Shown: piece after piece, positions 1 through 64,000 of the stretch
Numbering within the stretch: position 1 is the stretch's first letter
Layout: the number at the start of each line of letters is the position of its first letter
Assembly: GCA_021733925.1 (NCBI GenBank)
Contig: JAIPJY010000015.1
Span: 1-64,000, forward strand
DNA length: 64,000 nucleotides
Reading direction: 5' to 3'
Origin: Prosthecobacter sp.
GTDB lineage: Bacteria; Verrucomicrobiota; Verrucomicrobiia; Verrucomicrobiales; Verrucomicrobiaceae
The notes under the pieces: model-generated
Told to the model about the DNA's origin: nothing
Database searches by the model: none
Seen by the model: the letters and a program-made list of their open reading frames with translations, nothing else
Position numbers and translations under genes: made by a program

Positions 1-532
1 CAAGAAATGCCTTGTACAGCGCCTGATCCATGCTGCTGCTTGGATCAGACGGAGCGAACGAGAGTTTGATCAATTCATATTCCGCAGTTGTAGGAACTCG
101 TCCGTAGCTTGCAGCCCATTGCAGTCCCTTCTGATAGCCGGCAAATCCCGTGATCATAGATCCTTTCACCTCGTCTGAGAGCACAACTTTCTTTGATTCA
201 TTCGCCTGCTTAGGAGCAGGAGCGGGTTGAACATCGACGTTCGCATCTGGCAAAGGTGAGTCGCTGGCTGCTTCTTGCGAGAAGCGTTGTGGTGCTTCAG
301 CTTTTTGTCCTGTGGAAAGAACGGAAATGAGGAAATATCCTCCGACTATGACAACAAAGGCAGCAAAAGCCCAGGCAACCCTCTCAAAGATTGATCGGGG
401 CGCTGTGGGTTCCGCTTTGTTTGGGATTTGGATGGGGGAATCGCACGAAGGACAGACCACGACTTGGCCTGGTGTGATTGATTGAATAGCCATCTTTTGT
501 CTGCAAAGAGGGCATGAAAAACGGTGGTTCAT
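1..532 (-). CDS. Zinc-ribbon membrane protein, partial (C-terminus beyond window)
   Basis: An open minus-strand frame starts with ATG at 532 and runs off the left edge (177 codons visible). Residues 7-10 (CPLC) and 27-30 (CPSC) form a zinc ribbon. A hydrophobic segment follows at about residues 54-72, then a Pro/Ala/Gln-rich linker and a region ending near an ALYKAFL motif. The predicted layout is a cytoplasmic zinc ribbon, one membrane span and an outer domain of unknown function. The same plan is seen in the lyase at 30373-33231. It is transcribed away from the regulator at 619 across an operator-like dyad. Function unknown; the reading frame itself is well supported. Confidence 0.72.
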   Translation of the reverse strand, partial: MNHRFSCPLCRQKMAIQSITPGQVVVCPSCDSPIQIPNKAEPTAPRSIFERVAWAFAAFVVIVGGYFLISVLSTGQKAEAPQRFSQEAASDSPLPDANVDVQPAPAPKQANESKKVVLSDEVKGSMITGFAGYQKGLQWAASYGRVPTTAEYELIKLSFAPSDPSSSMDQALYKAFL

Positions 533-560
533 TTGGTTTGTGGGTTAGTGGTTTGGATAA

Positions 561-585
561 TTACACTACCGTTGTGTGAGTGTAA
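561..585. promoter_or_regulatory. Operator-like dyad between divergent genes
   Basis: TTACACT (561-567) and AGTGTAA (579-585) are perfect 7-base inverted arms separated by 11 bases, with a further inner ACAC/GTGT pairing. The dyad lies between the divergent starts at 532 (minus) and 619 (plus), where a Cro/CI-type repressor would be expected to act on both promoters. Binding by the 619 product is inference. Confidence 0.5.
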
Positions 586-618
586 AGAACGTGACGGACC
601 CGCTAATAGCAGGGTCAG

Positions 619-897
619 ATGACCAGTCCGACGCTCAAACGCTTATTGGCGAGATTGAAGCAGTTGCGTATGCAACAGGGGCTGACACAGGAAGAATTCG
701 CGGACAAAAATGGGATCTCTTATAAGTATTACCAAGCCGTCGAAGCAGGTCGCAAAAGAGACCCTCGCCTTTCGACTTTGGAACGATTTGCCAAGATCCA
801 CGGCATCGAGGTCTGGCAGCTGCTTGTCCCCCTTTCGGATGACAAGACAATCGTCAAAAAAGACGACCTGAAAGCAAAGCGCTCATCGAAGAAATGA
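619..897 (+). CDS. XRE/Cro-CI family transcriptional regulator
   Basis: A 92-residue protein made almost entirely of one helix-turn-helix domain of the XRE type at about residues 6-68. The turn and recognition helix are visible around QGLTQEEFADKNGISYKYYQ. The last 20 residues are Lys/Asp/Arg-rich. It faces the zinc-ribbon gene across the dyad at 561-585, the usual layout for an autoregulated repressor in phages and integrative elements. No enzymatic or ligand domain is seen. Targets are unknown. Classification is firm, the role as element repressor is inferred. Confidence 0.85.
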   Translation: MTSPTLKRLLARLKQLRMQQGLTQEEFADKNGISYKYYQAVEAGRKRDPRLSTLERFAKIHGIEVWQLLVPLSDDKTIVKKDDLKAKRSSKK

Positions 898-898
898 A

Positions 899-929
899 AG
901 CGGCTCCGGTTGTCATTCCCGGAGCCGCT
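899..929. terminator. Convergent hairpin terminator
   Basis: Eleven-base arms AGCGGCTCCGG (899-909) and CCGGAGCCGCT (919-929) with a 9-base loop lie between the convergent stops of the regulator (897) and the nuclease (937). On the minus strand a short TTTC tract follows; on plus there is no T run. It is probably a bidirectional terminator of modest strength. Confidence 0.6.
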
Positions 930-936
930 GGTGTGC

Positions 937-1752
937 TCAGTGCCATCGACGGCACTCGTTGAAGAACTCGCAACTGCCGCACTGCAGGCCAGGTGCGGGT
1001 ACGAAGTCCTCCATTTCCAGTCCTCGCACGTAGGAGTGGATCATCCGCAGGAGCTTGTCCTGCTGCTCCTGACTGGCTGGCCCGCTGCGGGTGACAACCA
1101 GCTTGGGCGTTTTAAGCCGCACCAGATGGTGCAGTTCAATGCCGCTCTCCTGCCGGTCGGTCGCTTCGCGGTAGAGCATGGCATACGAGGTCGTTTGCAC
1201 TTCGGTGAAGTGCAGCACCTTCTCGCTGTCGGGTGTGCGGCTGGTCGTCTTGTAATCGACGATGCAACCGCCCTTCCGCACGAGATCCATGATGCCAACG
1301 AGCTTGGGCAGGCCGTACCGGGCAAGATCGAGCTCCACTGAGACTTCCACACCTTCGGGCCGCTCATCCAAAGGAATGGGCGTGTCACGCAGGTAGGTCT
1401 CAAGGAGGGCGAAGGCACCGGCCTTGGTGCTTTCCTCTTCATCCCCCCAGTTGATCGGTTCATCCTCTTCCGCATTGGCCCAAGCCTGGTCAAACACAGT
1501 CCTGACCATCTCATCAAGCAGCGGGGCTTTGCGCCAACGGGCAAGATTCCACTGCTGCAAGACTGCATGAACGACGGTGCCGACCCGCATGGCCGAAGAG
1601 GGCTTCTTCAGTTTACCACTGAGGTAGCGGAAGTAGAACTTCAACCGGCACGACAACCACGTCCCCAAACGGGACGCGGAGATCGTTTCCAGCAGTTCGT
1701 CCTTGGTGCGGCCGGCCTTGGCAACTGACTCCTGATCGGGGGATGCGATCAT
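937..1752 (-). CDS. RecB/Cas4-like PD-(D/E)XK nuclease with Fe-S cysteines
   Basis: The 271-residue protein shows the layout of the RecB/Cas4/AddB nuclease group: SASRLGTWLSC near residues 25-35, a His in GTVVHAVLQ, Asp in GIMDLV, the D-X-K core in CIVDYKTT, and a following Q-x-x-x-Y motif (QTTSYAML). Cys35 plus Cys258, Cys261 and Cys267 match the spacing of the 4Fe-4S cluster in Cas4 and AddB. It likely acts as a single-strand exonuclease in recombination. Its ATG at 1752 overlaps the stop of the preceding gene in an ATGA, so the two are translationally coupled. No Cas genes or arrays are near, so a phage- or element-type recombination role is favoured over CRISPR adaptation. Confidence 0.85.
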   Translation of the reverse strand: MIASPDQESVAKAGRTKDELLETISASRLGTWLSCRLKFYFRYLSGKLKKPSSAMRVGTVVHAVLQQWNLARWRKAPLLDEMVRTVFDQAWANAEEDEPINWGDEEESTKAGAFALLETYLRDTPIPLDERPEGVEVSVELDLARYGLPKLVGIMDLVRKGGCIVDYKTTSRTPDSEKVLHFTEVQTTSYAMLYREATDRQESGIELHHLVRLKTPKLVVTRSGPASQEQQDKLLRMIHSYVRGLEMEDFVPAPGLQCGSCEFFNECRRWH

Positions 1753-2348
1753 GATGTGAGCCCTCCAATCACCGGTTTCGGCGCAGCACGGTAAAGGGCA
1801 GGGGAGCCCGCTGTTTCCGCGCTGGGATGACCATTTCCGTTGCTGCGCGGCTTTCCATTGCGCCTTGCACCGGCGTTGTAGCGCTCGAACAGCTCGTCAA
1901 TCAGACCGCTGGCCTGAAGTCGATCAAGCTGGCGGACGCCGGCGCCGAACATCTCCAGCGCGATCTGTTCGACCTCACTTTTGTCGATGTTCTTCTCTCG
2001 CACGACCTTTTCGATCAGCCCGCGTTGCTTGTCGCTGCACCGCCATGCTCCAGTGCTGGAGCCGTTGGTGTGCCCATTCCCATTGGCATGTGGATGTCTT
2101 CTGCCATTGGTGGCGGGTGGGGCGGCACCGTTGGTGGCGCTGCCGTAGGTATGGGCATCGGGCATGAACCCGACTTCTTGGATGGATTGATCCACCGCAT
2201 CCTGCAGGAGGCGGTAGAGCCTGCTGCTTTCCTGCTCGACCTGCGAGAGGTCGGTCAGTTCCGTGCGGATGGACACGGAGTATTGATGAGAGCTGTAGCC
2301 GGGCAGGCCCAGCTTCTTTGCGTAGTTTGCTTCGAGGACGATAGCCAT
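1749..2348 (-). CDS. Nuclease-coupled protein with SSAP-type C-terminal helical domain
   Basis: A 199-residue protein starting at MAIVLEANYAKKLG. This start has an AGGAG-type ribosome site 9 bases upstream, whereas the longer frame reaching 2501 would cross a terminator. The N-terminal 60 residues look compact, with a YSVSIRTEL strand motif and a helix ending in LLQDAVDQ. A Gly/Asn/His-rich linker follows at about residues 75-105. A helical domain at about 105-165 (CSDKQRGLIEKVVREKN onward) resembles the small domain at the C-terminus of phage single-strand annealing proteins. Together with the coupled RecB-like nuclease this suggests an annealing/exonuclease pair. Function is inferred from context. 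Confidence 0.65.
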   Translation of the reverse strand: MAIVLEANYAKKLGLPGYSSHQYSVSIRTELTDLSQVEQESSRLYRLLQDAVDQSIQEVGFMPDAHTYGSATNGAAPPATNGRRHPHANGNGHTNGSSTGAWRCSDKQRGLIEKVVREKNIDKSEVEQIALEMFGAGVRQLDRLQASGLIDELFERYNAGARRNGKPRSNGNGHPSAETAGSPALYRAAPKPVIGGLTS

Positions 2349-2357
2349 GATGTGAAT

Positions 2358-2363
2358 CTCCTT
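2358..2363 (-). promoter_or_regulatory. Shine-Dalgarno site fixing the start at 2348
   Basis: The minus strand reads AAGGAG at 2363-2358, nine bases before the ATG at 2348-2346. It decides in favour of the 199-residue product over the 250-residue frame. Confidence 0.7.
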
Positions 2364-2388
2364 GTGTTTGATGTTGGGATGAAGGCAC

Positions 2389-2415
2389 AAAAAAGCCCGG
2401 CGATTGGCCGGGCTT
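2389..2415 (-). terminator. Intrinsic terminator
   Basis: On the minus strand AAGCCCGGC (2415-2407) and GCCGGGCTT (2401-2393) form a 9-base stem with a 5-base loop, followed by a run of T (2394-2389). It ends the transcript of the 2443 gene. The nuclease pair downstream therefore needs its own promoter or read-through. Confidence 0.8.
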
Positions 2416-2442
2416 GAGAGTGACGAGGTGTTGATGATCCGA

Positions 2443-2880
2443 TCATTGATGCCGGTCCGATGGATCAGATCGAACTGGTGATGCTTCAGCGACACAAACA
2501 TCCGACGGCATCTGGTTCATGCGGCGCAAACCCTCGGCGACCAGACTGCTGGCGAGAGCAGTCATGGGGATGCCTTTGGATTTGGCCGCATGATAGAGCG
2601 GCGAGATGAGGGTGTGCTGAAGCCGGGGCGAGTAATATTTGGACTGCGCCATGAGATTGCTCCAGACCATCAGCGACGGCGAACTCACCACTGCCCAGTA
2701 ATGGGCTTCACAATACGCCCAGGTGACGGGCGGCTGTGGCGTAATGCCACTATGGGAAAGGCTCATCGAGCCAGAGGCTAAAGCCTTCCCCATATGATTA
2801 TGATCGGATTCGGCCGGAAACAGGCATTTAGAAACCAAGTTTCGGCAGGGGGGCCGCGTCTCGCTTCGCATTGCTACCAT
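2443..2880 (-). CDS. Hypothetical protein, possible small DNA-binding domain
   Basis: The frame is 145 residues. The start is uncertain: ATG codons at 2880 and 2793 are both possible and neither has a clear ribosome site. The stretch from about residue 79 to 120 (SKYYSPRLQHTLISPLYHAAK, then KGIPMTALASSLVAEGLRRM) is amphipathic and resembles a strand-helix-helix arrangement of ribbon-helix-helix proteins, but I do not recognise the family. A good intrinsic terminator follows the stop, which supports it being expressed. Part of the integrated element; function unknown. Confidence 0.5.
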   Translation of the reverse strand: MVAMRSETRPPCRNLVSKCLFPAESDHNHMGKALASGSMSLSHSGITPQPPVTWAYCEAHYWAVVSSPSLMVWSNLMAQSKYYSPRLQHTLISPLYHAAKSKGIPMTALASSLVAEGLRRMNQMPSDVCVAEASPVRSDPSDRHQ

Positions 2881-3346
2881 TTTTTTGCCAAAAATATTTG
2901 CTATCTAAGCACGTTATCTTCAGACTTTTTAGTGGTAGGCGTTCATGGAGAGCAGAGCGGTGAGTTCAAGATGAACTCGGAACTACTGAGTTTTCAGTCA
3001 GTGCCGCCATTAAAATGCTGGGGCAAACCAATGAAGGTGTGCTGTTGATGGTGGGCCGCGATCCTCAGGGAGTCAGCGATGACGGCTGCCAGAAGGCCAT
3101 ACTCACCCCAGAACCACGATACCATCTCCTACATGTCTGCAACGCTGCCATCAGCGGTTTGACCAAAGGTGTAACGATGATGGGTTGCGCGAAATTGATG
3201 GAGGGGAGGCCTTGGTTCGCAATTGGCGGCAGGCACTGTAGCAACCGCCACTGAGACCAAAAGGTGGACTGAGGGCATCAAGAACAATAACCGGATTCGG
3301 CGATCACTTGACTATACCGCAGCAGAAGGATGTGGCACAGTAAGTT
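2881..3346. other. Intergenic stretch without a supported gene
   Basis: The first 60 bases are AT-rich and may hold the promoter for the leftward gene starting at 2880 or 2793. Two short plus-strand frames (2794-3048 and 3015-3254) have no ribosome site, no recognisable domain and atypical composition. I see no repeat or RNA here. Confidence 0.4.
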
Positions 3347-4378
3347 CTATTCTTTAAAAGTGTAAGCGAGATTGATCTCCTTCTCCCAATTCTTGAGAAG
3401 ATCGAAAGCGCATTTGCATGTGTACCTGCTTTGTTCCATTGATTCGTATCTGGATTTTAGATTCTTTACGTGCTCTTTAAGGTCAAAAATTTCCATCGAG
3501 CATTCCTCCCCAGTGTAGTCCAAGGCGATCTCCTTGATCAAAGCCATCTCTCTTTGCTTCCAATTTATTGTTCCACGACGAAAACATTCGTTCACGCAAT
3601 CTTGGATCAGCGATATGGCTATTTCCTCTTCGGTCTTTGAGGCGTCAGGATAACCCTCTTCCTCTATCCTCCAAGCCAATTCCTCAGGTGACATGGGGGG
3701 CTCCCACTCCGGGTCGAAAGAATATCTCTCGGCTTCCCCCTCAGAAGAGATAGATTTATTTGGATTCAATTTAGATGAATCGAGTTCATTGGATATACTT
3801 CTATTGGATATACTTCCAGTCACCGTGGCTGCCCTGGTAGTCATGGAGAGAGACCGCGTAGTTATGGGGAGTGACTGAGCAGTCATTGAGGGTGACAGGG
3901 TGGTCACTTTGGCGGCAGTCACTGTGGGTGACTGGGTTGTCACTGTGGGTGACTGGGTCATCACTGTGGGGTCTGGCACCTTTTTGACCAAGCTCGCCTT
4001 ACTTTGGACCTCGGTCCATTCTTCAGGTGCTGTCATCTGGTAAGAATTGGTGTGCGATCCATCATGACGCCTGGTCACCCGAATCATCCGACGCTCCTCA
4101 AGCTCAGTAGTCGCCTTCATAACCAAATTGCGATTACACCCGCAATCAGAAGCCATAGATTTAATCCCGGCCCAAGATTTGCCTTCAACGTTCGCACGGC
4201 AACGAAGGAGGCAATACAATCGAAACGCATGCAGAGAGAGACCCGCTTTGTTTATGTATGAGTGTAGGAAGGAGCCGCTTTGCCACGACAAAGGCTTTGC
4301 TGGCAGTGCGGAGCCTATAGCTGCCGCCTCTGCTTTTGTGTCGTCCGCTGAGGGCGTAGGCAAATTGTTTACATTCAT
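3347..4378 (-). CDS. Winged-helix replication-initiator-like protein with Thr/Ser heptad linker
   Basis: A 343-residue protein. Residues about 35-125 form a winged helix-turn-helix domain (HAFRLYCLLRCRAN, GIKSMASDCGCNRNLVMKA, LEERRMIRVTRR) of the kind found in plasmid and phage replication proteins. Residues about 130-195 are a low-complexity linker of Thr/Ser heptads. The C-terminal half is acidic and helical, with no motif I recognise. It lies in the integrase-side gene group of the element, all leftward, so a role in element replication or control is plausible but not shown. No ribosome site is obvious at 4378. Confidence 0.6.
   Translation of the reverse strand: MNVNNLPTPSADDTKAEAAAIGSALPAKPLSWQSGSFLHSYINKAGLSLHAFRLYCLLRCRANVEGKSWAGIKSMASDCGCNRNLVMKATTELEERRMIRVTRRHDGSHTNSYQMTAPEEWTEVQSKASLVKKVPDPTVMTQSPTVTTQSPTVTAAKVTTLSPSMTAQSLPITTRSLSMTTRAATVTGSISNRSISNELDSSKLNPNKSISSEGEAERYSFDPEWEPPMSPEELAWRIEEEGYPDASKTEEEIAISLIQDCVNECFRRGTINWKQREMALIKEIALDYTGEECSMEIFDLKEHVKNLKSRYESMEQSRYTCKCAFDLLKNWEKEINLAYTFKE
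3918..3971. repeat. 21-base tandem repeat in coding sequence
   Basis: Two exact-length 21-base units (3918-3938 and 3939-3959) differ at one base, and a partial third unit follows (3960-3971). They encode heptads of the type PTVTTQS in the linker of the 3347-4378 protein; degenerate heptads continue on the protein level. Such arrays change length by slippage. Confidence 0.75.
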
Positions 4379-4490
4379 ATTGGGGGCGTTTTCTGCCCTT
4401 GCCCGTGACGAAAAACTGACTACTTTGGCGGTCTTCTTAGTTCCGCAAACAGCAGGCCCGTCTTTCTTCGCAGGAAGCGGGTTTGTTGTT

Positions 4491-4715
4491 TTATGCGTCC
4501 TTCTTGGCCTTCACGTCGAAGCGGGCCAATGCGGCCTCGACTGCTTCAAGGTTAAAGACAACACGGCGGCCTAGACGGCGAAACGGAATCAGATTCTGTG
4601 CGATCCAAGAATCGACGGTGCGGACACTGACTGCCTGGTGTTTTGCAAGACCATGGCGGTCAGTCCAAGGAGTGCTTGCAGTGGTTTGCGCTGGGGTGCT
4701 GTGGGTAGTTTTCAC
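4491..4715 (-). CDS. Excisionase/MerR-type helix-turn-helix protein
   Basis: A 74-residue protein from a GTG start at 4715. It carries a single HTH_17/excisionase-like domain at about residues 20-66: a recognition segment VSVRTVDSWIAQNLIPFRRLG followed by a wing RRVVFNLEAVEAALARF. These proteins act as excisionases or small regulators in integrative elements. It lies between the integrase group and the replication-like gene, all reading leftward, fitting a directionality factor role. The start could be moved slightly, but no ATG gives the whole domain. Confidence 0.7.
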   Translation of the reverse strand: MKTTHSTPAQTTASTPWTDRHGLAKHQAVSVRTVDSWIAQNLIPFRRLGRRVVFNLEAVEAALARFDVKAKKDA

Positions 4716-4786
4716 CCGTGTATATATGCACCACGTCGCACCGCGTCTAACCAGGGTTCATCTCACGCATCGAATGTGCTACACGA

Positions 4787-5857
4787 TCATTTAGTTTTTT
4801 GTGTAGTTCGTCGCGGCCTCGAAACATTCCCCATCCGCGCCTTCGCCCGCGCCTTTGCTTTTGCTTTCGCCAGTTCCCCAGTTCCGGCCCTCCGCAGTTT
4901 AGCGAGTCCGGCTTCTTCCCAAATATCAGTCCATGCTGCGGCGGACAGCTCCGATAAACTGGGGTGCTTCTCGATCAAGAGTAATTGCAGTTCACCCTTG
5001 GTCGGAAGGGCATGGTGCCGCAGGACCCATACCCGAAACTCTTCGATGGCGACAAGCGCAAGAGGCACCTGTCCACGGCCGGGAAGTGTTAAGCGTTTGC
5101 GGGATTTGTGTAGTGTGTGCGGGAGTTTGCGAGCGAGAGAATCGACCACTAAGCACAGTGCTTCCTTCGCCTTCAACGCCACTTCCTCCCGCTTGTCGTC
5201 TGGGGCGAAACGGACTGCGTTGAATAGCTGTGCCAGTGGTCCTTCCTTCCCCATAATCTTCGTGTTAGCGAGCAGTAAAGAATGCGCGACAGACAGTTCT
5301 GAATGCTCCGGCTCTACGATCTTTGAGTATGCCTTCTGGACTTTGCCCAGCAGGACTGCGCTATGAGTGCCGTTGTCATTTTGAACGATTTCGATCAAGC
5401 CTTCCAAGTATTTAACGGAGCCTCTACGAGAACCCGGCCGAAGTTCAGCAGCACGACTTGCGTTTGCACGCTTTCTCAGGACATCATAGAATTCGTCAGC
5501 CATAGCTATGCCACACTGCTCCAGATCGCGACGTGTGTCCGCAATCACCGCTGCCCGCACCGCCTCAACGACCCCTGCCTGCCAGAGCTCTTTGATCCTA
5601 TCCACTTGACTCTCCGATAGTTCTCCAATGCCGCCCCTGCTCCCATCACTGTCCACTCCCTCCATTGTAGAACGAAGCATGGCCAGTTCAGCCGCCGATA
5701 GCTTTTTTCCGCTGAACCCGGCGCTGTCCACTCCAGCCATTATTAAAGAAGCAATCGTAGCCACATCATCAACCGACGGTTTCACTGGCACATTCTCAGG
5801 GCGCTTCAGCGTGGTATGGTTTGCTGCCCTCCTGCCTTGGGCTTTTTCTTTTTTCAT
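4787..5857 (-). CDS. Integrase-coupled hypothetical protein
   Basis: The 356-residue protein has no domain I recognise. Its ATG at 5857 overlaps the integrase stop as ATGA, so it is translated together with the integrase. It is mainly helical, with an EDx-like acidic stretch early (VDSAGFSGKKLSAAELAML), a DEFYDVLRKRANASRAAEL segment near residue 122, and a very basic tail of Ala-Lys-Arg repeats from about residue 325 (ELAKAKAKARAKARMGN). The tail suggests nucleic-acid binding. A role in integration, transfer or maintenance is inferred from coupling only. Confidence 0.6.
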   Translation of the reverse strand: MKKEKAQGRRAANHTTLKRPENVPVKPSVDDVATIASLIMAGVDSAGFSGKKLSAAELAMLRSTMEGVDSDGSRGGIGELSESQVDRIKELWQAGVVEAVRAAVIADTRRDLEQCGIAMADEFYDVLRKRANASRAAELRPGSRRGSVKYLEGLIEIVQNDNGTHSAVLLGKVQKAYSKIVEPEHSELSVAHSLLLANTKIMGKEGPLAQLFNAVRFAPDDKREEVALKAKEALCLVVDSLARKLPHTLHKSRKRLTLPGRGQVPLALVAIEEFRVWVLRHHALPTKGELQLLLIEKHPSLSELSAAAWTDIWEEAGLAKLRRAGTGELAKAKAKARAKARMGNVSRPRRTTQKTK

Positions 5858-7014
5858 GCTGCCACCTCCATGCGTATGATGTTTGTTGGTGTCTTCGGCG
5901 GCATGATCTTGAAGTACGCTATTGCGTCCTTCCGCGCTACGATCTCGCGGTAATGGTCGAACAGAACGTCCGTTCCCTTGTGCCCTAGCTCCAGTGCTGT
6001 TTTGGCGGCGTTCTCATACGCCGCTAGGTGGCAAGAAGCGAAGGTGTGACGGGCGGCGTTATGCGGCCAGTCTTTGATGCCAGCGACGAGGCATGCTGTC
6101 TTACGGGAGTTGCGAAAGATTTGATCGGACGGACGCAATGGGCCGGATGCTTGAACGTATGGTTTCAGCCACGCTTTCAAATTCGGACTGATGGTTACAA
6201 TGCGCCTTTGGGCGCTCTTCGTGGCCTTGGCGGACAGGTCAATGATGCCGCGCTTGAGCTTAATGTCCTTCCAGTCGAGACGAGCAAGCTCCGCTTCACG
6301 TAGGCCAGCAAAGAACGCGATTGCATACACTGGGACGATGCGCGGCTCGGCGGCGACGAGGAACGCGGCCAATTCAGCATTTGTCAAAATCCCGGGCGGC
6401 GTGTTCTTGTCGGGGGTGATCTCGACAGAGGCTGTGGTGTTGACTGCCATCCAGCTTTTGCCAACGGCGAAATTGAAGAGATTACTCAAAACGGCCCGAT
6501 GATTGATCTGTGTCCGGCCTGTGCCTTTGATTCCAGCGAGGTAATTCTCCACATCGTCCTTGGTAATGGTCGAGATTATGCGCTTGCCATAGACCAACTC
6601 GAAGGCGGCGAGACGGTAGCCAAGGTTCTGAAGGTGCCGCTTGCTCCGCTTCTTACGCTCCTGTGAAAAGAGGAACTGCTCGGCGGCATGCTTCACAGTG
6701 ACGCTGGATTTCGTGCTTCGCAGGTGAGCGGCGTAGAACTCGACGGCACGCTCGAAGCTGAACTCTTCGGTGACGTGCGACGCTCTCAACTGCTTTTCGA
6801 TCTCGCGGGCAGAGAGCAAGGCGCGGAACTCGGAAGGAGACACGCCCCGCTCGGCAATGCCCACATTTTCCAGTTCGACAGCCTTGGCGTCTGCAAAGTT
6901 CTTGGCTTCCTGCTTCGTCTTAAAATATTTCTGAAGGTATTTGCCACCCTGAGAAAAAGAAGCGCGGAACTTGTAACCAGGGTGTCCCTTGAGTGGTTTA
7001 ATTGTGATCTTCAT
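5854..7014 (-). CDS. Tyrosine recombinase (phage-type integrase)
   Basis: About 386 residues from the ATG at 7014; the frame extends to 7053, but MKITIKPLKGHPGYKFR is the usual beginning with an AP2-like arm-binding strand. A core-binding SAM-like domain spans about residues 90-170. The catalytic domain shows the first Arg in AGLREAELARLDW, H-x-x-R in HNAARHTFASCH, and LGHKGTDVLFDHYRE with the His and the nucleophilic Tyr. All catalytic residues are present, so it should be active. It lies immediately left of the tRNA-Thr 3' fragment at 7111-7160, as expected for an element integrated in that tRNA, and reads into the element. Confidence 0.93.
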   Translation of the reverse strand: MKITIKPLKGHPGYKFRASFSQGGKYLQKYFKTKQEAKNFADAKAVELENVGIAERGVSPSEFRALLSAREIEKQLRASHVTEEFSFERAVEFYAAHLRSTKSSVTVKHAAEQFLFSQERKKRSKRHLQNLGYRLAAFELVYGKRIISTITKDDVENYLAGIKGTGRTQINHRAVLSNLFNFAVGKSWMAVNTTASVEITPDKNTPPGILTNAELAAFLVAAEPRIVPVYAIAFFAGLREAELARLDWKDIKLKRGIIDLSAKATKSAQRRIVTISPNLKAWLKPYVQASGPLRPSDQIFRNSRKTACLVAGIKDWPHNAARHTFASCHLAAYENAAKTALELGHKGTDVLFDHYREIVARKDAIAYFKIMPPKTPTNIIRMEVAA

Positions 7015-7110
7015 TATGCAGGACGTTGCAATAAATTGCACGGGATGCGACAAAAAACCGTTATGAAACCATTATAAATTCATGAAGGGGTTGAAAATGC
7101 AGAGAGTTAG

Positions 7111-7160
7111 GCGGTTTTGTAAACCGCAGGTCGTCGGTTCGACCCCGACTGCTGGCTCCA
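7111..7160 (+). other. Attachment site: 3' half of a tRNA-Thr gene (attR-like)
   Basis: The sequence contains an anticodon arm (stem GCGGT/ACCGC, loop TTTGTAA, anticodon TGT), a T-arm (GTCGG-TTCGACC-CCGAC), the 3' acceptor strand TGCTGGC, the discriminator T and an encoded CCA ending at 7160. The matching 5' acceptor strand (GCCAGCA) and D-arm are absent upstream, so this is not a functional tRNA. With the integrase directly to the left, this is the duplicated tRNA 3' end left at the far end of an element whose intact tRNA lies left of position 1. Confidence 0.85.
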
Positions 7161-7571
7161 TCGTGAAACGGCTGGAAAGCCCTAAAATCAAGACTTCCAG
7201 CGTCATTCGGTAAAACTCATCGGAAAGCAAGGGGAGGCATGGATAGGCTCCAAAATAAGCGGATTGGTTGCCTGCGGGGTCTGGCGTAGATGCGGTAGCT
7301 TCGATCATGGCAAAGGAGCCGGTCTGTGCATTGAATACTCCTTCAACGAAGCTTTGCTTAATTCGGCACGATCACGGTTTGCGGCATCTCCGTCACGATC
7401 TGTCTTGCGCCAGTGAATTGGCACTTGCGTTTTTGGTCGTGCTTTTCGCTGAAGCTTTTCCGCCAGCGTTGGTTTGCAATGCGTACGTGCGCATGAAAGC
7501 TGCTTTAATCGCTTGCCTCACGGAACCAAATCTGGCTGTTTCTGTGGTAAAAAGCGAGGTGGCGGCGCATG
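7161..7571. other. Intergenic stretch with possible pseudopilin-gene remnant
   Basis: No intact gene is supported. On the minus strand, 7341-7318 reads GVFNAQTG, similar to VLNAHTGA at the end of the neighbouring cassette D protein. It may be a decayed duplicate of that gene's 3' end. Any remaining ORFs are short and one is antisense to the tRNA fragment. Confidence 0.4.
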
Positions 7572-8195
7572 TCAGTATTCGGTGATGGCACCGGTGTGGG
7601 CGTTGAGCACAAGGGTGCGGTGGTTAGCCGGCAACTGGTCCGGCGCACGCCGAAGATCACTGGACAGTGCGAGGGTCACGCACCACTTCGGCGCAGTGCT
7701 GCTCCGGGGCAGGGTGGTGCCGCCCTCCGGCTTGAAAGCGAAGAGCGGTGGCGTGGTGTCCGCATCGTCCACCGCGGCGGCGGTCACAAGTGGAGCATGG
7801 TTCAGCAGCGTGGAGTAGATGCCATGCTCCATCATCACCGTTGAGGCATCAAGCAGATGCGCTTTGCCCAAGGGACGCCATTTCCCGGTCGTGCGATCCG
7901 GGACGAGGAACTGCCACGCGCGATACTGCGTCTGCTCGGCGGGCGCCCCTTCCTCCGCGCGCTTGAGGAAGCGGATGCCGACCAGCCGGTTCTCCTTGGC
8001 CGCGAGCCGGGAGGCCAGGGCGAGTTCATTCGAGAAGCGCGTGAACGACGAGCCAAGCTGCTGGGAGGCAAGCATGGACCCGATGGAGTGGGTGGCAAGC
8101 GTGATGAGGATCGCCATGATGGCGATGACCATCACCAGCTCCACCAGAGTGTAGGCGCGGCGCGGACGCCGGCGTGATGCGGGTTCAGTTCTCAA
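7572..8195 (-). CDS. Verru_Chthon cassette protein D, pseudopilin-like
   Basis: A 207-residue protein with a prepilin leader: basic N-terminus (RRRPRRA) then YTLVELVMVIAIMAILITLAT, the type IV pilin N-methylation motif and its hydrophobic helix. The glutamate at position +5 is present. The rest is a short soluble domain. It is the last of four co-directional genes (A-B-C-D) and overlaps gene C by 11 bases. The family is known from Verrucomicrobium and Chthoniobacter as a repeated cassette. By position and size it resembles a minor pseudopilin such as GspH. A role in surface assembly or secretion is inferred. Confidence 0.85.
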   Translation of the reverse strand: MRTEPASRRRPRRAYTLVELVMVIAIMAILITLATHSIGSMLASQQLGSSFTRFSNELALASRLAAKENRLVGIRFLKRAEEGAPAEQTQYRAWQFLVPDRTTGKWRPLGKAHLLDASTVMMEHGIYSTLLNHAPLVTAAAVDDADTTPPLFAFKPEGGTTLPRSSTAPKWCVTLALSSDLRRAPDQLPANHRTLVLNAHTGAITEY

Positions 8196-9306
8196 TGCCG
8201 GACATGAGTTTGGCCGCCGGGATCTGGACGGCAGTGGAAAAAATGTGGAAGCTGAGCCTGCGCTTGACGAGCTCGGCTTCGAGACGCTGAAGATCCTTTT
8301 CGTAGTCCGCCGCCAGCTTGAAGAGTTTTGCGTTCACCAGTTCGCTGAGTTCTGCCGCGAGTTCATCGGCCTTTGCAGTGTCGATCCCGCCCCAGTCGCG
8401 CTCATCCAGCGCGATGAGTGTGAGGCGCAGCATGGGGGGAAGCTGATGCCGCGACCGGTATGCAAGGGGGGTGAGGTCCGGCCACTGGTGGCGTCGCGTA
8501 TCGAAGATGTAGTCCGGCGCGGCATCCGTGCTGGCCCCGGTCTGCCCGCCGGACGAGGGCCACACGGGCTGGATGAGGATGGCGAGGATGTTCTCCGCCA
8601 CGGGCTGGGAATCGGCGGCAAGGGTGTCGCGAAACCACTTGTAGAGATTTTCCTTCCCGGTCTGGGCCTCGATCCACGGGATGGGCATGGTGCCGCCATT
8701 CGGGTCGGATGTCAGTTGGAACAGGGGGAGTTTTTCCGTGGTTTGGCGAAACTCCATCAGGCGGAAGCGCTTTTTCTCCGGATGAGCGGGGCCGGCCTGA
8801 AGAAAGTCGGGACGGCGCGGCAGGTCGCTCTCGTAAAGCGCATACCAGCCCCAGGAGTTCAGCAAATTCTCCAAGCCGGCGGGAGTGGCCGCCGACACCG
8901 TGGCACCGCTGGCATCAAGGCTTTCCCCGAGGGGTGCCTGGAAAAATATGGCGTGGCCTGCGGAGGGCGTGGCTGATGGCAGCAAGGTGGTCACGGGGCC
9001 GTTGACGTAGTGCAGCTCAGACTGCCGTTGATACAGCACCGGGTTGCCGTCTTTGTCGAGTTTGTAGCCCCAGTAGGAATTCAAGGTCGCCTGGGAGAGC
9101 CGTGTGGCGATGGCATCAAAGGCGGCGCGTGCAGCGCGAAATTCCTCGGTGCGTGCTTTCGCCCTGCCCCAGGTGCGTTGCGTAACCGAGAGCACTTGCG
9201 CGAGAACCACCATCAGGACCGACAGGACAGCCAGGGAGGCGAGCAGCTCCACGATGGTGAAGGCGCGCACAGCGGATGGACTGGAAGTCGTGTCGGAGAG
9301 TTTCAT
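8185..9306 (-). CDS. Verru_Chthon cassette protein C, pseudopilin-like
   Basis: A 373-residue protein. After a short leader, AFTIVELLASLAVLSVLMVVLAQ is a type IV prepilin methylation site and transmembrane helix (about residues 15-37). A long soluble part contains a conserved-looking PYI/PIPW-rich core and a C-terminal helix pair (residues about 320-365). It follows gene B by 7 bases and overlaps gene D, so all are one operon. It compares in size and place with GspJ-like minor pseudopilins, though sequence similarity beyond the leader cannot be judged here. Confidence 0.85.
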   Translation of the reverse strand: MKLSDTTSSPSAVRAFTIVELLASLAVLSVLMVVLAQVLSVTQRTWGRAKARTEEFRAARAAFDAIATRLSQATLNSYWGYKLDKDGNPVLYQRQSELHYVNGPVTTLLPSATPSAGHAIFFQAPLGESLDASGATVSAATPAGLENLLNSWGWYALYESDLPRRPDFLQAGPAHPEKKRFRLMEFRQTTEKLPLFQLTSDPNGGTMPIPWIEAQTGKENLYKWFRDTLAADSQPVAENILAILIQPVWPSSGGQTGASTDAAPDYIFDTRRHQWPDLTPLAYRSRHQLPPMLRLTLIALDERDWGGIDTAKADELAAELSELVNAKLFKLAADYEKDLQRLEAELVKRRLSFHIFSTAVQIPAAKLMSGIEN

Positions 9307-9313
9307 CGGCTTG

Positions 9314-9826
9314 CTAGTTCGATGCCATCGGCGGGCTTTGAGCGGTCTTGTCCGTCTGCGCCACGAGGGTCTGCGCCTTGTGGCAGTTTTCGGGCATGGT
9401 GAAGGCCGCAGTGGCGTCAGGACTCGATGTCACGAGGATCTGCACGTTCTTCAGGCGCGGATTGGTCTGCTGCATTCCGGGAAGCGGCAGCGCATCGGAC
9501 ACCGTAACCCGTGCGGTGAAGATGGTGCTGGCGTCGCCCTGCTTCACGCGCGTGCCCTGGCCGTCGAATGAGAAATCTCTGCAGCCGCCTTCCTGCTGCT
9601 GCTGGACGACCTCGCTCCACTCACGCATCCGGTAGTCGGCGGCGATGGCCTGCGTGATGCGGGCCTCCGCAGTCACAACGCCCGACCGGTGCAATGTGTT
9701 CAGGGAGAGGGGAATCATCCCCACCAGTGTTACGATGGTTGACGCAGTGATGCCGACAGCGATCACGGTCTCCGCCAAAGAGAAGCCAGATGCGCGCAGA
9801 CTGTGGGAGAGGGCAGGTGTTTTCAT
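9314..9826 (-). CDS. Verru_Chthon cassette protein B, pseudopilin-like
   Basis: A 170-residue protein with GFSLAETVIAVGITASTIVTL at about residues 14-34, a clear prepilin peptidase and methylation motif with Glu at +5. A short soluble domain with two Cys (GGCRDF, PENCHK) may form a disulfide. Its ATG at 9826 overlaps the stop of gene A (ATGA), giving tight coupling. By analogy it would be a GspI-like minor pseudopilin. A prepilin peptidase is needed but is not encoded in this window. Confidence 0.85.
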   Translation of the reverse strand: MKTPALSHSLRASGFSLAETVIAVGITASTIVTLVGMIPLSLNTLHRSGVVTAEARITQAIAADYRMREWSEVVQQQQEGGCRDFSFDGQGTRVKQGDASTIFTARVTVSDALPLPGMQQTNPRLKNVQILVTSSPDATAAFTMPENCHKAQTLVAQTDKTAQSPPMASN

Positions 9827-12800
9827 GGAGCAAAGGTTTTTTTACAAATCACCCTGAAGCGATAATGGTCATCCAAGGCATCAGTCCGCGCCGGGTTGGC
9901 CACGAAATCGGGCAGGTCGGGATCGTTCGGGTCGAGATAGCGCTCGATGGTTGCTGAGCCGCGCTGCTCGGCGGCGATGGTGTCTTTGTTCTCATCCCAT
10001 TCGGCAGGCTTTGTGGAGCGGGCTTTCTTGAGCACCTGCACGCGGTAGTGGATCTGGTAGGTGTTCGACTTGGTGGTGAGGCGCGGGTAAAGCTGATTGT
10101 AGGGCGACTCGCGCGTGTTGTCGCCGGTCAGCTCGAATCCGTCCTTCTGCGTGTTCAGACTGCCGTTCCACCACGCGGTCATGTCCTTGTATTCCGGCGA
10201 CGCGCTTGGTTTTCCGCCGGTTCTGGGGTAGTAAGGAGGGGCGCTGGCCGCGTTCTTGGTTTTTGGCTTCGGCACCAGGAAGATGTCGCATATCTCCGAG
10301 GCGCTGCGGAACACGTCGCCCAGGTCAAAGCGCTGCTGAAAGCCTTTCATCGTCTCCTCCGCGTTGACCTCATAAACGGTGTCATACTTCAGCCAGCGGT
10401 CATAGCTCTTGTAGCACTCCTCGAGCTGCGAGCTGGAGGCCCCCAGTGTCGAGCCATCCTTCACCCAGGCGATTTCACAAGGCAGGGCGCTGACACGGAC
10501 ACTCCGCAGTGCGGCGTGCAACCCGGTGGCGCGCTGGATGTAGGAGAATGGCATGATCTGGTGGTTCATGTTGATCTTTCCCGCAGTCGAGAACGGCTCG
10601 CTAATCGCATAAGGCTCGACCACAGGCATCCAGAAGAGATCGAGCATGAGGTGATCGCGTGGAGCCTTGAATCCATAGTGATCCGTCTGGGTGGGTTCGC
10701 TGGTTGAGGGACGCGAGCGGGAGGGTGGATTCGGACAGAAGAGAAGTGTCTGCCATGGGCTGACCTTGCTGGCGTTGGCAGGAATGGGATGCACGCCCGT
10801 GGGCAGTGAGCCAAAGGCGACTGCGGAGCATATCTGCCGGTTGGGCGCATAAGACCTGCCGGTATGTTCCTCAGTAAAGCCATCCCGCGCGAAGTAGCCG
10901 TTGCGGGCGGAGGTGTTGCCCGTGATTCCTGTATCGTCGGGTTTGTTGATGTAAGGGCCGTCTTCAATCCGGCCCATGCCATTGTCCCAATCACCGGGAC
11001 GACCCGTCCCGATCGCATTGTAGGCACCATCGAGTTTGCAGGGGGTGGCGGGCTGGCAATCCTGCCAGTAGGGCACATCCCGCAGCAATCCATAAGACTT
11101 GTCTATTTTTGTCGGGGAACTGATGACATAGCCAGCCATCTGCCAAGTGTGCTGCCGGCCCGCCGTCGCGGTTGTGAGGTAGGGCTGGGAAAAGCCCCGA
11201 CCGTAATGCCCCGTCCAGGCCGTGCCGGCATGTCGCAGTGACTGTGCCTCCTCCATGGTGGGATTGTCATAGTCCGCGTGCTTGGTGTAGTAGTCCTGCG
11301 TTATTTCCCGGAGCGCGCACATCACCCGGAAATCGCCCTTGGCGGGATTTGTCGCACTGGTCACCACGGAGCGCACGGTGTCGCCCAGCAGGATGAGATA
11401 GTTCTGCGGATCGTTCTTGTTGAGCCGTGTCTGCAGGTCCCTGTAGAGCATGGCGTTGTCCCAGTTCTTGTTGGCGTCAATGCCTGTATCCAACCTCACG
11501 CGTGGCACCGGCCAGGTGCCTGTGGGATTCGGGAAGTTCAGCGTGGCGGTTTGCACCAGGGTCGTGTCATTCAACTGCCCGGCTGGTCCCGCGCCAAGGT
11601 GGATCTCGACGGTGATCGACCCGCCGGTGAACTGGAACTTGTCACTATCAGAGACATCCACTTCCTGGCTGACAAAGGGGAAGGAATTGGTTTCATCCGC
11701 CGATGCCCCGCCCACAGCCACCGTCTTGGGCGTTTTGCCAGACTTGTAAAACTGGGCGTGCATCGACGTATAGGCCGTCGAGTGCCCGTAGTCATAGGCG
11801 ACCCCTGCGGGAACCCAGGAACGGTTGACCGCGCCCGCCGCGAATCCCAGCGGCTTGCCGTTGGCTTGCCATTGATCGAGACCCTTGATGCGATAGCGCA
11901 CGTTGGGAGTGTAGGGCGGCATGCCGACGACGGGCGTGAAAGGCTGCAGCACGAGGAAGGCGCGCATCTTCTTCGTCTTGTCCGCCTTGTTGTCCTTCGG
12001 CGTTTTGTCCAGTGGCTGGGGTGGAGTGGTGCTCGTGTCCATCTCCACGTCCGTGGCCATGAACACGACGGAGGCTTCGATGATGGTGGGATAGCGGCCA
12101 AAGGCTTTCAGCGTGGCACCGAAGTTTTCCGTCTTCGTGCCCTCGGCCACCACCGGGACGGCGGACGCCTCCGCGAGGTAGGTGGAGTTCAACCCCGTAT
12201 AGGCACGCGGCGGAATGTAATGGTAATTGGGCGTGGTGTATGGGTTCGAGGCATTCACTCCCCACCGCACCAGGTCGAACATCTCCAGCAGGATCTGATT
12301 GCGGTTCAGCGCGCCGTATTTGTCATCGAATGTCGGGGTGCCGAATGCCGGCACGCCCTGTTTCGTGAGCTTTTGCAAATAACCGAAGACTGTCTGATTC
12401 TGCGCCAGGTTGAAGTCCTCCGTCATGCTCTGCGATGAGCCTTGCCTGCTCGAATCATTCTCCCAGGTGGATGCACGCTGGAAGCAGGCGGTCTGCCCCG
12501 CCGATGTGGCGCAGAGCGAGAGGAGCTTGTCCTTTGCGGTGCGTTTCGTGGCCTCGGCCTGGATGGGCCACAACGACACGCGCGGACGGTTGTACAAATT
12601 CACCTCCGGCGCGCGGCTGTGAGCCGTGAGAAAGAACCGGCTCATCTCCAGATCCGCGGCATCCACCGCCCCACCGGAGGGATTCACCGAGCGCTGGCCG
12701 CTCTTGCTGTCAAACTTGGAGCCGTAAAAGAACTCGTCCACCGAAGCGAAAAGCCGCTCGCGTTTGACGGGAAGACCGCCCGCGCTCGTGGGTGTTTCCG

Positions 12801-13884
12801 TGCCGCCCCTGGTGCCCTCTCCCACCAGACCGGAATTGGTTCTCGGCAACAGATCGCAGACGCTTTTCAGATAGGTTTGATAGGCGTCTTTGTTCGCGAC
12901 TGTGCCGTCACTCGACAAGTTGGGAATTTGCGGCTTGTAGCGGTCATCAAACGCCTGCAACACGGTGCTCAGGCAGGTCATCGCCGGGTGACCGGGGAAG
13001 CGCTGGAACTCGTTCTGCGCGGGAATGAAATAGGCGAAGTTCCGGTCCGACCAACCCACAGCACGGGGAACGTCCCACGGTGTGCCCTCACCCGCAGTGT
13101 TGAGGTTGACCTTGCAGGTTTCGTCATCCGTCCAGAAAGCGATGCGACCCACGATGGGATTGGCCTTCGTGACCACGCTGTCATCAAATTTTGCGTTCCC
13201 ACCCGTGCCGCCCGTGGGAACCACGAAACGGCCATCCTGCAATACATAAAGCCAGCGCACAGGCATGGGCAGCGGTTGCTCTGCGCTGCCGCCCGGCACC
13301 GTCGCGCTGGAGGCAATGCCAAAACCCGCAACTTTGCCTGACTTCCCAGCCCCGGTGGGATCCTGAAGCGCGGCGGCATCAAGGATGGGATAAACACGCT
13401 TGATGTTTCCTTGCGCATTGATCTGGGCGACAGGCTCGTTCATATCCGTGAACTGCGCGGACGCAAGCTTCCACTGTGCGAGCGTGGCGGCCTCCTCTTT
13501 CGCATCAAAGCTTGTGCCGGACTCCGTCATCTTGTCCGACGAATAGAGCCGCCACGCCGACTCCAGTTTCGCCCGTCCGCCAGGCCCGCCCGACTCCGTG
13601 CCGAAGACGCGGATCATGCCGGGCTGTGAAGCCCAGGTCTTTGTCATGCCCAGGCCGGAGGTTGCCTGCCGGATCTGGCCCATGACTATGCTCACGGGCA
13701 TATCCGTGAGCGTGCGCACCTGCGAGGACTGGCTGAAGGCCGACGAGGATCGCATCTCCGACTTTCCCATGGACAGCAGCGCCAGCACCAGCACCATGAG
13801 CAGGGCCATGATGGAAAGCACCATCACGAGCGCCATGCCGGATTGCCGGCAGGTGCGGAAGGCTTGATGTTGGAGAGGGTTCAT
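9823..13884 (-). CDS. Verru_Chthon cassette protein A, large pseudopilin-like protein
   Basis: From ATG at 13884 the protein has 1,353 residues; the frame continues upstream to 14010, but that part overlaps the adhesin gene. Residues about 14-40 are a hydrophobic leader (SGMALVMVLSIMALLMVLVL) of the PilX/GspK type, lacking a clear Glu at +5, as is usual for GspK. The long outer part is Pro/Thr/Asn-rich and without a recognised catalytic domain. It is the first gene of the A-B-C-D cassette and starts 40 bases after the giant adhesin gene, so all five may be one transcript. The cassette may build the tip of a pseudopilus that handles the adhesin; this is inference. Confidence 0.82.
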   Translation of the reverse strand: MNPLQHQAFRTCRQSGMALVMVLSIMALLMVLVLALLSMGKSEMRSSSAFSQSSQVRTLTDMPVSIVMGQIRQATSGLGMTKTWASQPGMIRVFGTESGGPGGRAKLESAWRLYSSDKMTESGTSFDAKEEAATLAQWKLASAQFTDMNEPVAQINAQGNIKRVYPILDAAALQDPTGAGKSGKVAGFGIASSATVPGGSAEQPLPMPVRWLYVLQDGRFVVPTGGTGGNAKFDDSVVTKANPIVGRIAFWTDDETCKVNLNTAGEGTPWDVPRAVGWSDRNFAYFIPAQNEFQRFPGHPAMTCLSTVLQAFDDRYKPQIPNLSSDGTVANKDAYQTYLKSVCDLLPRTNSGLVGEGTRGGTETPTSAGGLPVKRERLFASVDEFFYGSKFDSKSGQRSVNPSGGAVDAADLEMSRFFLTAHSRAPEVNLYNRPRVSLWPIQAEATKRTAKDKLLSLCATSAGQTACFQRASTWENDSSRQGSSQSMTEDFNLAQNQTVFGYLQKLTKQGVPAFGTPTFDDKYGALNRNQILLEMFDLVRWGVNASNPYTTPNYHYIPPRAYTGLNSTYLAEASAVPVVAEGTKTENFGATLKAFGRYPTIIEASVVFMATDVEMDTSTTPPQPLDKTPKDNKADKTKKMRAFLVLQPFTPVVGMPPYTPNVRYRIKGLDQWQANGKPLGFAAGAVNRSWVPAGVAYDYGHSTAYTSMHAQFYKSGKTPKTVAVGGASADETNSFPFVSQEVDVSDSDKFQFTGGSITVEIHLGAGPAGQLNDTTLVQTATLNFPNPTGTWPVPRVRLDTGIDANKNWDNAMLYRDLQTRLNKNDPQNYLILLGDTVRSVVTSATNPAKGDFRVMCALREITQDYYTKHADYDNPTMEEAQSLRHAGTAWTGHYGRGFSQPYLTTATAGRQHTWQMAGYVISSPTKIDKSYGLLRDVPYWQDCQPATPCKLDGAYNAIGTGRPGDWDNGMGRIEDGPYINKPDDTGITGNTSARNGYFARDGFTEEHTGRSYAPNRQICSAVAFGSLPTGVHPIPANASKVSPWQTLLFCPNPPSRSRPSTSEPTQTDHYGFKAPRDHLMLDLFWMPVVEPYAISEPFSTAGKINMNHQIMPFSYIQRATGLHAALRSVRVSALPCEIAWVKDGSTLGASSSQLEECYKSYDRWLKYDTVYEVNAEETMKGFQQRFDLGDVFRSASEICDIFLVPKPKTKNAASAPPYYPRTGGKPSASPEYKDMTAWWNGSLNTQKDGFELTGDNTRESPYNQLYPRLTTKSNTYQIHYRVQVLKKARSTKPAEWDENKDTIAAEQRGSATIERYLDPNDPDLPDFVANPARTDALDDHYRFRVICKKTFAP

Positions 13885-13924
13885 CGCAGGTTGGTTGTTC
13901 GTTATCAAAGAGCTGCCCACGCCG

Positions 13925-16900
13925 TCAGCACTCGCCGGAATGTTTTGTTGCCATGGTGGCGCGGGATTGGCCAAAACCGGCGGCCAAAGAGCGACGGCGA
14001 CGCAGGACAAGAGCCATGAGGCCGGTCAGCATCAGCACGGCGCGTGAAGATTCGGGCACGACGACGACGGTGATGTAGAACCCGTTGCCATCCGTGCTCG
14101 CAAGCCAATTGAGCCCGGCGGCCAAATCGGGAAGATCTAACGTCGAGAAGCCGCCGGAGAATTTCGGTCCCGCAGTCACGTTGCTCCAGTCGAGCAGCCT
14201 CCAGGTGTCGCCAGCAATCCACGACGAGTCGGAAAGGCCGGTGGTGTCCGTGACTTTCAAGGTGCCGCCGAGCACGATGCTGGTGTCGCTCGTGAGATTC
14301 AGCAGATCGTTGGTGTCAAGCGGGCTGGTCAGGTTGTCGGTGCCGCCAAGGTTGTCGTAGATGTCGAACTCCAGCGTGCCGTTCAAGGTGATGACTCCCG
14401 CGCCGCTGGTCATCAGGCCGAGGTCTTCGCCAACGATATCGCCCGTGTTCCCGATGCTGAGAATGCCGCCGTTGTTCACGGTGATGTTCTGCGTGCCGGT
14501 GACCAGGCCAACCAGGCCGTTGCCACCAAGCCGCGCACCACTTTGCACGGTGACGTTGCCGCTGCCTGTGGCAGATCCGCTGGTGTTGTTCGCGAGGAGC
14601 GTGCCGGCGCTCACTGTGGTGTTGCCGGTGTAGGTGCTCGTGTTGGACAGCGTCATGGTGCCCGTGCCACTCTTTGTCAGCGAACCGCCGCCACTGATCA
14701 CGCCCGAGTAGGACGTGTCCGCCCCGTTGCCGCCGACGTCGAGGTCAATTGAATCAGCACCATAGGCATGGGTGCTCTGGTTGTATCCGGTGAGCACCAC
14801 ATTGCCACTGCCGCTGAGGGCGCCGATCGTTGCCGTGCCGAGACCGGTGTTGAAAACGATGGGGCTGGTTCCGAACTGCTGGGCATTGCTCGTGTTGTTC
14901 CCGCCGAGGTTCACCGTCGCATTGGCCAGTGCGCTGGTGGCATTGATGCCGACGTAGCTGCCCCCGCCATTGCCAGCGCCCATCGGTGTAACCGTGATCG
15001 TTCCAGAGTATGTGTTGGAGTTGTTGGTGAAATAGACGATCGAGGTGTTGTAGTTGGCGCCGGTGTTGATGCCGCTCTGCTGAAGTGTCAGGTCAGCACT
15101 GCCGCTCACGACGCCGTCAAGGAAGAGGCCCTTGTTGATGTCGAAACCGCCGCCGTTGAAGGTTGATCCCAGCGTGCTCGCCGCCGCGACGTTGACGGTC
15201 CCCGTCAGATGCTGGATGCCGTCCTCCGCAAGGACCGCGCCTCCGTTCAGCGTCACTGCGTTGGCGATGTTGAACACGCTGTTGTTGTGGCCGCCAACGT
15301 TGGTCCCCAAGCGGAGTTGCGCGCCGCTGTTCACCGTCACGCTGCCTGCGCCGAAGGGGTTGATGTTCCCGATCAGCCCCGTGTTGCCGCCAGCGTCGTA
15401 GGCGAGACGACCGGCGCTCACCACCGTGCCGCCGCCGTAGCTGTTGGTGAGGTTGGAGACCGTCAGCACACCACCGCCTGTCTTGGTGAAGCCACCTGCG
15501 CCACTGATCCCGCCGCTGATCAAAAGGGACGTGTTCGCATTCACATTGACTGTGTTCGCACCCGTGAGCGCCACGGGGCCGCTGATCGTCGAGCCACCGC
15601 TCTCCTGGAAGATCGTTGCGTCGTTCAGCGCCACGGACCACGTAACCGCGTTGGTGGCGGACCAGAATCCAAGTGTCGCTCCCGAGTTCACGGTGATCGT
15701 GTTCGCCGAGCTGCCGCCGAGGTTCGTCGAGGTCTCAATGTTCAGCCGGCCATCGTTGATCACGACATGTCCGGCGTTTGAAACACTCACGCCCACGAGT
15801 GAGATCAGGTTCGCCCCGGTTTTCGTGAGGGTGAAGCCTCCCATGTTCAGCGTCGGAGTGGAATTGCGCAGATCCCAGCGCCGCGTGCCGCCGATCGTCG
15901 CATCAGCGGCGAGAACGATGCGGCCGGTGGCATTGATCTGGTCGCTGGCGCCGTTGTTGACCAGCGCGCCGTTCCCACCGACGCCGCTGCCGCTGATGGT
16001 GAGCACCTCAGTGCCGAGGTTCTGGCTGTTGATGTCGAGCGTCGCGCCGCTGGCGACCGTCGTGCCCGCAGCAACGCTGCCAAGGGCCGCGCCGTTGCCG
16101 GCGATCAATGTTCCGCCATTGATGTTCGTCTCGCCCGCGTAGGTGTTCGCCGTGCTGATCGTCACCGTGCCCGTGCCGTTCTTGACCAGCGTGCCGGAGG
16201 TGATGCCGTTGCTGCCGGAAAGGGTGTAGTTCTTGGTGGAGTTGTCGAATATGACGCTCGCGGGGCTCACCGTGGCGTCGTTGATGGTCACCGCCGTGGT
16301 GCCGGCAGCCGTGTCATTGAAGAGCACCTGATCGTTGGTCAAGAACTCCGTGCCGGTGCCCGCCGTCTGCAGTTTCCAGTTTTGTGCGCCACCAATGGCC
16401 GTGGTGGTCCATGCGCCGCCTGCCAAACCCGTCCAGACCGGAGTGTCACCCGTGATGGCGAGGGTGATGAAGCCGCTGCCAGCCCCCGTGTTGCCGATGG
16501 TTGCCGACTGGCGTGCTCCGAGACTCGTGATGGTGCCTAGCGTGAAGTCCGTATTCGCTCCGCTGAAACTGCCGTAGCTGATCATGTTGTAGGTGCTCCC
16601 GTTGGTCCAGGTGGGTGCCGTGAGCACATTGAGAGTGACCTGGCCGTTCACGGGTGTGGTCGTCAAAGCGTTGGTGACAGCCAGGGCTGCCGTGGAGGTA
16701 TCATCGACTTTTCTAAAATTGAGCGTGGCGGCACCATTGAGGATCACGGATCCAAGGGTCAGGGTGCTGGTGGTTCCGTTGCCGTTGCTCACAATGCCGC
16801 CGGTACCGTTGCCCACGGTCAAGGCGCCCACCGTGCCGGTGCCGTCCAGCGTGCCCTGCGTCAGCGTGATCGCAGTCGTGCCCGCCACCGAGCTGGTCTG

Positions 16901-19900
16901 GATCAACTTCGCGTCGCTGCCGTTGATGGTGATGCCGCTGCTGCTGTTGATCGAACCGGCACCGCTCAAGGTCAATGTGCCCGCGCTGACCAGGGTTGCA
17001 CCCGTGTAGGTGTTGGTTCCCGCAAGAGCCGTCGTCGTGGCGCTACTGTTGTGCGTGAGCGAGCTTGCTCCACCGATCACCCCGGCGCTGCTTTCCGTGA
17101 GGATGGCGCTGCCGCTGACGGTGATTGCGGTGCCGTTGACCGAACCTGTAAGATTCAACGTGCCGGCATTGACCAGGGTCGCTCCCGTGTAGGTGTTGGT
17201 CCCCGCAAGAGTCGTCGTGGTGGCGCTGCTGTTGTGCGTGAGCGAGCTGGTGCCACCGATCACCCCGGCGCTGTCTTCTGTGAGAATGGCGCTGCCGCTG
17301 ACGGTGATTGCGGTGTCGGTGATCGAACCCGTAAGATTCAACGTGCCGGCATTGACCGCCGTCGCCCCGGAATACGTGCTGGCACCTGAGAGCCTCGTGG
17401 TGCCGGAGCCTTGGAAGGTCAGGCCGCCGCTGGTGTTGGCAGCCAGAGACGCAGAGAGTGAGGTGGCGGCACCGTTGCCGCCCGTGAGGGTCACCGTCGG
17501 CGCGGACGTGTAGCCGGTGCCGGGGTTGGTGATGATGATGCCGGTGAGATTGCCACTGCTGTCAATGACCGCCACGGCGGTGGCCCCCGTGCCGCCACCG
17601 CCGGTGATGGCGACGTAGGGAGCTGCTGTGAAGCCCGCCCCTCCAGTCACGGCGATGGAACTGACGCCGTTGCCAGTCGGGACCAGCAGCCCCTGGCCGA
17701 TGGTGATGCTTTGTGCGTTGTTGTCGATCGTGCCGCCTTCGCCATAGACGAAGGCGTTGGTCAGACCGGTCATGAAAGCCGCGTTCGGCGTCGTGCTCGA
17801 TTTGAGCGTGCCGCCGTGGAAGTTGAAGGTGCTCGTCGCATTGGTCCCCGCTGTCGAAACCCTGTTGGTCGTGATCGTTCCACCACCTGCACCAACGGCG
17901 CCGAGGTTCACGATACCGGAAGCAGTCGCCACGTTGACGTGGCCGATTCTAAGACCATTCGATGCAGCTTGCCCGCCCAACACCAGGGAGCCGGAACCGG
18001 ACACGTTCAAGATTCCGGCGCCATTCTCACCCACGAAAATGCCGGATGCGCCGTTGTTGGCACTCGAGTTGTAGATGCCCGTGCCGGTGATGTTCACGAC
18101 GCCGATGGTGCCTGTGCTCGCGCCAAGCGTGCCGGCATTGCCAGAATTGATGTTGACCGTGCCGCCTGAGATGTTCCAGATGCCGACCGCGCCTGCGTTC
18201 GCGATGCCGGCCACGAGGAACTGTCCGGGAGTGACGGTGCCGCCGGTGACATTAATCACGCCGAAGCCATTCACGCCAGCGCTAATGGGACTGTTGCCGC
18301 CACTGATGACCGCCCCCGTGCTGATGTTAATGATCGCAGTGCCGCCGGCTGTGTTGCCCGCCGTGAGGGTGTTGCCGTTCCCGAGAGTCACGGTGCCGCT
18401 GATGTTCGCGGTTGCCACGCCGCCGCTTGCCGGCCCCACGATGATGTTGCCATTGGTGGTGCCGGTGACGTTCAGCGTGCCGGTGTTCTTGACCGTAAAC
18501 GCGCCGCCGCCGATGTAAGTGCCGGATAGCGTCAGCATGCCGCCGTCGATAGTGGTCGCGCCGGCATAGGCGTTGGCGGTGCCGGAAAGTGTCAGTGTGC
18601 CTAGACCGCTCTTGGTCAGGCCCCCGGTGGACGTGTTGAGGATGGCAGTGGAAATTGTTAGCAAGTCGCTCGCTGTATCCGTGCGGATCACCAGTTCCAC
18701 AGCACCGCCCGTCGTGATCCCGGTGCCACCGCTGATGGTGCCCACCGTGCCGCCACCGGATTTGATCAACCCACCGGCTGAGAGTGTGAGCGTCTGGGAG
18801 GCGTTCTGTGTCCAGCCAACTCCGCTTCCGGCCAGGTTCAGGGTCAGCAGAGAAATTGAGTTTTGAATGGCAGGCGTCGCAGTGAGTTTCACATGGTTGT
18901 CCGAAGTGATGGTGTCCACGGCGGCCGCATTCGTATCCGAGCCATAGGCCAGCGCACGGATAAAAAGGCCGGTGTCGTAGGCCGCATAATCGCTGCCGCC
19001 AAAGAACCAGCCTTTGTCGAGAAGCGCCCCAGTCGTCGGCGTAGCGCCAGCAACCTGGGTGAACACGATCTTGTTGGTGGAACCATTGGTGCCACCAGAG
19101 ACCACGAAGTTGCCCGTCGCACCCGCCGTGCGGGCCACCACGTTGGAGAAAGTGAGTGTGGCGGAGGTGCCCACGAAGGTGGACTGCACCGTGCCATCGC
19201 CCGTGCTGAAGGTCAGGGCACCCATGGCCTGCGCGCTCCCCGCAGCCTCATTGAAGTTGATCGCACCCGTGCCGCCGAAGGTGAGGGCGTTGCTGGTCAG
19301 GCTTCCCGTGGTGCCGTTGCCCACCTGCAAAGTGCCGCCACTGACGATGGTCGTGCCGGTGTAGGTGTTGGCACCGGTGAGCGCGAGAGTTCCTGCTCCC
19401 GTCTTGGTGACACCTGATCCGCCACTTGTGCTGATGACGCCGGAAATGTTGAGGTCGATGCCGCTTGCCGTGGTGCCCCGGCCGACATTGAAAATCAGCG
19501 CGCTCCCGCGGTTGACCAGATTCGCACTGACCAGTGCGGTCGTCGCACTTGAATAGGTGTTGATGCCAAGATTCGTGTTGAAATGGAAGGCACCGCCTCC
19601 GGTGGAGGTCACCGAGCCCCCGATCATGTTGAAGGTCGCAATGTATGCGTTGTTGCCGCCCACCGCGTTGTTGAGGGTGCCCCCGAATATGTTGACGGTG
19701 GTGACGGACACGTTGGCATTGTACCCCAACGCATCGTTTGCCGCCGTGTTGACCGTTGCTCCCGAGTTGATGGTCAGCGTGCCGCGGATGGCACCGGTTC
19801 CACCGCCCACCGACAAGTTCAGCGTTCCACTGTTGACCACGGTCCCACCGGTGAAGGTGTTGTAATTCCACAAGGCCAGCAATCCCGGGCCCGTCTTGAC

Positions 19901-21373
19901 CAGTTTCACGGCGGTGGCCCCGTTGTCCACGAACTTGGTCCAAATGCGCCAATTGTTGGCGTCGGCCGCGGCAGACGCCACATCCACAAACAGTTCTCCG
20001 CTGGCCAGGCCCGATGTGATGGCACCCGTTCCGGCCGTGCTGCCAGCCCCATTGTTGAGCAACCAACGGCTGATGCCGCTCAGGATGAGACCGCCGCTGT
20101 CCAGTGTCATCGTTGCCCCGCTGGAAACTGAAAAGTCACCCCGCACGACCAGCGAGTTGACGGTCGCACTGGTGGTCAGTGTGGCGGTGACACCGCCAGC
20201 AGATGGAGTCCTCCAGTTCTGGGTTGATGCGCCCACTCCGGTTTGATTGCCCGATACATTGGTATAACCGGTATAAGCCACGATATTGCCACTGCCATCG
20301 TTGGCGGCCCAATCAGCGGTTGCGCCAGAGAGTCCGGAATTGCCCACCGTTGCCCAGCCACCGAGGATGCCATTGGTGTTCGCCGTCGTCGTGGTGGTGA
20401 TGGCCCCTGTGACCGTGCTGAAATTCACCGACCCGCCGCTGCCGGCCGTCTGAGTCAACGCGCCCAACGCGAGCGTGTTGGTGCTCACGGTGTTGTTGAT
20501 GGACGAGTATCCGCCGGTCAATGTAGTGCCATTGAAGGTCTGCGTATTCGTCCCTGTCCTGCTGTAGCTCAGCGTGCCGCCGCCCATGCTCAAAGCGCTG
20601 CTGGAGCTGATCGAACCATTCGCGGTGCCACCACCGAGATCGAGCGTGCCGGCGTTGATGGTGGTCGTGCCCGTGTAGGTGTTCGCGCCCGCAAGCGTCA
20701 CCACCCCGGAGCCGGTGCTTTTCACCAATAGTGCCACCACGCCACCCGCCGCACCATTGTCGATGATGTCATTCAGCGTGATGCCGCCACTGCTCGTGGA
20801 ACCCACTGTGATCGTCTGCGTCCCGGAAGTCGCCGAGCCCGTCACCGCACCGATGGTCAAGAGGCTCGTGCTTGAGTTGGAGAAGGCGAATGCCGTTGAG
20901 GATGCACCGAGGATGACACTGGTGCTGGTGACGTTCGCACCGTTCGCGGTTTGAAAGATGCCCGTGCCGGTGCCACCACCGCCACCCAGCGTGATCGAGG
21001 TGCCACCGCTGATGGTGACGGCCACCGGGTCATCGAACGTGATGCTGTTGGTGAGAACCGCACCGCTGACCGTGATCGTACCCGTGGTGCCGTTCGTGCC
21101 GGCGGCGATGAACAGGTCGTCAGTGTTGGCCGTGGTGACTGTGCCCAGGGCCGTGGAACCCGTCGCATCCGTGCTCCAAGCCGTGCTGCCCGCACTACTC
21201 CAAGTGCCCGTCGCGGCACCCGATCCTGCGGTCGCGCCGTCCGTGTCCCAATAGAACGTCGCCGCCTGCGCGGAATGGAAGGCGGACAAGGCCACAGCGA
21301 GGAGACCAACGAGGGTTTTGAAAAGACCGGAACGATGGAAACGCGCGGTGAGGATGCTGGCGGGGTTGTTCAT
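13925..21373 (-). CDS. Giant autotransporter-repeat adhesin with PEP-CTERM-like tail
   Basis: The 2,482-residue protein begins with a signal peptide ([22 protein letters not shown], cleavage near residue 37). The body consists of dozens of autotransporter-associated beta-strand repeats of the form [19 protein letters not shown], plus Gly/Thr/Ser-rich solenoid, predicting a long beta-helix on the cell surface. There is no autotransporter beta-barrel. The C-terminus has VPESSR (from 2439), a hydrophobic stretch and RRRR (2458-2461), the three parts of a PEP-CTERM sorting signal, but 21 further residues follow, which is unusual. It is probably an adhesin or surface-layer protein. A palindromic motif lies 75 bases upstream of the start. 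Substrate and partners are unknown. Confidence 0.85.
16988..17353. repeat. Two 183-base tandem repeats within the adhesin gene
   Basis: Units 16988-17170 and 17171-17353 are nearly identical and exactly 183 bases (61 residues) each, a third start of the unit follows at 17354. They encode copies of the segment from [13 protein letters not shown] onward. Their likeness, compared with the diverged neighbouring repeats, indicates a recent duplication. Confidence 0.85.
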
Positions 21374-21447
21374 GGCGAGAGAGCGAAAATTGAGAATGAC
21401 CAGTCACTACAGGGGCATCATTTTGCAGAAGCGGTGAATTCCCGGTA

Positions 21448-21465
21448 GTCGCACAAAGATGTGAC
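21448..21465. promoter_or_regulatory. Palindromic motif copy 1 (upstream of adhesin gene)
   Basis: GTCGCACAAAGATGTGAC lies 75 bases upstream of the adhesin start at 21373. Four related copies occur at 22874, 30248, 33595 and 34381, each upstream of a leftward gene. The near-symmetric arms around AAAG suggest an operator. Confidence 0.55.
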
Positions 21466-21692
21466 AGATCCGCCAAAGGCATCACCGTGGAGCGACGCGG
21501 CCTGACCACGGTCATGCGTGACTGCGACGTCGGCTTCCACGCGAGTCCGGGGTGCGATGCGCACGAGGGGGTGTGACCTGATTTTCCACATGCGGGCGAT
21601 TGTGCGGAATTCCGAGGCGAAAAGATTGTTCGCGTCGGACGAACTTTGGTAACAATCCGCCATGTGCCTGGCGGGGTGTTCCCGGGAAGGGG

Positions 21693-22574
21693 TCAGACAT
21701 CACGGGTCCGCCGGCGCAGCCGCCGGAACACCAGGGGCGTCTCCCCCGTGTGCTGGCGGAACTGGCGGGTGAAGGCGCTCTGGTCGTAGAAGCCGTGCTC
21801 AAGGGCGATCTCGGCGACGGGTTTGTCCGTCTCCAGCAGGTCATCGCTGGCCGCCTGGATGCGGGTGCGGACGATGAACTCCTGGGGGCTCATGCGGAAC
21901 GTCTCCTGGAAGCGGCGGTTGAGCTGGCGCTCGGAGAGGTGGGCGATCTGGGCGAGATCCGCGATGACGAGGCGCCCGCTGTAGTGTTCGTGGATGTGGG
22001 CCACGACCCTCCGCAGCCGGGCGTCATCCTCGCCGCCGCCCGATCCTCCGTGATATGGACGGACAAAACCCATGACGCCGATCACCTCTCCGTTCTCGTC
22101 GAGGATGGGGAGCTTCGTGGTGACGAACCAGTCCTTGGCGTGCGTCCGTGCATAAAGCGCCTCCACCCGGTCCACGATGGGCTGGCGGGTGCGCATGACC
22201 TGCAGGTCGTCCTCGCGGATGGCCCGCGCGACGAAGGGCGGATGGATGGTGGAGTCATGCACGCCGAGCAGCTCCTCCTCCCGTTGTGCGCCGATGCGCC
22301 GCACCATGCCCGCACCAATGGCGACGAATCGGCCCTCGGTGTCTTTGGCAAAGAAATCGGTATCCGGCAAAAGCTCGAACAAGGCGCGGAATTGCTGAGC
22401 CAATCCCATGCGCTGGAAGAAGGCCGCCTGGAAATCGTGTGGCGGCCTCACCGTCTCCACGGGTCCGCTCCCGTTGCGGTCACTGGACCGGGCGGCACGG
22501 GAAGGGGCGGCATTCTGCATGAGCATACGCATCAGTGTGGTGGCTCGCTGTTCGGCGTCGGCGCGTGCGTGCAT
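21693..22574 (-). CDS. AraC-family regulator with PAS domain
   Basis: A 293-residue protein. Residues about 55-175 form a PAS fold (QFRALFELLPDTDFFAKD, GVMGFVRPYHGG). The C-terminal 100 residues are an AraC-type double helix-turn-helix (IADLAQIAHLSERQLNRRFQ, then IALEHGFYDQSAFTRQFRQH with the usual PLVFRR end). It probably senses a small ligand or redox signal. Its ATG overlaps the stop of a 71-residue frame as TGATG. It stands 320 bases downstream of the start of the adhesin gene and in the same direction. It may control the adhesin and pseudopilin operon; this is inferred from position. Confidence 0.9.
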   Translation of the reverse strand: MHARADAEQRATTLMRMLMQNAAPSRAARSSDRNGSGPVETVRPPHDFQAAFFQRMGLAQQFRALFELLPDTDFFAKDTEGRFVAIGAGMVRRIGAQREEELLGVHDSTIHPPFVARAIREDDLQVMRTRQPIVDRVEALYARTHAKDWFVTTKLPILDENGEVIGVMGFVRPYHGGSGGGEDDARLRRVVAHIHEHYSGRLVIADLAQIAHLSERQLNRRFQETFRMSPQEFIVRTRIQAASDDLLETDKPVAEIALEHGFYDQSAFTRQFRQHTGETPLVFRRLRRRTRDV

Positions 22575-22789
22575 CAGCCACCGACAAGGTCGGTGACGAC
22601 ATCACCGGGCCGGCTGGCCGCCTCCGCCTCATTGGCGGCGGTGGTGGTGATGATGATGGGCTTGGCGGCAGGGCCGGAGACTTGGTGAATTTCTGAAAAC
22701 CCGGCATCAATGTCACCGTCTTGGCGGGGTGAGAGGCCGTGGAACGACTGGGGGATGACGGGGGGTGGCATGAGTTGTGGTTTAGACAA
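22574..22789 (-). CDS. Small protein coupled to the AraC-type regulator
   Basis: A 71-residue frame from ATG at 22789 ends in TGATG, overlapping the regulator start, which favours it being translated. The product has no membrane span and no recognised motif; it is Pro-rich at the N-terminus and Ala/Thr-rich near the middle (PIIITTTAANEAEAAS). A palindromic motif lies 85 bases upstream of its start. It could be a leader peptide controlling the regulator's translation. Coding status is uncertain. Confidence 0.4.
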   Translation of the reverse strand: MSKPQLMPPPVIPQSFHGLSPRQDGDIDAGFSEIHQVSGPAAKPIIITTTAANEAEAASRPGDVVTDLVGG

Positions 22790-22873
22790 TGCATGGGTGG
22801 CAATGGCAGGCCATGGCGGCGCGATCTCGTCACCTCATGGCCAAGGTTATACAGGTGAGGCTTTCAGCCGGTA

Positions 22874-22891
22874 GTCGCATAAAGATGCGAC
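22874..22891. promoter_or_regulatory. Palindromic motif copy 2 (perfect dyad)
   Basis: GTCGCATAAAGATGCGAC has perfect 7-base arms (GTCGCAT/ATGCGAC) around AAAG. It lies 85 bases upstream of the start at 22789 and is the most symmetric of five copies. Sequence to its right (22907-22965) is related to that beside copy 3. Confidence 0.6.
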
Positions 22892-23008
22892 AGCCTGCCA
22901 CCCCTGCGTCGCCCTGTCCTGGCTCACCAGTGGCCAGGGCTAGTTGTGTTCTGCATTGCGATGGCTGTCCATGACCAGGACACGGAAGCGGGTTCGCCAA
23001 GGCCGTGG

Positions 23009-24568
23009 TCATTTCATCAGCGAGCCGAGGCCGAGGCGACGTGATCCGAAGATGATCGACCCATGCTGCGCCGGCGCCGTGCCTTTGGGGATTTCCGCCT
23101 GCCCCAACTGAAACAGCGGATAGATGCCGTCCGGGTGTGCGGCCCCGTGCTCCTCGATCATGAGGAAGCAGGAGAAGTGGCCGCCGGGGTTTTCACCAAC
23201 CAGGACCTCGAGTTTCATCACCTCGCCCTTGCGCAGCATGAGCCATTTCCCGGCAGCGAGAGGGCAGACCGGCGCAGGCCCGGCTTTGTTGGTTTGGTTG
23301 ACTTCGGGCACCACCTTGTAGTCCGGAAAGCTGCCGTCGAGAACATTGCTGCCTTTGCAGCGCACCACGAGGGTGTCGTCCCCCGATCCGACAAAGCGAA
23401 ACTTCCCGTCGTGCGGCACAATGATTTCGCCCTGGTAGTGGACGAGCCAGCGGCGGCCTTCGCACTCTTTTTCCACCTGGAAGGCCTTCGGTGCCTCCTC
23501 GGCGAGAAGCTGCGGGATGAAAAGCTGCAACGCCGCCAGTTTGCCTGGCGCACGGAAATAGCCGCTCAGCGTGCTGGGATTCCATGTTTTCACGAAGCGT
23601 TTCACCACTTCCTTGTAACGCATCGACTTCGGGCTGTGAGTATCAAAGCGCTCGGCCGGCTCGGCCGCCATGTCCGTGGGCTTGTGGTCGGGCGTTTGTT
23701 TTAAGTCGTAAAACGTGCCGATCAGTCCATCGCTCCCACCGCGCGTGCCGAACATGGTCAGACCAAGGCCGCCCTTGCCCATGCCACCGGTGCCCATGCC
23801 GCTGCCGCTGCCAAAGCCGAGTCCCGAGCCGAAACCCGCACCGCCCATGCCAGCCATGCGGCCCGCGACGAACTGCGTGCTCGCATTCGGCATCGCGGGC
23901 ATCTCGGGCAGTGTGATGCTGGCGGCCAGGCCGGTGACGGCGATGCGGCGTGCCTGCGCCGGTGCGCCACCGGCGTTTCTCTTCTTTTGCAGTGAGACCT
24001 TGTGCTCCAGCGCACGCTTGCTCGGGCTGACGGTGGGCGGACCACCCGTAAACTGGAGTTTGCGCTTCGTTTGAATCTTCTGCACCACCCAGTAACCAGC
24101 ACCGAGGCCGAGAATGAGATGCACGGCGATGGAAACGGCAAGGAAATTGGCGGAGAAACCTTTGCGCTTCGATTCGGGCGCCGCTGCTGCCGCTGCTGCT
24201 GGTGGTGCTGCTGCTGCTGCTGCTGCTACGGGCGCTGGTGCTGGTGGCGCAGCAGGGGGAGTCGGCGACACCGCTTTTCTCGGCGCGGATGATGCTGAAG
24301 GTTTAACTGCTGCCTGAGCCAGTGGCGTCACGCTTTGACTTGCCGCCTGAGGTTTGGCCGCTTCGTGTATTTCTTCAGCTTTGAGCGCAGCGACGGCGGC
24401 GAGCAGTTTTTTGCGATGACCGAGCGCGGTGATGCCCATTTCCCGCAGGTCTTCAGCGGTGAGCGTGTGCAGCACATCGGGTGTGATCTGGTCGGCCTCG
24501 AACACATCTGCGAGTTCGCCGAGACCGTGGCTTTCGAGCCAGGTGCGGGTGTTGGTGGGCGGGGTCAT
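23009..24568 (-). CDS. SAM-domain, single-span membrane protein with PA14-like outer domain
   Basis: A 519-residue protein. Residues 5-70 form a SAM domain (RTWLESHGLGELADVF, EDLREMGITALGHRKKLL). An Ala/Pro-rich linker with poly-Ala runs at about 75-135, then a membrane span (FLAVSIAVHLILGLGAGYW, about 143-162), a Gly/Met-rich low-complexity stretch (about 235-275), and a C-terminal region (about 310-490) with HYQGEIIVPHDGKFRF and GSGDDTLVVR like PA14 or related sugar-binding beta sandwiches. It is the last gene after ExbB and two ExbD, in the place where TonB often sits; the single span with long Gly/Pro segment reaching the periplasm is TonB-like in plan. No TonB C-terminal domain is seen. 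Confidence 0.75.
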   Translation of the reverse strand: MTPPTNTRTWLESHGLGELADVFEADQITPDVLHTLTAEDLREMGITALGHRKKLLAAVAALKAEEIHEAAKPQAASQSVTPLAQAAVKPSASSAPRKAVSPTPPAAPPAPAPVAAAAAAAPPAAAAAAAPESKRKGFSANFLAVSIAVHLILGLGAGYWVVQKIQTKRKLQFTGGPPTVSPSKRALEHKVSLQKKRNAGGAPAQARRIAVTGLAASITLPEMPAMPNASTQFVAGRMAGMGGAGFGSGLGFGSGSGMGTGGMGKGGLGLTMFGTRGGSDGLIGTFYDLKQTPDHKPTDMAAEPAERFDTHSPKSMRYKEVVKRFVKTWNPSTLSGYFRAPGKLAALQLFIPQLLAEEAPKAFQVEKECEGRRWLVHYQGEIIVPHDGKFRFVGSGDDTLVVRCKGSNVLDGSFPDYKVVPEVNQTNKAGPAPVCPLAAGKWLMLRKGEVMKLEVLVGENPGGHFSCFLMIEEHGAAHPDGIYPLFQLGQAEIPKGTAPAQHGSIIFGSRRLGLGSLMK

Positions 24569-24577
24569 GAGCGGTGG

Positions 24578-25030
24578 CTATTCTTCATCGTCAGTCACGG
24601 TGAAAGTCACATTGGTGATCTCCGCCACGGCGAGCGCGTCGAGGGTGTCGACGACACGCGCATATTTGGCATCGGGCGCGCTGATGATGGTGACGAGCAC
24701 GGGGGTCTTCGCGGCCTCGCTGCCTTGCTTGAGGCGCATGAGGCTGGCAGTGAGGCGTGGCATCTGGTGCTTGCCCACGGGGTCCATCGGCTCGTCGTTG
24801 AGCAGCACTTCGCCGTTTTCAACGATGTTGATGATGACCTCGTCGGTGAAGTCGGTGCTCTTGCTGGTCTCGACGGTGCCGGGCAGTTTTTGATTAAGTT
24901 CGCGCTCCACTTTCACCGCGCTGGCCATGACCATGAAGAACAGCATGATGACGAAGACGACGTCGATCATCGGGGCGATCTGGAAGCCCAGCGAGCCTTG
25001 GTCGCCAGCGTTGGGGTCGAAGCGTTTCAT
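24578..25030 (-). CDS. exbD: ExbD/TolR-family biopolymer transport protein
   Basis: A 150-residue protein with GFQIAPMIDVVFVIMLFFMVMASAVKV at about residues 15-41: the single N-terminal membrane span carrying the conserved Asp used for proton coupling. The rest is a periplasmic ExbD/TolR domain. It starts one base after the stop of a second ExbD and precedes the SAM/PA14 gene by 9 bases. With ExbB it should form a proton-driven motor that powers an envelope process. Two different ExbD proteins in one operon, as here, are common in Verrucomicrobia and Planctomycetes. Confidence 0.92.
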   Translation of the reverse strand: MKRFDPNAGDQGSLGFQIAPMIDVVFVIMLFFMVMASAVKVERELNQKLPGTVETSKSTDFTDEVIINIVENGEVLLNDEPMDPVGKHQMPRLTASLMRLKQGSEAAKTPVLVTIISAPDAKYARVVDTLDALAVAEITNVTFTVTDDEE

Positions 25031-25031
25031 G

Positions 25032-25490
25032 CTATTCTTTGTTCGAGGTGGACATGGAGACGTCGCCGATGCCAGCTTCCGCAGCGGCGTTCATGGCGAG
25101 CGAGACGCTGCGCGCGTCGCCCTCGCGATCACCGCGAATGACGACGCGGAACTCGGGATTGCTGCCCTTGGCGCCCATTTTGTCGCTGAGCTTCCTGGCC
25201 TCGGCCAAGGCAGCGCTGAGCTTGGCCATGTCGGTGAAGGGTTTGTCATCATAGGTGTAGATGGCTTTTTTTTGGTCGGCCAGCCAGCGCACATTGATGA
25301 TGGCCTCGGCACGCATGTTGTCCTTCTTGATGCCATGCTCCGCCACGGGCAGGGTGATGGCCTTGTCCACCTTCAAGACCTGCGCGCTGGTGATGCTCAT
25401 GAAGAAAATGAGCAGCACCAGCAGCACGTCGATCATCGGCGCGATTTGAAATTCCGGCTCGCCGTCGCCGCCTCCGCCTCCTCCTGCCAT
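25032..25490 (-). CDS. exbD: ExbD/TolR-family biopolymer transport protein
   Basis: A 152-residue protein beginning with a Gly-rich tip, then FQIAPMIDVLLVLLIFFMSIT, the conserved ExbD membrane span with its Asp, and a periplasmic domain. It stands between ExbB (39 bases upstream) and the second ExbD. The motif IAPMIDV is intact, so it should be functional in proton coupling. Confidence 0.92.
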   Translation of the reverse strand: MAGGGGGGDGEPEFQIAPMIDVLLVLLIFFMSITSAQVLKVDKAITLPVAEHGIKKDNMRAEAIINVRWLADQKKAIYTYDDKPFTDMAKLSAALAEARKLSDKMGAKGSNPEFRVVIRGDREGDARSVSLAMNAAAEAGIGDVSMSTSNKE

Positions 25491-25528
25491 ATGATTTTAG
25501 GTTTTAGGTTTCAGATTTGATCAACCGA

Positions 25529-26338
25529 TCACGCAAGGGCCTCTTGTTCGTCCGCCACCCACCAATCAGGATCAGCGGCCACGATTTCTTCATCGCCGAT
25601 GTGCGCCCCGGCAAGTTTGTCATACGGCATCTTGCGCAGCATGTGGGCGATGGTGTCCTGGATCTCGTGCAGCGCCTTGACGCCGCGATTGCGCAGCCAG
25701 TAATAGGCGGAGAAGGCGGGAATGGCGATGAACAGACCGGACGCGGTGGCGACGAGCACTTCACCGATGGCGGCGGAGAGACCGCTGGGATCACCGATGC
25801 CGGAAGAACCGAGCACGGCAAAGGCGCTGATCATCCCGGTGACGGTGCCGAGCAGGCCGATCATCGGCGTGCAGACGCCGATCACGGAGAGGTAGCTCAC
25901 GAAGGTTTGAATGCGGGAGTTTTCCTTGGTCATCTCGGTCAAGATGGCCTCCTCCGCGGCCGTTTTACCTTCTCCCAGGCTGCTGATGGCCATGCGGGCG
26001 ACGTTGGCAAAGGCGGAATTTTGCGCTTTGCAGTAATTGTAGGCATCGACGTATTTGCCGCTGCGGAAGAGATTCTTCACGGCGGTGACCTGCTCTTTCG
26101 GCAGCATTTTCTTGGGTGAGGTGACGCGGATGAAGCCGTCGCCGATGAGATAGAGCGTGAGCATCGAGCAGGCACCGATGGGGAACATGACCCAGCCGCC
26201 TTCTTTGATCTGCTCCCACAGCGTCTTCGTGTGGATGGCGGGAGTTTCACCGGGTTTGGCCGCAGGCGGGGCTTCTTCTGCGAGCAAGGCGGCGCCGGTG
26301 GTGAAAATGAAGGCGAGGGTGAGTGCGGTGCGTTTCAT
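25529..26338 (-). CDS. exbB: ExbB/TolQ/MotA proton-channel protein with signal peptide
   Basis: A 269-residue protein. It has an N-terminal signal peptide (MKRTALTLAFIFTTGAALLA) and a short periplasmic part, then three ExbB membrane spans: about 47-68, 145-168 (LSVIGVCTPMIGLLGTVTGM) and 193-215 (EVLVATASGLFIAIPAFSAYY). The motif for proton conduction (GLLGTVTGMI and GLFIAIPA) is intact. ExbB with a cleavable leader is typical of the phylum. It is between the TPR genes and two ExbD genes in one leftward operon. Confidence 0.93.
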   Translation of the reverse strand: MKRTALTLAFIFTTGAALLAEEAPPAAKPGETPAIHTKTLWEQIKEGGWVMFPIGACSMLTLYLIGDGFIRVTSPKKMLPKEQVTAVKNLFRSGKYVDAYNYCKAQNSAFANVARMAISSLGEGKTAAEEAILTEMTKENSRIQTFVSYLSVIGVCTPMIGLLGTVTGMISAFAVLGSSGIGDPSGLSAAIGEVLVATASGLFIAIPAFSAYYWLRNRGVKALHEIQDTIAHMLRKMPYDKLAGAHIGDEEIVAADPDWWVADEQEALA

Positions 26339-26360
26339 GAGGTGTGGTGAACAGAGTGAA

Positions 26361-27254
26361 TCAGGGTGCTTTGGCTGCGTTGACCGCAGTGCGGCGGCGC
26401 TGCCATTCGGGCAGCAGAGTTTGCGCTTTGGGTGTCTCCGAGCTGCCGGGCTGGGTCATGATCAGGTCCTGGAGCGTGGCGATGGCGCGGTCATAGTCCG
26501 CCATGCCGTAGTAAGCCTGCGCCGCACCGAGCTGCGCCATGCCGCTGAGCGCGGTTTCATCCGGCGTGAACACGGGCAGCTCCAAAAAAGCCTTCAAGGC
26601 CTCTTGAAACTGCTGCTGCTGCAGATAACCCAGCCCGCGTGCCACGGCTGCTGCGGCGATGGTGCTTGGCCGCGTGGCTTCTTTGAGCAACGGTGCCGCC
26701 AACGCTGCGGCGGTGCCATGATCGCCTTTGCGTGCGGCGATGACGGCTTCGACGGCGCGTGCATCGCGCGCGAGGTCTGCGTTCGCGCTATTTCTCATCG
26801 TCGTTGCGAGCGCGGCGGCCTCCGCATCTTTGCCCATGCCCAGCAGCGTGTGCGCCTTAAGCACGATCAAAGCCGGCCAGTAACTGCCGGGCAGGTCGCC
26901 AAATGGTTCCGCCAGCTTGGCTGCCGCATCGGCAGCCGGCAGCACACTCGCGGCCTTGCCCGCTGCCAGCAGCGCCGGAGCCGTTTTGAGCGCCTCTGGC
27001 TGCACACACTCGACTTTCAAGATCTCGGCCAGCGGCGTACTGCGCTCCGCAGTCATCGGCCTGCCATCCGGCCCGGGAATCTCCACCGTGACCAGGATCA
27101 CATCGCCCTGACGGCGAAACGACTTGCCCGTGGCCGTCAGACCGCTTTTCAGCACCAACGTGTCCGCGTGCAGGCTGGCAGCCAGGAGGCAAAAAATGCC
27201 GAATGATAATTGCCGAATGCCGGCTGATTGGCGCTGCCGCGAGTCGTCTTTCAT
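26361..27254 (-). CDS. Secreted TPR-like protein of the ExbBD operon
   Basis: About 297 residues from ATG at 27254, which overlaps the stop of the large TPR gene (ATGA); the frame runs 15 bases further upstream. A signal peptide ends near SLHA (LSFGIFCLLAASLHADTLVL). Residues about 25-75 look like a small beta domain (SGLTATGKSFRRQGDVILVTV). The remainder is helical with TPR-like pairs (WPALIVLKAHTLLGMGKD, GMAQLGAAQAYYGMADYDRA). It likely works with the preceding TPR protein in the periplasm. Specific function unknown. Confidence 0.8.
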   Translation of the reverse strand: MKDDSRQRQSAGIRQLSFGIFCLLAASLHADTLVLKSGLTATGKSFRRQGDVILVTVEIPGPDGRPMTAERSTPLAEILKVECVQPEALKTAPALLAAGKAASVLPAADAAAKLAEPFGDLPGSYWPALIVLKAHTLLGMGKDAEAAALATTMRNSANADLARDARAVEAVIAARKGDHGTAAALAAPLLKEATRPSTIAAAAVARGLGYLQQQQFQEALKAFLELPVFTPDETALSGMAQLGAAQAYYGMADYDRAIATLQDLIMTQPGSSETPKAQTLLPEWQRRRTAVNAAKAP

Positions 27255-30199
27255 GATGCATCCCCCCATTGCTGCAAGAGTTTGCGCGCTTCATTTTTCA
27301 CTTCGAAGCCCAGTTTGTCATGGCGCAGCACCTCCTGGAGATGTGCGGTGGCCTCCGGGCGCTTGCCGAGCTTGTCAAAGCAGAGCGCGGCTTTGATGTA
27401 GGCCTTCTCGACCCACGGCAGGTATTTCTGGTAGGCCACAAACACGCGCTGATAATGCGCCACGGCCTCCGCCAGCTTGTTTTGTTTTTCCTCGACCATG
27501 CCGAGGTAAAACACCGCCTGTGCCGTGGCTTCACCGCGCCATTCACGTGTGCCGGCCACCTGCTCAAAGAGTTTTTTCGCTTCGGAATAGCGGCCAGTCT
27601 CCAGCAGCGCGAGCGCCAGTCCCAGCGTGCTGTCTTTGACCTTGCTGCCCGTGTACTCATTTGCGGCGAGCGTATAAAGTTCGAGCGCCTGCCTGGCATC
27701 GCCCTTCGCAAGTGCCATGGCACCGAGTCCGGCGTAAGCGTAGTCCAGCCAGGCGCTCTTGAGGTAGTTGTCCTTGAGGTAATTGTAAAAGACCGTGGCT
27801 TCCGCATCCAGCTTCTTGCTTTGCATGAACGCACCGGCCAGCGCCAGGAGCTGTGGGCTGAGCACCTCCGGCTTTGAGGCCGCGATCTTCCGCATCAAAT
27901 CATCCGCCTGCTCCTGTTGTTTGAGCAGCTTGAGCAATTCGAGGCGCACATAGGCCAGCCGCGGACGTCCGCCAGCTTCGGCGATGGCATTTAGCGGCGC
28001 GATCTGCTGCTCCAGATCCGCCAGCGCATCCCAAGGCGGCAGCGGTGGTGGCGCGGGCGGATCTGGCGCCGGGATCGGCTTGCCGTCTTTGTCCATGAGC
28101 AGCGCAGGCGCGGGTGCCGGTGGCGGGGCTTTGGGGCGTGGCCGCTTCCAGCAGAGTTGTGCAAGCTGTTGCAGCAGCATCTCCACCGCTTCGTTCTTTT
28201 GATTGTTCAAGCAGCGTTTGAGCTGCGCCACGGTGATTTGCTTGGCCTCATCCACCTTGCCATCCCGCGTTTTCGCCTTGCCGATCCAGTAGATGCCCGC
28301 GACGACGCTGGGATGGTCCGGCTGCTGCTTGATGAAGTCCTCCCACAGCTTTGAGAGCTGCGTCATGTCGCCGAGTTTTTGCAGCAGCTTGCTGGCTTCG
28401 TTGAGTGCGTAATTGAGCACTTCGTCCGTGGCGGCCAGCTTCGCGGCTTTCATGTAGGCATCAGCGGCCTCCTGGTTTTTCAGCATGGCAGCGAGGCAGT
28501 CGCCTTTTAAGGAGAGCACTTCCGCTTCCATGATGCCGCCAGGGTGGTCTTTTTGCCATTTTGCCGCGTCGGCAAGCACGTCGTCGTAGAGATTGGCGGC
28601 GTATTTGCAGATCATGAGCCGATACTTTGCGTCCTCGGCATACTGGCTTTTGGGGTGCTCTTTCAGAAAGGCCTCCACCGTTTTCCAGCCGGCTTCATAC
28701 TTGCCCTGAAACACCGGAATGATCGCCGCACGGTATTTGGCCTCCTCCAGCGCCGGACCGTTGGGAAACTTCGTGATGTAGCGCTGGTAGGTGCGCAGCG
28801 CGTCATCCAGTTCGCCGAGGCTGAAGTGCGCACTGCCGAGCATGAGATACATCTGGTCGATGAAGGTGCTGCCGGCGTGTGAATCCACCAGCGTGCCGAA
28901 CAGAGTGGCCGCACCGCGCACATCTCCCGCCTGCAAGGCCACCGCGCCCTGCACATAGGCCACGGTTCCGGCGTTTTCACCTTGCGGGTAGTCCTTCAAA
29001 TACTGCACGCAGAGCTGCTGGCAGGTTTTTACCTGCATGAGGTCCGCGTAGCAGATCACACAGCCAAACAGCGCGGCCTCTTTCTCTTTCACCGCGTTCG
29101 GATAGCGCTCCATGAGGCGCTCGTAGACCAGTATGGACTCCCATTTCTTGTCCCGCCCATACCAGCAGCGCGCATTGCGCAGCATCAGCCCCGGCATGTA
29201 GTCCGGCAGCTTCTCAAACTCCTCCAGCAAGGCCCGCGCCTGCTCCAGCACCGGCTGAAGCTCGGCATTCTGGCCCAAAATCGACATGGCTGACTGCGGT
29301 GCCTGCGCCGCCGCCGCTTCATTCGCTGCGATGCGTCGTTCGAGAAACTCGATGCGCTGCTTTTGAAACAGGATCACCTGCGCCGGCGGCATCACGTTTA
29401 GATAAGTGCGCGAGGCCTGCTCATACTGCCCTTTCTCCGCCTGCGAGTCTCCCAGGTCCACGATGAGCGAGTTCAGCACCACCACGTTTTCGACAAACTG
29501 CCGGTGTGCGATGAGCTGCTCCAGCAAGACCGCGAGCTGGTCGAGTTCACCCGCCTGCGACTGCACCTGCGCCAGCAGCAGCGCCGCACCGGCCTGTGCC
29601 GTCGTGGTGATGCCATCGGCGATCAATTTCTCCACCACCGCCACCAGCTCCGCCGTCTTACCGCTCTCCTTGAAGCACTGCGCCTGAATCGCCAGCGCCT
29701 GATCGTGCAGCGACGGATACTGTTCCAGCGCTGCGAACAGGTGCGCCGCCTTGGCATAGTCCTTGTTCAAAAACGTGCCGCGGGCGATGGCCAGCCGAGC
29801 CTCCGGCACCTTCTCGTTCTTTGGGAACTCATTGGCGAAGCGCTCAAAGGCCGCGATCGCTTTTGGATAATCCGGCACATTGAACGCCGCCGCCCCCACC
29901 GTGTAGTAAACCGGTGCCAGCCGCAGCTTCGGGGCCTCCATGGCCTTTTTGTCGGGATAGTTTTCCACGATAGCGATCACCTTCTCCATTTCGGCGATGG
30001 CATTGGCCCAATCACGCTTTTCAAAAGCCGCCATGCCGCGATTGAAACCCTGGGTCATGGCTTCCACCGTTGCCATGTCGAGCTGGCCTTCCGCCATCGG
30101 GGCCGAGTGCGCCATTGGCGTCGGCACCAGCAGGCACCCAAGCGTCACGCACAGGGTGAGCAGGCTGGAGCGAAGGAGTGGGAGGAAACGCGCGGACAT
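27251..30199 (-). CDS. Large periplasmic TPR protein
   Basis: About 982 residues from ATG at 30199; an alternative ATG at 30223 would add 8 residues but leaves little room after the upstream motif. A signal peptide (LLRSSLLTLCVTLGCLLVPTPMAHS) precedes around 20 TPR or Sel1-like helical pairs, visible as FNRGMAAFEKRDWANAIAEM and MLGSAHFSLGELDDALRTYQ. A Pro/Ala-rich stretch (about residues 700-730) splits the array. It is the first gene of an operon TPR-TPR-ExbB-ExbD-ExbD-SAM/PA14. It probably scaffolds an envelope complex driven by the proton motor, as proposed for similar operons; this is inference. Confidence 0.85.
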   Translation of the reverse strand: MSARFLPLLRSSLLTLCVTLGCLLVPTPMAHSAPMAEGQLDMATVEAMTQGFNRGMAAFEKRDWANAIAEMEKVIAIVENYPDKKAMEAPKLRLAPVYYTVGAAAFNVPDYPKAIAAFERFANEFPKNEKVPEARLAIARGTFLNKDYAKAAHLFAALEQYPSLHDQALAIQAQCFKESGKTAELVAVVEKLIADGITTTAQAGAALLLAQVQSQAGELDQLAVLLEQLIAHRQFVENVVVLNSLIVDLGDSQAEKGQYEQASRTYLNVMPPAQVILFQKQRIEFLERRIAANEAAAAQAPQSAMSILGQNAELQPVLEQARALLEEFEKLPDYMPGLMLRNARCWYGRDKKWESILVYERLMERYPNAVKEKEAALFGCVICYADLMQVKTCQQLCVQYLKDYPQGENAGTVAYVQGAVALQAGDVRGAATLFGTLVDSHAGSTFIDQMYLMLGSAHFSLGELDDALRTYQRYITKFPNGPALEEAKYRAAIIPVFQGKYEAGWKTVEAFLKEHPKSQYAEDAKYRLMICKYAANLYDDVLADAAKWQKDHPGGIMEAEVLSLKGDCLAAMLKNQEAADAYMKAAKLAATDEVLNYALNEASKLLQKLGDMTQLSKLWEDFIKQQPDHPSVVAGIYWIGKAKTRDGKVDEAKQITVAQLKRCLNNQKNEAVEMLLQQLAQLCWKRPRPKAPPPAPAPALLMDKDGKPIPAPDPPAPPPLPPWDALADLEQQIAPLNAIAEAGGRPRLAYVRLELLKLLKQQEQADDLMRKIAASKPEVLSPQLLALAGAFMQSKKLDAEATVFYNYLKDNYLKSAWLDYAYAGLGAMALAKGDARQALELYTLAANEYTGSKVKDSTLGLALALLETGRYSEAKKLFEQVAGTREWRGEATAQAVFYLGMVEEKQNKLAEAVAHYQRVFVAYQKYLPWVEKAYIKAALCFDKLGKRPEATAHLQEVLRHDKLGFEVKNEARKLLQQWGDAS

Positions 30200-30247
30200 C
30201 GGTTGCTGATATGGCTCAATCATGCCGTGATGCCCGGAGCCCCGCGA

Positions 30248-30265
30248 GTCGCATAAAGATGTGAC
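30248..30265. promoter_or_regulatory. Palindromic motif copy 3 (upstream of the ExbBD operon)
   Basis: GTCGCATAAAGATGTGAC lies 49 bases upstream of the ATG at 30199. About 40 bases on the gene side match copy 4 at 33595, including GCATGATTG and GGGCATCAC on the minus strand. Confidence 0.55.
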
Positions 30266-30297
30266 ATGAGGCAGCCCCCGAGCCGCCCTGTCTCAGC

Positions 30298-30352
30298 TCA
30301 CCGGTGGCCGGGGCTGCTGTGTTTCGCATCGAGATACTTCACCACGGCTTCG
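30298..30352 (-). pseudogene. Tail of a response-regulator gene
   Basis: The minus strand from 30352 reads EAVVKYLDAKHSSPGHR and a stop. Its first 10 codons match the C-terminus of the response regulator at 33625 (31 of 31 bases identical, 30322-30352 and 33649-33679). Only this tail remains, immediately after the lyase gene stop. It marks a duplication or insertion boundary. Confidence 0.75.
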
Positions 30353-30372
30353 ATGTTTGATTGACGATTGGA

Positions 30373-33231
30373 TCACCTGCGCGCGGGGGCGGATGTTGAT
30401 GCTTTTGGGATAATGCTGGGGCGGTTCAGCGCTCGGTCGGTGTCGGACCAGAGGCCGAGTTCGGCGATCGCCAGCGTGCCGCCGCCGTTGTTGGCGGTGA
30501 CATCGATCTGGTAGTAGCGGTAGGCGGTCGTGTTGCCGAGGTTGTAGGTGTTTGCATGATTCCGATTGACGAAGGCCTGGTTGCTTTGCGTGTCGAGCGT
30601 CGTCCAGGTCGAACCGTCGTTCGAGCCTTGGAAGGTCCAGGTCTTCGGGTCGCGGTTGGCCACGTCGGCACTGATCACCGTGTAGCGCTTCACGGTCTGC
30701 GCGTTGCCCGCGCCGAAGTCGTAGCGAAGCCAGCCGGTGGGACTGTGGTTGGTGGCGTTGCCGTTATGCCATTTTGAGCCGGAGTTGCCGTTGAAGGCTT
30801 GGTCGGGTGTCTCATACCAGGGGGCGCCAACCGCGCTGGAGCTGGCCGTGCCGCCGAAGGCGAGGTTCACCATCGGGCGGATCGGCGTCGCGCTGTCCTC
30901 GGGCGAATTGGCGCTCGTGCCGGCGGAGTTAGCCGCGGTGACGACGTAGTAATAGGTCGTACCGTTGGTCACCGCCAAGTCCGTGTAGCTGCTGGCGGTG
31001 ACGCCCGAGACAACCGTCGAATAGGCGCCGCCGCTGGTGGTGGCGCGTTTGATGGTGTAGCCGGTGGCTCCGAAGGACGGCTGCCAGCGCAACGAGACGA
31101 CATTCTCGCCGGCCGCAGCCAGGAATGCGGCGGGCGCGGCGGGAGTGACGATGGGAGCACCGCCGTTTCCGCCGGTGATCTGGACGTTGCTGAAGGTGGA
31201 GGTGTTCAGCGAGCCGCTCGTCGCGCTGACCACCAGGCCGACATACCACGTGGCCGGAGAATTATCGAGGCGGCCGACTTCGGTGGCTGCCCAGTTGGTG
31301 CCGTCGGGGGAAATAGATCCGGTGACGATGTTCCCGATTCGCTCCAGTTTCACCCAGTACGATGGCTGGGGGATGCGGGCAGCAACTTTATTGCCGTAGT
31401 TGTTGCCGCCATACACGGCGATGCCCTGGATGTTTTGCTGAATTGCCTTGCTGGGAGTGACGGCCATCCAAACCCGGGGAGCGCCGGCGCTGAGGCTCGT
31501 GCGGAGCATCACGCCGGCTCTGGCGTCGTTGTGGGTGTTCTGGACCGACACGACTTTCGCGATGATGGCGCAGTCGCCGGTGACCGCTTTATAGGTAAAA
31601 TGGCAACTATCGCCTGAGCCCCACATGTTGGTGCCGCAGCCCACCACCGTCCAAGTGCCGCCGGAGCAGGAGGAATTGCCGGTAGGGGAAGCGCCCCCGA
31701 TTTCGGCGTCGGAGAACCCCGAGGTGATCGAGGTGGTGGCGGGGATCGCCAGCGCTGGCGGCGTGGCCGTGGAGAGGTCGGCATCCTTCAGGAACAGCCA
31801 GTCCGACGGCATCTCATGGAGTCTCCGGGTGATATTGGGAGTCGGGAGGCCCTTGCGGATGCCATAGGCGTTGTGGAGGATGCTGAGCGCCGTGGCTCCA
31901 GCGTGAAAGCCCCGATTGGTGACGTCGTTGTTGTAATAGGCATCGGTGGTGCCGAAGGGGAGAAACGGCGTGGCGACGGAGAGATCGTTCACCCGCGCGT
32001 AATATTCGCCGGCCGCGAGCAGGCGGTTGTCATGGTCGGAGTAGATGTCGATGCCCTGCTTCCAGAGCGCTTCGGCCAGCACGGTCAGCGAGTAAAGCTG
32101 CACCTGGGCATGGCCCTGGTCGCGGAGGGAGTCGCCGAGCATGCCGATGTCGTTGGAACTGCGCAGGCCGACGTGCGCCAGCGTGCGAGCCTGATACGTG
32201 ATCCGGTCGACCGTGACGGTGTCGTCATTGAAGATCCCCATCAGTCCTTGGGCCACCATGGCCAGCGCCCCTTTGTTCGCGGCGCCATACATGCTTTCGC
32301 CCCACGGATTGGCGCCGGGCATCAGGACATTGGCGAAATAAGCCTTCACCGTGGTCGTATCGGCCTCCGTCCAGCCCGGCCAGGTGCCGCGCAGGATCTC
32401 CGCGGCGCCCACGAACCGGGGGGCGTAGTCGCCCAGGTCGAGCATCGATTCCCGGCCTGAAAACGAAGTCTGCGTGGTTGCCCAGGCGAGCAGGACGTCA
32501 TGCGCCCTCTGCGCCCAGACGGTGTCGCCGGTAAAATACCACATCAGCGACATGTTCCAGATCGCGGTCATGTCGTTCATCCACTGTTTGCGGTTCACGT
32601 GGGGGGCGCGGCTCACGATCGCGCACGGCCCATGCGGGATGTAGGCGGAGTTCTGGGGGGCGGCGAATGATGCGTAGCCGGATTTCCACGGCTCCTGGTT
32701 GCTGGCGATTTTCGCCTTTACGGCCTGGAGATCCGCGAGGGAAAGCGGGGCACCCGGATGCGCGAATCGTGGCGCGGGAAATGCCACGGCCCGTCTGAGC
32801 GGCGCCTGCTGCGGTTGGAGTGTGACGGCGCCCGGCTCGGGCTTCGGCGTGGGAACCGGAGCCGGCTTCACCATCGTCTCCATGAGATCGACAAGCCGCT
32901 TCCAGACCTGCTGCGGCGACTCGTCGTAATGAAGCATCGCGTAGCCGAACCCCGCGCCCGCGAGGACGATCAACATCAGCAGAAATTTTCCAAATCCCCC
33001 TCCCCCGTGACGTGGCGGAGTCGGCGGCGTGTCATTGCCCGCCGTAGGCCGACGCAGCTTGGGCGGCAGTGGCTTCGCAGGAGGCCTCGGAGCTTCCTCA
33101 CGCAGCGGAATTGTCATCACCACTGTCGGCACGGTGAGCGCCTGCTGGCAGCTCGGGCAATCCACAGCGTGCCCGGACCATTCGTCGGCGATTTCGAGGT
33201 TCTGAGTGCAATGCGGACAATTGAATTTCAT
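30373..33231 (-). CDS. Membrane-anchored alginate-lyase-like enzyme with zinc ribbon and carbohydrate-binding domains
   Basis: A 952-residue protein with four parts. An N-terminal zinc ribbon (CPHC at 5-8, CPSC at 25-28) would be cytoplasmic. A membrane span follows (FGKFLLMLIVLAGAGFGYAML, about 81-101) and a Pro-rich linker. An alginate-lyase family helical toroid occupies about residues 150-480 (NRKQWMNDMTAIWNMSLMW, SNDIGMLGDSLRDQGHAQVQL). C-terminal modules are a laminin-G/DUF1349-like domain (about 500-690), a fibronectin type III domain (about 700-785), and an F5/8 type C discoidin domain (about 790-935). It probably cleaves uronate polysaccharides outside the membrane. Fusion of a zinc ribbon to a lyase is unusual. 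It is coupled (ATGA) to the small gene upstream. Confidence 0.82.
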   Translation of the reverse strand: MKFNCPHCTQNLEIADEWSGHAVDCPSCQQALTVPTVVMTIPLREEAPRPPAKPLPPKLRRPTAGNDTPPTPPRHGGGGFGKFLLMLIVLAGAGFGYAMLHYDESPQQVWKRLVDLMETMVKPAPVPTPKPEPGAVTLQPQQAPLRRAVAFPAPRFAHPGAPLSLADLQAVKAKIASNQEPWKSGYASFAAPQNSAYIPHGPCAIVSRAPHVNRKQWMNDMTAIWNMSLMWYFTGDTVWAQRAHDVLLAWATTQTSFSGRESMLDLGDYAPRFVGAAEILRGTWPGWTEADTTTVKAYFANVLMPGANPWGESMYGAANKGALAMVAQGLMGIFNDDTVTVDRITYQARTLAHVGLRSSNDIGMLGDSLRDQGHAQVQLYSLTVLAEALWKQGIDIYSDHDNRLLAAGEYYARVNDLSVATPFLPFGTTDAYYNNDVTNRGFHAGATALSILHNAYGIRKGLPTPNITRRLHEMPSDWLFLKDADLSTATPPALAIPATTSITSGFSDAEIGGASPTGNSSCSGGTWTVVGCGTNMWGSGDSCHFTYKAVTGDCAIIAKVVSVQNTHNDARAGVMLRTSLSAGAPRVWMAVTPSKAIQQNIQGIAVYGGNNYGNKVAARIPQPSYWVKLERIGNIVTGSISPDGTNWAATEVGRLDNSPATWYVGLVVSATSGSLNTSTFSNVQITGGNGGAPIVTPAAPAAFLAAAGENVVSLRWQPSFGATGYTIKRATTSGGAYSTVVSGVTASSYTDLAVTNGTTYYYVVTAANSAGTSANSPEDSATPIRPMVNLAFGGTASSSAVGAPWYETPDQAFNGNSGSKWHNGNATNHSPTGWLRYDFGAGNAQTVKRYTVISADVANRDPKTWTFQGSNDGSTWTTLDTQSNQAFVNRNHANTYNLGNTTAYRYYQIDVTANNGGGTLAIAELGLWSDTDRALNRPSIIPKASTSAPARR

Positions 33232-33527
33232 AGCAGGATGAGGCGGTAAAAGAGTTTGGTCTGCGCGGCCGCGCCAACGTCAGTGATCTGCACGAGCCAG
33301 TCCGTTCCGGCGATGTTGTCCTGCACGGTCGTCATGCCGTCGCCGTCGGGGTCGGCGTTACCGCTGTTGGCCGTGGTGCCGAAATTGACGAGCCGCCACT
33401 GCTGGACCTGTGTGGGATTGTCCGGCAAGGCCGCGTGCGATTTGAAACCGGAGGCCGCCACATGGAGGCAGAGCATGGTGGCGACATGCCTGTGGAGGCC
33501 AGATGGGCGGAGATAACTGCGGATCAT
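33228..33527 (-). CDS. Small secreted protein with calcium-type DxDxDG repeat
   Basis: About 99 residues from ATG at 33527 (an ATG at 33566 is possible). A signal-like hydrophobic stretch (VATMLCLHVAASGFKSHA) is followed by NADPDGDGMTTVQDNIAGTDW, a thrombospondin type 3-like calcium motif, and FYRLILL at the end. Such endings close large secreted proteins in this phylum, so this looks like a shortened derivative. Its stop overlaps the lyase start, which suggests a role as leader or partner. Motif copy 4 lies 68 bases upstream. Confidence 0.6.
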   Translation of the reverse strand: MIRSYLRPSGLHRHVATMLCLHVAASGFKSHAALPDNPTQVQQWRLVNFGTTANSGNADPDGDGMTTVQDNIAGTDWLVQITDVGAAAQTKLFYRLILL

Positions 33528-33594
33528 GAAGCTGACGATGCGATGAACTGAGCTGAACCATCGCAATCATGCTGTGATGCCCACGACCCCGCCA

Positions 33595-33612
33595 GTCACA
33601 CAAAGATGTGAT
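33595..33612. promoter_or_regulatory. Palindromic motif copy 4
   Basis: GTCACACAAAGATGTGAT lies just after the stop of the response-regulator gene (33625 is its last base) and 68 bases upstream of the start at 33527. Arms are symmetric except for the final base. Confidence 0.5.
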
Positions 33613-33624
33613 ACCCGACCCGGA

Positions 33625-34302
33625 TCATTTGCGGCCACCGCTTCCTTGTTTCGCATCGAGATACTTCACCACGGCTTCGGTGCGGGAATGCACCTGGAGC
33701 TTCTGGTAGATGCGCCGGATATGGGTGCGCACGGTGTCCACGCTGATCTGCAACTGGTCGGCAATCATCTTGTAGGCCTGCCCGACGGAGAGGAGGCGCA
33801 CGATTTCCATCTCGCGCTCGGAGAGTTTTTCGAGATCGTCTGCGTTCGGCGAAGCCGTTGGCAGGCGGAAGGATTGGACCACCTGGCGCGCGATCTGGGG
33901 GGACATGGGTGAGCCCCCCGCACGGGCCTCATCCAGAGCCTCCCGCAGAGCTGCTGGCGTGGTGCGTTTCAACAGGTAACCGGAGGCTCCGGCGCGAAGG
34001 GATTCAAAGAGGTGGTCGTCGTCGCCGAACATGGTCAGCATGATGATCTCAATCTGCGGAAGGAGGCTCTTGAGCCGGCGCGTGCATTCGATGCCGGTCA
34101 TGCCGGGGAGATTGATGTCCATCAGCACCATGTCCGGAGCATGACCGGGTATTTCCTTGAGCGCTCGTTCAGCGCTGCCGAACTTGGCCACGCAGTGGTA
34201 ACCTGTCATCTTGTTGACAATCGCGGCCCAGCTCTCGCGAAGGATGGGGTCATCTTCGACGATGGCGAGCGTGACTGACTGCGTGGAAGTGGAAGACGAC
34301 AT
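33625..34302 (-). CDS. NarL/FixJ-type response regulator
   Basis: A 225-residue protein. The receiver domain (about 10-128) has the acidic triad Glu16/Asp17/Asp18, phospho-acceptor Asp62 in MVLMDINLPGM, and Lys in YLLKRTT. A LuxR-type helix-turn-helix domain (about 155-215) contains LSEREMEIVRLLSVGQAYKM and VDTVRTHIRRIYQKL. All key residues are present. The sensor kinase at 34426-37434 is directly upstream in the same direction, so they are a probable pair, although a 123-base gap with motif copy 5 suggests a separate promoter. It may bind the palindromic motif; this is untested. Confidence 0.92.
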   Translation of the reverse strand: MSSSTSTQSVTLAIVEDDPILRESWAAIVNKMTGYHCVAKFGSAERALKEIPGHAPDMVLMDINLPGMTGIECTRRLKSLLPQIEIIMLTMFGDDDHLFESLRAGASGYLLKRTTPAALREALDEARAGGSPMSPQIARQVVQSFRLPTASPNADDLEKLSEREMEIVRLLSVGQAYKMIADQLQISVDTVRTHIRRIYQKLQVHSRTEAVVKYLDAKQGSGGRK

Positions 34303-34380
34303 TGTGGCGGTGCTGGGAGCGGGGGGGGAAGGAGTGCTGGGAGCGTCCTTTAAGCTAGCGGCCCACTAAGCAGGCGTCGA

Positions 34381-34398
34381 GTCGCATGAATGGGTGAC
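34381..34398. promoter_or_regulatory. Palindromic motif copy 5 (divergent)
   Basis: GTCGCATGAATGGGTGAC keeps the outer arms (GTCGCAT / GTGAC) but not the AAAG centre. It lies 79 bases upstream of the response-regulator start, at a spacing like the other copies. Confidence 0.35.
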
Positions 34399-34425
34399 AA
34401 AAGTTGGAAAGGACACGGGGATTGG

Positions 34426-37400
34426 TCAGGGATTGGTGCCTGCCATTGGCACGGTGAAAGTGACGATGCAGCCGTTGCCGAGACGGCTGGTGATCTGCAC
34501 GCTCCCGCGCAAAGCTTCGAGCCGGTGCTGCATGTTGATCAGACCATTGGAGGAGTCGGCGATGGTCGCGGGGTCAAAGCCACGACCATCATCGCGGATA
34601 GTGATTTTAAGCACGCCATTCTGAAATTCCAGGCACAGGGTGGCGGTGCGGGCTGCGGCGTGTTTTACCACGTTGTTGACGACCTCCTTTACGGCAAGAA
34701 GCAGTTGATGGCGGGTGTCGGAGGGTACGGCGAGCGCGGGAATGTTCTCGGGCAGGTCAAGATGCACTTCGACATTGGCCAGCTCCAGATGCTCCCTGCC
34801 GGACTCCGCAATGTAGCCGATGAGCCGCTCCAGCGTGTCATTGCGGGGGTTCACGGTCCACACGATCTCATCGAGCGAACCGGAGACGGCACGGGCCATG
34901 CGGGCGATTTCCCCCAGACGTTCGCCGGCTTGGCCGGCCATCTCCGGCTCGTCCGAGGCCAGCTCGCTCATGAGCGCGATGCGCGTGAGGCTCGAGCCGA
35001 GTTCGTCATGCATGTCCCGTGCGATGCGCGCCCGCTCACGTTCCAAGGCGTGCTGCTGCTCCATGGCCATCATCCGAGCGCGCATCCGGCGCTTCACGAT
35101 GAGCCGCACCAGCCATGCGAGCACCACCGCAGCGATGAGTCTGGAGAGGGCGCGGAACCACCATGTCTCCCACCAAGCGGCAGACACGGTGAACACGGGT
35201 GCGACAAGCGCGGTCTGCCACGTCCCGCCCGGCTCCGAGACTGCAACTTCAAAACGATACTCTCCCGGCGGAAGTCGCGGATAGGTGGCGATGCGCTGGT
35301 CCTGCACCTCTGTCCAGCCGTCATCGATACCAATGAGCCGGTGCCGGAAACGCAGTTTATCCGCTGAGCGGAAAGTCGGCACGGTGTAGTGAAATTCCAC
35401 AGGGGCCGGTTTGGGCGGCAGCACGAGTGGCGGGACTGTGTTCCAAGCAACGGACCGGCCATTGATCTGCATGCCTTCGATGAGGATCGGCGGCAGCGGC
35501 TCGGTCCGGCGGACAACGTGCGGGTTCACGTCCAGCGCCCCCCGATCCGTGGCAAACCACAGGTGGCCGTCGTGCGTGCGGATGGCGGCATTCCTGCGTC
35601 CGTAAGCGAAGCCCACGTTCCTCAGCCCGTCTTCACGGCCAAACATGACCATCGGCACACGGCCCTCCTTTCCATCGAGTGCGTTCTCGGTGCCTTGGCG
35701 CTCCGCGCGGATCAAGGCCGTTCCTGCGGTCAGCCACAGGTTGCCATCCTCATCCAGGACAAGCGAGCGGAGGTCATTCGTGGGGAGCCCCGCATCTGCG
35801 GTGAGACGCGACATGTGTCCGGTGCGCCATCGGGCGAGGCCGCCTCCCGAGGCTCCCACCCACACCGTGTCGGGCCCGTCGGGAACGATGAAGCGGATGG
35901 ACTGACGTGGTTTCGCTCCCGGCATCGGCACGGGCATGAAGTGCTCCCCTTCACGTCTGTAGAGTCCGCCGTCATCCGTGCCTGCCCAGATGTGACCCCT
36001 GCCATCCTCAGCGAGGGCTCGGACGCGCGGGAGCTTCTCGTCAACGGCTCCGCTAGGAGCGTCGCTGTCGTGCCATCGCAAGAGTTGATCGGTGAGGATG
36101 GCCATCCACACATCGCCATGAGTGTCCGCGAGCACCTGGCCGGAGCGTGCATGGAGATCCAGCTTGGTGAACACGCCGTCGCGCCATCGGATCACTCTCG
36201 CGCCGTCGGTGCCGATCCAAATCCCCTTGGAAGGATCGGCGCACACGCTCGTGACGAGTCCGCCGGTCCAGCCCTCAGCCTGTGCGAAGGTTTTGTTGCC
36301 CAGGCTCGTTGCGCGCACTGGGGGGCTTTCGCGAAGTCCGATCCACAGCGTCTTGTCGGCGTCTTCACACAGAGAAACCACGCTGTCGGTGCCGAGGCCA
36401 TCCTTCGCCTCACGCAGCACGAAGCGGCCCGGCCTCAGCCGGTTCAGACCGCCGCCCCGCGTGCCCACCCACAGATTGTGCTCACGGTCCTGCGAGATGG
36501 CAGAGATCGCCTGGTGCGAAGTCGGCACATGAAGGAAGCGCCCCGAGGTGAAGCGGAAGAGTCCAGAGCCGCGCGTGCCGAGCCAGACGTTCTGGGTGTC
36601 GTCTTCGAAAAGCATCACGACTTCCACGGCACCTTTCGGCCAGGGAAGTTCGCCGACGATCACCGGGGTGTTGTCCGCGCCGTAGTGGATCAGGTGCTTG
36701 CCCCGCGCAGCCCACATGCCGCCTGCCCGCGCCCGTGTCAGTTGCACGCGGGTGCCGCCGTTCGCATCCACGGGCTGGAAGCGTTCCCCATCGAAGGTGC
36801 CGCAGCCGCCCTTCGTGGCGAACCAAATGCGCCCGTCACGATCCGCACGCACCTGCGTGTCGGCATCAGGCCCGATGCCGTGCTCTGCGGTGAAGGTGGT
36901 GAGGAGGCCGTTTTCCCACCTCAGCGCCTTCTGCTCCGGAGCCAGCCCGATCCACATGGCTCCCGCGGCATCTTCGGCGAATGAGGTGACAAGATTCGCC
37001 CGGCCCTCGCGCGGGGACGACGGCACGATGGTCTCGAAGCGTCCTTCCCGCAGGCGCACGACGCCACCGCGAATCAGCCCGATCCAGAGATCCCCTTCAC
37101 GGCTGCACCGGAGTTTGTAGGGCATACTGGTGCTGAACTCAGGGCTGGATGTCCTGGGGAACACGGTAAAGCGCACGCCATCGAAGCGCGACAGTCCGGC
37201 ATTCGTGGCAAGCCACAGGTAGCCGTCCGGTGTCTGCGTGATGCCTGTCACCGTGTTGTTCGGGAGTCCGTCATCCATCTCCCAAACCTTGAGCACGTAG
37301 TCCTCGGAAAGTGGCACCGCGTCCCTGGCAGGCTCCGCAACCGCCACCATCCCATGCAGCCCCACCGCGAGAACGGCGCAGAGAACTGCATGGCGCGAAC

Positions 37401-37434
37401 GTGGTGAAACCATGGAAGATGTTTTAGCGGACAA
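34426..37434 (-). CDS. Sensor histidine kinase with two-component regulator propeller
   Basis: A 1,002-residue protein. A leader (AVLCAVLAVGLHGMVAVA) is followed by a beta-propeller of repeated two-component regulator blades (VTGITQTPDGYLWLATNAG, repeats about every 40-50 residues, to about residue 640). A Y_Y_Y domain occupies about 650-740 and a membrane span 765-785. A dimerisation helix carries the phospho-His in RIARDMHDELGSSLTRIAL. A HATPase domain ends the protein, with NVVKHA, DDGRGFD and NGLINMQHR as N, G1 and G2 boxes. The propeller likely binds polysaccharide fragments outside the cell, fitting the neighbouring lyase; ligand unknown. The partner is the regulator at 33625. Confidence 0.92.
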   Translation of the reverse strand: MSAKTSSMVSPRSRHAVLCAVLAVGLHGMVAVAEPARDAVPLSEDYVLKVWEMDDGLPNNTVTGITQTPDGYLWLATNAGLSRFDGVRFTVFPRTSSPEFSTSMPYKLRCSREGDLWIGLIRGGVVRLREGRFETIVPSSPREGRANLVTSFAEDAAGAMWIGLAPEQKALRWENGLLTTFTAEHGIGPDADTQVRADRDGRIWFATKGGCGTFDGERFQPVDANGGTRVQLTRARAGGMWAARGKHLIHYGADNTPVIVGELPWPKGAVEVVMLFEDDTQNVWLGTRGSGLFRFTSGRFLHVPTSHQAISAISQDREHNLWVGTRGGGLNRLRPGRFVLREAKDGLGTDSVVSLCEDADKTLWIGLRESPPVRATSLGNKTFAQAEGWTGGLVTSVCADPSKGIWIGTDGARVIRWRDGVFTKLDLHARSGQVLADTHGDVWMAILTDQLLRWHDSDAPSGAVDEKLPRVRALAEDGRGHIWAGTDDGGLYRREGEHFMPVPMPGAKPRQSIRFIVPDGPDTVWVGASGGGLARWRTGHMSRLTADAGLPTNDLRSLVLDEDGNLWLTAGTALIRAERQGTENALDGKEGRVPMVMFGREDGLRNVGFAYGRRNAAIRTHDGHLWFATDRGALDVNPHVVRRTEPLPPILIEGMQINGRSVAWNTVPPLVLPPKPAPVEFHYTVPTFRSADKLRFRHRLIGIDDGWTEVQDQRIATYPRLPPGEYRFEVAVSEPGGTWQTALVAPVFTVSAAWWETWWFRALSRLIAAVVLAWLVRLIVKRRMRARMMAMEQQHALERERARIARDMHDELGSSLTRIALMSELASDEPEMAGQAGERLGEIARMARAVSGSLDEIVWTVNPRNDTLERLIGYIAESGREHLELANVEVHLDLPENIPALAVPSDTRHQLLLAVKEVVNNVVKHAAARTATLCLEFQNGVLKITIRDDGRGFDPATIADSSNGLINMQHRLEALRGSVQITSRLGNGCIVTFTVPMAGTNP

Positions 37435-37525
37435 ACCACCGGTTCACAAGACCAATGCCATCACGTAGCGCCTGTCACGCAATCTCCGCTCGATCACAGT
37501 TTGGGACTGACAAGGAATGCATCAT

Positions 37526-37568
37526 GTAAACCTCAGGTCGTCGGTTCGACCCCGACTGCTGGCTCCAT
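37526..37568 (+). other. tRNA-Thr 3'-end remnant, second copy
   Basis: Forty-two of 43 bases match 7118-7160: end of the anticodon arm, variable loop, T-arm and acceptor strand ending in CCA. No 5' tRNA half lies upstream. It is likely an older attachment site, making 7161-37568 an inserted block. Confidence 0.75.
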
Positions 37569-37585
37569 TTTAAAATGGATAATGA

Positions 37586-37960
37586 TCAAGTCTTGCCCTG
37601 CATGGTGTTGATCCAGTGGCGGAGCATTTCGAGTTCCGTGGGAGTGATGAATGGCTCCTCTTTTTTGGGCGGCATCTCCTTGTAGTGGATGAGCTCGATG
37701 AGGAGGCTTTTTTTGGCGTTACCGGGTTTGAGGGCGGGACCGGTGTCGCCGCCTTCGAGGAGGGCGGAGAGGGTGCGCATGTCGAGCTTGCCGCCGCGGC
37801 GTTTCGCACCGTGGCAGCGGATGCATTTTTCTTCGAAGACGGGGAGGACGTCTTTTTTAAAATCGGGCGCGGCTCGTGGTTTCTCTTCAGCACGCGCGGC
37901 TACTTCAGCGAGGCTGCTGAGCAGCAGCCCGCTGAAGAAAATGGGGAGGAATGCCCGCAT
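37586..37960 (-). CDS. Periplasmic c-type cytochrome (planctomycete type)
   Basis: About 124 residues from ATG at 37960; the frame starts upstream at 38005 but that would overlap the DUF3500 gene. A signal peptide (FLPIFFSGLLLSSLAEVAARA) is followed by a cytochrome c domain with a single CIRCH heme motif, and HYKEMPPKK, which supplies the distal Met typical of the Planctomycete cytochrome C family. It lies 14 bases after a Tat-exported DUF3500 protein, so both are probably co-transcribed and work in the periplasm. Electron partner not identifiable. Confidence 0.85.
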   Translation of the reverse strand: MRAFLPIFFSGLLLSSLAEVAARAEEKPRAAPDFKKDVLPVFEEKCIRCHGAKRRGGKLDMRTLSALLEGGDTGPALKPGNAKKSLLIELIHYKEMPPKKEEPFITPTELEMLRHWINTMQGKT

Positions 37961-37974
37961 CACCTGCAAGGGAC

Positions 37975-39042
37975 TCAGGCCTGGCCGACGACATTCACGA
38001 AGCAATGGACGTGGGGGAGGACGCGGTAGTTCCAGACGAAGCCGGGGCCTTCGATGCGCCAGGCGTCCCAGCGGTCGTTGCCTTTTTCTGCGTTGTCCTT
38101 GTAGAAAGCGAGCCGCAGTTTTTCCATGCCGCCGTTGGTCTTGATGAGCTGCATGACTTCGTCGCCGTCTTCCTGACGGAAGGGGTCGAGCAGCTTGCGC
38201 ATGACACCGGTGACGAGTTTGCGCTGGGATTCATCGAGATCTCCGTAGCCGACGCCGGTGGAGGGTTTTTCCACGAGCTTGGGCTTGAGCGCGCCGACGC
38301 CGTCGCCGGGAGAGCCGACGATGACGGCCTGCTTGCGCTGGGGTTCGTTGAGCATTTCGAAGACGCTCATGACTTCCTTGGTTTGATCGTTGTAAACGTT
38401 CACGTCGCTGTGGCCGTTGGCGGAATGGCCATAATACATGGGGCCGCCGAAGGCGGTGTTTGGCTGGGAATTGCCATCGCAGCGGAGGGTGAGGTGATGG
38501 CCGGCGAAGACCCAGGAAAAGGGATCTTTGCCGGATGGGTCGCCGAAGATGGCGATGCCGTTGCCTTCGAAGGAGCCGCTGCTGTCCCACTTGCCATGGC
38601 GGCTGATGCGGTCGTAGGCCTCGTCGCCTGAGAGGATGGATTTGAAGGTCTGCTTGATGAGATCCTGCTGCGGTGGGGTGAATTGCTCGCTGAGTTTCTT
38701 GCCCAAGGGGGCGGCGTTGTGGGTCTTGAGACGTGTGGGGATGCCGCCTGCTTCTGCGCCATGATTCCAAGGTTTCACCATGGCCGTTTTCTGCTCGGCG
38801 GTCAGCCCGGCGAAGAGTTCGCGGATGAGTTCTTCGGCCGGCTTTGCTGTGCGGGGAGCTTCCACCGGGGCTGCAAAACCTGAACTCAATGAGGAGGTGC
38901 CCATGACTCCCAAGGCACTGCCGGAGAGTACTCGGATGAAGTCGCGACGTCCGCGATGCGGCAGCGGTGAAGCGTATTCAGCACATTCCGGGCAGGCCGG
39001 CGAATTGAAATCGGGTGAGGATGAGGCTGGGTGGGAATTCAT
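37975..39042 (-). CDS. Tat-exported DUF3500 protein
   Basis: About 355 residues from ATG at 39042; the longer frame to 39213 runs through a tRNA remnant and is not used. An RR motif (HRGRRDFIRVLSGSALGVMG) near residue 30 marks a twin-arginine signal. The body is a DUF3500 domain (NHGAEAGGIPTRLKTHNAA, GHHLTLRCDGN, YYGHSANGHSDVNVYNDQ). The family is common in Planctomycetes and Verrucomicrobia; its reaction is unknown. Several His and the Tat route suggest a folded, metal-containing protein. The cytochrome c gene follows. Confidence 0.85.
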   Translation of the reverse strand: MNSHPASSSPDFNSPACPECAEYASPLPHRGRRDFIRVLSGSALGVMGTSSLSSGFAAPVEAPRTAKPAEELIRELFAGLTAEQKTAMVKPWNHGAEAGGIPTRLKTHNAAPLGKKLSEQFTPPQQDLIKQTFKSILSGDEAYDRISRHGKWDSSGSFEGNGIAIFGDPSGKDPFSWVFAGHHLTLRCDGNSQPNTAFGGPMYYGHSANGHSDVNVYNDQTKEVMSVFEMLNEPQRKQAVIVGSPGDGVGALKPKLVEKPSTGVGYGDLDESQRKLVTGVMRKLLDPFRQEDGDEVMQLIKTNGGMEKLRLAFYKDNAEKGNDRWDAWRIEGPGFVWNYRVLPHVHCFVNVVGQA

Positions 39043-39127
39043 GGCGGGGATACAATACAGCCCTGGCTTTGGGCATCTTGCCGATCCAGAGGATGAAGAT
39101 CGTTGATTCTCCAGCGGGTAGAGGAAC

Positions 39128-39162
39128 CGAGGTCGTCGGTTTGACCGCGACTGCTGGTTCCA
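39128..39162 (+). other. tRNA-Thr 3'-end remnant, third and most degraded copy
   Basis: Variable loop, T-arm and acceptor end in TGGTTCCA match the first copy with about four mismatches (TTTGACC for TTCGACC, CGCGAC for CCCGAC, GGTTCCA for GGCTCCA). No tRNA 5' half. It lies between the DUF3500 start and the plus-strand operon at 39402. Confidence 0.6.
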
Positions 39163-39296
39163 TTTAAGACGTGGGTCATTCGCATGGGGGGAGAGACTTG
39201 GAACACAAGTCATGAGGGGGGCAAAAGGTGAAGTGATTGTCTGAAAGTGACGCTCTGTGGAATAATTTGAAGTGGGCAGCCAACTTCATTTGGCGG

Positions 39297-39331
39297 ACTG
39301 TACAAACATCTTGCCGAATGCTCCGTACAGT
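39297..39331. promoter_or_regulatory. Inverted repeat upstream of the paralogue pair
   Basis: ACTGTAC (39297-39303) and GTACAGT (39325-39331) are perfect 7-base arms with a 21-base spacer, 71 bases before the start at 39402. It may be an operator. The spacer is too long for a LexA box. Confidence 0.35.
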
Positions 39332-39401
39332 TTGATGCATTGCCGCATGAGGCCGCTGGTCTCCCGGCGGCAATAACAACCTCACAGGCTTATCTTGAAT
39401 C

Positions 39402-39908
39402 ATGACGACCTCCGCGGCGCCGCTGCCCTACACAGACACGAAGCCGCACGGGCATGCGGATTTCTACTTCGCCATCAATGCGACGTTCCGCTTCATCTTG
39501 ACGCGGTTCGGTCTCGACACCCTGCGCCGATACTGGCGGGACATGGGAACCAACTATCATAAACCTGTGAGCGAACGCTGGCTGCAGGGCGGGCTGCCTG
39601 CGGTGGCGGCGCACTGGCGGGCCTTCTTTGAGGCAGAGCCGGGTGCTGAGGTGGAAGTGATTGAGGCTTCTGATGAGGTGCGTTTGGAAGTGCGCACGTG
39701 CCCGATGATCAAGCACCTGAGGGAGCACCAGCGGGAGATCGTTCCCTGTCTGTGCCAGCATTGCTATTATGTGAGTGAGGCCATGGCTGCACCTGCGGGG
39801 CTGACTGTGCGCATCAGCGGTGGGAACGGAGCCTGCACGCAGCGCTTCATCCGCCAGAGTCAAAATGAACCCGGGCAGCAGCTCGATCAAATCAAGGAGG
39901 CGGCATGA
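39402..39908 (+). CDS. Cys/His-rich protein resembling ATC-hydrolase family, member 1
   Basis: A 168-residue protein. The N-terminal half is helical (FRFILTRFGLDTLRRYWRD). The C-terminal half has a pattern of Cys and His (RTCPMIKHL, PCLCQHCYYVSEAM, NGACTQRF) that resembles the L-2-amino-thiazoline-4-carboxylate hydrolase-like family; this is a weak match made by eye. A following paralogue overlaps its stop (ATGA), so the two may form a heterodimer. No signal peptide, so it acts in the cytoplasm. Substrate unknown. Confidence 0.65.
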   Translation: MTTSAAPLPYTDTKPHGHADFYFAINATFRFILTRFGLDTLRRYWRDMGTNYHKPVSERWLQGGLPAVAAHWRAFFEAEPGAEVEVIEASDEVRLEVRTCPMIKHLREHQREIVPCLCQHCYYVSEAMAAPAGLTVRISGGNGACTQRFIRQSQNEPGQQLDQIKEAA

Positions 39909-40459
39909 CTGGATGCTACGATTTTTGCGGTCACTACGAGTGGACCTTTGAATGGCTGCGGCAGCTCGGCGGGCATGAGCTGGTCACGGCATATTGGGAT
40001 GAGGCCATCAACCGTGATGCGCAGGTGCATGCGCACACGTTGATCACCGCCAAAGGATTTGAGGGCATGAAGGAGTATTGGGGGCCTACGCTGGCGGATG
40101 AAGGCGCGGTTTCACACCGCACGGTGACGGACACGGTCTTCCGCATCGACATGCATGAGTGCCCATCCAAGGGCTTTCTCCTCAGGAATGGTCTGCAGCA
40201 GTACGCGGACTACTGCGACCACTGCATGGGCTGGATCGGGCCGATGATGAAGGATGCCGGCTTTGTGGTGGATCATCAGCACAATCACTGCGGCCAGTGC
40301 TGGTGGGAGATGCGCCGGGCGGAGGATGCCACTGCGCCGAGCGGGCCGGGCGAACTCAGCGGTGCTGAGGATGTGCGGCTGCGTCCCGGTTGGGTGGGGG
40401 ATGCACCGATGGATACTTACCAGAGGGCCACGAAGCCGGACGACAAAACCTCGGCATGA
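39905..40459 (+). CDS. Cys/His-rich protein resembling ATC-hydrolase family, member 2
   Basis: A 184-residue paralogue of the preceding protein. Shared features are WTFEWLRQLGG-type helices at the start and the pattern YCDHCMGWIGPMM and HNHCGQCWWEMR in the second half. The Cys-x-x-Cys and multiple His suggest metal binding. It begins with ATGA overlap on the previous gene. The last 40 residues (SGAEDVRLRPGW onward) are less structured. Function unknown beyond the family resemblance. Confidence 0.65.
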   Translation: MTGCYDFCGHYEWTFEWLRQLGGHELVTAYWDEAINRDAQVHAHTLITAKGFEGMKEYWGPTLADEGAVSHRTVTDTVFRIDMHECPSKGFLLRNGLQQYADYCDHCMGWIGPMMKDAGFVVDHQHNHCGQCWWEMRRAEDATAPSGPGELSGAEDVRLRPGWVGDAPMDTYQRATKPDDKTSA

Positions 40460-40547
40460 GGCACTGACTTTAAATGGAAAAGAACTCGCACTCGCGGGGG
40501 CGCAGCGGTGCCGTTCATGCACTTTCCTGTGCCTGCTGAAAACAGAT

Positions 40548-41363
40548 TCAGGTTTCGGGGGCGAGCGCGACGGTGACTTTCATGGTGGTGCAGGTGAAAG
40601 GGCCGAAGATGGAGGCGATGGCCACGTCCGCTGCATCCTGGCCGTAGGCGATGACGATGCGGTTGCCGCCGGGGTGGTCTTCGGTGGCGTCGAAGGTGAA
40701 CCACTGCCCGCTGATGTAGGCCTCGAACCACGCATGGAGGTCCATGGGGTCCAGGCCGAGGACAAAGCCCACCACCATGCGTGCGGGGACATTGATGGAG
40801 CGGCAGAGTGCGATGCCGAGATGTGCAAAATCACGGCATACGCCGTGCCTAGTGGTGACTGTTTCGAGGGCGGAAGTGGATGAATTGCTGGTGCCGCGCT
40901 GGAAGGCGATGTTGTCGTGGATCCAGTTGCGCAGGCTGGTGACGTTTTGGTAGCTGCTGGGTGCATTGCCCACAATGGAGGTCGCGAGGTCGCCCAGCTT
41001 GTCGGACTGACAGTAGCGGCTGGGCAGGAGGTAATGCAGCACGTCCACTGGGAGCTGCCTCACGGAATGGAGCTGAGCGAGCGGCTGGCTGTGCAACTCC
41101 GTCGCCACCCTGGCGCGGCATTTCATGGAGTAGTGAAACGGGCCCTTTGGCATGGCGATCCGCTGGCAGAGATTGCCATAGAAATCCGTGTATTCTTCGA
41201 CTGGTACGCGGGGATTCATGTCGAACTCCTCCCGGATGATCCACTGGCCGGAGCCGCTGCGCGGACGAAGCATGAAAATGGCGTGTATTTCGACGGGGAC
41301 TAAATATTCAAGGCAGCAGGAGGCATCAATAATCATGGAGGGAACGGTCGGAGCGTCGCTCAT
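40548..41363 (-). CDS. Transglutaminase-like protein 1
   Basis: About 271 residues from ATG at 41363 (frame open to 41405). The C-terminal half is a transglutaminase-like Cys protease fold: catalytic Cys in RHGVCRDFAHLGIALCR, His in MDLHAWFEAY and Asp in FTFDATEDH. The N-terminal half is a beta domain found in this family (EIHAIFMLRPRSG). It lies back to back with a close homologue at 41444. No signal peptide, so it probably acts in the cytoplasm, possibly as a peptidase. Substrate unknown. Confidence 0.85.
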   Translation of the reverse strand: MSDAPTVPSMIIDASCCLEYLVPVEIHAIFMLRPRSGSGQWIIREEFDMNPRVPVEEYTDFYGNLCQRIAMPKGPFHYSMKCRARVATELHSQPLAQLHSVRQLPVDVLHYLLPSRYCQSDKLGDLATSIVGNAPSSYQNVTSLRNWIHDNIAFQRGTSNSSTSALETVTTRHGVCRDFAHLGIALCRSINVPARMVVGFVLGLDPMDLHAWFEAYISGQWFTFDATEDHPGGNRIVIAYGQDAADVAIASIFGPFTCTTMKVTVALAPET

Positions 41364-41443
41364 CGTGTCCATTATTAACATGGGGAGTACACCCCAGAAG
41401 GGCACCCGTTGCTTGTTGCTCCTTTGGGGCGATGTTCCAAGCC

Positions 41444-42286
41444 ATGGCTTTTCAAATCAACGCTGAACTTCAATATGACGTCCTAATGCAAAGCACAGTG
41501 CTGCTGAGCATTCATGCGCTGGCCACGCAGAATCAAACGCTGCAGATGGAGTCCTTCAAGGTGACCCCCGGCGTGAAGTGGGAAGAGCTGCCGATGGGGA
41601 CGGGCGAGAACCGCTACATCCGTTTGGACACGGGAGATGCCACGAAGCTGGAAGTGAGCTACTCGGTGATGGCCGAGACGCGCCACACGATGGTCAGTCA
41701 CGAGGAGATTCAGGGCATCCCGATCTCTGAGATCCATCGTTCGGCGATCTCGTATCTGTTTCCGAGCCGCTATTGCCAGTCTGACCGGATGGGGCGGCTG
41801 GCGATGAAGATGTTTGGTGGCATCGATCATCCCTATCATCAGACTGTGGCCATCGCGGACTGGATCTTTGAAAACATCGACTACCTCAGCGGCGCGACGA
41901 ACGAGGAGACTTCCGCCTATGACACGGTGACGCAGCGCGCGGGTGTGTGTCGTGATTTTGCGCATCTCGGGATCGCTTTCTGCCGGGCGCTGTCAATCCC
42001 GGCGCGCTACTTTGCCGGCTATGCCTGCAACATGCAGCCGCCCGATTTCCATGCCTGTTTTGAGGCATGCATCGGGAACCGGTGGTTCATTTTTGATCCC
42101 ACGCGGCTGGCGGCGCTGAACGGGCTGGTTCGCATCGGCACCGGCCGGGACGCTGCGGACGCTGCGGTGGCCACGATTTTTGGACAGATGCAGATGACGG
42201 GCATGTCGGTGTCCTGTGTGGCAGATGAATTTCAACCGCTGAATGCCGCCGATCTGGCGGGCCGGGCATTATTGATCGAGCCATGA
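41444..42286 (+). CDS. Transglutaminase-like protein 2
   Basis: About 280 residues from ATG at 41444, an alternative ATG at 41432 adds four. It is a homologue of the divergent gene: RAGVCRDFAHLGIAFCRAL holds the catalytic Cys, PDFHACFEA the His, and FIFDPTRL the Asp. Note HACFEA where the homologue has HAWFEA. The ALATQNQTLQ segment belongs to the N-terminal beta domain. The next gene overlaps its stop (ATGA), forming an operon of two transglutaminase-like proteins. Confidence 0.85.
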   Translation: MAFQINAELQYDVLMQSTVLLSIHALATQNQTLQMESFKVTPGVKWEELPMGTGENRYIRLDTGDATKLEVSYSVMAETRHTMVSHEEIQGIPISEIHRSAISYLFPSRYCQSDRMGRLAMKMFGGIDHPYHQTVAIADWIFENIDYLSGATNEETSAYDTVTQRAGVCRDFAHLGIAFCRALSIPARYFAGYACNMQPPDFHACFEACIGNRWFIFDPTRLAALNGLVRIGTGRDAADAAVATIFGQMQMTGMSVSCVADEFQPLNAADLAGRALLIEP

Positions 42287-43155
42287 GCGACAGCCATCTG
42301 CTGAGGATCATCCACCGCACGCATTACCAATACGCGCAGCCGGTGACTTTCGAGATGCACCGGCTGGTGATCCGTCCGCGTGAGGGGCATGACTTGCGGG
42401 TGGAGAGTCTGAGTCTTTCCATCACGCCGGCGGCGGATGTGACGTGGGCCTGGGATATTTTCGGGAACTCGATCGCGTACGCGCATTTTCGTGAGCCGGG
42501 CACGGAGTTGAAGTTCGAGGTGGATGTGGTGGTGAGGCGTTTTTTTGCGCCGGATGCGCCCCCTCAAAAGCCACACAGCCCGAGTCTCTATCCGCTGGAG
42601 TATGACCCACTGGAGCAGGCGATCCTGAAGGGCTACATGACACCGGTCTTCGCTGAGGAAACGGCGGCCTTGCAGGCATGGATCGGCACGCTGCCAGATC
42701 CCAGAGAATTTTCGAGTGCCGAGGCTTTCGTGCTGCAAGTGGCAGAGGCGATCCACCAGAAGATCGGCTACAAGCGCCGCGAGCAGAAGGGGGTGCAGAC
42801 GCCGGGCACCACCTTGTCTCTGGGGAGCGGGTCGTGCCGCGATGTGGCGACACTGATGATGGAAACGCTGCGCCATCTGGGCATCGCCGCGCGCTTTGCC
42901 AGCGGCTATCTGGACTGTCAGGCGACGCGTGCGGCACGTGGCTCGACCCATGCGTGGGCCGAGGTGTATTTCCCGCAGCTTGGCTGGCGGGGTTTTGATC
43001 CGACGACGGGAAAACGGTGTGAGCACCGGCACATCGTGACCGGTACGAGCCACCATCCGCGCGGGGTGATGCCAGTGTCCGGGAGGTATTTTGGGCCATC
43101 AGGATCGTGCATTAGCATGGTGGTCGGCGTGGAGTTTTCGACGCCGGAGGAGTAG
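42283..43155 (+). CDS. Transglutaminase-like protein 3 with bacterial N-terminal domain
   Basis: A 290-residue protein. Residues 1-85 form a bacterial transglutaminase-like N-terminal domain (LLRIIHRTHYQYAQPVTFEMH). The catalytic core has Cys in GSGSCRDVATLMMETLRHLG, His in GSTHAWAEVYFP and Asp in GFDPTTGK. This is the common COG1305 layout, unlike genes 1 and 2, which have a different N-terminal half. The C-terminal VSGRYFGPSGSCISM is typical. It is translationally coupled to protein 2, so they may act on the same substrate. Confidence 0.87.
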   Translation: MSDSHLLRIIHRTHYQYAQPVTFEMHRLVIRPREGHDLRVESLSLSITPAADVTWAWDIFGNSIAYAHFREPGTELKFEVDVVVRRFFAPDAPPQKPHSPSLYPLEYDPLEQAILKGYMTPVFAEETAALQAWIGTLPDPREFSSAEAFVLQVAEAIHQKIGYKRREQKGVQTPGTTLSLGSGSCRDVATLMMETLRHLGIAARFASGYLDCQATRAARGSTHAWAEVYFPQLGWRGFDPTTGKRCEHRHIVTGTSHHPRGVMPVSGRYFGPSGSCISMVVGVEFSTPEE

Positions 43156-43292
43156 TGCAGCTTTTGGAAGAACCCTCCTATGCCTGCAATGCGTTTCCAA
43201 AATCCTTCAGAGGATGCTTGTGCCGTGACACCTCCGCGCCCAAGGTCGTATGCGCTTGAGACGCGGGAGATGATGGGAACCAAGGAGCATTT

Positions 43293-43985
43293 ATGATGAG
43301 ACACACTGAGCGTCACCGCACACACCGCGTGGGATGGCTGCGCGCGGCTGTCCTCGGTGCGAATGATGGCATCGTTTCCACTGCCAGCCTGATTGTGGGT
43401 GTGGCAGCAGCCGAATCTAGCCAGGCCAACGTTTTGGTCGCGGGCATCGCCGGACTGGTGGCGGGTGCGATGTCGATGGCGGCAGGCGAGTATGTTTCTG
43501 TCAGTTCTCAATCCGACACGGAGAACGCGGACCTGGATCGTGAGCGTGTGGAACTGGCAACGGACGCCGTGAATGAGCACGAAGAGCTGGCGGCCATCTA
43601 TGTGGCTCGGGGACTTGATGCCAAACTCGCCCGTGAGGTGGCCACGCAGCTGATGGCGAAGGATGCTCTGGGTGCGCATGCGCGTGACGAACTGGGCATC
43701 TCCGACACGCTGAGCGCGCGGCCGGTGCAGGCTGCGCTGGCCTCGGCGGCCACTTTCGCCGTCGGTGCCGCCATGCCGCTGCTGCTCGTGGTTTTTGTGC
43801 CAGCGTCCGCGCTCGTCTGGGCGGTGTCGGGCAGCTCGCTTTTCTTTCTCGCGCTGCTGGGTGGTCTGGCGGCACGCGCCGGGGGCTCGCCTGTGTTAAA
43901 GTCCGTCGCGCGGGTGACTTTCTGGGGAGCGCTGGCGATGGCGCTGACTGCCGGGGTTGGCGCCTTGTTTGGTGCCACGGTTTAA
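43293..43985 (+). CDS. VIT1/CCC1-family Fe/Mn transporter
   Basis: A 230-residue membrane protein with an AAGGAG-type ribosome site about 7 bases before the ATG. Membrane segments lie at about residues 20-40, 45-65, 145-165, 170-190 and 205-228. The conserved GANDGIVSTASLIVGVAAA and AGAMSMAAGEYVSVSSQ motifs of the VIT family are intact. A central cytoplasmic helical hairpin (LDRERVELATDAVNEHEELAAIY) would bind metal with its Glu residues. It likely exports or stores Fe2+/Mn2+. No neighbour gives a direct clue. Confidence 0.9.
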   Translation: MMRHTERHRTHRVGWLRAAVLGANDGIVSTASLIVGVAAAESSQANVLVAGIAGLVAGAMSMAAGEYVSVSSQSDTENADLDRERVELATDAVNEHEELAAIYVARGLDAKLAREVATQLMAKDALGAHARDELGISDTLSARPVQAALASAATFAVGAAMPLLLVVFVPASALVWAVSGSSLFFLALLGGLAARAGGSPVLKSVARVTFWGALAMALTAGVGALFGATV

Positions 43986-44001
43986 TTTAGACAGCTTGCA
44001 G

Positions 44002-44029
44002 TTGATACTGTTCTAAAGAACAGTATATG
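44002..44029 (+). promoter_or_regulatory. SOS promoter with LexA-type box
   Basis: TACTGTTCTAAAGAACAGTA (44006-44025) is a near-perfect dyad: perfect arms around a central AA. It fits both TGTTC-N4-GAACA, which as I recall is the LexA motif reported for Verrucomicrobia, and the CTGT-N8-ACAG of E. coli. A -35-like TTGATA (44002-44007) and a -10-like TATATG (44024-44029) with a 16-base spacer enclose it. The predicted transcript start falls almost at the ATG at 44037, so the mRNA may be nearly leaderless. Confidence 0.85.
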
Positions 44030-44036
44030 GTGAGGC

Positions 44037-44489
44037 ATGATCAATCCATGCCAAACCCGCGCGCTGAATCTCCTGTGGCTTTCCGAAGCTCGTTCCTGGA
44101 TTCGGCATCAGGTGCCTTTCCTCGGCAGCATTATCGCTGGCAGGCCGGAGCTGGAGGATGGTCGAGTGGACGGGTGCATCGACATCGACCCCACCACCCT
44201 GCGGCTGCCGAAGAATGCGCGGACCTTTGCCCTCAAGGTGAGGGGGGATTCCATGCGGAATGCGGCCATTTTGGAGGGGGATATTGTGATCATGGAGTTT
44301 CGAGAGGCGAAGCATGGGGACATTGTGGCCGCACTGATCGACGGCGAAACGACCCTGAAGCGATTCATTATTCAGGGGGGCGTGCCCTACCTGCGTGCCT
44401 CAAACCCCAAATACCCCGACCTCATTCCGGCGCGGGAGCTGGTCATCCAGGGGGTGCAGATCGCCCTGCTGCGGCTGGCTGAAAGGTGA
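44037..44489 (+). CDS. UmuD/LexA-like S24 self-cleaving peptidase
   Basis: A 150-residue protein with no LexA DNA-binding domain, so UmuD-like. The S24 fold has the nucleophile Ser72 in GDSMRNAAILEGDIVI, the general base Lys108 in ETTLKRF, and a probable cleavage site Ala34-Gly35 in SIIAGRPELE. It lies under an SOS box and six bases before the polymerase fusion, as umuD precedes umuC in E. coli. RecA-stimulated cleavage probably licenses the fused polymerase. The N-terminal arm is short (about 33 residues). Confidence 0.88.
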   Translation: MINPCQTRALNLLWLSEARSWIRHQVPFLGSIIAGRPELEDGRVDGCIDIDPTTLRLPKNARTFALKVRGDSMRNAAILEGDIVIMEFREAKHGDIVAALIDGETTLKRFIIQGGVPYLRASNPKYPDLIPARELVIQGVQIALLRLAER

Positions 44490-44495
44490 TGCGCC

Positions 44496-47400
44496 ATGAT
44501 TCTTCATTTCGATGCGGATGCGTTTTTCGCCTCGGTGGAGCAGGCGGCGGACACCAAACTGCGCGGTCGGCCGGTGGCGGTGGGGGGCGAGCGGCGCGGC
44601 ATCATCGCCTCTGCCAGTTATGAGGCGCGGAAGCTGGGCATCTACACGCCCATGCCGACGGCGAGGGCGCGGAAGCTCTGCCCCAGCCTGATCGTGCTGC
44701 CGTGCGATTTTGAGAAATACGAGCGGTTCTCGCGGCTGATGTTTTCGTACGCCTATGACTTCTCACCGCTGGTGGAGCTGGCCTCCATTGATGAGTGCTA
44801 CCTGGACCTCTACGGTGCCAAGCGCACGCGTGCGGGGGAGGCTGCGGCGACGATCCAGAAGGCCATCGCCCAGAGCCTGAAGCTGTCGGTTTCGGTGGGG
44901 GTGGGGGCGAACAAGCTGGTGTCCCAGATCGCGAGCAAGCTGAGGAAACCGCATTGCTTCATCGAGGTGGAGAGGGGGGGAGAGCAGGAGTTTCTCTGGC
45001 CGCTGGAAAACCGGTGGCTGCCGACGGTGGGGCCGCATCTTGCCGCCACGCTGAACACGGCAGGGCTGCGGCACATTGAGCACATTGCCCGAACGCCGGT
45101 GGATGAGCTGTCGCTGCTGGTGGGGCAGGGGGCGCCGGTGCTGCATGACTATGCCATGGGCAATGACACGCGCCCGGTGGTGTGTGATGCCCCGGAGGCG
45201 AAGAGCTATGGCGAACAGGACACTTTCAGCCAGGACACCACGGACCAGGCTTTCATCATCGCCCGACTGCGTGCCATGGCGGATACACTGATGCGGAGGG
45301 TGCGGCAGGATGGTAAAAGTATACGTGCCGTGTTACTGCGGCTGCGTTACAATAACATGGATGAGGTGACGCGCTCGACCAGCCTCGATGAGCCGACCGA
45401 CTTGGAGAATGATGTTTATCCGCTGCTTTCCAGCCTGCTGAAACGTGCCTGGGAACGACGTGTCAGTGTGCGGCTGGTGGGGCTACGTTTCACCAAGGTT
45501 TATGAGACTGGGGGGCATGCGCTGCTGCCGCTGGAGCAGTCGGACGTTACGCGTGAGCAGTTACATAAGATCGCCGGAGTGGTGGACACCCTGCGGCATG
45601 AAAACCGCAGCATCATGCGTGGGCATGATCTGTGGCTTAGCAAGCATCAGCATGCTCCCCGCCAGACGCTGCCCAAGCCGCAGATTATTGTTGATCGCAC
45701 GCCCCAGGCATCGAGCCGGGTGTTGAAAGAACGGCCGGGTATGGGTGTTCAAATAATAACGAAAAAATCGTTACTAAAAACGGTGTCGGCTCTAAATGTG
45801 AAAAGCTGCTACAGCTTTCTTGATTCCACGCTGACCATCCCGGCCATGATCGATGCGGCAGTCGAGCGGGGTATGACTGCCATGGCGATCACCGATCCGA
45901 ATCTGCACGCTGCCGTACCGTTTTTTCAAGCGGCCAAGGCGAAGGGGATCAGGCCCATTATTGGGGCGGAGTTACGCTGTGATCAGAAGCCGCTGCTGGC
46001 CTATGTGAAGAACCAGCGAGGCTACCAGAACCTCTGTCGGTTGCTGTCATTTGGTGACGTTGGAGGCGTTACTGTTGGGCAAATGCAGGACTATGGGGAG
46101 GGACTGATCGTGATGCCGCCTGGTGATGGTAATGTAACGTTTAAAGAAATACGATATCGTGATAAAAAGGACCGAGTTTTCTTCGATATCCTGCAAAGCA
46201 TGAAGACGCTGACCCTTTTGCACGAGGCGAATCCAGGCAAAAGAAAGGGGGATTTTTCTTTTCACGGATTGGGCGTGTTATCTGGCGAAAATTCTATTGA
46301 AGAGACGAGGGTTATCGATGCTATTCACGCAGAATGCGAGTTTGAGTTCGACTTCAAAACATTACGATTTCCTCGTTATGTGCCCGCAGATGGCAGCACA
46401 CCCGCGGCGATGCTGCATCAGCTTGCGCATGCGGGCCTGAGGCGGAGGTACGGAAACCTTGCGCGGCAGCATGAAGCGCAGTTGCGTGAAGAGCTCTCGA
46501 TCATCGCCGAGGTCGGTTATGAGGAGTACTTTCTCACCGTCTGGCAGCTGCTGCAGGAATGTGAACAACTGGGCATTGGTTGGATCACCCGAGGCAGCGC
46601 TGCAGACTCTTTGGTGTGTTACGCTCTTGGCGTTAGCAATGTTTGTCCGATCCGTTTCGAGCTTTACTTCAAGCGCTTTCTCAACCGTGACCGCATGGCG
46701 TTACAAAAACTGCCAGACATCGACATCGACTTTGCCCATGACCGTAAAGATGATGTGATAAAGTTACTGTTGAATCGTTACGGGCCTGAGCATGCGGCCA
46801 TCGTGGGCGGGTTCAATACCTTCCAGGCGCGCTCCGCTTTTGGAGATGTGGCCAAGGTGCTGGGGGTGGCTGAGAATGAGATCAGGCGGCTCACCGAGCA
46901 CATGCCATGGACCGATGCACGCCATGCAGCCGATGCCATCGCGCTCTCGCGTGAGTGTGATATCTCGGCCTGGCAGGAGGAGCCGATGCGCACCGCCCTG
47001 CTCATGGCCGGAATGCTGGATGGACTGCCACGCTACGCCAAAATGCACCCCTGCGGGGTGGTGTTGTCACGCGACCCGATTCGCGATCAAACGCCCACCT
47101 TCATTAGCGGCAAGGGTTGGCCGACCACTCATTTTGACATGGATGCGGTGGAAGCGGTGGGGTTGATCAAGCTCGACATCCTGGCGCAGGGTGGGCTTGC
47201 AGTTCTGCGGGACACTCAAATTACGCTCCGGTCCCAAGACCGGGCTTTGGATCTTTTAGCACTGGAAGTCGGCGCAGCGGGTGGGACGGAGGCGCCGCCT
47301 CGTGAGGAGGAGGTGGGGCCGTGGAGTGATCCAGGCATCTGGGAAATGATCGCCACTGGCAACTCGCGCGGGGTTCATCACATTGAGAGTCCGGCGATGA

Positions 47401-48761
47401 TCAACCTGGCTTGCATGGCTGATGTACGGGACATCGACCGATTGGTGGCCATCGTGTCTGTGATCCGCCCCGGGGCGGCCAATGGCCTCAAAAAAGTGCA
47501 GTTTGCACGACGGGCGCAGGGGCTGGAAAAGGTGGACTATATACACGAGAGTCTGGCGCCGGTGCTGAGATCCACCTTTGGCGTGGTCGCCTATGAAGAG
47601 CACGTTTTGCAAATCTGCGAGGCCTTCGCGGGGCTGGCACCGGGCCGGGCTGATGTACTGCGCCGGGCGCTGGTGAAGCATGATACGGCCAAGATTGCTG
47701 AGATTCGGGGGGAATTCATCGCTGCGGCGCGGGCGCTGGCGCGTGAGGAGAGTGTCAGCGTCAAGGTGTGGGAGCTTCTGGCGAGGTTTGAGGGGTATGC
47801 ATTCTGCCGTGCGCATAGCACCGCCTATGCTGTCGAGGCGTATCAGGGGGCGTATGCCAAACACTACCACCCCGCTGAGTTCATGGCTGCGGTGCTCACG
47901 AACGGCAAAGGCTTCTACTCAGCGTTGGTTTACACCCTCGAATGTCGCCGCCTGGGCATTGGCTTTCTGTCTCCGTGCGTGAATGTGCTGAGCGATGCAT
48001 TCATTGTGGAGGCTGTGACCGCCGACCACGGCACGCCTGCGACTTCCATGGGCAAAGCCATCCGTGTGCCTCTGAGGTGCATCAAAGATGTGGGTGAGGC
48101 CATGCTGGAGCGCTGGCGCAGTGAGCTTGCCCGCTCTCCTTTTGTGAGTGTGCGTGATTTTTGCCAGCGGGTGCGTCCGGCGGGGGGCGAGATTTTAAAT
48201 CTCATCCGAGCCGGAGCTTTCGACCGGCTGGGGGACACGCGTACGGCGCAGTTCTGGCATTGCCTGCACGCGGCCAGTGACAACGCCGTCTGTGCGGACT
48301 GGTTGTTTCGAGGCAGTGAGCCGGCGGTTTTGCGAGCGACCTGTCGCGAGGAGCCGACGCTGCTGCAGAAACTCCACGATGAAGCCGAGCTGTTTGGCTA
48401 CACGGTCAGCGGCCACCCGCTCGATCGTTTTCCTGAGGTGGATTGGCGCACTTATTGTCCGATCGCTGAATTGAACAGCTACCCCAATCAGTGTGTCACG
48501 GTCTGCGGGCTCATCGTTGTCACGCGTTCGCATCTGCAGCAGAACGGGCAGCCGATGAAGTTTATCTCGATCTGCGACCGCACGGGCATCATCGAGTGTG
48601 AGATCTTCGCCGCCGCCTACCGGACCTACGGTCTCAATACCGCGCGTTATCCCGTGGTGCAGATCACCGCTGAGGTGAAGACGTTCGAAAATGGGCAGGG
48701 GCTTACGCTGGAGGTGCGGCGGGTGGAAAAGGCACGAGCGGTGGCTCTCGCTTTACGATAA
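44496..48761 (+). CDS. Fusion of Y-family translesion polymerase and DnaE-type C-family polymerase
   Basis: One 1,421-residue frame. Residues 1-385 are a complete Y-family (DinB/UmuC) polymerase: Asp6 and Asp8 in FDADAFFASVE, Asp99-Glu100 in SIDECYLDLYG, YEARKLGI finger and a little-finger region ending near MRGHDLW. Residues about 430-1421 are a DnaE-type polymerase: PHP domain, then LPDIDIDF (Asp741, 743, 745) and LIKLDILAQGG (Asp894) as catalytic aspartates, VIRPGAANG, TFGVVAYEEHVLQI, and a C-terminal OB domain (about 1333-1415). PHP metal ligands are lost: NVKSCYSFLDS replaces H-x-H, and TDP replaces TDH. It follows the UmuD-like gene by six bases under an SOS promoter. I know of no such described fusion; DnaE2 and Y-family members (ImuB) normally cooperate as separate proteins. 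Confidence 0.9.
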   Translation: MILHFDADAFFASVEQAADTKLRGRPVAVGGERRGIIASASYEARKLGIYTPMPTARARKLCPSLIVLPCDFEKYERFSRLMFSYAYDFSPLVELASIDECYLDLYGAKRTRAGEAAATIQKAIAQSLKLSVSVGVGANKLVSQIASKLRKPHCFIEVERGGEQEFLWPLENRWLPTVGPHLAATLNTAGLRHIEHIARTPVDELSLLVGQGAPVLHDYAMGNDTRPVVCDAPEAKSYGEQDTFSQDTTDQAFIIARLRAMADTLMRRVRQDGKSIRAVLLRLRYNNMDEVTRSTSLDEPTDLENDVYPLLSSLLKRAWERRVSVRLVGLRFTKVYETGGHALLPLEQSDVTREQLHKIAGVVDTLRHENRSIMRGHDLWLSKHQHAPRQTLPKPQIIVDRTPQASSRVLKERPGMGVQIITKKSLLKTVSALNVKSCYSFLDSTLTIPAMIDAAVERGMTAMAITDPNLHAAVPFFQAAKAKGIRPIIGAELRCDQKPLLAYVKNQRGYQNLCRLLSFGDVGGVTVGQMQDYGEGLIVMPPGDGNVTFKEIRYRDKKDRVFFDILQSMKTLTLLHEANPGKRKGDFSFHGLGVLSGENSIEETRVIDAIHAECEFEFDFKTLRFPRYVPADGSTPAAMLHQLAHAGLRRRYGNLARQHEAQLREELSIIAEVGYEEYFLTVWQLLQECEQLGIGWITRGSAADSLVCYALGVSNVCPIRFELYFKRFLNRDRMALQKLPDIDIDFAHDRKDDVIKLLLNRYGPEHAAIVGGFNTFQARSAFGDVAKVLGVAENEIRRLTEHMPWTDARHAADAIALSRECDISAWQEEPMRTALLMAGMLDGLPRYAKMHPCGVVLSRDPIRDQTPTFISGKGWPTTHFDMDAVEAVGLIKLDILAQGGLAVLRDTQITLRSQDRALDLLALEVGAAGGTEAPPREEEVGPWSDPGIWEMIATGNSRGVHHIESPAMINLACMADVRDIDRLVAIVSVIRPGAANGLKKVQFARRAQGLEKVDYIHESLAPVLRSTFGVVAYEEHVLQICEAFAGLAPGRADVLRRALVKHDTAKIAEIRGEFIAAARALAREESVSVKVWELLARFEGYAFCRAHSTAYAVEAYQGAYAKHYHPAEFMAAVLTNGKGFYSALVYTLECRRLGIGFLSPCVNVLSDAFIVEAVTADHGTPATSMGKAIRVPLRCIKDVGEAMLERWRSELARSPFVSVRDFCQRVRPAGGEILNLIRAGAFDRLGDTRTAQFWHCLHAASDNAVCADWLFRGSEPAVLRATCREEPTLLQKLHDEAELFGYTVSGHPLDRFPEVDWRTYCPIAELNSYPNQCVTVCGLIVVTRSHLQQNGQPMKFISICDRTGIIECEIFAAAYRTYGLNTARYPVVQITAEVKTFENGQGLTLEVRRVEKARAVALALR
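45757..45773. other. Hairpin at the junction of the two polymerase modules
   Basis: TAACGA (45757-45762) and TCGTTA (45768-45773) enclose AAAAA, at codons for residues near 421-426. This is exactly between the Y-family and DnaE parts, in a locally AT-rich stretch. It may be a leftover of fusion or an mRNA structure; effect unknown. Confidence 0.5.
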
Positions 48762-48807
48762 GGGGCGGATGCTCCTTTTATGGCGGAAAAGGTGTGTGCT
48801 GTGAAAA

Positions 48808-48864
48808 ATAATGCCAGGCATTTAGTTTTGACTGTACTCGTTTTCTGCTTATTTTTGGCATTAT
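48808..48864. repeat. REP-like inverted repeats before the transposase
   Basis: AATGCCAGGCATT at 48810-48822 is a small palindrome. ATAATGCCA (48808-48816) pairs with TGGCATTAT (48856-48864), which overlaps the transposase start codon. They may be binding sites of the tyrosine transposase or an operator that occludes its translation. Confidence 0.5.
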
Positions 48865-49999
48865 GAAAGTAGTCCAAATAACTGATTTACAGGCTGTCCC
48901 GCTTGAAGAGCAGCTTGTGGGGGTGAATGCGAAAACGGGGCTCTATCCTGGCGCGCGGTCTTGGTCAGGTGGGAGGCATCGGATTCTGGGGAAGGGGCCG
49001 TTGGAGTCTTATTGCTACCATGTCATGTCGCGGACGTGTGGCGGGGAGGTGTTTTTTGATGAGGTTGAGAAAGAGGCGCTGCGGCGGGTGATCTGGCGCA
49101 TGGCGGAGTTCTCTGGGATCAAGGTGGTGACCTACTGCCTGATGAAGAACCATTTCCATCTGCTGGCGGAGGTGCCGCATCGGGAGATGTGGTTGCAGAG
49201 GTTTGAGGGACCGGATGGCGAGGCGAAGTTGATGGAGCATCTGAGGATCCTGTACAGCCGAACCTACATTGGTCTGCTGCGTGATGAGTTGAGCGATCTG
49301 CGATCACGTGGCATGACGGTGCTGGCTGAGCGGCGCATTGAGGGGCTCAAGAAGAGGTTCTGTGACCTTTCTTTGTTTGTGAAGGAGGTGAAGGAACGCT
49401 TCAGCCGATGGTTCAACAAGCGGCATGGGCGTAAAGGGACGCTGTGGATGGATCGCTTCAAGAGCGTGCTGGTGGAGGGCAAGGGGGAGGCGCTGCGGAC
49501 GATGGCGGCGTACATTGATTTGAATCCGGTGCGTGCGGCGTTGGTCAAGGACCCGAAGGACTACCGCTGGTGCGGGTATGCGGAGGCGTTGGGTGGCAGT
49601 CGCAGGGCGCAGCGTGGGCTGTGCAAGGCGCAGGGGAAGCCAGTGGACGGCTGGAAGAGTGCGGGCGCTGCGGAGGCGTATCGGTGCCTGCTGCATGCTG
49701 AGGGACGCGAGATCAAAGACGCGCAGAATGAGAAGGTTCTGAGGCGCGGCGTGAGTGCGGAGTCGGCGCGAGCGGTGCTGGCGGAGAAAGGGCAGCTAAG
49801 CACGGCGGAACTGGTGAGGCTGCGGGTGCGCTATTTCACTGATGGGGTGGTGCTGGGGAGCAAGGAATTCGTGGATGGGGTCTTTGAAGCGCAGAGGGAA
49901 CGGTTCAGTCCGAGGCGAAAAGGGGGAGGTAGACGAATGCCGGAGTCAGAGGATCCTTTTTACACACTGCGCCGATTGCGTGTCCAGCCCTTGGGCTAG
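48863..49999 (+). CDS. REP-associated tyrosine transposase (Y1, HUH type)
   Basis: A 378-residue protein with the Y1_Tnp domain: YHVMSRTCGG near residue 53, the HUH motif in MKNHFHLLAEV (about residue 93), and a Tyr in ILYSRTYIGLLRDEL (about residue 133) as likely nucleophile. RHGRKGTLWMDRFKSVLVEG and MAAYIDLNPVRAALV follow, both typical of RAYTs. The C-terminal 130 residues are a helical extension. It lies 101 bases after the polymerase gene and carries inverted repeats at its start. It belongs to the larger RAYT group found across Verrucomicrobia. It may be domesticated, as many RAYTs are single-copy. Confidence 0.9.
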   Translation: MKVVQITDLQAVPLEEQLVGVNAKTGLYPGARSWSGGRHRILGKGPLESYCYHVMSRTCGGEVFFDEVEKEALRRVIWRMAEFSGIKVVTYCLMKNHFHLLAEVPHREMWLQRFEGPDGEAKLMEHLRILYSRTYIGLLRDELSDLRSRGMTVLAERRIEGLKKRFCDLSLFVKEVKERFSRWFNKRHGRKGTLWMDRFKSVLVEGKGEALRTMAAYIDLNPVRAALVKDPKDYRWCGYAEALGGSRRAQRGLCKAQGKPVDGWKSAGAAEAYRCLLHAEGREIKDAQNEKVLRRGVSAESARAVLAEKGQLSTAELVRLRVRYFTDGVVLGSKEFVDGVFEAQRERFSPRRKGGGRRMPESEDPFYTLRRLRVQPLG

Positions 50000-50078
50000 G
50001 ATGCTGGGCTTAAGGCTGTTTTATCAATAACTGGGCAGGGGCAGCCCGTGGTGGGTCGATCCAGATGTCGGCTCCTTC

Positions 50079-50642
50079 TTATTCGTCGTCTTCTTCCCAC
50101 TCCTCCATCAGCCGTGCGAGCTTGCGCTTGATGCCGACTTTGGCGACGGCGTTCAGACGGTCGATGAAGAGGATGCCGTTGAGGTGGTCGATCTCGTGCT
50201 GGAAGGCGCGGGAGAGGAGGCCGTCGGATTCCACGGTGACGGTTTTGCCTTCGAGGTCGGTGTAGCTGACTTTGATCTGGCTGGAGCGGCGAATGTCGCC
50301 ACGCAGGCGGGGGAAACTGAGGCAGCCTTCTTCGCCGATCTCCTTGGTGCTGCCGAGTTCGAGCTGGGGATTCATGAGCACGATGGGCATGTGCTGCACC
50401 ATGTCCACCTTCTCGCCGTTGACCTTCATGAAGGTGATGCAGTCCGGATTGTGGGAGACATCGATGACGGCGAGCTGAACATCCACGGCGACCTGCGGGG
50501 CGGCCAGGCCGACGCCGTTGGCTTCACGCATGGTTTCCAGCATGTCTGCTGCCAGTGCACGGATTTCGGGCGTGACTTCAGTCACGGGGCGGCATTTGGC
50601 ACGGAGCACGGGTTCAGGGTAGCGGACGATTTTACGGACCAT
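50079..50642 (-). CDS. def: Peptide deformylase
   Basis: About 187 residues from ATG at 50642 (a GTG at 50657 is possible but the ATG has AAGGG directly before it). All three PDF motifs are present: GVGLAAPQ (about residue 44), EGCLSFP with the metal-binding Cys, and QHEIDHLNG with the two metal-binding His and catalytic Glu. It removes the formyl group from nascent proteins. The C-terminal acidic tail (EEWEEDDE) is short. No methionyl-tRNA formyltransferase gene is next to it. Housekeeping function certain. Confidence 0.96.
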   Translation of the reverse strand: MVRKIVRYPEPVLRAKCRPVTEVTPEIRALAADMLETMREANGVGLAAPQVAVDVQLAVIDVSHNPDCITFMKVNGEKVDMVQHMPIVLMNPQLELGSTKEIGEEGCLSFPRLRGDIRRSSQIKVSYTDLEGKTVTVESDGLLSRAFQHEIDHLNGILFIDRLNAVAKVGIKRKLARLMEEWEEDDE

Positions 50643-50740
50643 TTCCCTTAATATCACCGGCTTTTCACCGGCTCAAGCTCCGGAGTGGTTTTGTCCTTGC
50701 CAAGATGAAGCCGTCTCCCTAGCCTCGCGGCCTCCTTCCT

Positions 50741-51976
50741 ATGACCGACACCGCCGCGCAATCGTCCATCAAGTTCAAGCTGTTCCTTATGATGATTTTA
50801 GAGATCGCCATCTGGGGGGCGTGGCAGATCAAAATCTTCTCTTATATGACGATGCTGGGGTTTAACCCTGATCAGCAATGGCTGGTGGGCAGTGCGTTTG
50901 GCATCGCGTCGATCGTGGGGATCTTTTTCAGCAACCAGTTCGCTGATCGCAACTTTTCCGCCGAGCGCTTCCTGGCCTTCAGCCATTTGGTGGGTGGCCT
51001 GGCGTTGATCGCGACGGCGTTTCAAACGTCCTTCTGGCCCTTCTTCGCCTGCTTCATTCTCTATTGCCTGCTGTATGTGCCGACGATCTCGGTGACGAAC
51101 TCGCTGGCCTTTGCCAATCTCAAGGATCCGGCGAAGGACTTTGGTTTTGTGCGCATGGGGGGCACGATTGGCTGGATTGTAGTCAGCTGGCCGTTCATTT
51201 TCCTGCTCAGTGAGAAGGCGGGCGCGTCGGAGACGCGGTGGGTGTTTATTGTGGCCGGCATCATCTCCCTCGTGCTGGCTGTGTTCAGCCTGTCACTGCC
51301 GCACACGCCACCGCGCAAGGATGTGGAGGGCATGGACAAGAAGGCCTGGCTGAAGGCACTCAAACTTCTGAGCAATCCGTTTGTCCTGGTGCTGTTCATT
51401 GTCACGTTCATCGACTCGACGATCCACAACGGCTACTTCGTCGTGATTGACGGCTTCCTGCAAAAGGTGGGCATCTCGGCGAATATGAGCATGGTGGTCA
51501 GCAGCATCGGCCAGGTGGCGGAGATCGTGACGATGCTGATTCTCGGGACGGTGCTCAAAAAACTGGGTTGGAAGACCACGCTGATCATCGGGATCTTCGG
51601 GCATGCCGTGAGATTTTTCATCTTTGCCTACTTTGGCACGCCAGAAAATCAGTGGCTGATCGTGGCGGTGCAGGTGCTGCACGGCATCTGCTATGCGTTT
51701 TTCTTTGTGACGGTGTACATCTTTGTGGACGCGGTGTTTCCGAAGGACATCCGCTCCAGCGCGCAGGGCTTGTTTAACCTGCTGATTCTCGGCATCGGCA
51801 TGGTGGTGGCGAGCAAGATTTTCCCGCTGCTCGTGGTCAACTACACCCAGGATGGAGTGGTGGACTACCACAAGCTTTTCCTCGTTCCGACGGGAATGGC
51901 GCTGGCTGGCATTGTGCTGATGGTGCTGTTCTTCCGTCCGCCGAACCACGGGCCTGAGGGCGAGGTGAAACATTGA
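50741..51976 (+). CDS. Nucleoside:H+ symporter (MFS, NupG-like)
   Basis: A 411-residue protein with 12 membrane segments and the nucleoside H+ symporter pattern: ILEIAIWGAWQIKIFSYM at the start, VPTISVTNSLAFANLKDP and FGFVRMGGTIGWIVVSWP in the first half, and VYIFVDAVFPKDIRSSAQGL in the second. The half with FLQKVGISANMSMVVSS is similar to NupG/XapB. It probably imports nucleosides. The next gene follows 17 bases later, but its function gives no link. Confidence 0.88.
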   Translation: MTDTAAQSSIKFKLFLMMILEIAIWGAWQIKIFSYMTMLGFNPDQQWLVGSAFGIASIVGIFFSNQFADRNFSAERFLAFSHLVGGLALIATAFQTSFWPFFACFILYCLLYVPTISVTNSLAFANLKDPAKDFGFVRMGGTIGWIVVSWPFIFLLSEKAGASETRWVFIVAGIISLVLAVFSLSLPHTPPRKDVEGMDKKAWLKALKLLSNPFVLVLFIVTFIDSTIHNGYFVVIDGFLQKVGISANMSMVVSSIGQVAEIVTMLILGTVLKKLGWKTTLIIGIFGHAVRFFIFAYFGTPENQWLIVAVQVLHGICYAFFFVTVYIFVDAVFPKDIRSSAQGLFNLLILGIGMVVASKIFPLLVVNYTQDGVVDYHKLFLVPTGMALAGIVLMVLFFRPPNHGPEGEVKH

Positions 51977-51993
51977 TCCAAACCTAAACGGCG

Positions 51994-52617
51994 ATGAAAC
52001 GCATCCTGCTTCTCTGTCTCGCTCTGACCACCGTGCTGCATGCGGCGGATAAGAAACCCAGGGCGATGCGCTTGAAGGGGGATGTGATCCTCGCGGATGA
52101 TTTCAGTTTAGAGAAACTGGATGAAAAGTGGGTGTTTGCCAAAGGCGAGGAGTTAGCGAAATTTGAGATCAGCGATGGCACGCTGCTGATGGATCAGTCG
52201 GCAGGCAAAGGTGCGGTGATCTGGCGGGCTTTTGAGGCACCGGTGCAGGATGTTTCGGTGCAGCTGCTGGTGAAGCCCTGGGCCTGCAGCTGGATTGCCT
52301 TTGGATTTTACACTCCGGGAGATCGGCCTGGGGCGCAGCGGAAGATCAACATCGCCCTTACCCAGAACGGTGCCGTGTCGGTGCGTGATGTGGATGGCGT
52401 GAAAAACCTGAAGGCTGTGAACACCCGCATTCCGTCCACGGAGTGGCAGCGGGTGGCGTTTGAATCGAAGGGGGACAAGATCACGGTGCAGGTGAATGAC
52501 AAGGTTGTGCTGGAGCTTAAGACTGAGCTGACGGAGGGCGAAAAAGCCGGGGTGTTGCTCAATCTCTATGGTGGCAAGGGCAGCGTGGATGAGATTGAAG
52601 TGAAGAAGTTGAAATGA
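51994..52617 (+). CDS. Secreted DUF1080/LamG-like protein
   Basis: A 207-residue protein. Signal peptide MKRILLLCLALTTVLHAA, then a beta-sandwich like DUF1080/3-keto-disaccharide hydrolase or laminin-G folds: VILADDFSLEKLDEKWVF, WIAFGFYTPGD, WQRVAFESKGDKITVQVND, GVLLNLYGGKGSVDEIEV. The family is abundant in Planctomycetes and Verrucomicrobia and may bind or cleave sugars. It is short, with one domain only. It might be co-transcribed with the transporter upstream. Confidence 0.75.
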   Translation: MKRILLLCLALTTVLHAADKKPRAMRLKGDVILADDFSLEKLDEKWVFAKGEELAKFEISDGTLLMDQSAGKGAVIWRAFEAPVQDVSVQLLVKPWACSWIAFGFYTPGDRPGAQRKINIALTQNGAVSVRDVDGVKNLKAVNTRIPSTEWQRVAFESKGDKITVQVNDKVVLELKTELTEGEKAGVLLNLYGGKGSVDEIEVKKLK

Positions 52618-52635
52618 CGAATGACGGAAGAAAAT

Positions 52636-52675
52636 GGAACATTGAACATTGAACGCTCAACATTGAACATTGAAT
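52636..52675. repeat. AACATTGAA direct repeats
   Basis: GAACATTGAACATTGAA occurs at 52637-52653 and CAACATTGAACATTGAA at 52658-52674, separated by CGCT. The block lies in a 114-base intergenic stretch, which also contains an inverted match (TTCAATCC, TTCAATATTC) farther right. Similar strings recur in genomes of this group, as I recall. Confidence 0.6.
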
Positions 52676-52731
52676 GCCGGAGCTGAAAGCGCCGCGCATT
52701 CAATCCAGTTCAATATTCGTTATTCCTTCCT

Positions 52732-54060
52732 ATGAACCCACCCGGACTCGACCATCTCCTCACGTGCCTGCGTTTTCCTTCCGTCTCCACTGACTCCACG
52801 CGGCGTGCCGATGTGCGTGCCTGTGCTGAATGGCTGCTGAGCAAGGTGCGGGAAATGGGGCTGACTGGTGATCTGCATGAGACGCCGGGGCATCCGGTGC
52901 TGGTGGCGAAGAACAAGCACATTGCCGGACGTCGCACGGTGCTGCTGTATGCGCATTATGATGTGCAGCCGGCGGAGCCACTGGGGGAGTGGAAGTCGCC
53001 GGCATTTGAGCCGACGATCCGTGATGGCCGCATTTTTTGCCGGGGAGCCACGGACAACAAAGGACAGCTCATGGCGCATATGCAGGGGCTGGCGGAGACG
53101 CTGGAAAAGCACGCGGATCTGCCGGTGAATCTGACGCTGCTGTTTGAAGGTGAAGAAGAAATTGGCAGTCCGAATTTGAAGCCGTTTTTGGAGCAGCATC
53201 GCGAGATGCTGAAGTGTGATGTGGTGGCGATTTCGGACACGGGAATGGTGGCACCGGGGGTGGGCACCTTTACGTATGGACTGCGCGGCATCGCCTGCAT
53301 GGAGGCCAAGGTTTATGGTCCGTCGATTGATCTGCACAGTGGCATCTTTGGCGGAGCCATTGCCAATCCTGTCACGGCTGTCGCGCGCCTGACGGCGACA
53401 TTGCATGACGCGGAAGGGCGCGTGATGATCGACGGTTTCTATGATGGAGTGCGTCCCATCGCCGACTGGGAGCGCAAGGCCTGGGCGGAACTCGGGGATG
53501 GTGATGCGGAGATGCTGGAGCTGACTGGATCTCCGGCGCTGTTTGGGGAGCCGGGCTACACGGAACGTGAGCGCCGGTGGGCACGGCCCACGGCGGAAGT
53601 GAACGGGATCGGCGGGGGGTATCAGGGGGAAGGCTCCAAGACGGTGATCGGGCGTGAAGCTTTTGTGAAGCTGTCGTTCCGCTTGGTGCCGGACCAGCAT
53701 CCTGACCTTGTGCTGAAGCTTGCGGCTGCGCATCTGCAGGCGCATCTTCCCAAGGGAGTTCGGCTGGAGATCAAGCCGGGGCACACGGGAATGCCTTATC
53801 TGATGGACCCGCATTCCGTGCTCGGCACTGCTGCGCAGCGTGCCTTGAAAAAGGTGTTTGGTGAGAAGACGGCGCTCATCCGTGAAGGCGGCAGCATCCC
53901 CATCGTGCAGGCATTCAAAGACGTGCTGAATGCCGATACGCTGCTGCTGGGACTGGCGCTGCCGGACTGCCAGGCGCATGCGCCGAATGAGAACTTTCCC
54001 ATCGAGAATTTCATGGCGGGAGTGCGCTTGAATCAGGCGCTGCTGGCTGAGCTTGCCTGA
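52732..54060 (+). CDS. M20-family metallodipeptidase
   Basis: A 442-residue protein. Metal ligands are visible in LLYAHYDVQPAE (His and Asp), GATDNKGQLMAHM (bridging Asp) and FEGEEEIGSPNL (Glu pair; catalytic base). A dimerisation domain (about residues 190-330) with LHSGIFGGAIANPV follows. C-terminal HAPNENFPIENFMAG supplies the last His. This is the ArgE/DapE/CPG2-like dipeptidase group. Cytoplasmic, no signal peptide. Likely a dipeptidase; precise substrate unknown. Confidence 0.9.
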   Translation: MNPPGLDHLLTCLRFPSVSTDSTRRADVRACAEWLLSKVREMGLTGDLHETPGHPVLVAKNKHIAGRRTVLLYAHYDVQPAEPLGEWKSPAFEPTIRDGRIFCRGATDNKGQLMAHMQGLAETLEKHADLPVNLTLLFEGEEEIGSPNLKPFLEQHREMLKCDVVAISDTGMVAPGVGTFTYGLRGIACMEAKVYGPSIDLHSGIFGGAIANPVTAVARLTATLHDAEGRVMIDGFYDGVRPIADWERKAWAELGDGDAEMLELTGSPALFGEPGYTERERRWARPTAEVNGIGGGYQGEGSKTVIGREAFVKLSFRLVPDQHPDLVLKLAAAHLQAHLPKGVRLEIKPGHTGMPYLMDPHSVLGTAAQRALKKVFGEKTALIREGGSIPIVQAFKDVLNADTLLLGLALPDCQAHAPNENFPIENFMAGVRLNQALLAELA

Positions 54061-54142
54061 AATATTTATGCAAACTTTGCAACCAATCTGACGGGGGTCT
54101 GTTTGAGTCGTCGTGCTTTCACTAACCAAACTCACGCACGAC

Positions 54143-54943
54143 ATGAAACTCAAAAAAACACTCCTCTACGGGTTCAGCATCCTGAGCCTGACCTGCCTCT
54201 CCAGCGCTCAAGACGCACCCAAAGGTCCGCCTGAAGGTGGCCCGCCCGGCGGTCCTCCTCCTGGTGGCCCTCCTGGTGGTGGTGATCCCTCTGAACGCAT
54301 CGCCGCCTTCATCAAAAATGCCGACACCGACAACGACGGCAAGATCAGCAAGGAGGAGTTCATCAACATGAGCAGGAAAGGAAGCGAGGAACGCTTTGGC
54401 TTCGTGGACACCAACAAGGATGGTTTTGTCGATAAAGATGAAGTCGCCAAGATGGCTCAGTCAGGCGGGCGTGGTGGTCCGGGACAGGGTGGTCCGGGCA
54501 TGCGCCGTCCTGAGGGTGGTGGTTCACCTGGCGGAGAGGGCGGTGGTTTCCGTCGTCCGCCTGGCGGTGGCGAAGGTGGATCTCCTGGATCCCCCGGCGG
54601 CCCGCCTCAAGGCCAGGGCATGCGCCGTGAGGGCGAAGCTGGTCGTGGTGAGGGGGGGCGCAGTCGTGGTGGTATGTTTGGCGACCCCAAGGAATCCTTC
54701 AAACGAATGGATGCCGACGGTAATGGCAGCATTTCGGAAGAGGAATACATCAAATTCACCGAAAAAATGCGTGAGTCGTTCCGCGGTGGTCAGGGTGGTC
54801 CTGGCATGAATCGTCCTGGCGAAGGCGGTGCCCCTGGTGGTCCTCCTCCGGGTGAAGGCGGCTTCCGTCGTCCTCCTGTCGAAGGTGATGCTCCCAAGGC
54901 ACCTGAGGCTCCTGCTCCGGCTCCTGACAAACCCAAGGAATAA
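54143..54943 (+). CDS. Secreted Gly/Pro-rich EF-hand protein
   Basis: About 266 residues from ATG at 54143, where a signal peptide begins (TLLYGFSILSLTCLSSAQ). Three EF-hand loops are clear: DTDNDGKISKEE, DTNKDGFVDKDE and DADGNGSISEEE, each with the Asp/Asn/Gly pattern and Glu at 12. Between them lie long stretches of GGPPGG, RRPEGG and similar, disordered and rich in Gly, Pro and Arg. It probably binds calcium outside the cell. A strong terminator follows. Confidence 0.8.
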   Translation: MKLKKTLLYGFSILSLTCLSSAQDAPKGPPEGGPPGGPPPGGPPGGGDPSERIAAFIKNADTDNDGKISKEEFINMSRKGSEERFGFVDTNKDGFVDKDEVAKMAQSGGRGGPGQGGPGMRRPEGGGSPGGEGGGFRRPPGGGEGGSPGSPGGPPQGQGMRREGEAGRGEGGRSRGGMFGDPKESFKRMDADGNGSISEEEYIKFTEKMRESFRGGQGGPGMNRPGEGGAPGGPPPGEGGFRRPPVEGDAPKAPEAPAPAPDKPKE

Positions 54944-54975
54944 GCGAAGGCAGGCAATTTGATTTCAATTACAGC

Positions 54976-55007
54976 GCGGGATGGCCGAAAGACCATCCCG
55001 CTTTTTT
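54976..55007 (+). terminator. Intrinsic terminator
   Basis: GCGGGATGG (54976-54984) and CCATCCCGC (54993-55001) form a 9-base stem with an 8-base loop, followed by six T (55002-55007). It ends the EF-hand gene transcript. Confidence 0.88.
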
Positions 55008-55119
55008 GTGATCAGGGGGAAGTGGTTCTCCCTCGTCGTCCCTAACGCACGACGGCAACGAATATTCGGACGAGACGAGGGGGGACCTTCTACCTGCATG
55101 CGATGCCCCCTCACCCTTA

Positions 55120-55169
55120 CCTCTCCCCAAAGACGCTTTGGGCATTGCCACATCAGCGGTGGGGAGAGG
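55120..55169. repeat. Inverted-repeat intergenic element
   Basis: CCTCTCCCCA (55120-55129) and TGGGGAGAGG (55160-55169) are perfect 10-base arms around a 30-base loop. They lie in the gene-free 220 bases between the terminator and the isomerase gene. The form recalls dispersed REP-like elements. Confidence 0.55.
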
Positions 55170-55230
55170 GGATTGGCTTTATATCCGTGCGATGTTATGA
55201 GCCAGTAGGGCTATAAATCATTTGAGTGAG

Positions 55231-56046
55231 CTAGAGTCCCATCACCTGCTTTAAGTACGCGATGCTCTGGCGCGCAATGGTGGGCGCGTCGGGAGTGTAG
55301 TCGAAGACTTCGACGGAGAGGTAGCCGTCGTAGTTGGTCTCGCGCAGGGCGGCGATGATGGGTTCGTATTTCACTTCGCCCTGGCCGGGGCCGCGCAGGT
55401 TCGGATCGTTGGTGTGGAAGTGTACGGTCCACTCCTTGCTGTCGCGGATGATGTCCGGGATCGGCTTTGTTTCATCGCTCATGGCCTTCACATCGAGGTG
55501 GAGCTTGCAGGAGGGGTGGTCGACGAGCTTGCAGAGGCGGATGGTTTCTTCGGCAGTGTTGAGGAAGTTGGTTTCCTTGCGACCGAGGGGCTCCATGGCG
55601 ATGACGACGCCGTATTTGCCGCATTCCTCGGCGACTTCGCGCACGCAGTCGGCGGCGCGTTTGAAGGCATCTTCATAGTTCCATTCCGGCAGCAGATTGC
55701 GGGCCTTGGGGCTGCCCCAGACCATGATGCGGCCACCGGTGGCACCGCAGAATTGAGCGAGGTGGCGGCCAAATTTGGCGGTTTCCTTGCGCTGGAGGGC
55801 GTCGGGCGTGGTGATGTGAAACCAGGTGGGCTTTGTCAGCAGCCAGTGGAGGCCGAGGATTTCCAGGCCGAAGGATTTGGCTTTGGCACAGAGGGTAAGT
55901 GCCTCTTCGACAGTGAGTTCGCGGGGATCTTCCTTCAGGGTGAAGGGGGCCAGCTCGATGGCGTGATAGCCGGCGGCTGCGGCATCTTCACACATTTTTT
56001 CAAAGGTCCAGTTCTGGTAGGTCTCGTTGCAAATCGCGAATCGCAT
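55231..56046 (-). CDS. Sugar phosphate isomerase/epimerase-family TIM barrel
   Basis: About 271 residues from ATG at 56046. It has the xylose-isomerase-like TIM barrel of the AP-endonuclease-2 superfamily: FAICNETYQNW at the N-terminus, YHAIELAPF, VVIAMEPLGRKETNFL, CKLHLDVKAM, VHFHTNDPNLRGPGQG and GYLSVEVFDYTP; metal-binding Glu, Asp, His and Glu can be placed there. It resembles hydroxypyruvate isomerase and tagatose epimerase-like proteins. The exact substrate cannot be told. No signal peptide. Confidence 0.85.
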   Translation of the reverse strand: MRFAICNETYQNWTFEKMCEDAAAAGYHAIELAPFTLKEDPRELTVEEALTLCAKAKSFGLEILGLHWLLTKPTWFHITTPDALQRKETAKFGRHLAQFCGATGGRIMVWGSPKARNLLPEWNYEDAFKRAADCVREVAEECGKYGVVIAMEPLGRKETNFLNTAEETIRLCKLVDHPSCKLHLDVKAMSDETKPIPDIIRDSKEWTVHFHTNDPNLRGPGQGEVKYEPIIAALRETNYDGYLSVEVFDYTPDAPTIARQSIAYLKQVMGL

Positions 56047-56124
56047 AGGGAGGCAGGGTGCGCGGCTGCCCGGGCGCGTCAAGATGCCTTGCAATCAGGG
56101 GGGCAAGATGTGCTATATTTCCCC

Positions 56125-56823
56125 ATGTCAGCCAGCCGCCTAACTATTCTTGTGTTCGCGTTCGCCGCCACGGTGCATGCGGATCTCTCACTCGACGTGC
56201 CTGCGATCGAACTGAAGCCCAAGCCGGAAGATGAGGAGGTGGAGACGACGTTTAAATTCCGCAACACGGGGGACAAAACGGTCAAAATCCTCGGTCTCGA
56301 AAGCGCGTGCAGCTGCCTGAGCGCGGAACTCGACAAGGCTGAGTACAAGCCGGGTGAAATCGGCACCGGCCACGCCTCGTTCAAGGTTTCCACTTTTGTG
56401 GGAAGGCATGAAAAATTCGTCACGGTCAATACCGACGATCCGAATCAACCTGACTGGCAGATCAACTTCATCCTTGATGTGCCCGCTGTCGTGGACATCA
56501 AACCGAAAAATCTCCAGTGGTGGGTTGGCGATGAGCCGGATTCCAAGGCCTGCCTGGTGCAGTTCGTGGGCAATGAGCCGATGAAGATCGTCAACATCAC
56601 ACCCACACGGAATAACGTCACGTTCACCTTGAAGGAGATCAAGGAGGGGCGGGAGTATCTCATCACCGTGAAGCCTAAAAACACGGAGGAGGTCACGATG
56701 GGGGCGCTCAAGATCGAGACGACCAGCAGCATCGCGAAATACCGTTACCAGCTCGCCTTTTTTACGATCACCCGGAAGCCGGAGTCGCAACCTGCCGCCG
56801 CCACGGCTGCGACCAAGCCCTGA
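56125..56823 (+). CDS. Secreted DUF1573 protein
   Basis: A 232-residue protein from ATG at 56125; the frame is open far upstream but that part is antisense to the isomerase gene. Signal peptide ASRLTILVFAFAATVHA, then a DUF1573 immunoglobulin-like domain with FKFRNTGDKTVKILGLESAC and the conserved CSC (ACSCLSAEL), followed by a second beta domain. The family is common in Bacteroidetes, Planctomycetes and Verrucomicrobia. Function unknown. It is followed by a rhodanese gene 12 bases on. Confidence 0.85.
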   Translation: MSASRLTILVFAFAATVHADLSLDVPAIELKPKPEDEEVETTFKFRNTGDKTVKILGLESACSCLSAELDKAEYKPGEIGTGHASFKVSTFVGRHEKFVTVNTDDPNQPDWQINFILDVPAVVDIKPKNLQWWVGDEPDSKACLVQFVGNEPMKIVNITPTRNNVTFTLKEIKEGREYLITVKPKNTEEVTMGALKIETTSSIAKYRYQLAFFTITRKPESQPAAATAATKP

Positions 56824-56835
56824 TCTGTGTGCCGT

Positions 56836-57279
56836 ATGTTTTCCGCGCTTCGTCAGGCTACGTTCCTCATCCTCCTAGCCGCAACAGCGGCGTGGGCCAC
56901 CCATGCCTGGCATCCGCGTGCTCCGGCGCTGTATTTGGTGGAGGAGCCGCTGCGGAATGACGAAGTCTCCATGCAGGTGATTCAAGAGCGCTGGCAGGGC
57001 AAGGTGCTGTGGATCGATGCGCGTATTCAGGAGCAGTATGATGAGGCGCACATTCCGGGTGCGGTGCTGTTAAACGAGCAGTATTTTGAAGAGCAGCTTT
57101 TTGGCTTGCTCGACACCCTGCAGACAAACACCAAGCCCATCATTCTCTACTGCAACGCGGCAAAGTGCGATGCCAGCCGCAAGATTCTCGAACGTCTCAA
57201 GCAGACGCTGCCCATTGAGAACGCCTTTGTGCTCAAAGGAGGGTGGAACGCCTGGCGGCAGGCTGCAAAGAAAGAGTAG
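56836..57279 (+). CDS. Rhodanese-domain protein with N-terminal membrane anchor
   Basis: About 147 residues from ATG at 56836 (a GTG at 56827 is possible). A hydrophobic N-terminus (ATFLILLAATAAWATHAW) is a signal or anchor. A rhodanese domain occupies about residues 40-140, with DARIQEQYDEAHIPGAVLL and active-site loop LYCNAAKCDASRKI; the first Cys is the likely sulfur carrier. It follows a DUF1573 gene, and the two may be one periplasmic operon. Substrate unknown. Confidence 0.87.
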   Translation: MFSALRQATFLILLAATAAWATHAWHPRAPALYLVEEPLRNDEVSMQVIQERWQGKVLWIDARIQEQYDEAHIPGAVLLNEQYFEEQLFGLLDTLQTNTKPIILYCNAAKCDASRKILERLKQTLPIENAFVLKGGWNAWRQAAKKE

Positions 57280-57326
57280 GAATGGAATTGACGGTGGGGG
57301 CCATGACTCCGTAGCATGGCAGCCAT

Positions 57327-57593
57327 ATGTCACTCCAAGGACTTCTTATCTGGTCGGCGCTCGGGCTGGTCGCCGGCATTCTGGCGAAACTGATCATGCC
57401 CGGGCGGCAGGGCATGAACCCCATCACCACGGTGCTGCTGGGAATCATTGGCAGCATCATCGGCGGCAAGGTCGGTAGCCTTTTCCACTGGGGCGTCGTT
57501 GGCGAATTCAGCATCAAAGGCATCGCCACTGCGGTGGGAGGAGCGCTGATTCTGATGTTTGTCTGGCGGCTGTTGTTTGGCAAAAAAGGCTGA
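57327..57593 (+). CDS. GlsB/YeaQ/YmgE-family small membrane protein
   Basis: An 88-residue protein with three membrane segments (about 5-22, 33-50, 62-82) and the family signature GLVAGILAKLIMPGRQGMN and GIIGSIIGGKVGS. Known as stress-response membrane proteins annotated as transglycosylase-associated. Function not established. It lies 46 bases before the NfeD-like gene. Confidence 0.9.
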   Translation: MSLQGLLIWSALGLVAGILAKLIMPGRQGMNPITTVLLGIIGSIIGGKVGSLFHWGVVGEFSIKGIATAVGGALILMFVWRLLFGKKG

Positions 57594-57638
57594 CGTAGTG
57601 CCAGTTGCGATGCGAACGACACCCTCGTAGTCTCGAAC

Positions 57639-59789
57639 ATGCAAATCCTCCGTATTCTACTGCTGGCCAGCCTGAGCGTCCTTTCTGCCACAGGCTTCGC
57701 CGCACCACTGACCGGCCAGATGGCCCGTGTGGGCATCACTGATTCTGACATCGAGGACGTACGGCGCTGGCGTGAAATGAGGCAGTGGATGGATGAGGCC
57801 ATCAAACAGGGGGCAGCAGGTCTGATCCTCGACATCAATGTCACGCAGAGCAATGCCCAAGCTGCACTGTCTCTGGCGGAGGAAGTCGCGCGCTTGAAGG
57901 TCAAAACGCAGGCCTATGTGAACACATCCGCCATCGGTGGTGGGGCTTTGATGGCGCTGGCCTGTGATGAGATCTGGATGGCTCCCGGTTCCCGCATCGG
58001 AGCGGCTCCGCCGAAGGTGCAGACAGATGAAACGCTTTCAACCAAAGCGCAGGACACACTGCTGGCGGAATCTCTTGCCGTGCTGAAAGCTGGGGCGCGT
58101 AGTTTGTGCAAACTGAAGGGCCACCGCCCGGAGATCGCCGATGCCTTTGTGGATCGTGACAAGGGGCTGATGCTTGGCACCAAAACGCTGGCGGAAAAAG
58201 GTGAGCTTCTGCTGCTGGACGCAGACACCGCCGTGGAGCCGGTGGATGGCAAGCCGCTGCTGGCACGTGCGATCATTTCTGACGTGGAGGCCTTGGCGAA
58301 GGCCGCCACGCCGGCGGGAAAGCTGGTTGTCTTGAACGGGGTTTGGTATGACCAATCTCTTAAAAAAGAGGTGGCTGTGGTGCCTGCTTCACAGGTGGAG
58401 TCCAAGTCGGAGAAGAGTGAAGCACCCGCATTCTCTAACAGCGAGAGCTACGCGAGCAAAGTCGTGGTCATTCCCGTGGGGCAGGACGATTTGATCATCC
58501 CCGCGCGGTTTGAGTTCATGAAGCGCACGCTCGCCCGCTGCAACCACGATGGGGCCGAGGCGGTGATCTTCGAACTCGACACGCCCGGTGGTTTGGCCTG
58601 GGACACGATCAGCCTGATGATGCAGGATCTGCAAAACTTGAAGGCACGCAGCTTTGCCTTTGTGAACACGCGGGCCATCTCCGCTGGAGCGATGATCGCG
58701 ATGGCGACGGACACCATCTATATGGCACCGGCCAGCGCCATCGGAGCCTCCACGCCGGTTTCAGGCGATGGCACCCCGCTGGCTGAGGCTGAGCGCGCCA
58801 AGAACAATTCTGCTTTCATGGGCATGGTGCGCACGGTGGTGAGAGAGAAGGGGCATGATGTACGCATCATTGAAGGCATGATCGACATGGATCGGGGGCT
58901 CAGCATCAACGGACAGGTAATCATTCCGAAAGGGGAGATCGTGACGCTGGATTCCGCGCAGGCGACGATGCTGATCAATGGCAAGCCGCTGCTGGCCAAG
59001 GGGATCGTCAAATCGATCGAGGAGATCAAGAACCTTGAATCCCTGAAGGGGGAAGTGGTCACTGCGGAGCCCACGGGTTTTGAAAAAATCGCCATCTGGG
59101 TGACGCGGTATGCAGCCATTTTGATCCTGATCGGCCTTGCTGGAGGGTATCTTGAAATGCAGACGCCGGGTTTTGGGCTGCCGGGTTTCGTCTCGGTGGC
59201 TGCGTTTGCGCTGTTCTTCTTTGGGCATTATGTGGCCGGGAGTCTGGCAGGTCAGGAGACGATGGTGGTCGCTGCTGTGTTTGTGGTCGGGATTGTTTTG
59301 ATCGGTGTGGAACTGCTGGCTGCACCGGGGACGATTGTGCCGGGAATTGTGGGATTTCTTTGCGTGATGGTGGCGCTGGTCTATGCCATGTCCGGGTGGG
59401 AGGTGATGCCGCCGAGCGGTGCCAGCGCGGGCAGTTTCAACCTCGCCGCCTATGCCGCCGGGTTCCGCAATTTTGCGCTTGGAGTCACAGGGGCGGCGGT
59501 GATCATCACTTTGCTCTGCCTCTGGCTGCCTGATCTGCGTCCGTTCCGCTCTCTGATTCTGCAAACTTCCGCCGGTGGCACCCTGCAAGATGCTCCATCC
59601 ATGCGGGACGCCATCCGGGCCCAGGTAGGAGACAGTGGCAGCGCACGCAGCGCTTTGCGCCCCTATGGTACCATCGATCTCGGAGGACGGCTGATCGAGG
59701 CGATGGTGGAGGGGGGGTATGTGCAGAGCGGCACCCCGGTGCGCGTGAGGGAGATTCGGGGCGAAAAGATCATCGTCGAAGCGGTTTAA
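57639..59789 (+). CDS. NfeD-like membrane protease with tandem ClpP/SppA domains
   Basis: A 716-residue protein. Signal peptide (MQILRILLLASLSVLSATGFA), then two ClpP/SppA-type domains: residues about 25-215 and 270-470. The second keeps the nucleophile Ser348 in NTRAISAGAMIAMATD and Lys388 at the usual distance; the first has NTSAIGGGALMALACD with Gly at the Ser position, so it is probably inactive. Four or five membrane segments (about 485-590 and 625-645) and a C-terminal NfeD OB domain (about 655-716) follow. It likely cleaves stomatin-type partners or membrane proteins; the dead repeat may bind substrate. No stomatin gene is adjacent. Confidence 0.88.
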   Translation: MQILRILLLASLSVLSATGFAAPLTGQMARVGITDSDIEDVRRWREMRQWMDEAIKQGAAGLILDINVTQSNAQAALSLAEEVARLKVKTQAYVNTSAIGGGALMALACDEIWMAPGSRIGAAPPKVQTDETLSTKAQDTLLAESLAVLKAGARSLCKLKGHRPEIADAFVDRDKGLMLGTKTLAEKGELLLLDADTAVEPVDGKPLLARAIISDVEALAKAATPAGKLVVLNGVWYDQSLKKEVAVVPASQVESKSEKSEAPAFSNSESYASKVVVIPVGQDDLIIPARFEFMKRTLARCNHDGAEAVIFELDTPGGLAWDTISLMMQDLQNLKARSFAFVNTRAISAGAMIAMATDTIYMAPASAIGASTPVSGDGTPLAEAERAKNNSAFMGMVRTVVREKGHDVRIIEGMIDMDRGLSINGQVIIPKGEIVTLDSAQATMLINGKPLLAKGIVKSIEEIKNLESLKGEVVTAEPTGFEKIAIWVTRYAAILILIGLAGGYLEMQTPGFGLPGFVSVAAFALFFFGHYVAGSLAGQETMVVAAVFVVGIVLIGVELLAAPGTIVPGIVGFLCVMVALVYAMSGWEVMPPSGASAGSFNLAAYAAGFRNFALGVTGAAVIITLLCLWLPDLRPFRSLILQTSAGGTLQDAPSMRDAIRAQVGDSGSARSALRPYGTIDLGGRLIEAMVEGGYVQSGTPVRVREIRGEKIIVEAV

Positions 59790-59847
59790 TCTCAATTTTT
59801 GAGCATGCATTCGCAGGTTTTGGTCGTTAATCTTCCACTACAACCGC

Positions 59848-61512
59848 ATGTCCAAAAATCTCAGTGCCCTCTCTTTCCGCAAAGGTGTCGAAAAAAACGT
59901 CTTTGAGCGCATGGTCGATGCCGCTGACAAGGCGGGAACGGCTGAAAAGAATGACGTCGTCCATCAGATGGGGCAGGACCACCTGTTTGGGGATGCCATC
60001 ACTCTTGGGGCTGTTTCGTTCTACGATTTCCTGAAAAAGGAGAACGAGGGGAAGAAGGTTTTCGTCTGTAACGGCAGCGCCTGCTTGTGCGCCGGGACAC
60101 AGGACAAACTGCACCACACGCTGGAGACGCATTTCAAAAAGGAAGAGATCGGCCACATCTGCTGCCTCGGCCGCTGCCATGAGGGAGGTGCGCTGCAGTA
60201 TCAGGGGAAAAACTATTCAGGGCAGAGTGATGAGGCGCTGGGCGAACTCGTGAAGACAGGGAAGGGCGATGCGGAAGATCGCTATGCCGTGGTCTCGCAC
60301 CTGCAGCCTCCTCAACTCACCGCTGAGTTTCCCGGCATTGACGCCTACTATGAGCCGTTTAAAAAGCTCATCGCGGGTGGTGATCGCGACGCTTTGGGGG
60401 CGGAACTGAAGGACAGCGGCTTGCGTGGCCGTGGCGGTGCGGGCTTCCCGCTGCATTTCAAATGGTCAAGCTGTCGCGCCGCTGAGGGCGCGGTCAAATA
60501 CATCGTCTGCAATGCGGATGAAGGCGATCCTGGTGCCTACATCGACAAATACCTCATGGAGAAGCAGCCGCACAGTGTGCTGCTCGGCATGATGGTGGCG
60601 GGTTGGTTCGCTGGTGCGGAGAACGGCATTCTCTACATCCGCGCCGAGTATCCGGATTCGGTGACGATCATCAATGAAGCCATCGAAGACCTGCGCGCGG
60701 CGGGCTTGCTGGGGCAGAACATTCTGGGCAGCGGCTTCAACTTCATGCTGAAGTCCATCAAAGGTGCGGGAGCTTATATCTGCGGTGAGGAAACCGCGCT
60801 GCTGGCGAGCCTCGAAGGTCAGCGCCCGGAAGTGCGCACGCGTCCGCCGTTTCCCACCATCGAGGGGCTTTTCCGCAAGCCGACGATCGTCAACAACGTG
60901 GAGACCCTGGCGAACATTCATGCGATCCTCACGCTGGGTGGCAAATGTTACGCCCAAATCGGCACGCCGAAGTCCACTGGGCCGAAGCTGCTCTCGCTTG
61001 ATTCCCACTTCGTAAAACCCGGGATCTACGAGGTCGCCATGGGCACGCCGTTGCAGACGGTGATCGACCTTGCAGGCGGCTTTAAAACGAAGGTCAAGGC
61101 TCTCCAGATTGGCGGACCGCTCGGTGGCATCGTGCCGATGAGTCACGTCGGCAAACTCACGATCGATTTCGAATCGTTCAAGTATGAGGGGTTCATGAAA
61201 GGCCACGCTGGCGTCGTCAGCATCCCTGAGTCGATGCCGATGATCGAATACATCCAGCACCTCTTCCAGTTCACCGCTGATGAAAGCTGCGGCAAGTGCT
61301 TCCCCTGCCGCCTTGGCAGCACGCGCGGCAAGGAACTCATCGCCAAAGCCCGCGCCGACAGTAGCTACAAGATCGACCGCGAACTGATCACTGATTTGCT
61401 GGATACGATGGAGCAGACATCTTTGTGCGCCCTCGGCGGCGGCGTGCCGCTGCCCATCAAGAATGCGCTGGAGCATTTTGGTGACGAACTTAGCCCTTAT
61501 TTCAAAGCCTAG
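59848..61512 (+). CDS. Formate dehydrogenase beta subunit (NuoE-NuoF fusion, NAD-binding)
   Basis: A 554-residue protein. The N-terminal part (about 20-135) is NuoE-like with four Cys for a 2Fe-2S cluster (VCNGSACLCAG, HICCLGRCHEGG). The rest is NuoF-like: FMN/NAD motif GLRGRGGAGFPLHFKW, CNADEGDPGAYID, GAYICGEETALLASLEG, and a 4Fe-4S site (CGKCFPCR with a later Cys in TSLCALGG). It is the diaphorase that passes electrons to NAD+. The alpha subunit starts 24 bases later. This is the layout of soluble NAD-dependent formate dehydrogenases (FdsB). Confidence 0.9.
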   Translation: MSKNLSALSFRKGVEKNVFERMVDAADKAGTAEKNDVVHQMGQDHLFGDAITLGAVSFYDFLKKENEGKKVFVCNGSACLCAGTQDKLHHTLETHFKKEEIGHICCLGRCHEGGALQYQGKNYSGQSDEALGELVKTGKGDAEDRYAVVSHLQPPQLTAEFPGIDAYYEPFKKLIAGGDRDALGAELKDSGLRGRGGAGFPLHFKWSSCRAAEGAVKYIVCNADEGDPGAYIDKYLMEKQPHSVLLGMMVAGWFAGAENGILYIRAEYPDSVTIINEAIEDLRAAGLLGQNILGSGFNFMLKSIKGAGAYICGEETALLASLEGQRPEVRTRPPFPTIEGLFRKPTIVNNVETLANIHAILTLGGKCYAQIGTPKSTGPKLLSLDSHFVKPGIYEVAMGTPLQTVIDLAGGFKTKVKALQIGGPLGGIVPMSHVGKLTIDFESFKYEGFMKGHAGVVSIPESMPMIEYIQHLFQFTADESCGKCFPCRLGSTRGKELIAKARADSSYKIDRELITDLLDTMEQTSLCALGGGVPLPIKNALEHFGDELSPYFKA

Positions 61513-61536
61513 CCTTCATCCCAAACCACTACTTTT

Positions 61537-64000
61537 ATGGTCAAGGATCTCTCCACTCTCACCGCTTTTATTGATGGCGATGCGCATCAATTCAATGAAG
61601 GCGACACGCTTTTAAACTTCATCGACCGTCATCGCGGGCGTGGGCATGTGCCAACGTTATGTGATGCGCCGCAGCTTGAGCCGTATGGCGCGTGCCGTGT
61701 GTGTTCGGTCGAGGTGGCGCTGCAGGCCGATGGGCCGCGTCGCGTGGTGGCTTCGTGCCATACACCTTTGACGGCGGGCATGCATGTGTTCACCGAATCG
61801 CCGAAGGTGCGGAAGTTGCGCAAGAATATTGTCGAACTGGTGCTGACGGACCATCCGCTGGACTGCCTGACCTGCGAGGTGAGCGGGAACTGCGAACTGC
61901 AAACGGTGGCGGCGAAGGTGGGCATCCGTGGGGTGCGCTACCCGGCGGGGGAGAATCATTTGGACCGCAAGAAGGACCACTCGCACGCCTACATGACGTC
62001 CGAGCTTTCGAAGTGCATCAACTGCTCGCGCTGCGTGCGTGCGTGCGATGAAATCCAGGGGCAGCATGTGCTCTCGATGCATGGCCGTGGCTTCAATGCG
62101 AAGATCATCAAGGGGCTGGATGAATCGTTTGCGGACTCCGAATGCGTCTCCTGCGGTGCCTGCTCTCAGGCCTGTCCGACTTCGGCTATCAGCGATGTGT
62201 TTTTCTCCAAGTCCATCGAGGCGACGAAGAAGACGCGCACGATTTGCACCTACTGTGGCGTGGGTTGCAATCTCAATGTTGCCACGAAGGGCGATGCTGT
62301 GCTGAGCATTCAGGCCCCGGTGGATGCGGAAGTGAACCACGCACACACCTGCCTGAAAGGGCGCTTTGCCTTCAAGTTCTACAATCACAAGGATCGTCTG
62401 CGTACTCCGCTGATCAAGCAGCCGGACGGCCAGTTCAAGGAATCGACTTGGGAAGAAGCGTATGATCACATCTTCGCCAATCTGACCCGCATCAAAAATG
62501 ACCATGGCGGGCAGGCTGTGGCGGGCATTTCCTCCGCACGCTGCACGAATGAGGAGAACTACCTCATGCAGAAGTTCATCCGTGGCGTGATGGGCACGAA
62601 CAATATCGACTGCTGTGCCCGCGTCTGCCACTCGCCAACGGCCTGGGGCATGCAGAAGAGCTTTGGCACCGGGGCGGCGACGAACTCGTATGAGGACATC
62701 GAGCACACACGCTGCGTGATGGTCATTGGTGCGAATCCGACGGAAGGCCACCCGGTCACGGGGGCACGCCTGAAGCAGCACATCATGAAAGGCACGCCGC
62801 TGATCGTGATCGATCCGCGCAAGATCGAACTCGTGCCGTATGCGAAGCACCACCTGCAACTGCGCCCAGGAACAAACGTGGCGCTGCTGAACATGTTCGC
62901 CCGTTGCATTCTCGATGCGGGTCTGGTGAAGACCGAGTTCGTAAAGAAGCGCTGTGAGAACTGGGATGAGTTTGAGAACGGGCTGCGTGCGCTTGATTTG
63001 GATGCGCTGGCAAAAATTACAGGTGTGAGCTTGGAACTCGTGCGTGCCGCAGCTATCGAATACGCCTCTGCAGAGGCCGCAATGAGCTTCCATGGCCTCG
63101 GAGTTACCGAGCACGAGCAGGGCGCGAAGACGGTGATGCTCATTTCCAATCTGGCGATGATGACGGGCAACATCGGTCGTCCCGGCGTGGGGGTGAATCC
63201 GCTGCGCGGCCAGAATAATGTGCAGGGGGCGGCTGACATGGGCTGCCAGCCGCATCAAGGCGCGGGTTACTTTGAGATGGACGACGTGGAAGTTCAAAAG
63301 CGCTACGCGGACTTCTACGGTGTGCCCTCGCCGACAGAACCCGGCTGGAAGATCCCGCAGATGTTTGACGCTGCCGTCGAAGGCAAGCTGAAGGCGCTCT
63401 GGCTCATGGGCGAGGATGTGGTGCAGACCGATCCTGACGCGCATCACGTGCGCCATGCGATGGAGAGCCTCGAATTCCTCGTGGTGCAGGAGATCTTCAT
63501 GACTGAAACGGCGAAGTATGCCGACGTTATTTTGCCTGCTTCGTCCTTCTTGGAAAAGAGCGGCACTTTTACGAATGCGGAGCGTCGCATGCAGCGCGTG
63601 AACGCTGCTGTGAAGCCGCTCGCTGGCACCAAGCCGGATGGCCAGATCATGTGCGAAATCCTGCAGCGTTTTGGCTTCCCACAGCCTGACTACACGCCGG
63701 ATGGTGTGCTGGCGGAGATCGCGCAGATTGTACCGTTCTTCAAAGGCGCCACCTGGGAAAATCTGGGCATCAATGGCAAGCAGTGGCCAGTCAAAGAAGG
63801 TGGTGTGGACACGCAGATCATGCATCAGGAGCAGTTTGCCCGTGGCAAGGGGCACTTCCATTTCTTCCCATGGGTGGAGTCCACCGAACTGAAGACGAAC
63901 GGGCAGGAGTTCCCCTTCATCCTCACGACCGGACGCATTCTGGAGCACTACAACTGCGGCACCATGACGCGCCGCACGGGCAACAGCGACATTGTCACGC
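61537..64000 (+). CDS. fdhF: Formate dehydrogenase alpha subunit, molybdopterin type (partial)
   Basis: Open from ATG at 61537 to the right edge (821 codons). Residues 1-90 carry a 2Fe-2S domain (GACRVCSVEVAL). NuoG-like His/Cys and 4Fe-4S segments follow (CLTCEVSGNCELQ, CINCSRCVRACDE, CVSCGACSQACPTSA). Then the molybdopterin oxidoreductase domain begins, with CTYCGVGCNLNV binding another 4Fe-4S cluster. CCARVCHSPTAWG contains the Cys that takes the place of selenocysteine, a feature of FdsA. The set matches NAD-dependent molybdenum formate dehydrogenase: formate + NAD+ to CO2 + NADH. The C-terminus and any FdsD/FdsC gene lie beyond the window. Confidence 0.93.
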   Translation, partial: MVKDLSTLTAFIDGDAHQFNEGDTLLNFIDRHRGRGHVPTLCDAPQLEPYGACRVCSVEVALQADGPRRVVASCHTPLTAGMHVFTESPKVRKLRKNIVELVLTDHPLDCLTCEVSGNCELQTVAAKVGIRGVRYPAGENHLDRKKDHSHAYMTSELSKCINCSRCVRACDEIQGQHVLSMHGRGFNAKIIKGLDESFADSECVSCGACSQACPTSAISDVFFSKSIEATKKTRTICTYCGVGCNLNVATKGDAVLSIQAPVDAEVNHAHTCLKGRFAFKFYNHKDRLRTPLIKQPDGQFKESTWEEAYDHIFANLTRIKNDHGGQAVAGISSARCTNEENYLMQKFIRGVMGTNNIDCCARVCHSPTAWGMQKSFGTGAATNSYEDIEHTRCVMVIGANPTEGHPVTGARLKQHIMKGTPLIVIDPRKIELVPYAKHHLQLRPGTNVALLNMFARCILDAGLVKTEFVKKRCENWDEFENGLRALDLDALAKITGVSLELVRAAAIEYASAEAAMSFHGLGVTEHEQGAKTVMLISNLAMMTGNIGRPGVGVNPLRGQNNVQGAADMGCQPHQGAGYFEMDDVEVQKRYADFYGVPSPTEPGWKIPQMFDAAVEGKLKALWLMGEDVVQTDPDAHHVRHAMESLEFLVVQEIFMTETAKYADVILPASSFLEKSGTFTNAERRMQRVNAAVKPLAGTKPDGQIMCEILQRFGFPQPDYTPDGVLAEIAQIVPFFKGATWENLGINGKQWPVKEGGVDTQIMHQEQFARGKGHFHFFPWVESTELKTNGQEFPFILTTGRILEHYNCGTMTRRTGNSDIVT

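Follow-up and report, generated by a model that had tools for sequence, protein, structure and literature searches.

The genes at the locus

The window analysed here is the whole stretch of 64,000 nucleotides (positions 1 to 64,000 of contig JAIPJY010000015.1 of Prosthecobacter sp.), which is part of a 127-contig draft genome. On its plus strand, a gene for an S24 autoprotease ends six bases 5′ of the start of a gene that joins a Y-family and a DnaE-type DNA polymerase. The features of this region are as follows.

44002–44031, plus strand: weak sigma-70-like promoter, TTGATA-18-TATGGT, matching the consensus at 9 of 12 positions and overlapping with the LexA box
44007–44024, no strand assigned: LexA box ACTGTTCTAAAGAACAGT (core TGTTC-N4-GAACA, 44009–44022), 12 bases before the autoprotease start codon
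44037–44489, plus strand: S24 autoprotease, 150 aa, UmuD-like (the C-terminal domain of LexA without the HTH; Pfam Peptidase_S24, 8.1e-22)
44496–48761, plus strand: Y-family/DnaE two-polymerase fusion, one uninterrupted 1,421-codon frame, 1,421 aa
44496–45671, plus strand: Y-family polymerase part, residues 1–392 (palm, fingers, thumb, little finger and tail; Pfam IMS and IMS_C, AlphaFold)
44511–44513, plus strand: Y-family catalytic Asp6 (33 of 33 distinct fusions)
44790–44795, plus strand: Y-family catalytic Asp99-Glu100 (D99 in 32 of 33, E100 in 33 of 33)
45555–45647, plus strand: tail after the little finger, residues 354–384 (ending SIMRGHDLWL), in the position of the RecA-NT motif
45648–45785, plus strand: flexible linker, residues 385–430 (variable length, low pLDDT, dN/dS)
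45792–46115, plus strand: PHP domain with its metal ligands lost (Pfam, 6e-21; residue comparison)
46410–47186, plus strand: DnaE palm/thumb, DNA_pol3_alpha (Pfam, 2.8e-66)
46722–46730, plus strand: DnaE catalytic Asp743 and Asp745, PDIDID (33 of 33 each; aligned with E. coli DnaE)
47175–47177, plus strand: third DnaE catalytic residue, Asp894 (33 of 33)
47319–47732, plus strand: DnaE finger domain (Pfam, 2.5e-29)
47955–48245, plus strand: helix-hairpin-helix HHH_6 (Pfam, 2.5e-12)
48495–48728, plus strand: OB fold (Pfam, 8.6e-07)

A sequence-only reading of this DNA had claimed two complete, unrelated polymerases in a single frame. The frame is indeed uninterrupted, and domains of both families were found by Pfam, all above the cut-off: IMS (residues 6–148), IMS_C (236–337), PHP (433–540), DNA_pol3_alpha (639–897), finger (942–1079), HHH_6 (1154–1250) and OB (1334–1411). 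The Pfam scan gave no domain of the fusion protein beyond these seven.

Distribution and authenticity of the fusion

The same reading had called the fusion natural and proposed a search for other proteins with both polymerases. The search recovered 33 distinct full-length fused proteins, in which the window copy and its two paralogues in the same genome are counted; homologues thus do not exist only as separate genes. One of the 33 (L012) belongs to a named strain, Brevifollis gellanilyticus NBRC 108608, although the scan of named genomes detects close relatives only. The fused state occurs in several families and more than one class of Verrucomicrobiota. Among 1,325 matching phage records, none covered 80% of the query at a single place, and a scan of viral contigs with two peptide patterns matched five stretches, with no relative among them. 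Six of the best 5,000 plasmid records do cover 80% of the query; in nine inspected plasmid loci (these six and three matches below 80%), the Y and DnaE polymerases are separate frames in all nine. No description of a Y-family/DnaE fusion was found in the titles and abstract openings returned by the literature searches, and in the main text of PMC12926913, as distinct from its supplements, all four occurrences of "fus" concern other matters.

The dN/dS ratios were 0.04–0.09 for the Y part, 0.05–0.06 for the DnaE palm and fingers, and 0.27–0.78 for the linker (computable in three of five comparisons). These values indicate strong purifying selection on both polymerase parts and not on the linker.

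An artefact of assembly or gene calling, or a decaying pseudogene, would be in keeping with the draft state of the genome and with the presence of broken relatives: L010/L055 contains a stop, and L101 consists of two overlapping frames. Nevertheless, we regard this explanation as negligible. The intact fused frames, one of them in a named strain and three in the genome itself, exclude chance and assembly error, and the strong purifying selection does not fit a decaying gene.

The upstream autoprotease and the LexA box

The LexA-box core is matched only once in the window, where 0.03 matches are expected. TGTTC-N4-GAACA is reportedly the LexA motif of Verrucomicrobia, and it is also visible in our alignment. 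The 7.3 Mb genome contains seven exact sites. Six of them precede SOS-type genes: one stands before each of the three operon copies, and the others before recA, a lexA and a UmuC-like gene. The seventh is intragenic. The exact core also lies upstream of 24 of the 33 distinct fusions, the window copy included. The operon is apparently under DNA-damage (SOS) control, as judged from a box core that it shares with the genome's own recA and lexA. The promoter call is weak, because three such promoters were found in the region and 1.7 are expected.

The window's S24 protein keeps the predicted Ala34-Gly35 cleavage site, Ser72 and Lys108. It is 52% identical to its own genome's LexA on contig C58 and, from residue 27 onward, 30% identical to E. 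coli UmuD. An S24 gene was found upstream of 29 of the 33 fusions, and a 30th case (L039) was seen on its longer locus, L093. In the remaining three (L064, L070/L090 and L098) there is none in the locus sequence covered, so the link between fusion and autoprotease is not a strict one. The Ala-Gly pair and the serine are present in 29 of the 29 upstream S24 genes and the lysine in 28; the exception is L100, with Arg in place of the catalytic Lys. In the deeper relatives a complete LexA occupies this position, and in the window's clade its DNA-binding domain is absent. The S24 protein thus points to a second path by which a LexA may have become a UmuD. Both the UmuD-like gene and the LexA box had been passed over in the sequence-only reading.

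With regard to other neighbours, a gene for an SRAP (SOS-response-associated peptidase) lies upstream in 11 of the 31 loci examined, all 11 being confirmed by Pfam, and a GIY-YIG nuclease gene overlaps the fusion stop in the genome's own copy on contig C9 and in L126.

Phylogenetic positions of the two polymerase parts

The earlier trees took in 22 of the 33 fusions; five long inactive Y rows were left out of the Y tree, and the DnaE tree was built without the DnaE piece of G082 and without 14 of the 22 fusion rows. In the DnaE tree, the DnaE part of the fusions and the Bacteroidota DnaE that is encoded beside an active Y polymerase form sister groups (support 100/99). Two other assignments were considered and rejected. 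One is that the DnaE part is ImuC, the ImuB-type DnaE2; this grouping was rejected by the AU test (p 2e-5). Another is that it is a duplicate of DnaE1, as the NCBIfam scores might imply (555 bits for the best DnaE1 model and 446 for the error-prone model); in the tree it lies away from DnaE1. In the Y tree, the fusion Y part may group with Bacteroidota PolY (90/77), but rival groupings were not rejected (p 0.18–0.19). A branch with 100/99 support separates the Y part, DinB and Bacteroidota PolY from UmuC, which rejects an assignment to UmuC.

The name DnaE2B follows PMC12926913; the placement given here rests on our own tree and not on that paper's. In our DnaE tree, a Streptomyces plasmid DnaE, of a type that the paper classes as DnaE2B, lies outside the fusion/Bacteroidota clade. 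The Bacteroidota plasmid loci examined are probably members of the published DnaE2B-PolY group.

The fusion and a full DnaE2 (NF004225 above cut-off) occur together in only 1 of 56 genomes (Fisher p 0.011, the genomes not being independent), and within the genus alone this avoidance is not significant (p 0.20). In these counts, G012 (a 78-residue piece) was scored as lacking the fusion, G021 and G030 (pieces only) were scored as having it, and the DnaE2 that G033 has besides its fusion, split into two frames that fall below the cut-off, did not count as a DnaE2. The fusion does not appear to replace a standalone DinB: 7 of 18 fusion genomes also have DinB, and no association was found (p 0.39). 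The search for ImuA gave one RecA-family match only in the window's own genome, with a model that may miss ImuA.

Active sites, folds and linker

The residues D6, D99 and E100 of the Y part, and D743, D745 and D894 of the DnaE part, are those that we take to be catalytic. They align with the D, D and E of E. coli DinB and with the three Asp of E. coli DnaE, respectively. Their conservation across the 33 fusions, listed above, bears out the claim that both sites are intact, and a proposed check that homologues keep both gave the same answer; the sole deviation is L033, with Glu in place of Asp99. The position presumed to be the steric gate of the Y part is aromatic throughout (F in 30 of 33, Y in 3). 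The ImuB-type and other inactive Y proteins in the same alignment have lost the catalytic residues. The PHP ligands had rightly been read as lost: compared with the genome's own DnaE1, the motif is LNVKS for LHLHT and TDP for TDH, and at least three His are gone.

A first AlphaFold model (residues 1–1200) backs the DnaE fold. Since the Y palm was poor in it, a second model was made of residues 1–394 with DinB relatives; its Y part has a mean pLDDT of 84.7 and a TM score, by target length, of 0.87–0.88 on E. coli DinB (4r8u). By eye, the Y part's clamp-binding motif looks degenerate. The likeness of the tail to RecA-NT appears clear only in deep relatives: in shuffling tests, three of these gave 0 of 1000, three further fusions were suggestive at 9, 17 and 34 of 1000, and the window copy gave 375 of 1000. 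The best RecA match fell within residues 1–60 for 13 of 33 fusion tails and for 96 of 631 control windows. As a general feature of the fusions, the motif is therefore unsupported in the window's clade.

These data bear on the role of the Y part. It may be mainly a scaffold for recruitment or regulation, as ImuB is, with the DnaE part as the working translesion polymerase and the Y site kept for occasional lesions. In the ImuA-ImuB-DnaE2 system, mutagenic synthesis is the work of DnaE2, and the Y protein has no catalytic activity (PMC6511836). The DnaE part of the fusion has lost its PHP site and lies away from DnaE1. However, the fusions keep the Y catalytic residues and the aromatic residue at the low dN/dS given above, and the ImuB-type proteins compared have lost the catalytic ones. 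We consider a scaffold role unlikely, though worth bearing in mind.

The linker varies from 33 to 101 residues among the 33 fusions; in the model, residues 370–428 have pLDDT below 50, and the junction (about codon 421) falls inside it. Such a variable and unordered linker could mean that the two polymerases act independently on different lesions, and that fusion fixes only their co-expression, stoichiometry and clamp access. Also on this side, separate polY and dnaE genes overlap in two Bacteroidota plasmids, so that fusion is not needed for mere co-expression. On the other side, the fused state is found in several families and more than one class even though the linker is free to vary, a pattern that suggests some benefit from having the two polymerases in cis. 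Independent action is accordingly quite improbable in our judgement.

A proposed mechanism

The fusion is probably an SOS-induced, single-chain mutasome with two polymerases. This reading follows from the LexA-box operon and from a DnaE part that is sister to the PolY-coupled Bacteroidota DnaE and not of ImuB type; the seemingly degenerate clamp-binding motif and the RecA-NT motif, unrecognisable in the window copy, count against it. Upon DNA damage, LexA bound at 44007–44024 would be cut, and the two-gene operon of autoprotease and fusion, presumably repressed until then, would be expressed. Activated RecA would induce the autoprotease to cut itself at Ala34-Gly35, and the product may bind the Y part or its tail and license it, by analogy with UmuD′ and UmuC. 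The Y part would insert opposite the lesion; the DnaE part, flexibly tethered and free of PHP proofreading, would then take over the primer end and extend. The fusion would stand in for the polymerase exchange of two-gene systems. Insertion by Y and then extension by DnaE in one molecule is plausible. More tentatively, and with somewhat less confidence than in the mutasome reading itself, we propose a Pol V-like machine, in which an inserter and an extender of two unrelated families share one polypeptide with intramolecular hand-over, and in which the UmuD arose here from LexA by loss of the DNA-binding domain.

On the usual view, lesion bypass requires one polymerase to take over from another at the primer end. 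Here a single molecule could carry copying past damaged DNA from beginning to end. With an inserter-type and an extender-type polymerase in one natural protein, both under purifying selection, the hand-over becomes testable by point mutations in each site.

Comparison with known systems

The UmuDAb of Acinetobacter (PMC4807011; PMC8565304) is likewise an S24 protein whose build is intermediate between LexA and UmuD and which is linked to error-prone polymerases. It is, however, a UmuD with a DNA-binding domain, whereas here the deep relatives have a whole LexA and the window's clade lacks that domain. DNA polymerase V (UmuD′2C) shares the HTH-less S24 autoprotease directly upstream of an active Y-family polymerase, with an SOS box ahead; in contrast to it, the Y part here is not of UmuC type and a DnaE polymerase is fused on. 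The ImuA-ImuB-DnaE2 (ImuC) system resembles the present one in combining a Y-family-like protein with an error-prone DnaE behind a LexA box. It differs in that the fusion Y part keeps its catalytic residues, the DnaE part lies outside the ImuB-coupled clade, and the two are fused.

The sequence-only reading had drawn its contrast with known mutasomes on the first and last of these points. It holds for the fusion and for the catalytic residues that ImuB lacks, but it was too sharp, since PolY and DnaE2, two apparently active partners encoded by separate genes, are described in Bacteroidetes (PMC6511836; PMC12926913). DnaE2B-PolY-RecA is the putative mutasome of that group (Timinskas et al. 2019, PMC6511836; 2026, PMC12926913). 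As here, an active Y-family polymerase and an error-prone DnaE are encoded next to each other; the two DnaE groups are sisters in the tree, and an SRAP gene (L077, L079) or an HTH-S24 repressor gene (L078, L079) can adjoin the Bacteroidota loci. Unlike here, the polymerases are two separate genes and the S24 protein is an HTH_3-type repressor, whereas the window has one chain, directly upstream of it an S24 protein that lacks a DNA-binding domain, and no recognisable RecA-NT motif. A single-chain PolY-DnaE accompanied by a UmuD-like protein is apparently absent from the 2026 survey (PMC12926913) with its 11 mutasome types. It is probably a known kind of two-polymerase mutasome, newly found here as one chain with a UmuD-like partner.

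Structure and spread of the fusion

An uninterrupted frame of 1,421 codons runs from an ATG to a stop in the window, and hmmscan placed in it, in this order, IMS, IMS_C, PHP, DNA_pol3_alpha, DNA_pol3_finger, HHH_6 and an OB fold, all seven matches exceeding the curated cut-offs. The claim of the sequence-only reading that one frame holds both a Y-family and a DnaE-type polymerase was thus confirmed. The features concerned are as follows.

44007-44024: LexA box ACTGTTCTAAAGAACAGT, the single core match in the window
44037-44489, plus strand: S24 peptidase gene, 150 aa (hmmscan)
44496-48761, plus strand: Y-family/DnaE fusion, open frame of 1,421 codons (domains by hmmscan)
48863-49999: Y1 transposase gene directly behind the fusion (Pfam match over the cut-off; NCBIfam REP_Tyr_transpos below it)

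The structure model of the Y part (residues 1-394), whose alignment took in Verrucomicrobial DinB and UmuC-like proteins, has a mean pLDDT of 84.7 and superposes on E. coli DinB (4r8u) with a TM of 0.87-0.88 by target length. In a model of residues 1-1200, pLDDT is 80-94 over most of the length of the DnaE part, the top PDB hit is Pol III alpha 2hpi (E 3e-47), and the linker region (residues 370-428) is unordered.

The two-polymerase fusion is real and old. Among 52 complete fused frames, 33 distinct proteins were found, with the window copy and its two paralogues counted in; one (L012) is encoded by Brevifollis gellanilyticus NBRC 108608, a named strain, and the natural origin proposed earlier therefore holds. 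A pattern scan of named genomes yielded 18 loci, of which 17 have source titles of Verrucomicrobia(ceae) or of genera that we take to belong there, and one is from an uncultured bacterium. The fused frame is complete in 12 of these loci, being about 130 residues shorter at the C-terminal end in L014; the other six run off their contigs, consist of a C-terminal piece, or, in L010, contain a stop. Matches at E <= 1e-100, fragments among them, occurred in 37 of 288 genomes at the order level, and such matches occurred in 5 of 387 at the phylum level, with the Prosthecobacter genome itself counted. Outside the order, one genome (G584) has the fused form, in another (G544) the Y frame continues into the PHP part and then runs off the contig end, and a third (G291) has the DnaE part alone within the 10 kb examined.

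Some copies are irregular. One (L010/L055) is broken by one stop codon and another (L101) lies in two overlapping frames; either the copies are decaying or the draft genomes contain sequence errors there. In genome G082, three separate frames are spread over two contigs (L088:4016-6853 and L089:1935-4012), one for the Y part, one for a PHP protein of 263 aa and one for the region from palm to OB; the palm-to-OB frame starts with in-frame 30-residue repeats and has its own LexA-box core (L088:3978-3991); this is a split or a rearranged fusion.

The Prosthecobacter genome carries three full copies, the other two being 78% identical to the window copy. The latter is flanked by a VIT-family gene and the Y1 (REP-type) transposase gene; the transposase might have a part in the dispersal of the three copies. 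Contig C9 also holds a 92-residue piece (C9:72739-73020) that is 78% identical to fusion residues 105-196; the 465-aa frame around it (L124:1957-3354) matches WGR, LamG_3 and, below the cut-off, DNA-ligase models, and perhaps represents what is left, in mosaic form, of an additional copy. A GIY-YIG protein gene overlaps the fusion stop in the C9 copy and in one relative (L126). In at least 11 of 31 loci, one of the first two genes upstream is an SRAP gene, all 11 confirmed by Pfam; this count is a lower bound, since several loci are short upstream, and L015 and L016 score identically. Elsewhere in the window, two minus-strand frames of 1,395 and 2,482 aa (9823-14010 and 13925-21373) overlap by 86 bases.

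Active sites and selection

Both active sites are intact, as had been read from the sequence, and the homologues keep them: among the 33 fusions, D6, E100, D743, D745 and D894 are invariant, and D99 is present in 32, with Glu in one. At the position that we take to be the steric gate, 30 of the fusions have F and 3 have Y. In a common alignment, the D/D/E residues are intact in DinB, UmuC, Bacteroidota PolY and the fusions (in the DinB of L123, the chosen gene start removes the first Asp), and are at least partly gone in the Y proteins of Novosphingobium (ImuB), Manganitrophus, Streptomyces, Desulfosarcina and a Verrucomicrobial genome (G036). The three DnaE Asp residues are present in all 27 DnaE rows compared. 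The predicted loss of the PHP metal ligands was also verified, the motif being LNVKS...TDP in the window fusion against LHLHT...TDH in the DnaE1 of the same genome.

Pairwise dN/dS was calculated for the window copy against each of two close relatives and two paralogues, and for the paralogues against each other; the ratios to the paralogues are rough, as dS is high there. The Y part gave 0.04-0.09, the palm and fingers 0.05-0.06 and the C-terminal part 0.12-0.16; PHP gave 0.08-0.15 (not computable in one of five comparisons) and the linker 0.27-0.78 (computable in three of five). From these ratios, both polymerase parts are under selection as proteins, and the tether far less.

The S24 gene and the LexA box

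The S24 gene ends six bases before the fusion ATG, and a Shine-Dalgarno-like AAGGTGA, found by eye, overlaps its stop. Of the 33 fusions, 29 are preceded by such a gene, and a 30th case (L039) was seen in its longer locus, L093; the two genes are 4-16 bases apart, with larger gaps in L125 (106) and L039 (90). No S24 gene was found upstream of the fusion in L064, L070/L090 and L098. The Ala-Gly cleavage site and Ser are conserved in 29 of 29, and Lys in 28, with Arg in L100. In six deep relatives (L023, L037, L102, L038, L093 and L099) the upstream gene encodes a complete LexA, with LexA_DNA_bind and S24 both over the cut-off; in the window's clade it encodes the S24 part and a short N-terminal arm. 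Longer S24 frames were called in L057 and L058. Because their starts would precede or coincide with the LexA box, and no HTH was found in the longer L057 frame, the 150-aa start is likely there too. From residue 27 on, the window S24 protein is 52% identical to the LexA of contig C58 and 30% to E. coli UmuD; support in the S24 tree was too weak to place the root.

The LexA-box core occurs once in the window against 0.03 expected, and the exact core occurs at seven sites in the 7.3 Mb genome (93% complete) against two for a reversed control pattern. Six sites precede the three operon copies, recA (C98), the LexA gene on C58 and the UmuC-like gene (C123); the seventh lies within a frame on C47 and is probably due to chance. 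Two LexA proteins are encoded, each with LexA_DNA_bind and S24.

C53:8579-8932: second LexA-like gene; TGTTC-N4-GAACA absent in the exact-site scan
C58:3143-3490: LexA gene with the core at its start

Of the 33 fusions, 24 have the exact core upstream; its distance from the fusion start is 486-494 bases in 22 of them, 572 in L125, and 25 in L064, which has no S24 gene in between. The nine fusions in which it was not found are the six deep relatives, where an exact TGTTC-N4-GAACA is absent before the complete LexA, L070 and L098, which have no S24 gene, and L100, whose upstream region is cut by the contig end. The LexA of the deep relatives is possibly a local repressor with its own motif. By eye, other palindromes were seen before LexA in some of these six.

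Kinship and polymerase repertoire

The DnaE tree places the fusions, together with G291, as the sister of Y-gene-adjacent Bacteroidota and Desulfosarcina DnaE (100/99), in agreement with an earlier quick tree. Grouping of the DnaE part with ImuB-type DnaE2 was rejected (AU p 2e-5). Support in the Y tree for joining the fusions to Bacteroidota PolY is only 90/77, and rival groupings survive testing; a first Y tree, which took in long inactive rows, did not settle this grouping. The Desulfosarcina Y protein adjoining its DnaE has lost the catalytic residues, so partner activity is not general in the DnaE sister group. Two Bacteroidota plasmids have overlapping polY and dnaE genes, by 4 bases in one and 1 base in the other, and genes arranged in this way are a natural starting point for a fusion.

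Among 56 related genomes, 18 have a fusion or a large piece of one and 16 have DnaE2 over the cut-off; the fusion and a full DnaE2 occur together in one (Fisher p 0.011; p 0.017 among 43 good genomes, p 0.20 within the genus). The C-family matches of the Prosthecobacter genome are DnaE1 and the three fusions only; these fusions, the UmuC-like gene and a single fragment make up its Y-family matches.

Comparison with known mutasomes

The 2026 survey lists 11 mutasome types (PMC12926913). The parts consulted of this survey and of the 2019 one (PMC6511836) contain no PolY-DnaE fusion and no UmuD-like partner of a DnaE2. No such fusion is mentioned in the parts consulted of the 2013 C-family survey and the 2013 SRAP/ImuB-C paper; the latter describes neighbourhoods that SRAP shares with DinB and sometimes also with a DnaE paralogue.

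The RecA-NT motif in the Y tail is clear in L098, L099 and L102 (0 of 1000 shuffles), suggestive in L064, L023 and L100 (9, 17 and 34 of 1000) and unrecognisable in the window copy (375 of 1000), a distribution that counts against a simple copy of Pol V. Since the tail of the window copy is conserved (RSIMRGHDLWL) even though this motif is unrecognisable, it probably binds something.

The best reading is an SOS-induced, single-chain two-polymerase mutasome: LexA would repress the operon, the S24 protein would cleave itself and its cut product would bind, and labour would be divided between the two polymerase parts. Its likeness to Pol V would lie in this control at two levels. The PolY + DnaE2B mutasome consists of two separate proteins in the parts of the 2019 and 2026 surveys considered here (PMC6511836, PMC12926913), whereas in the fusion the two polymerases form one chain.
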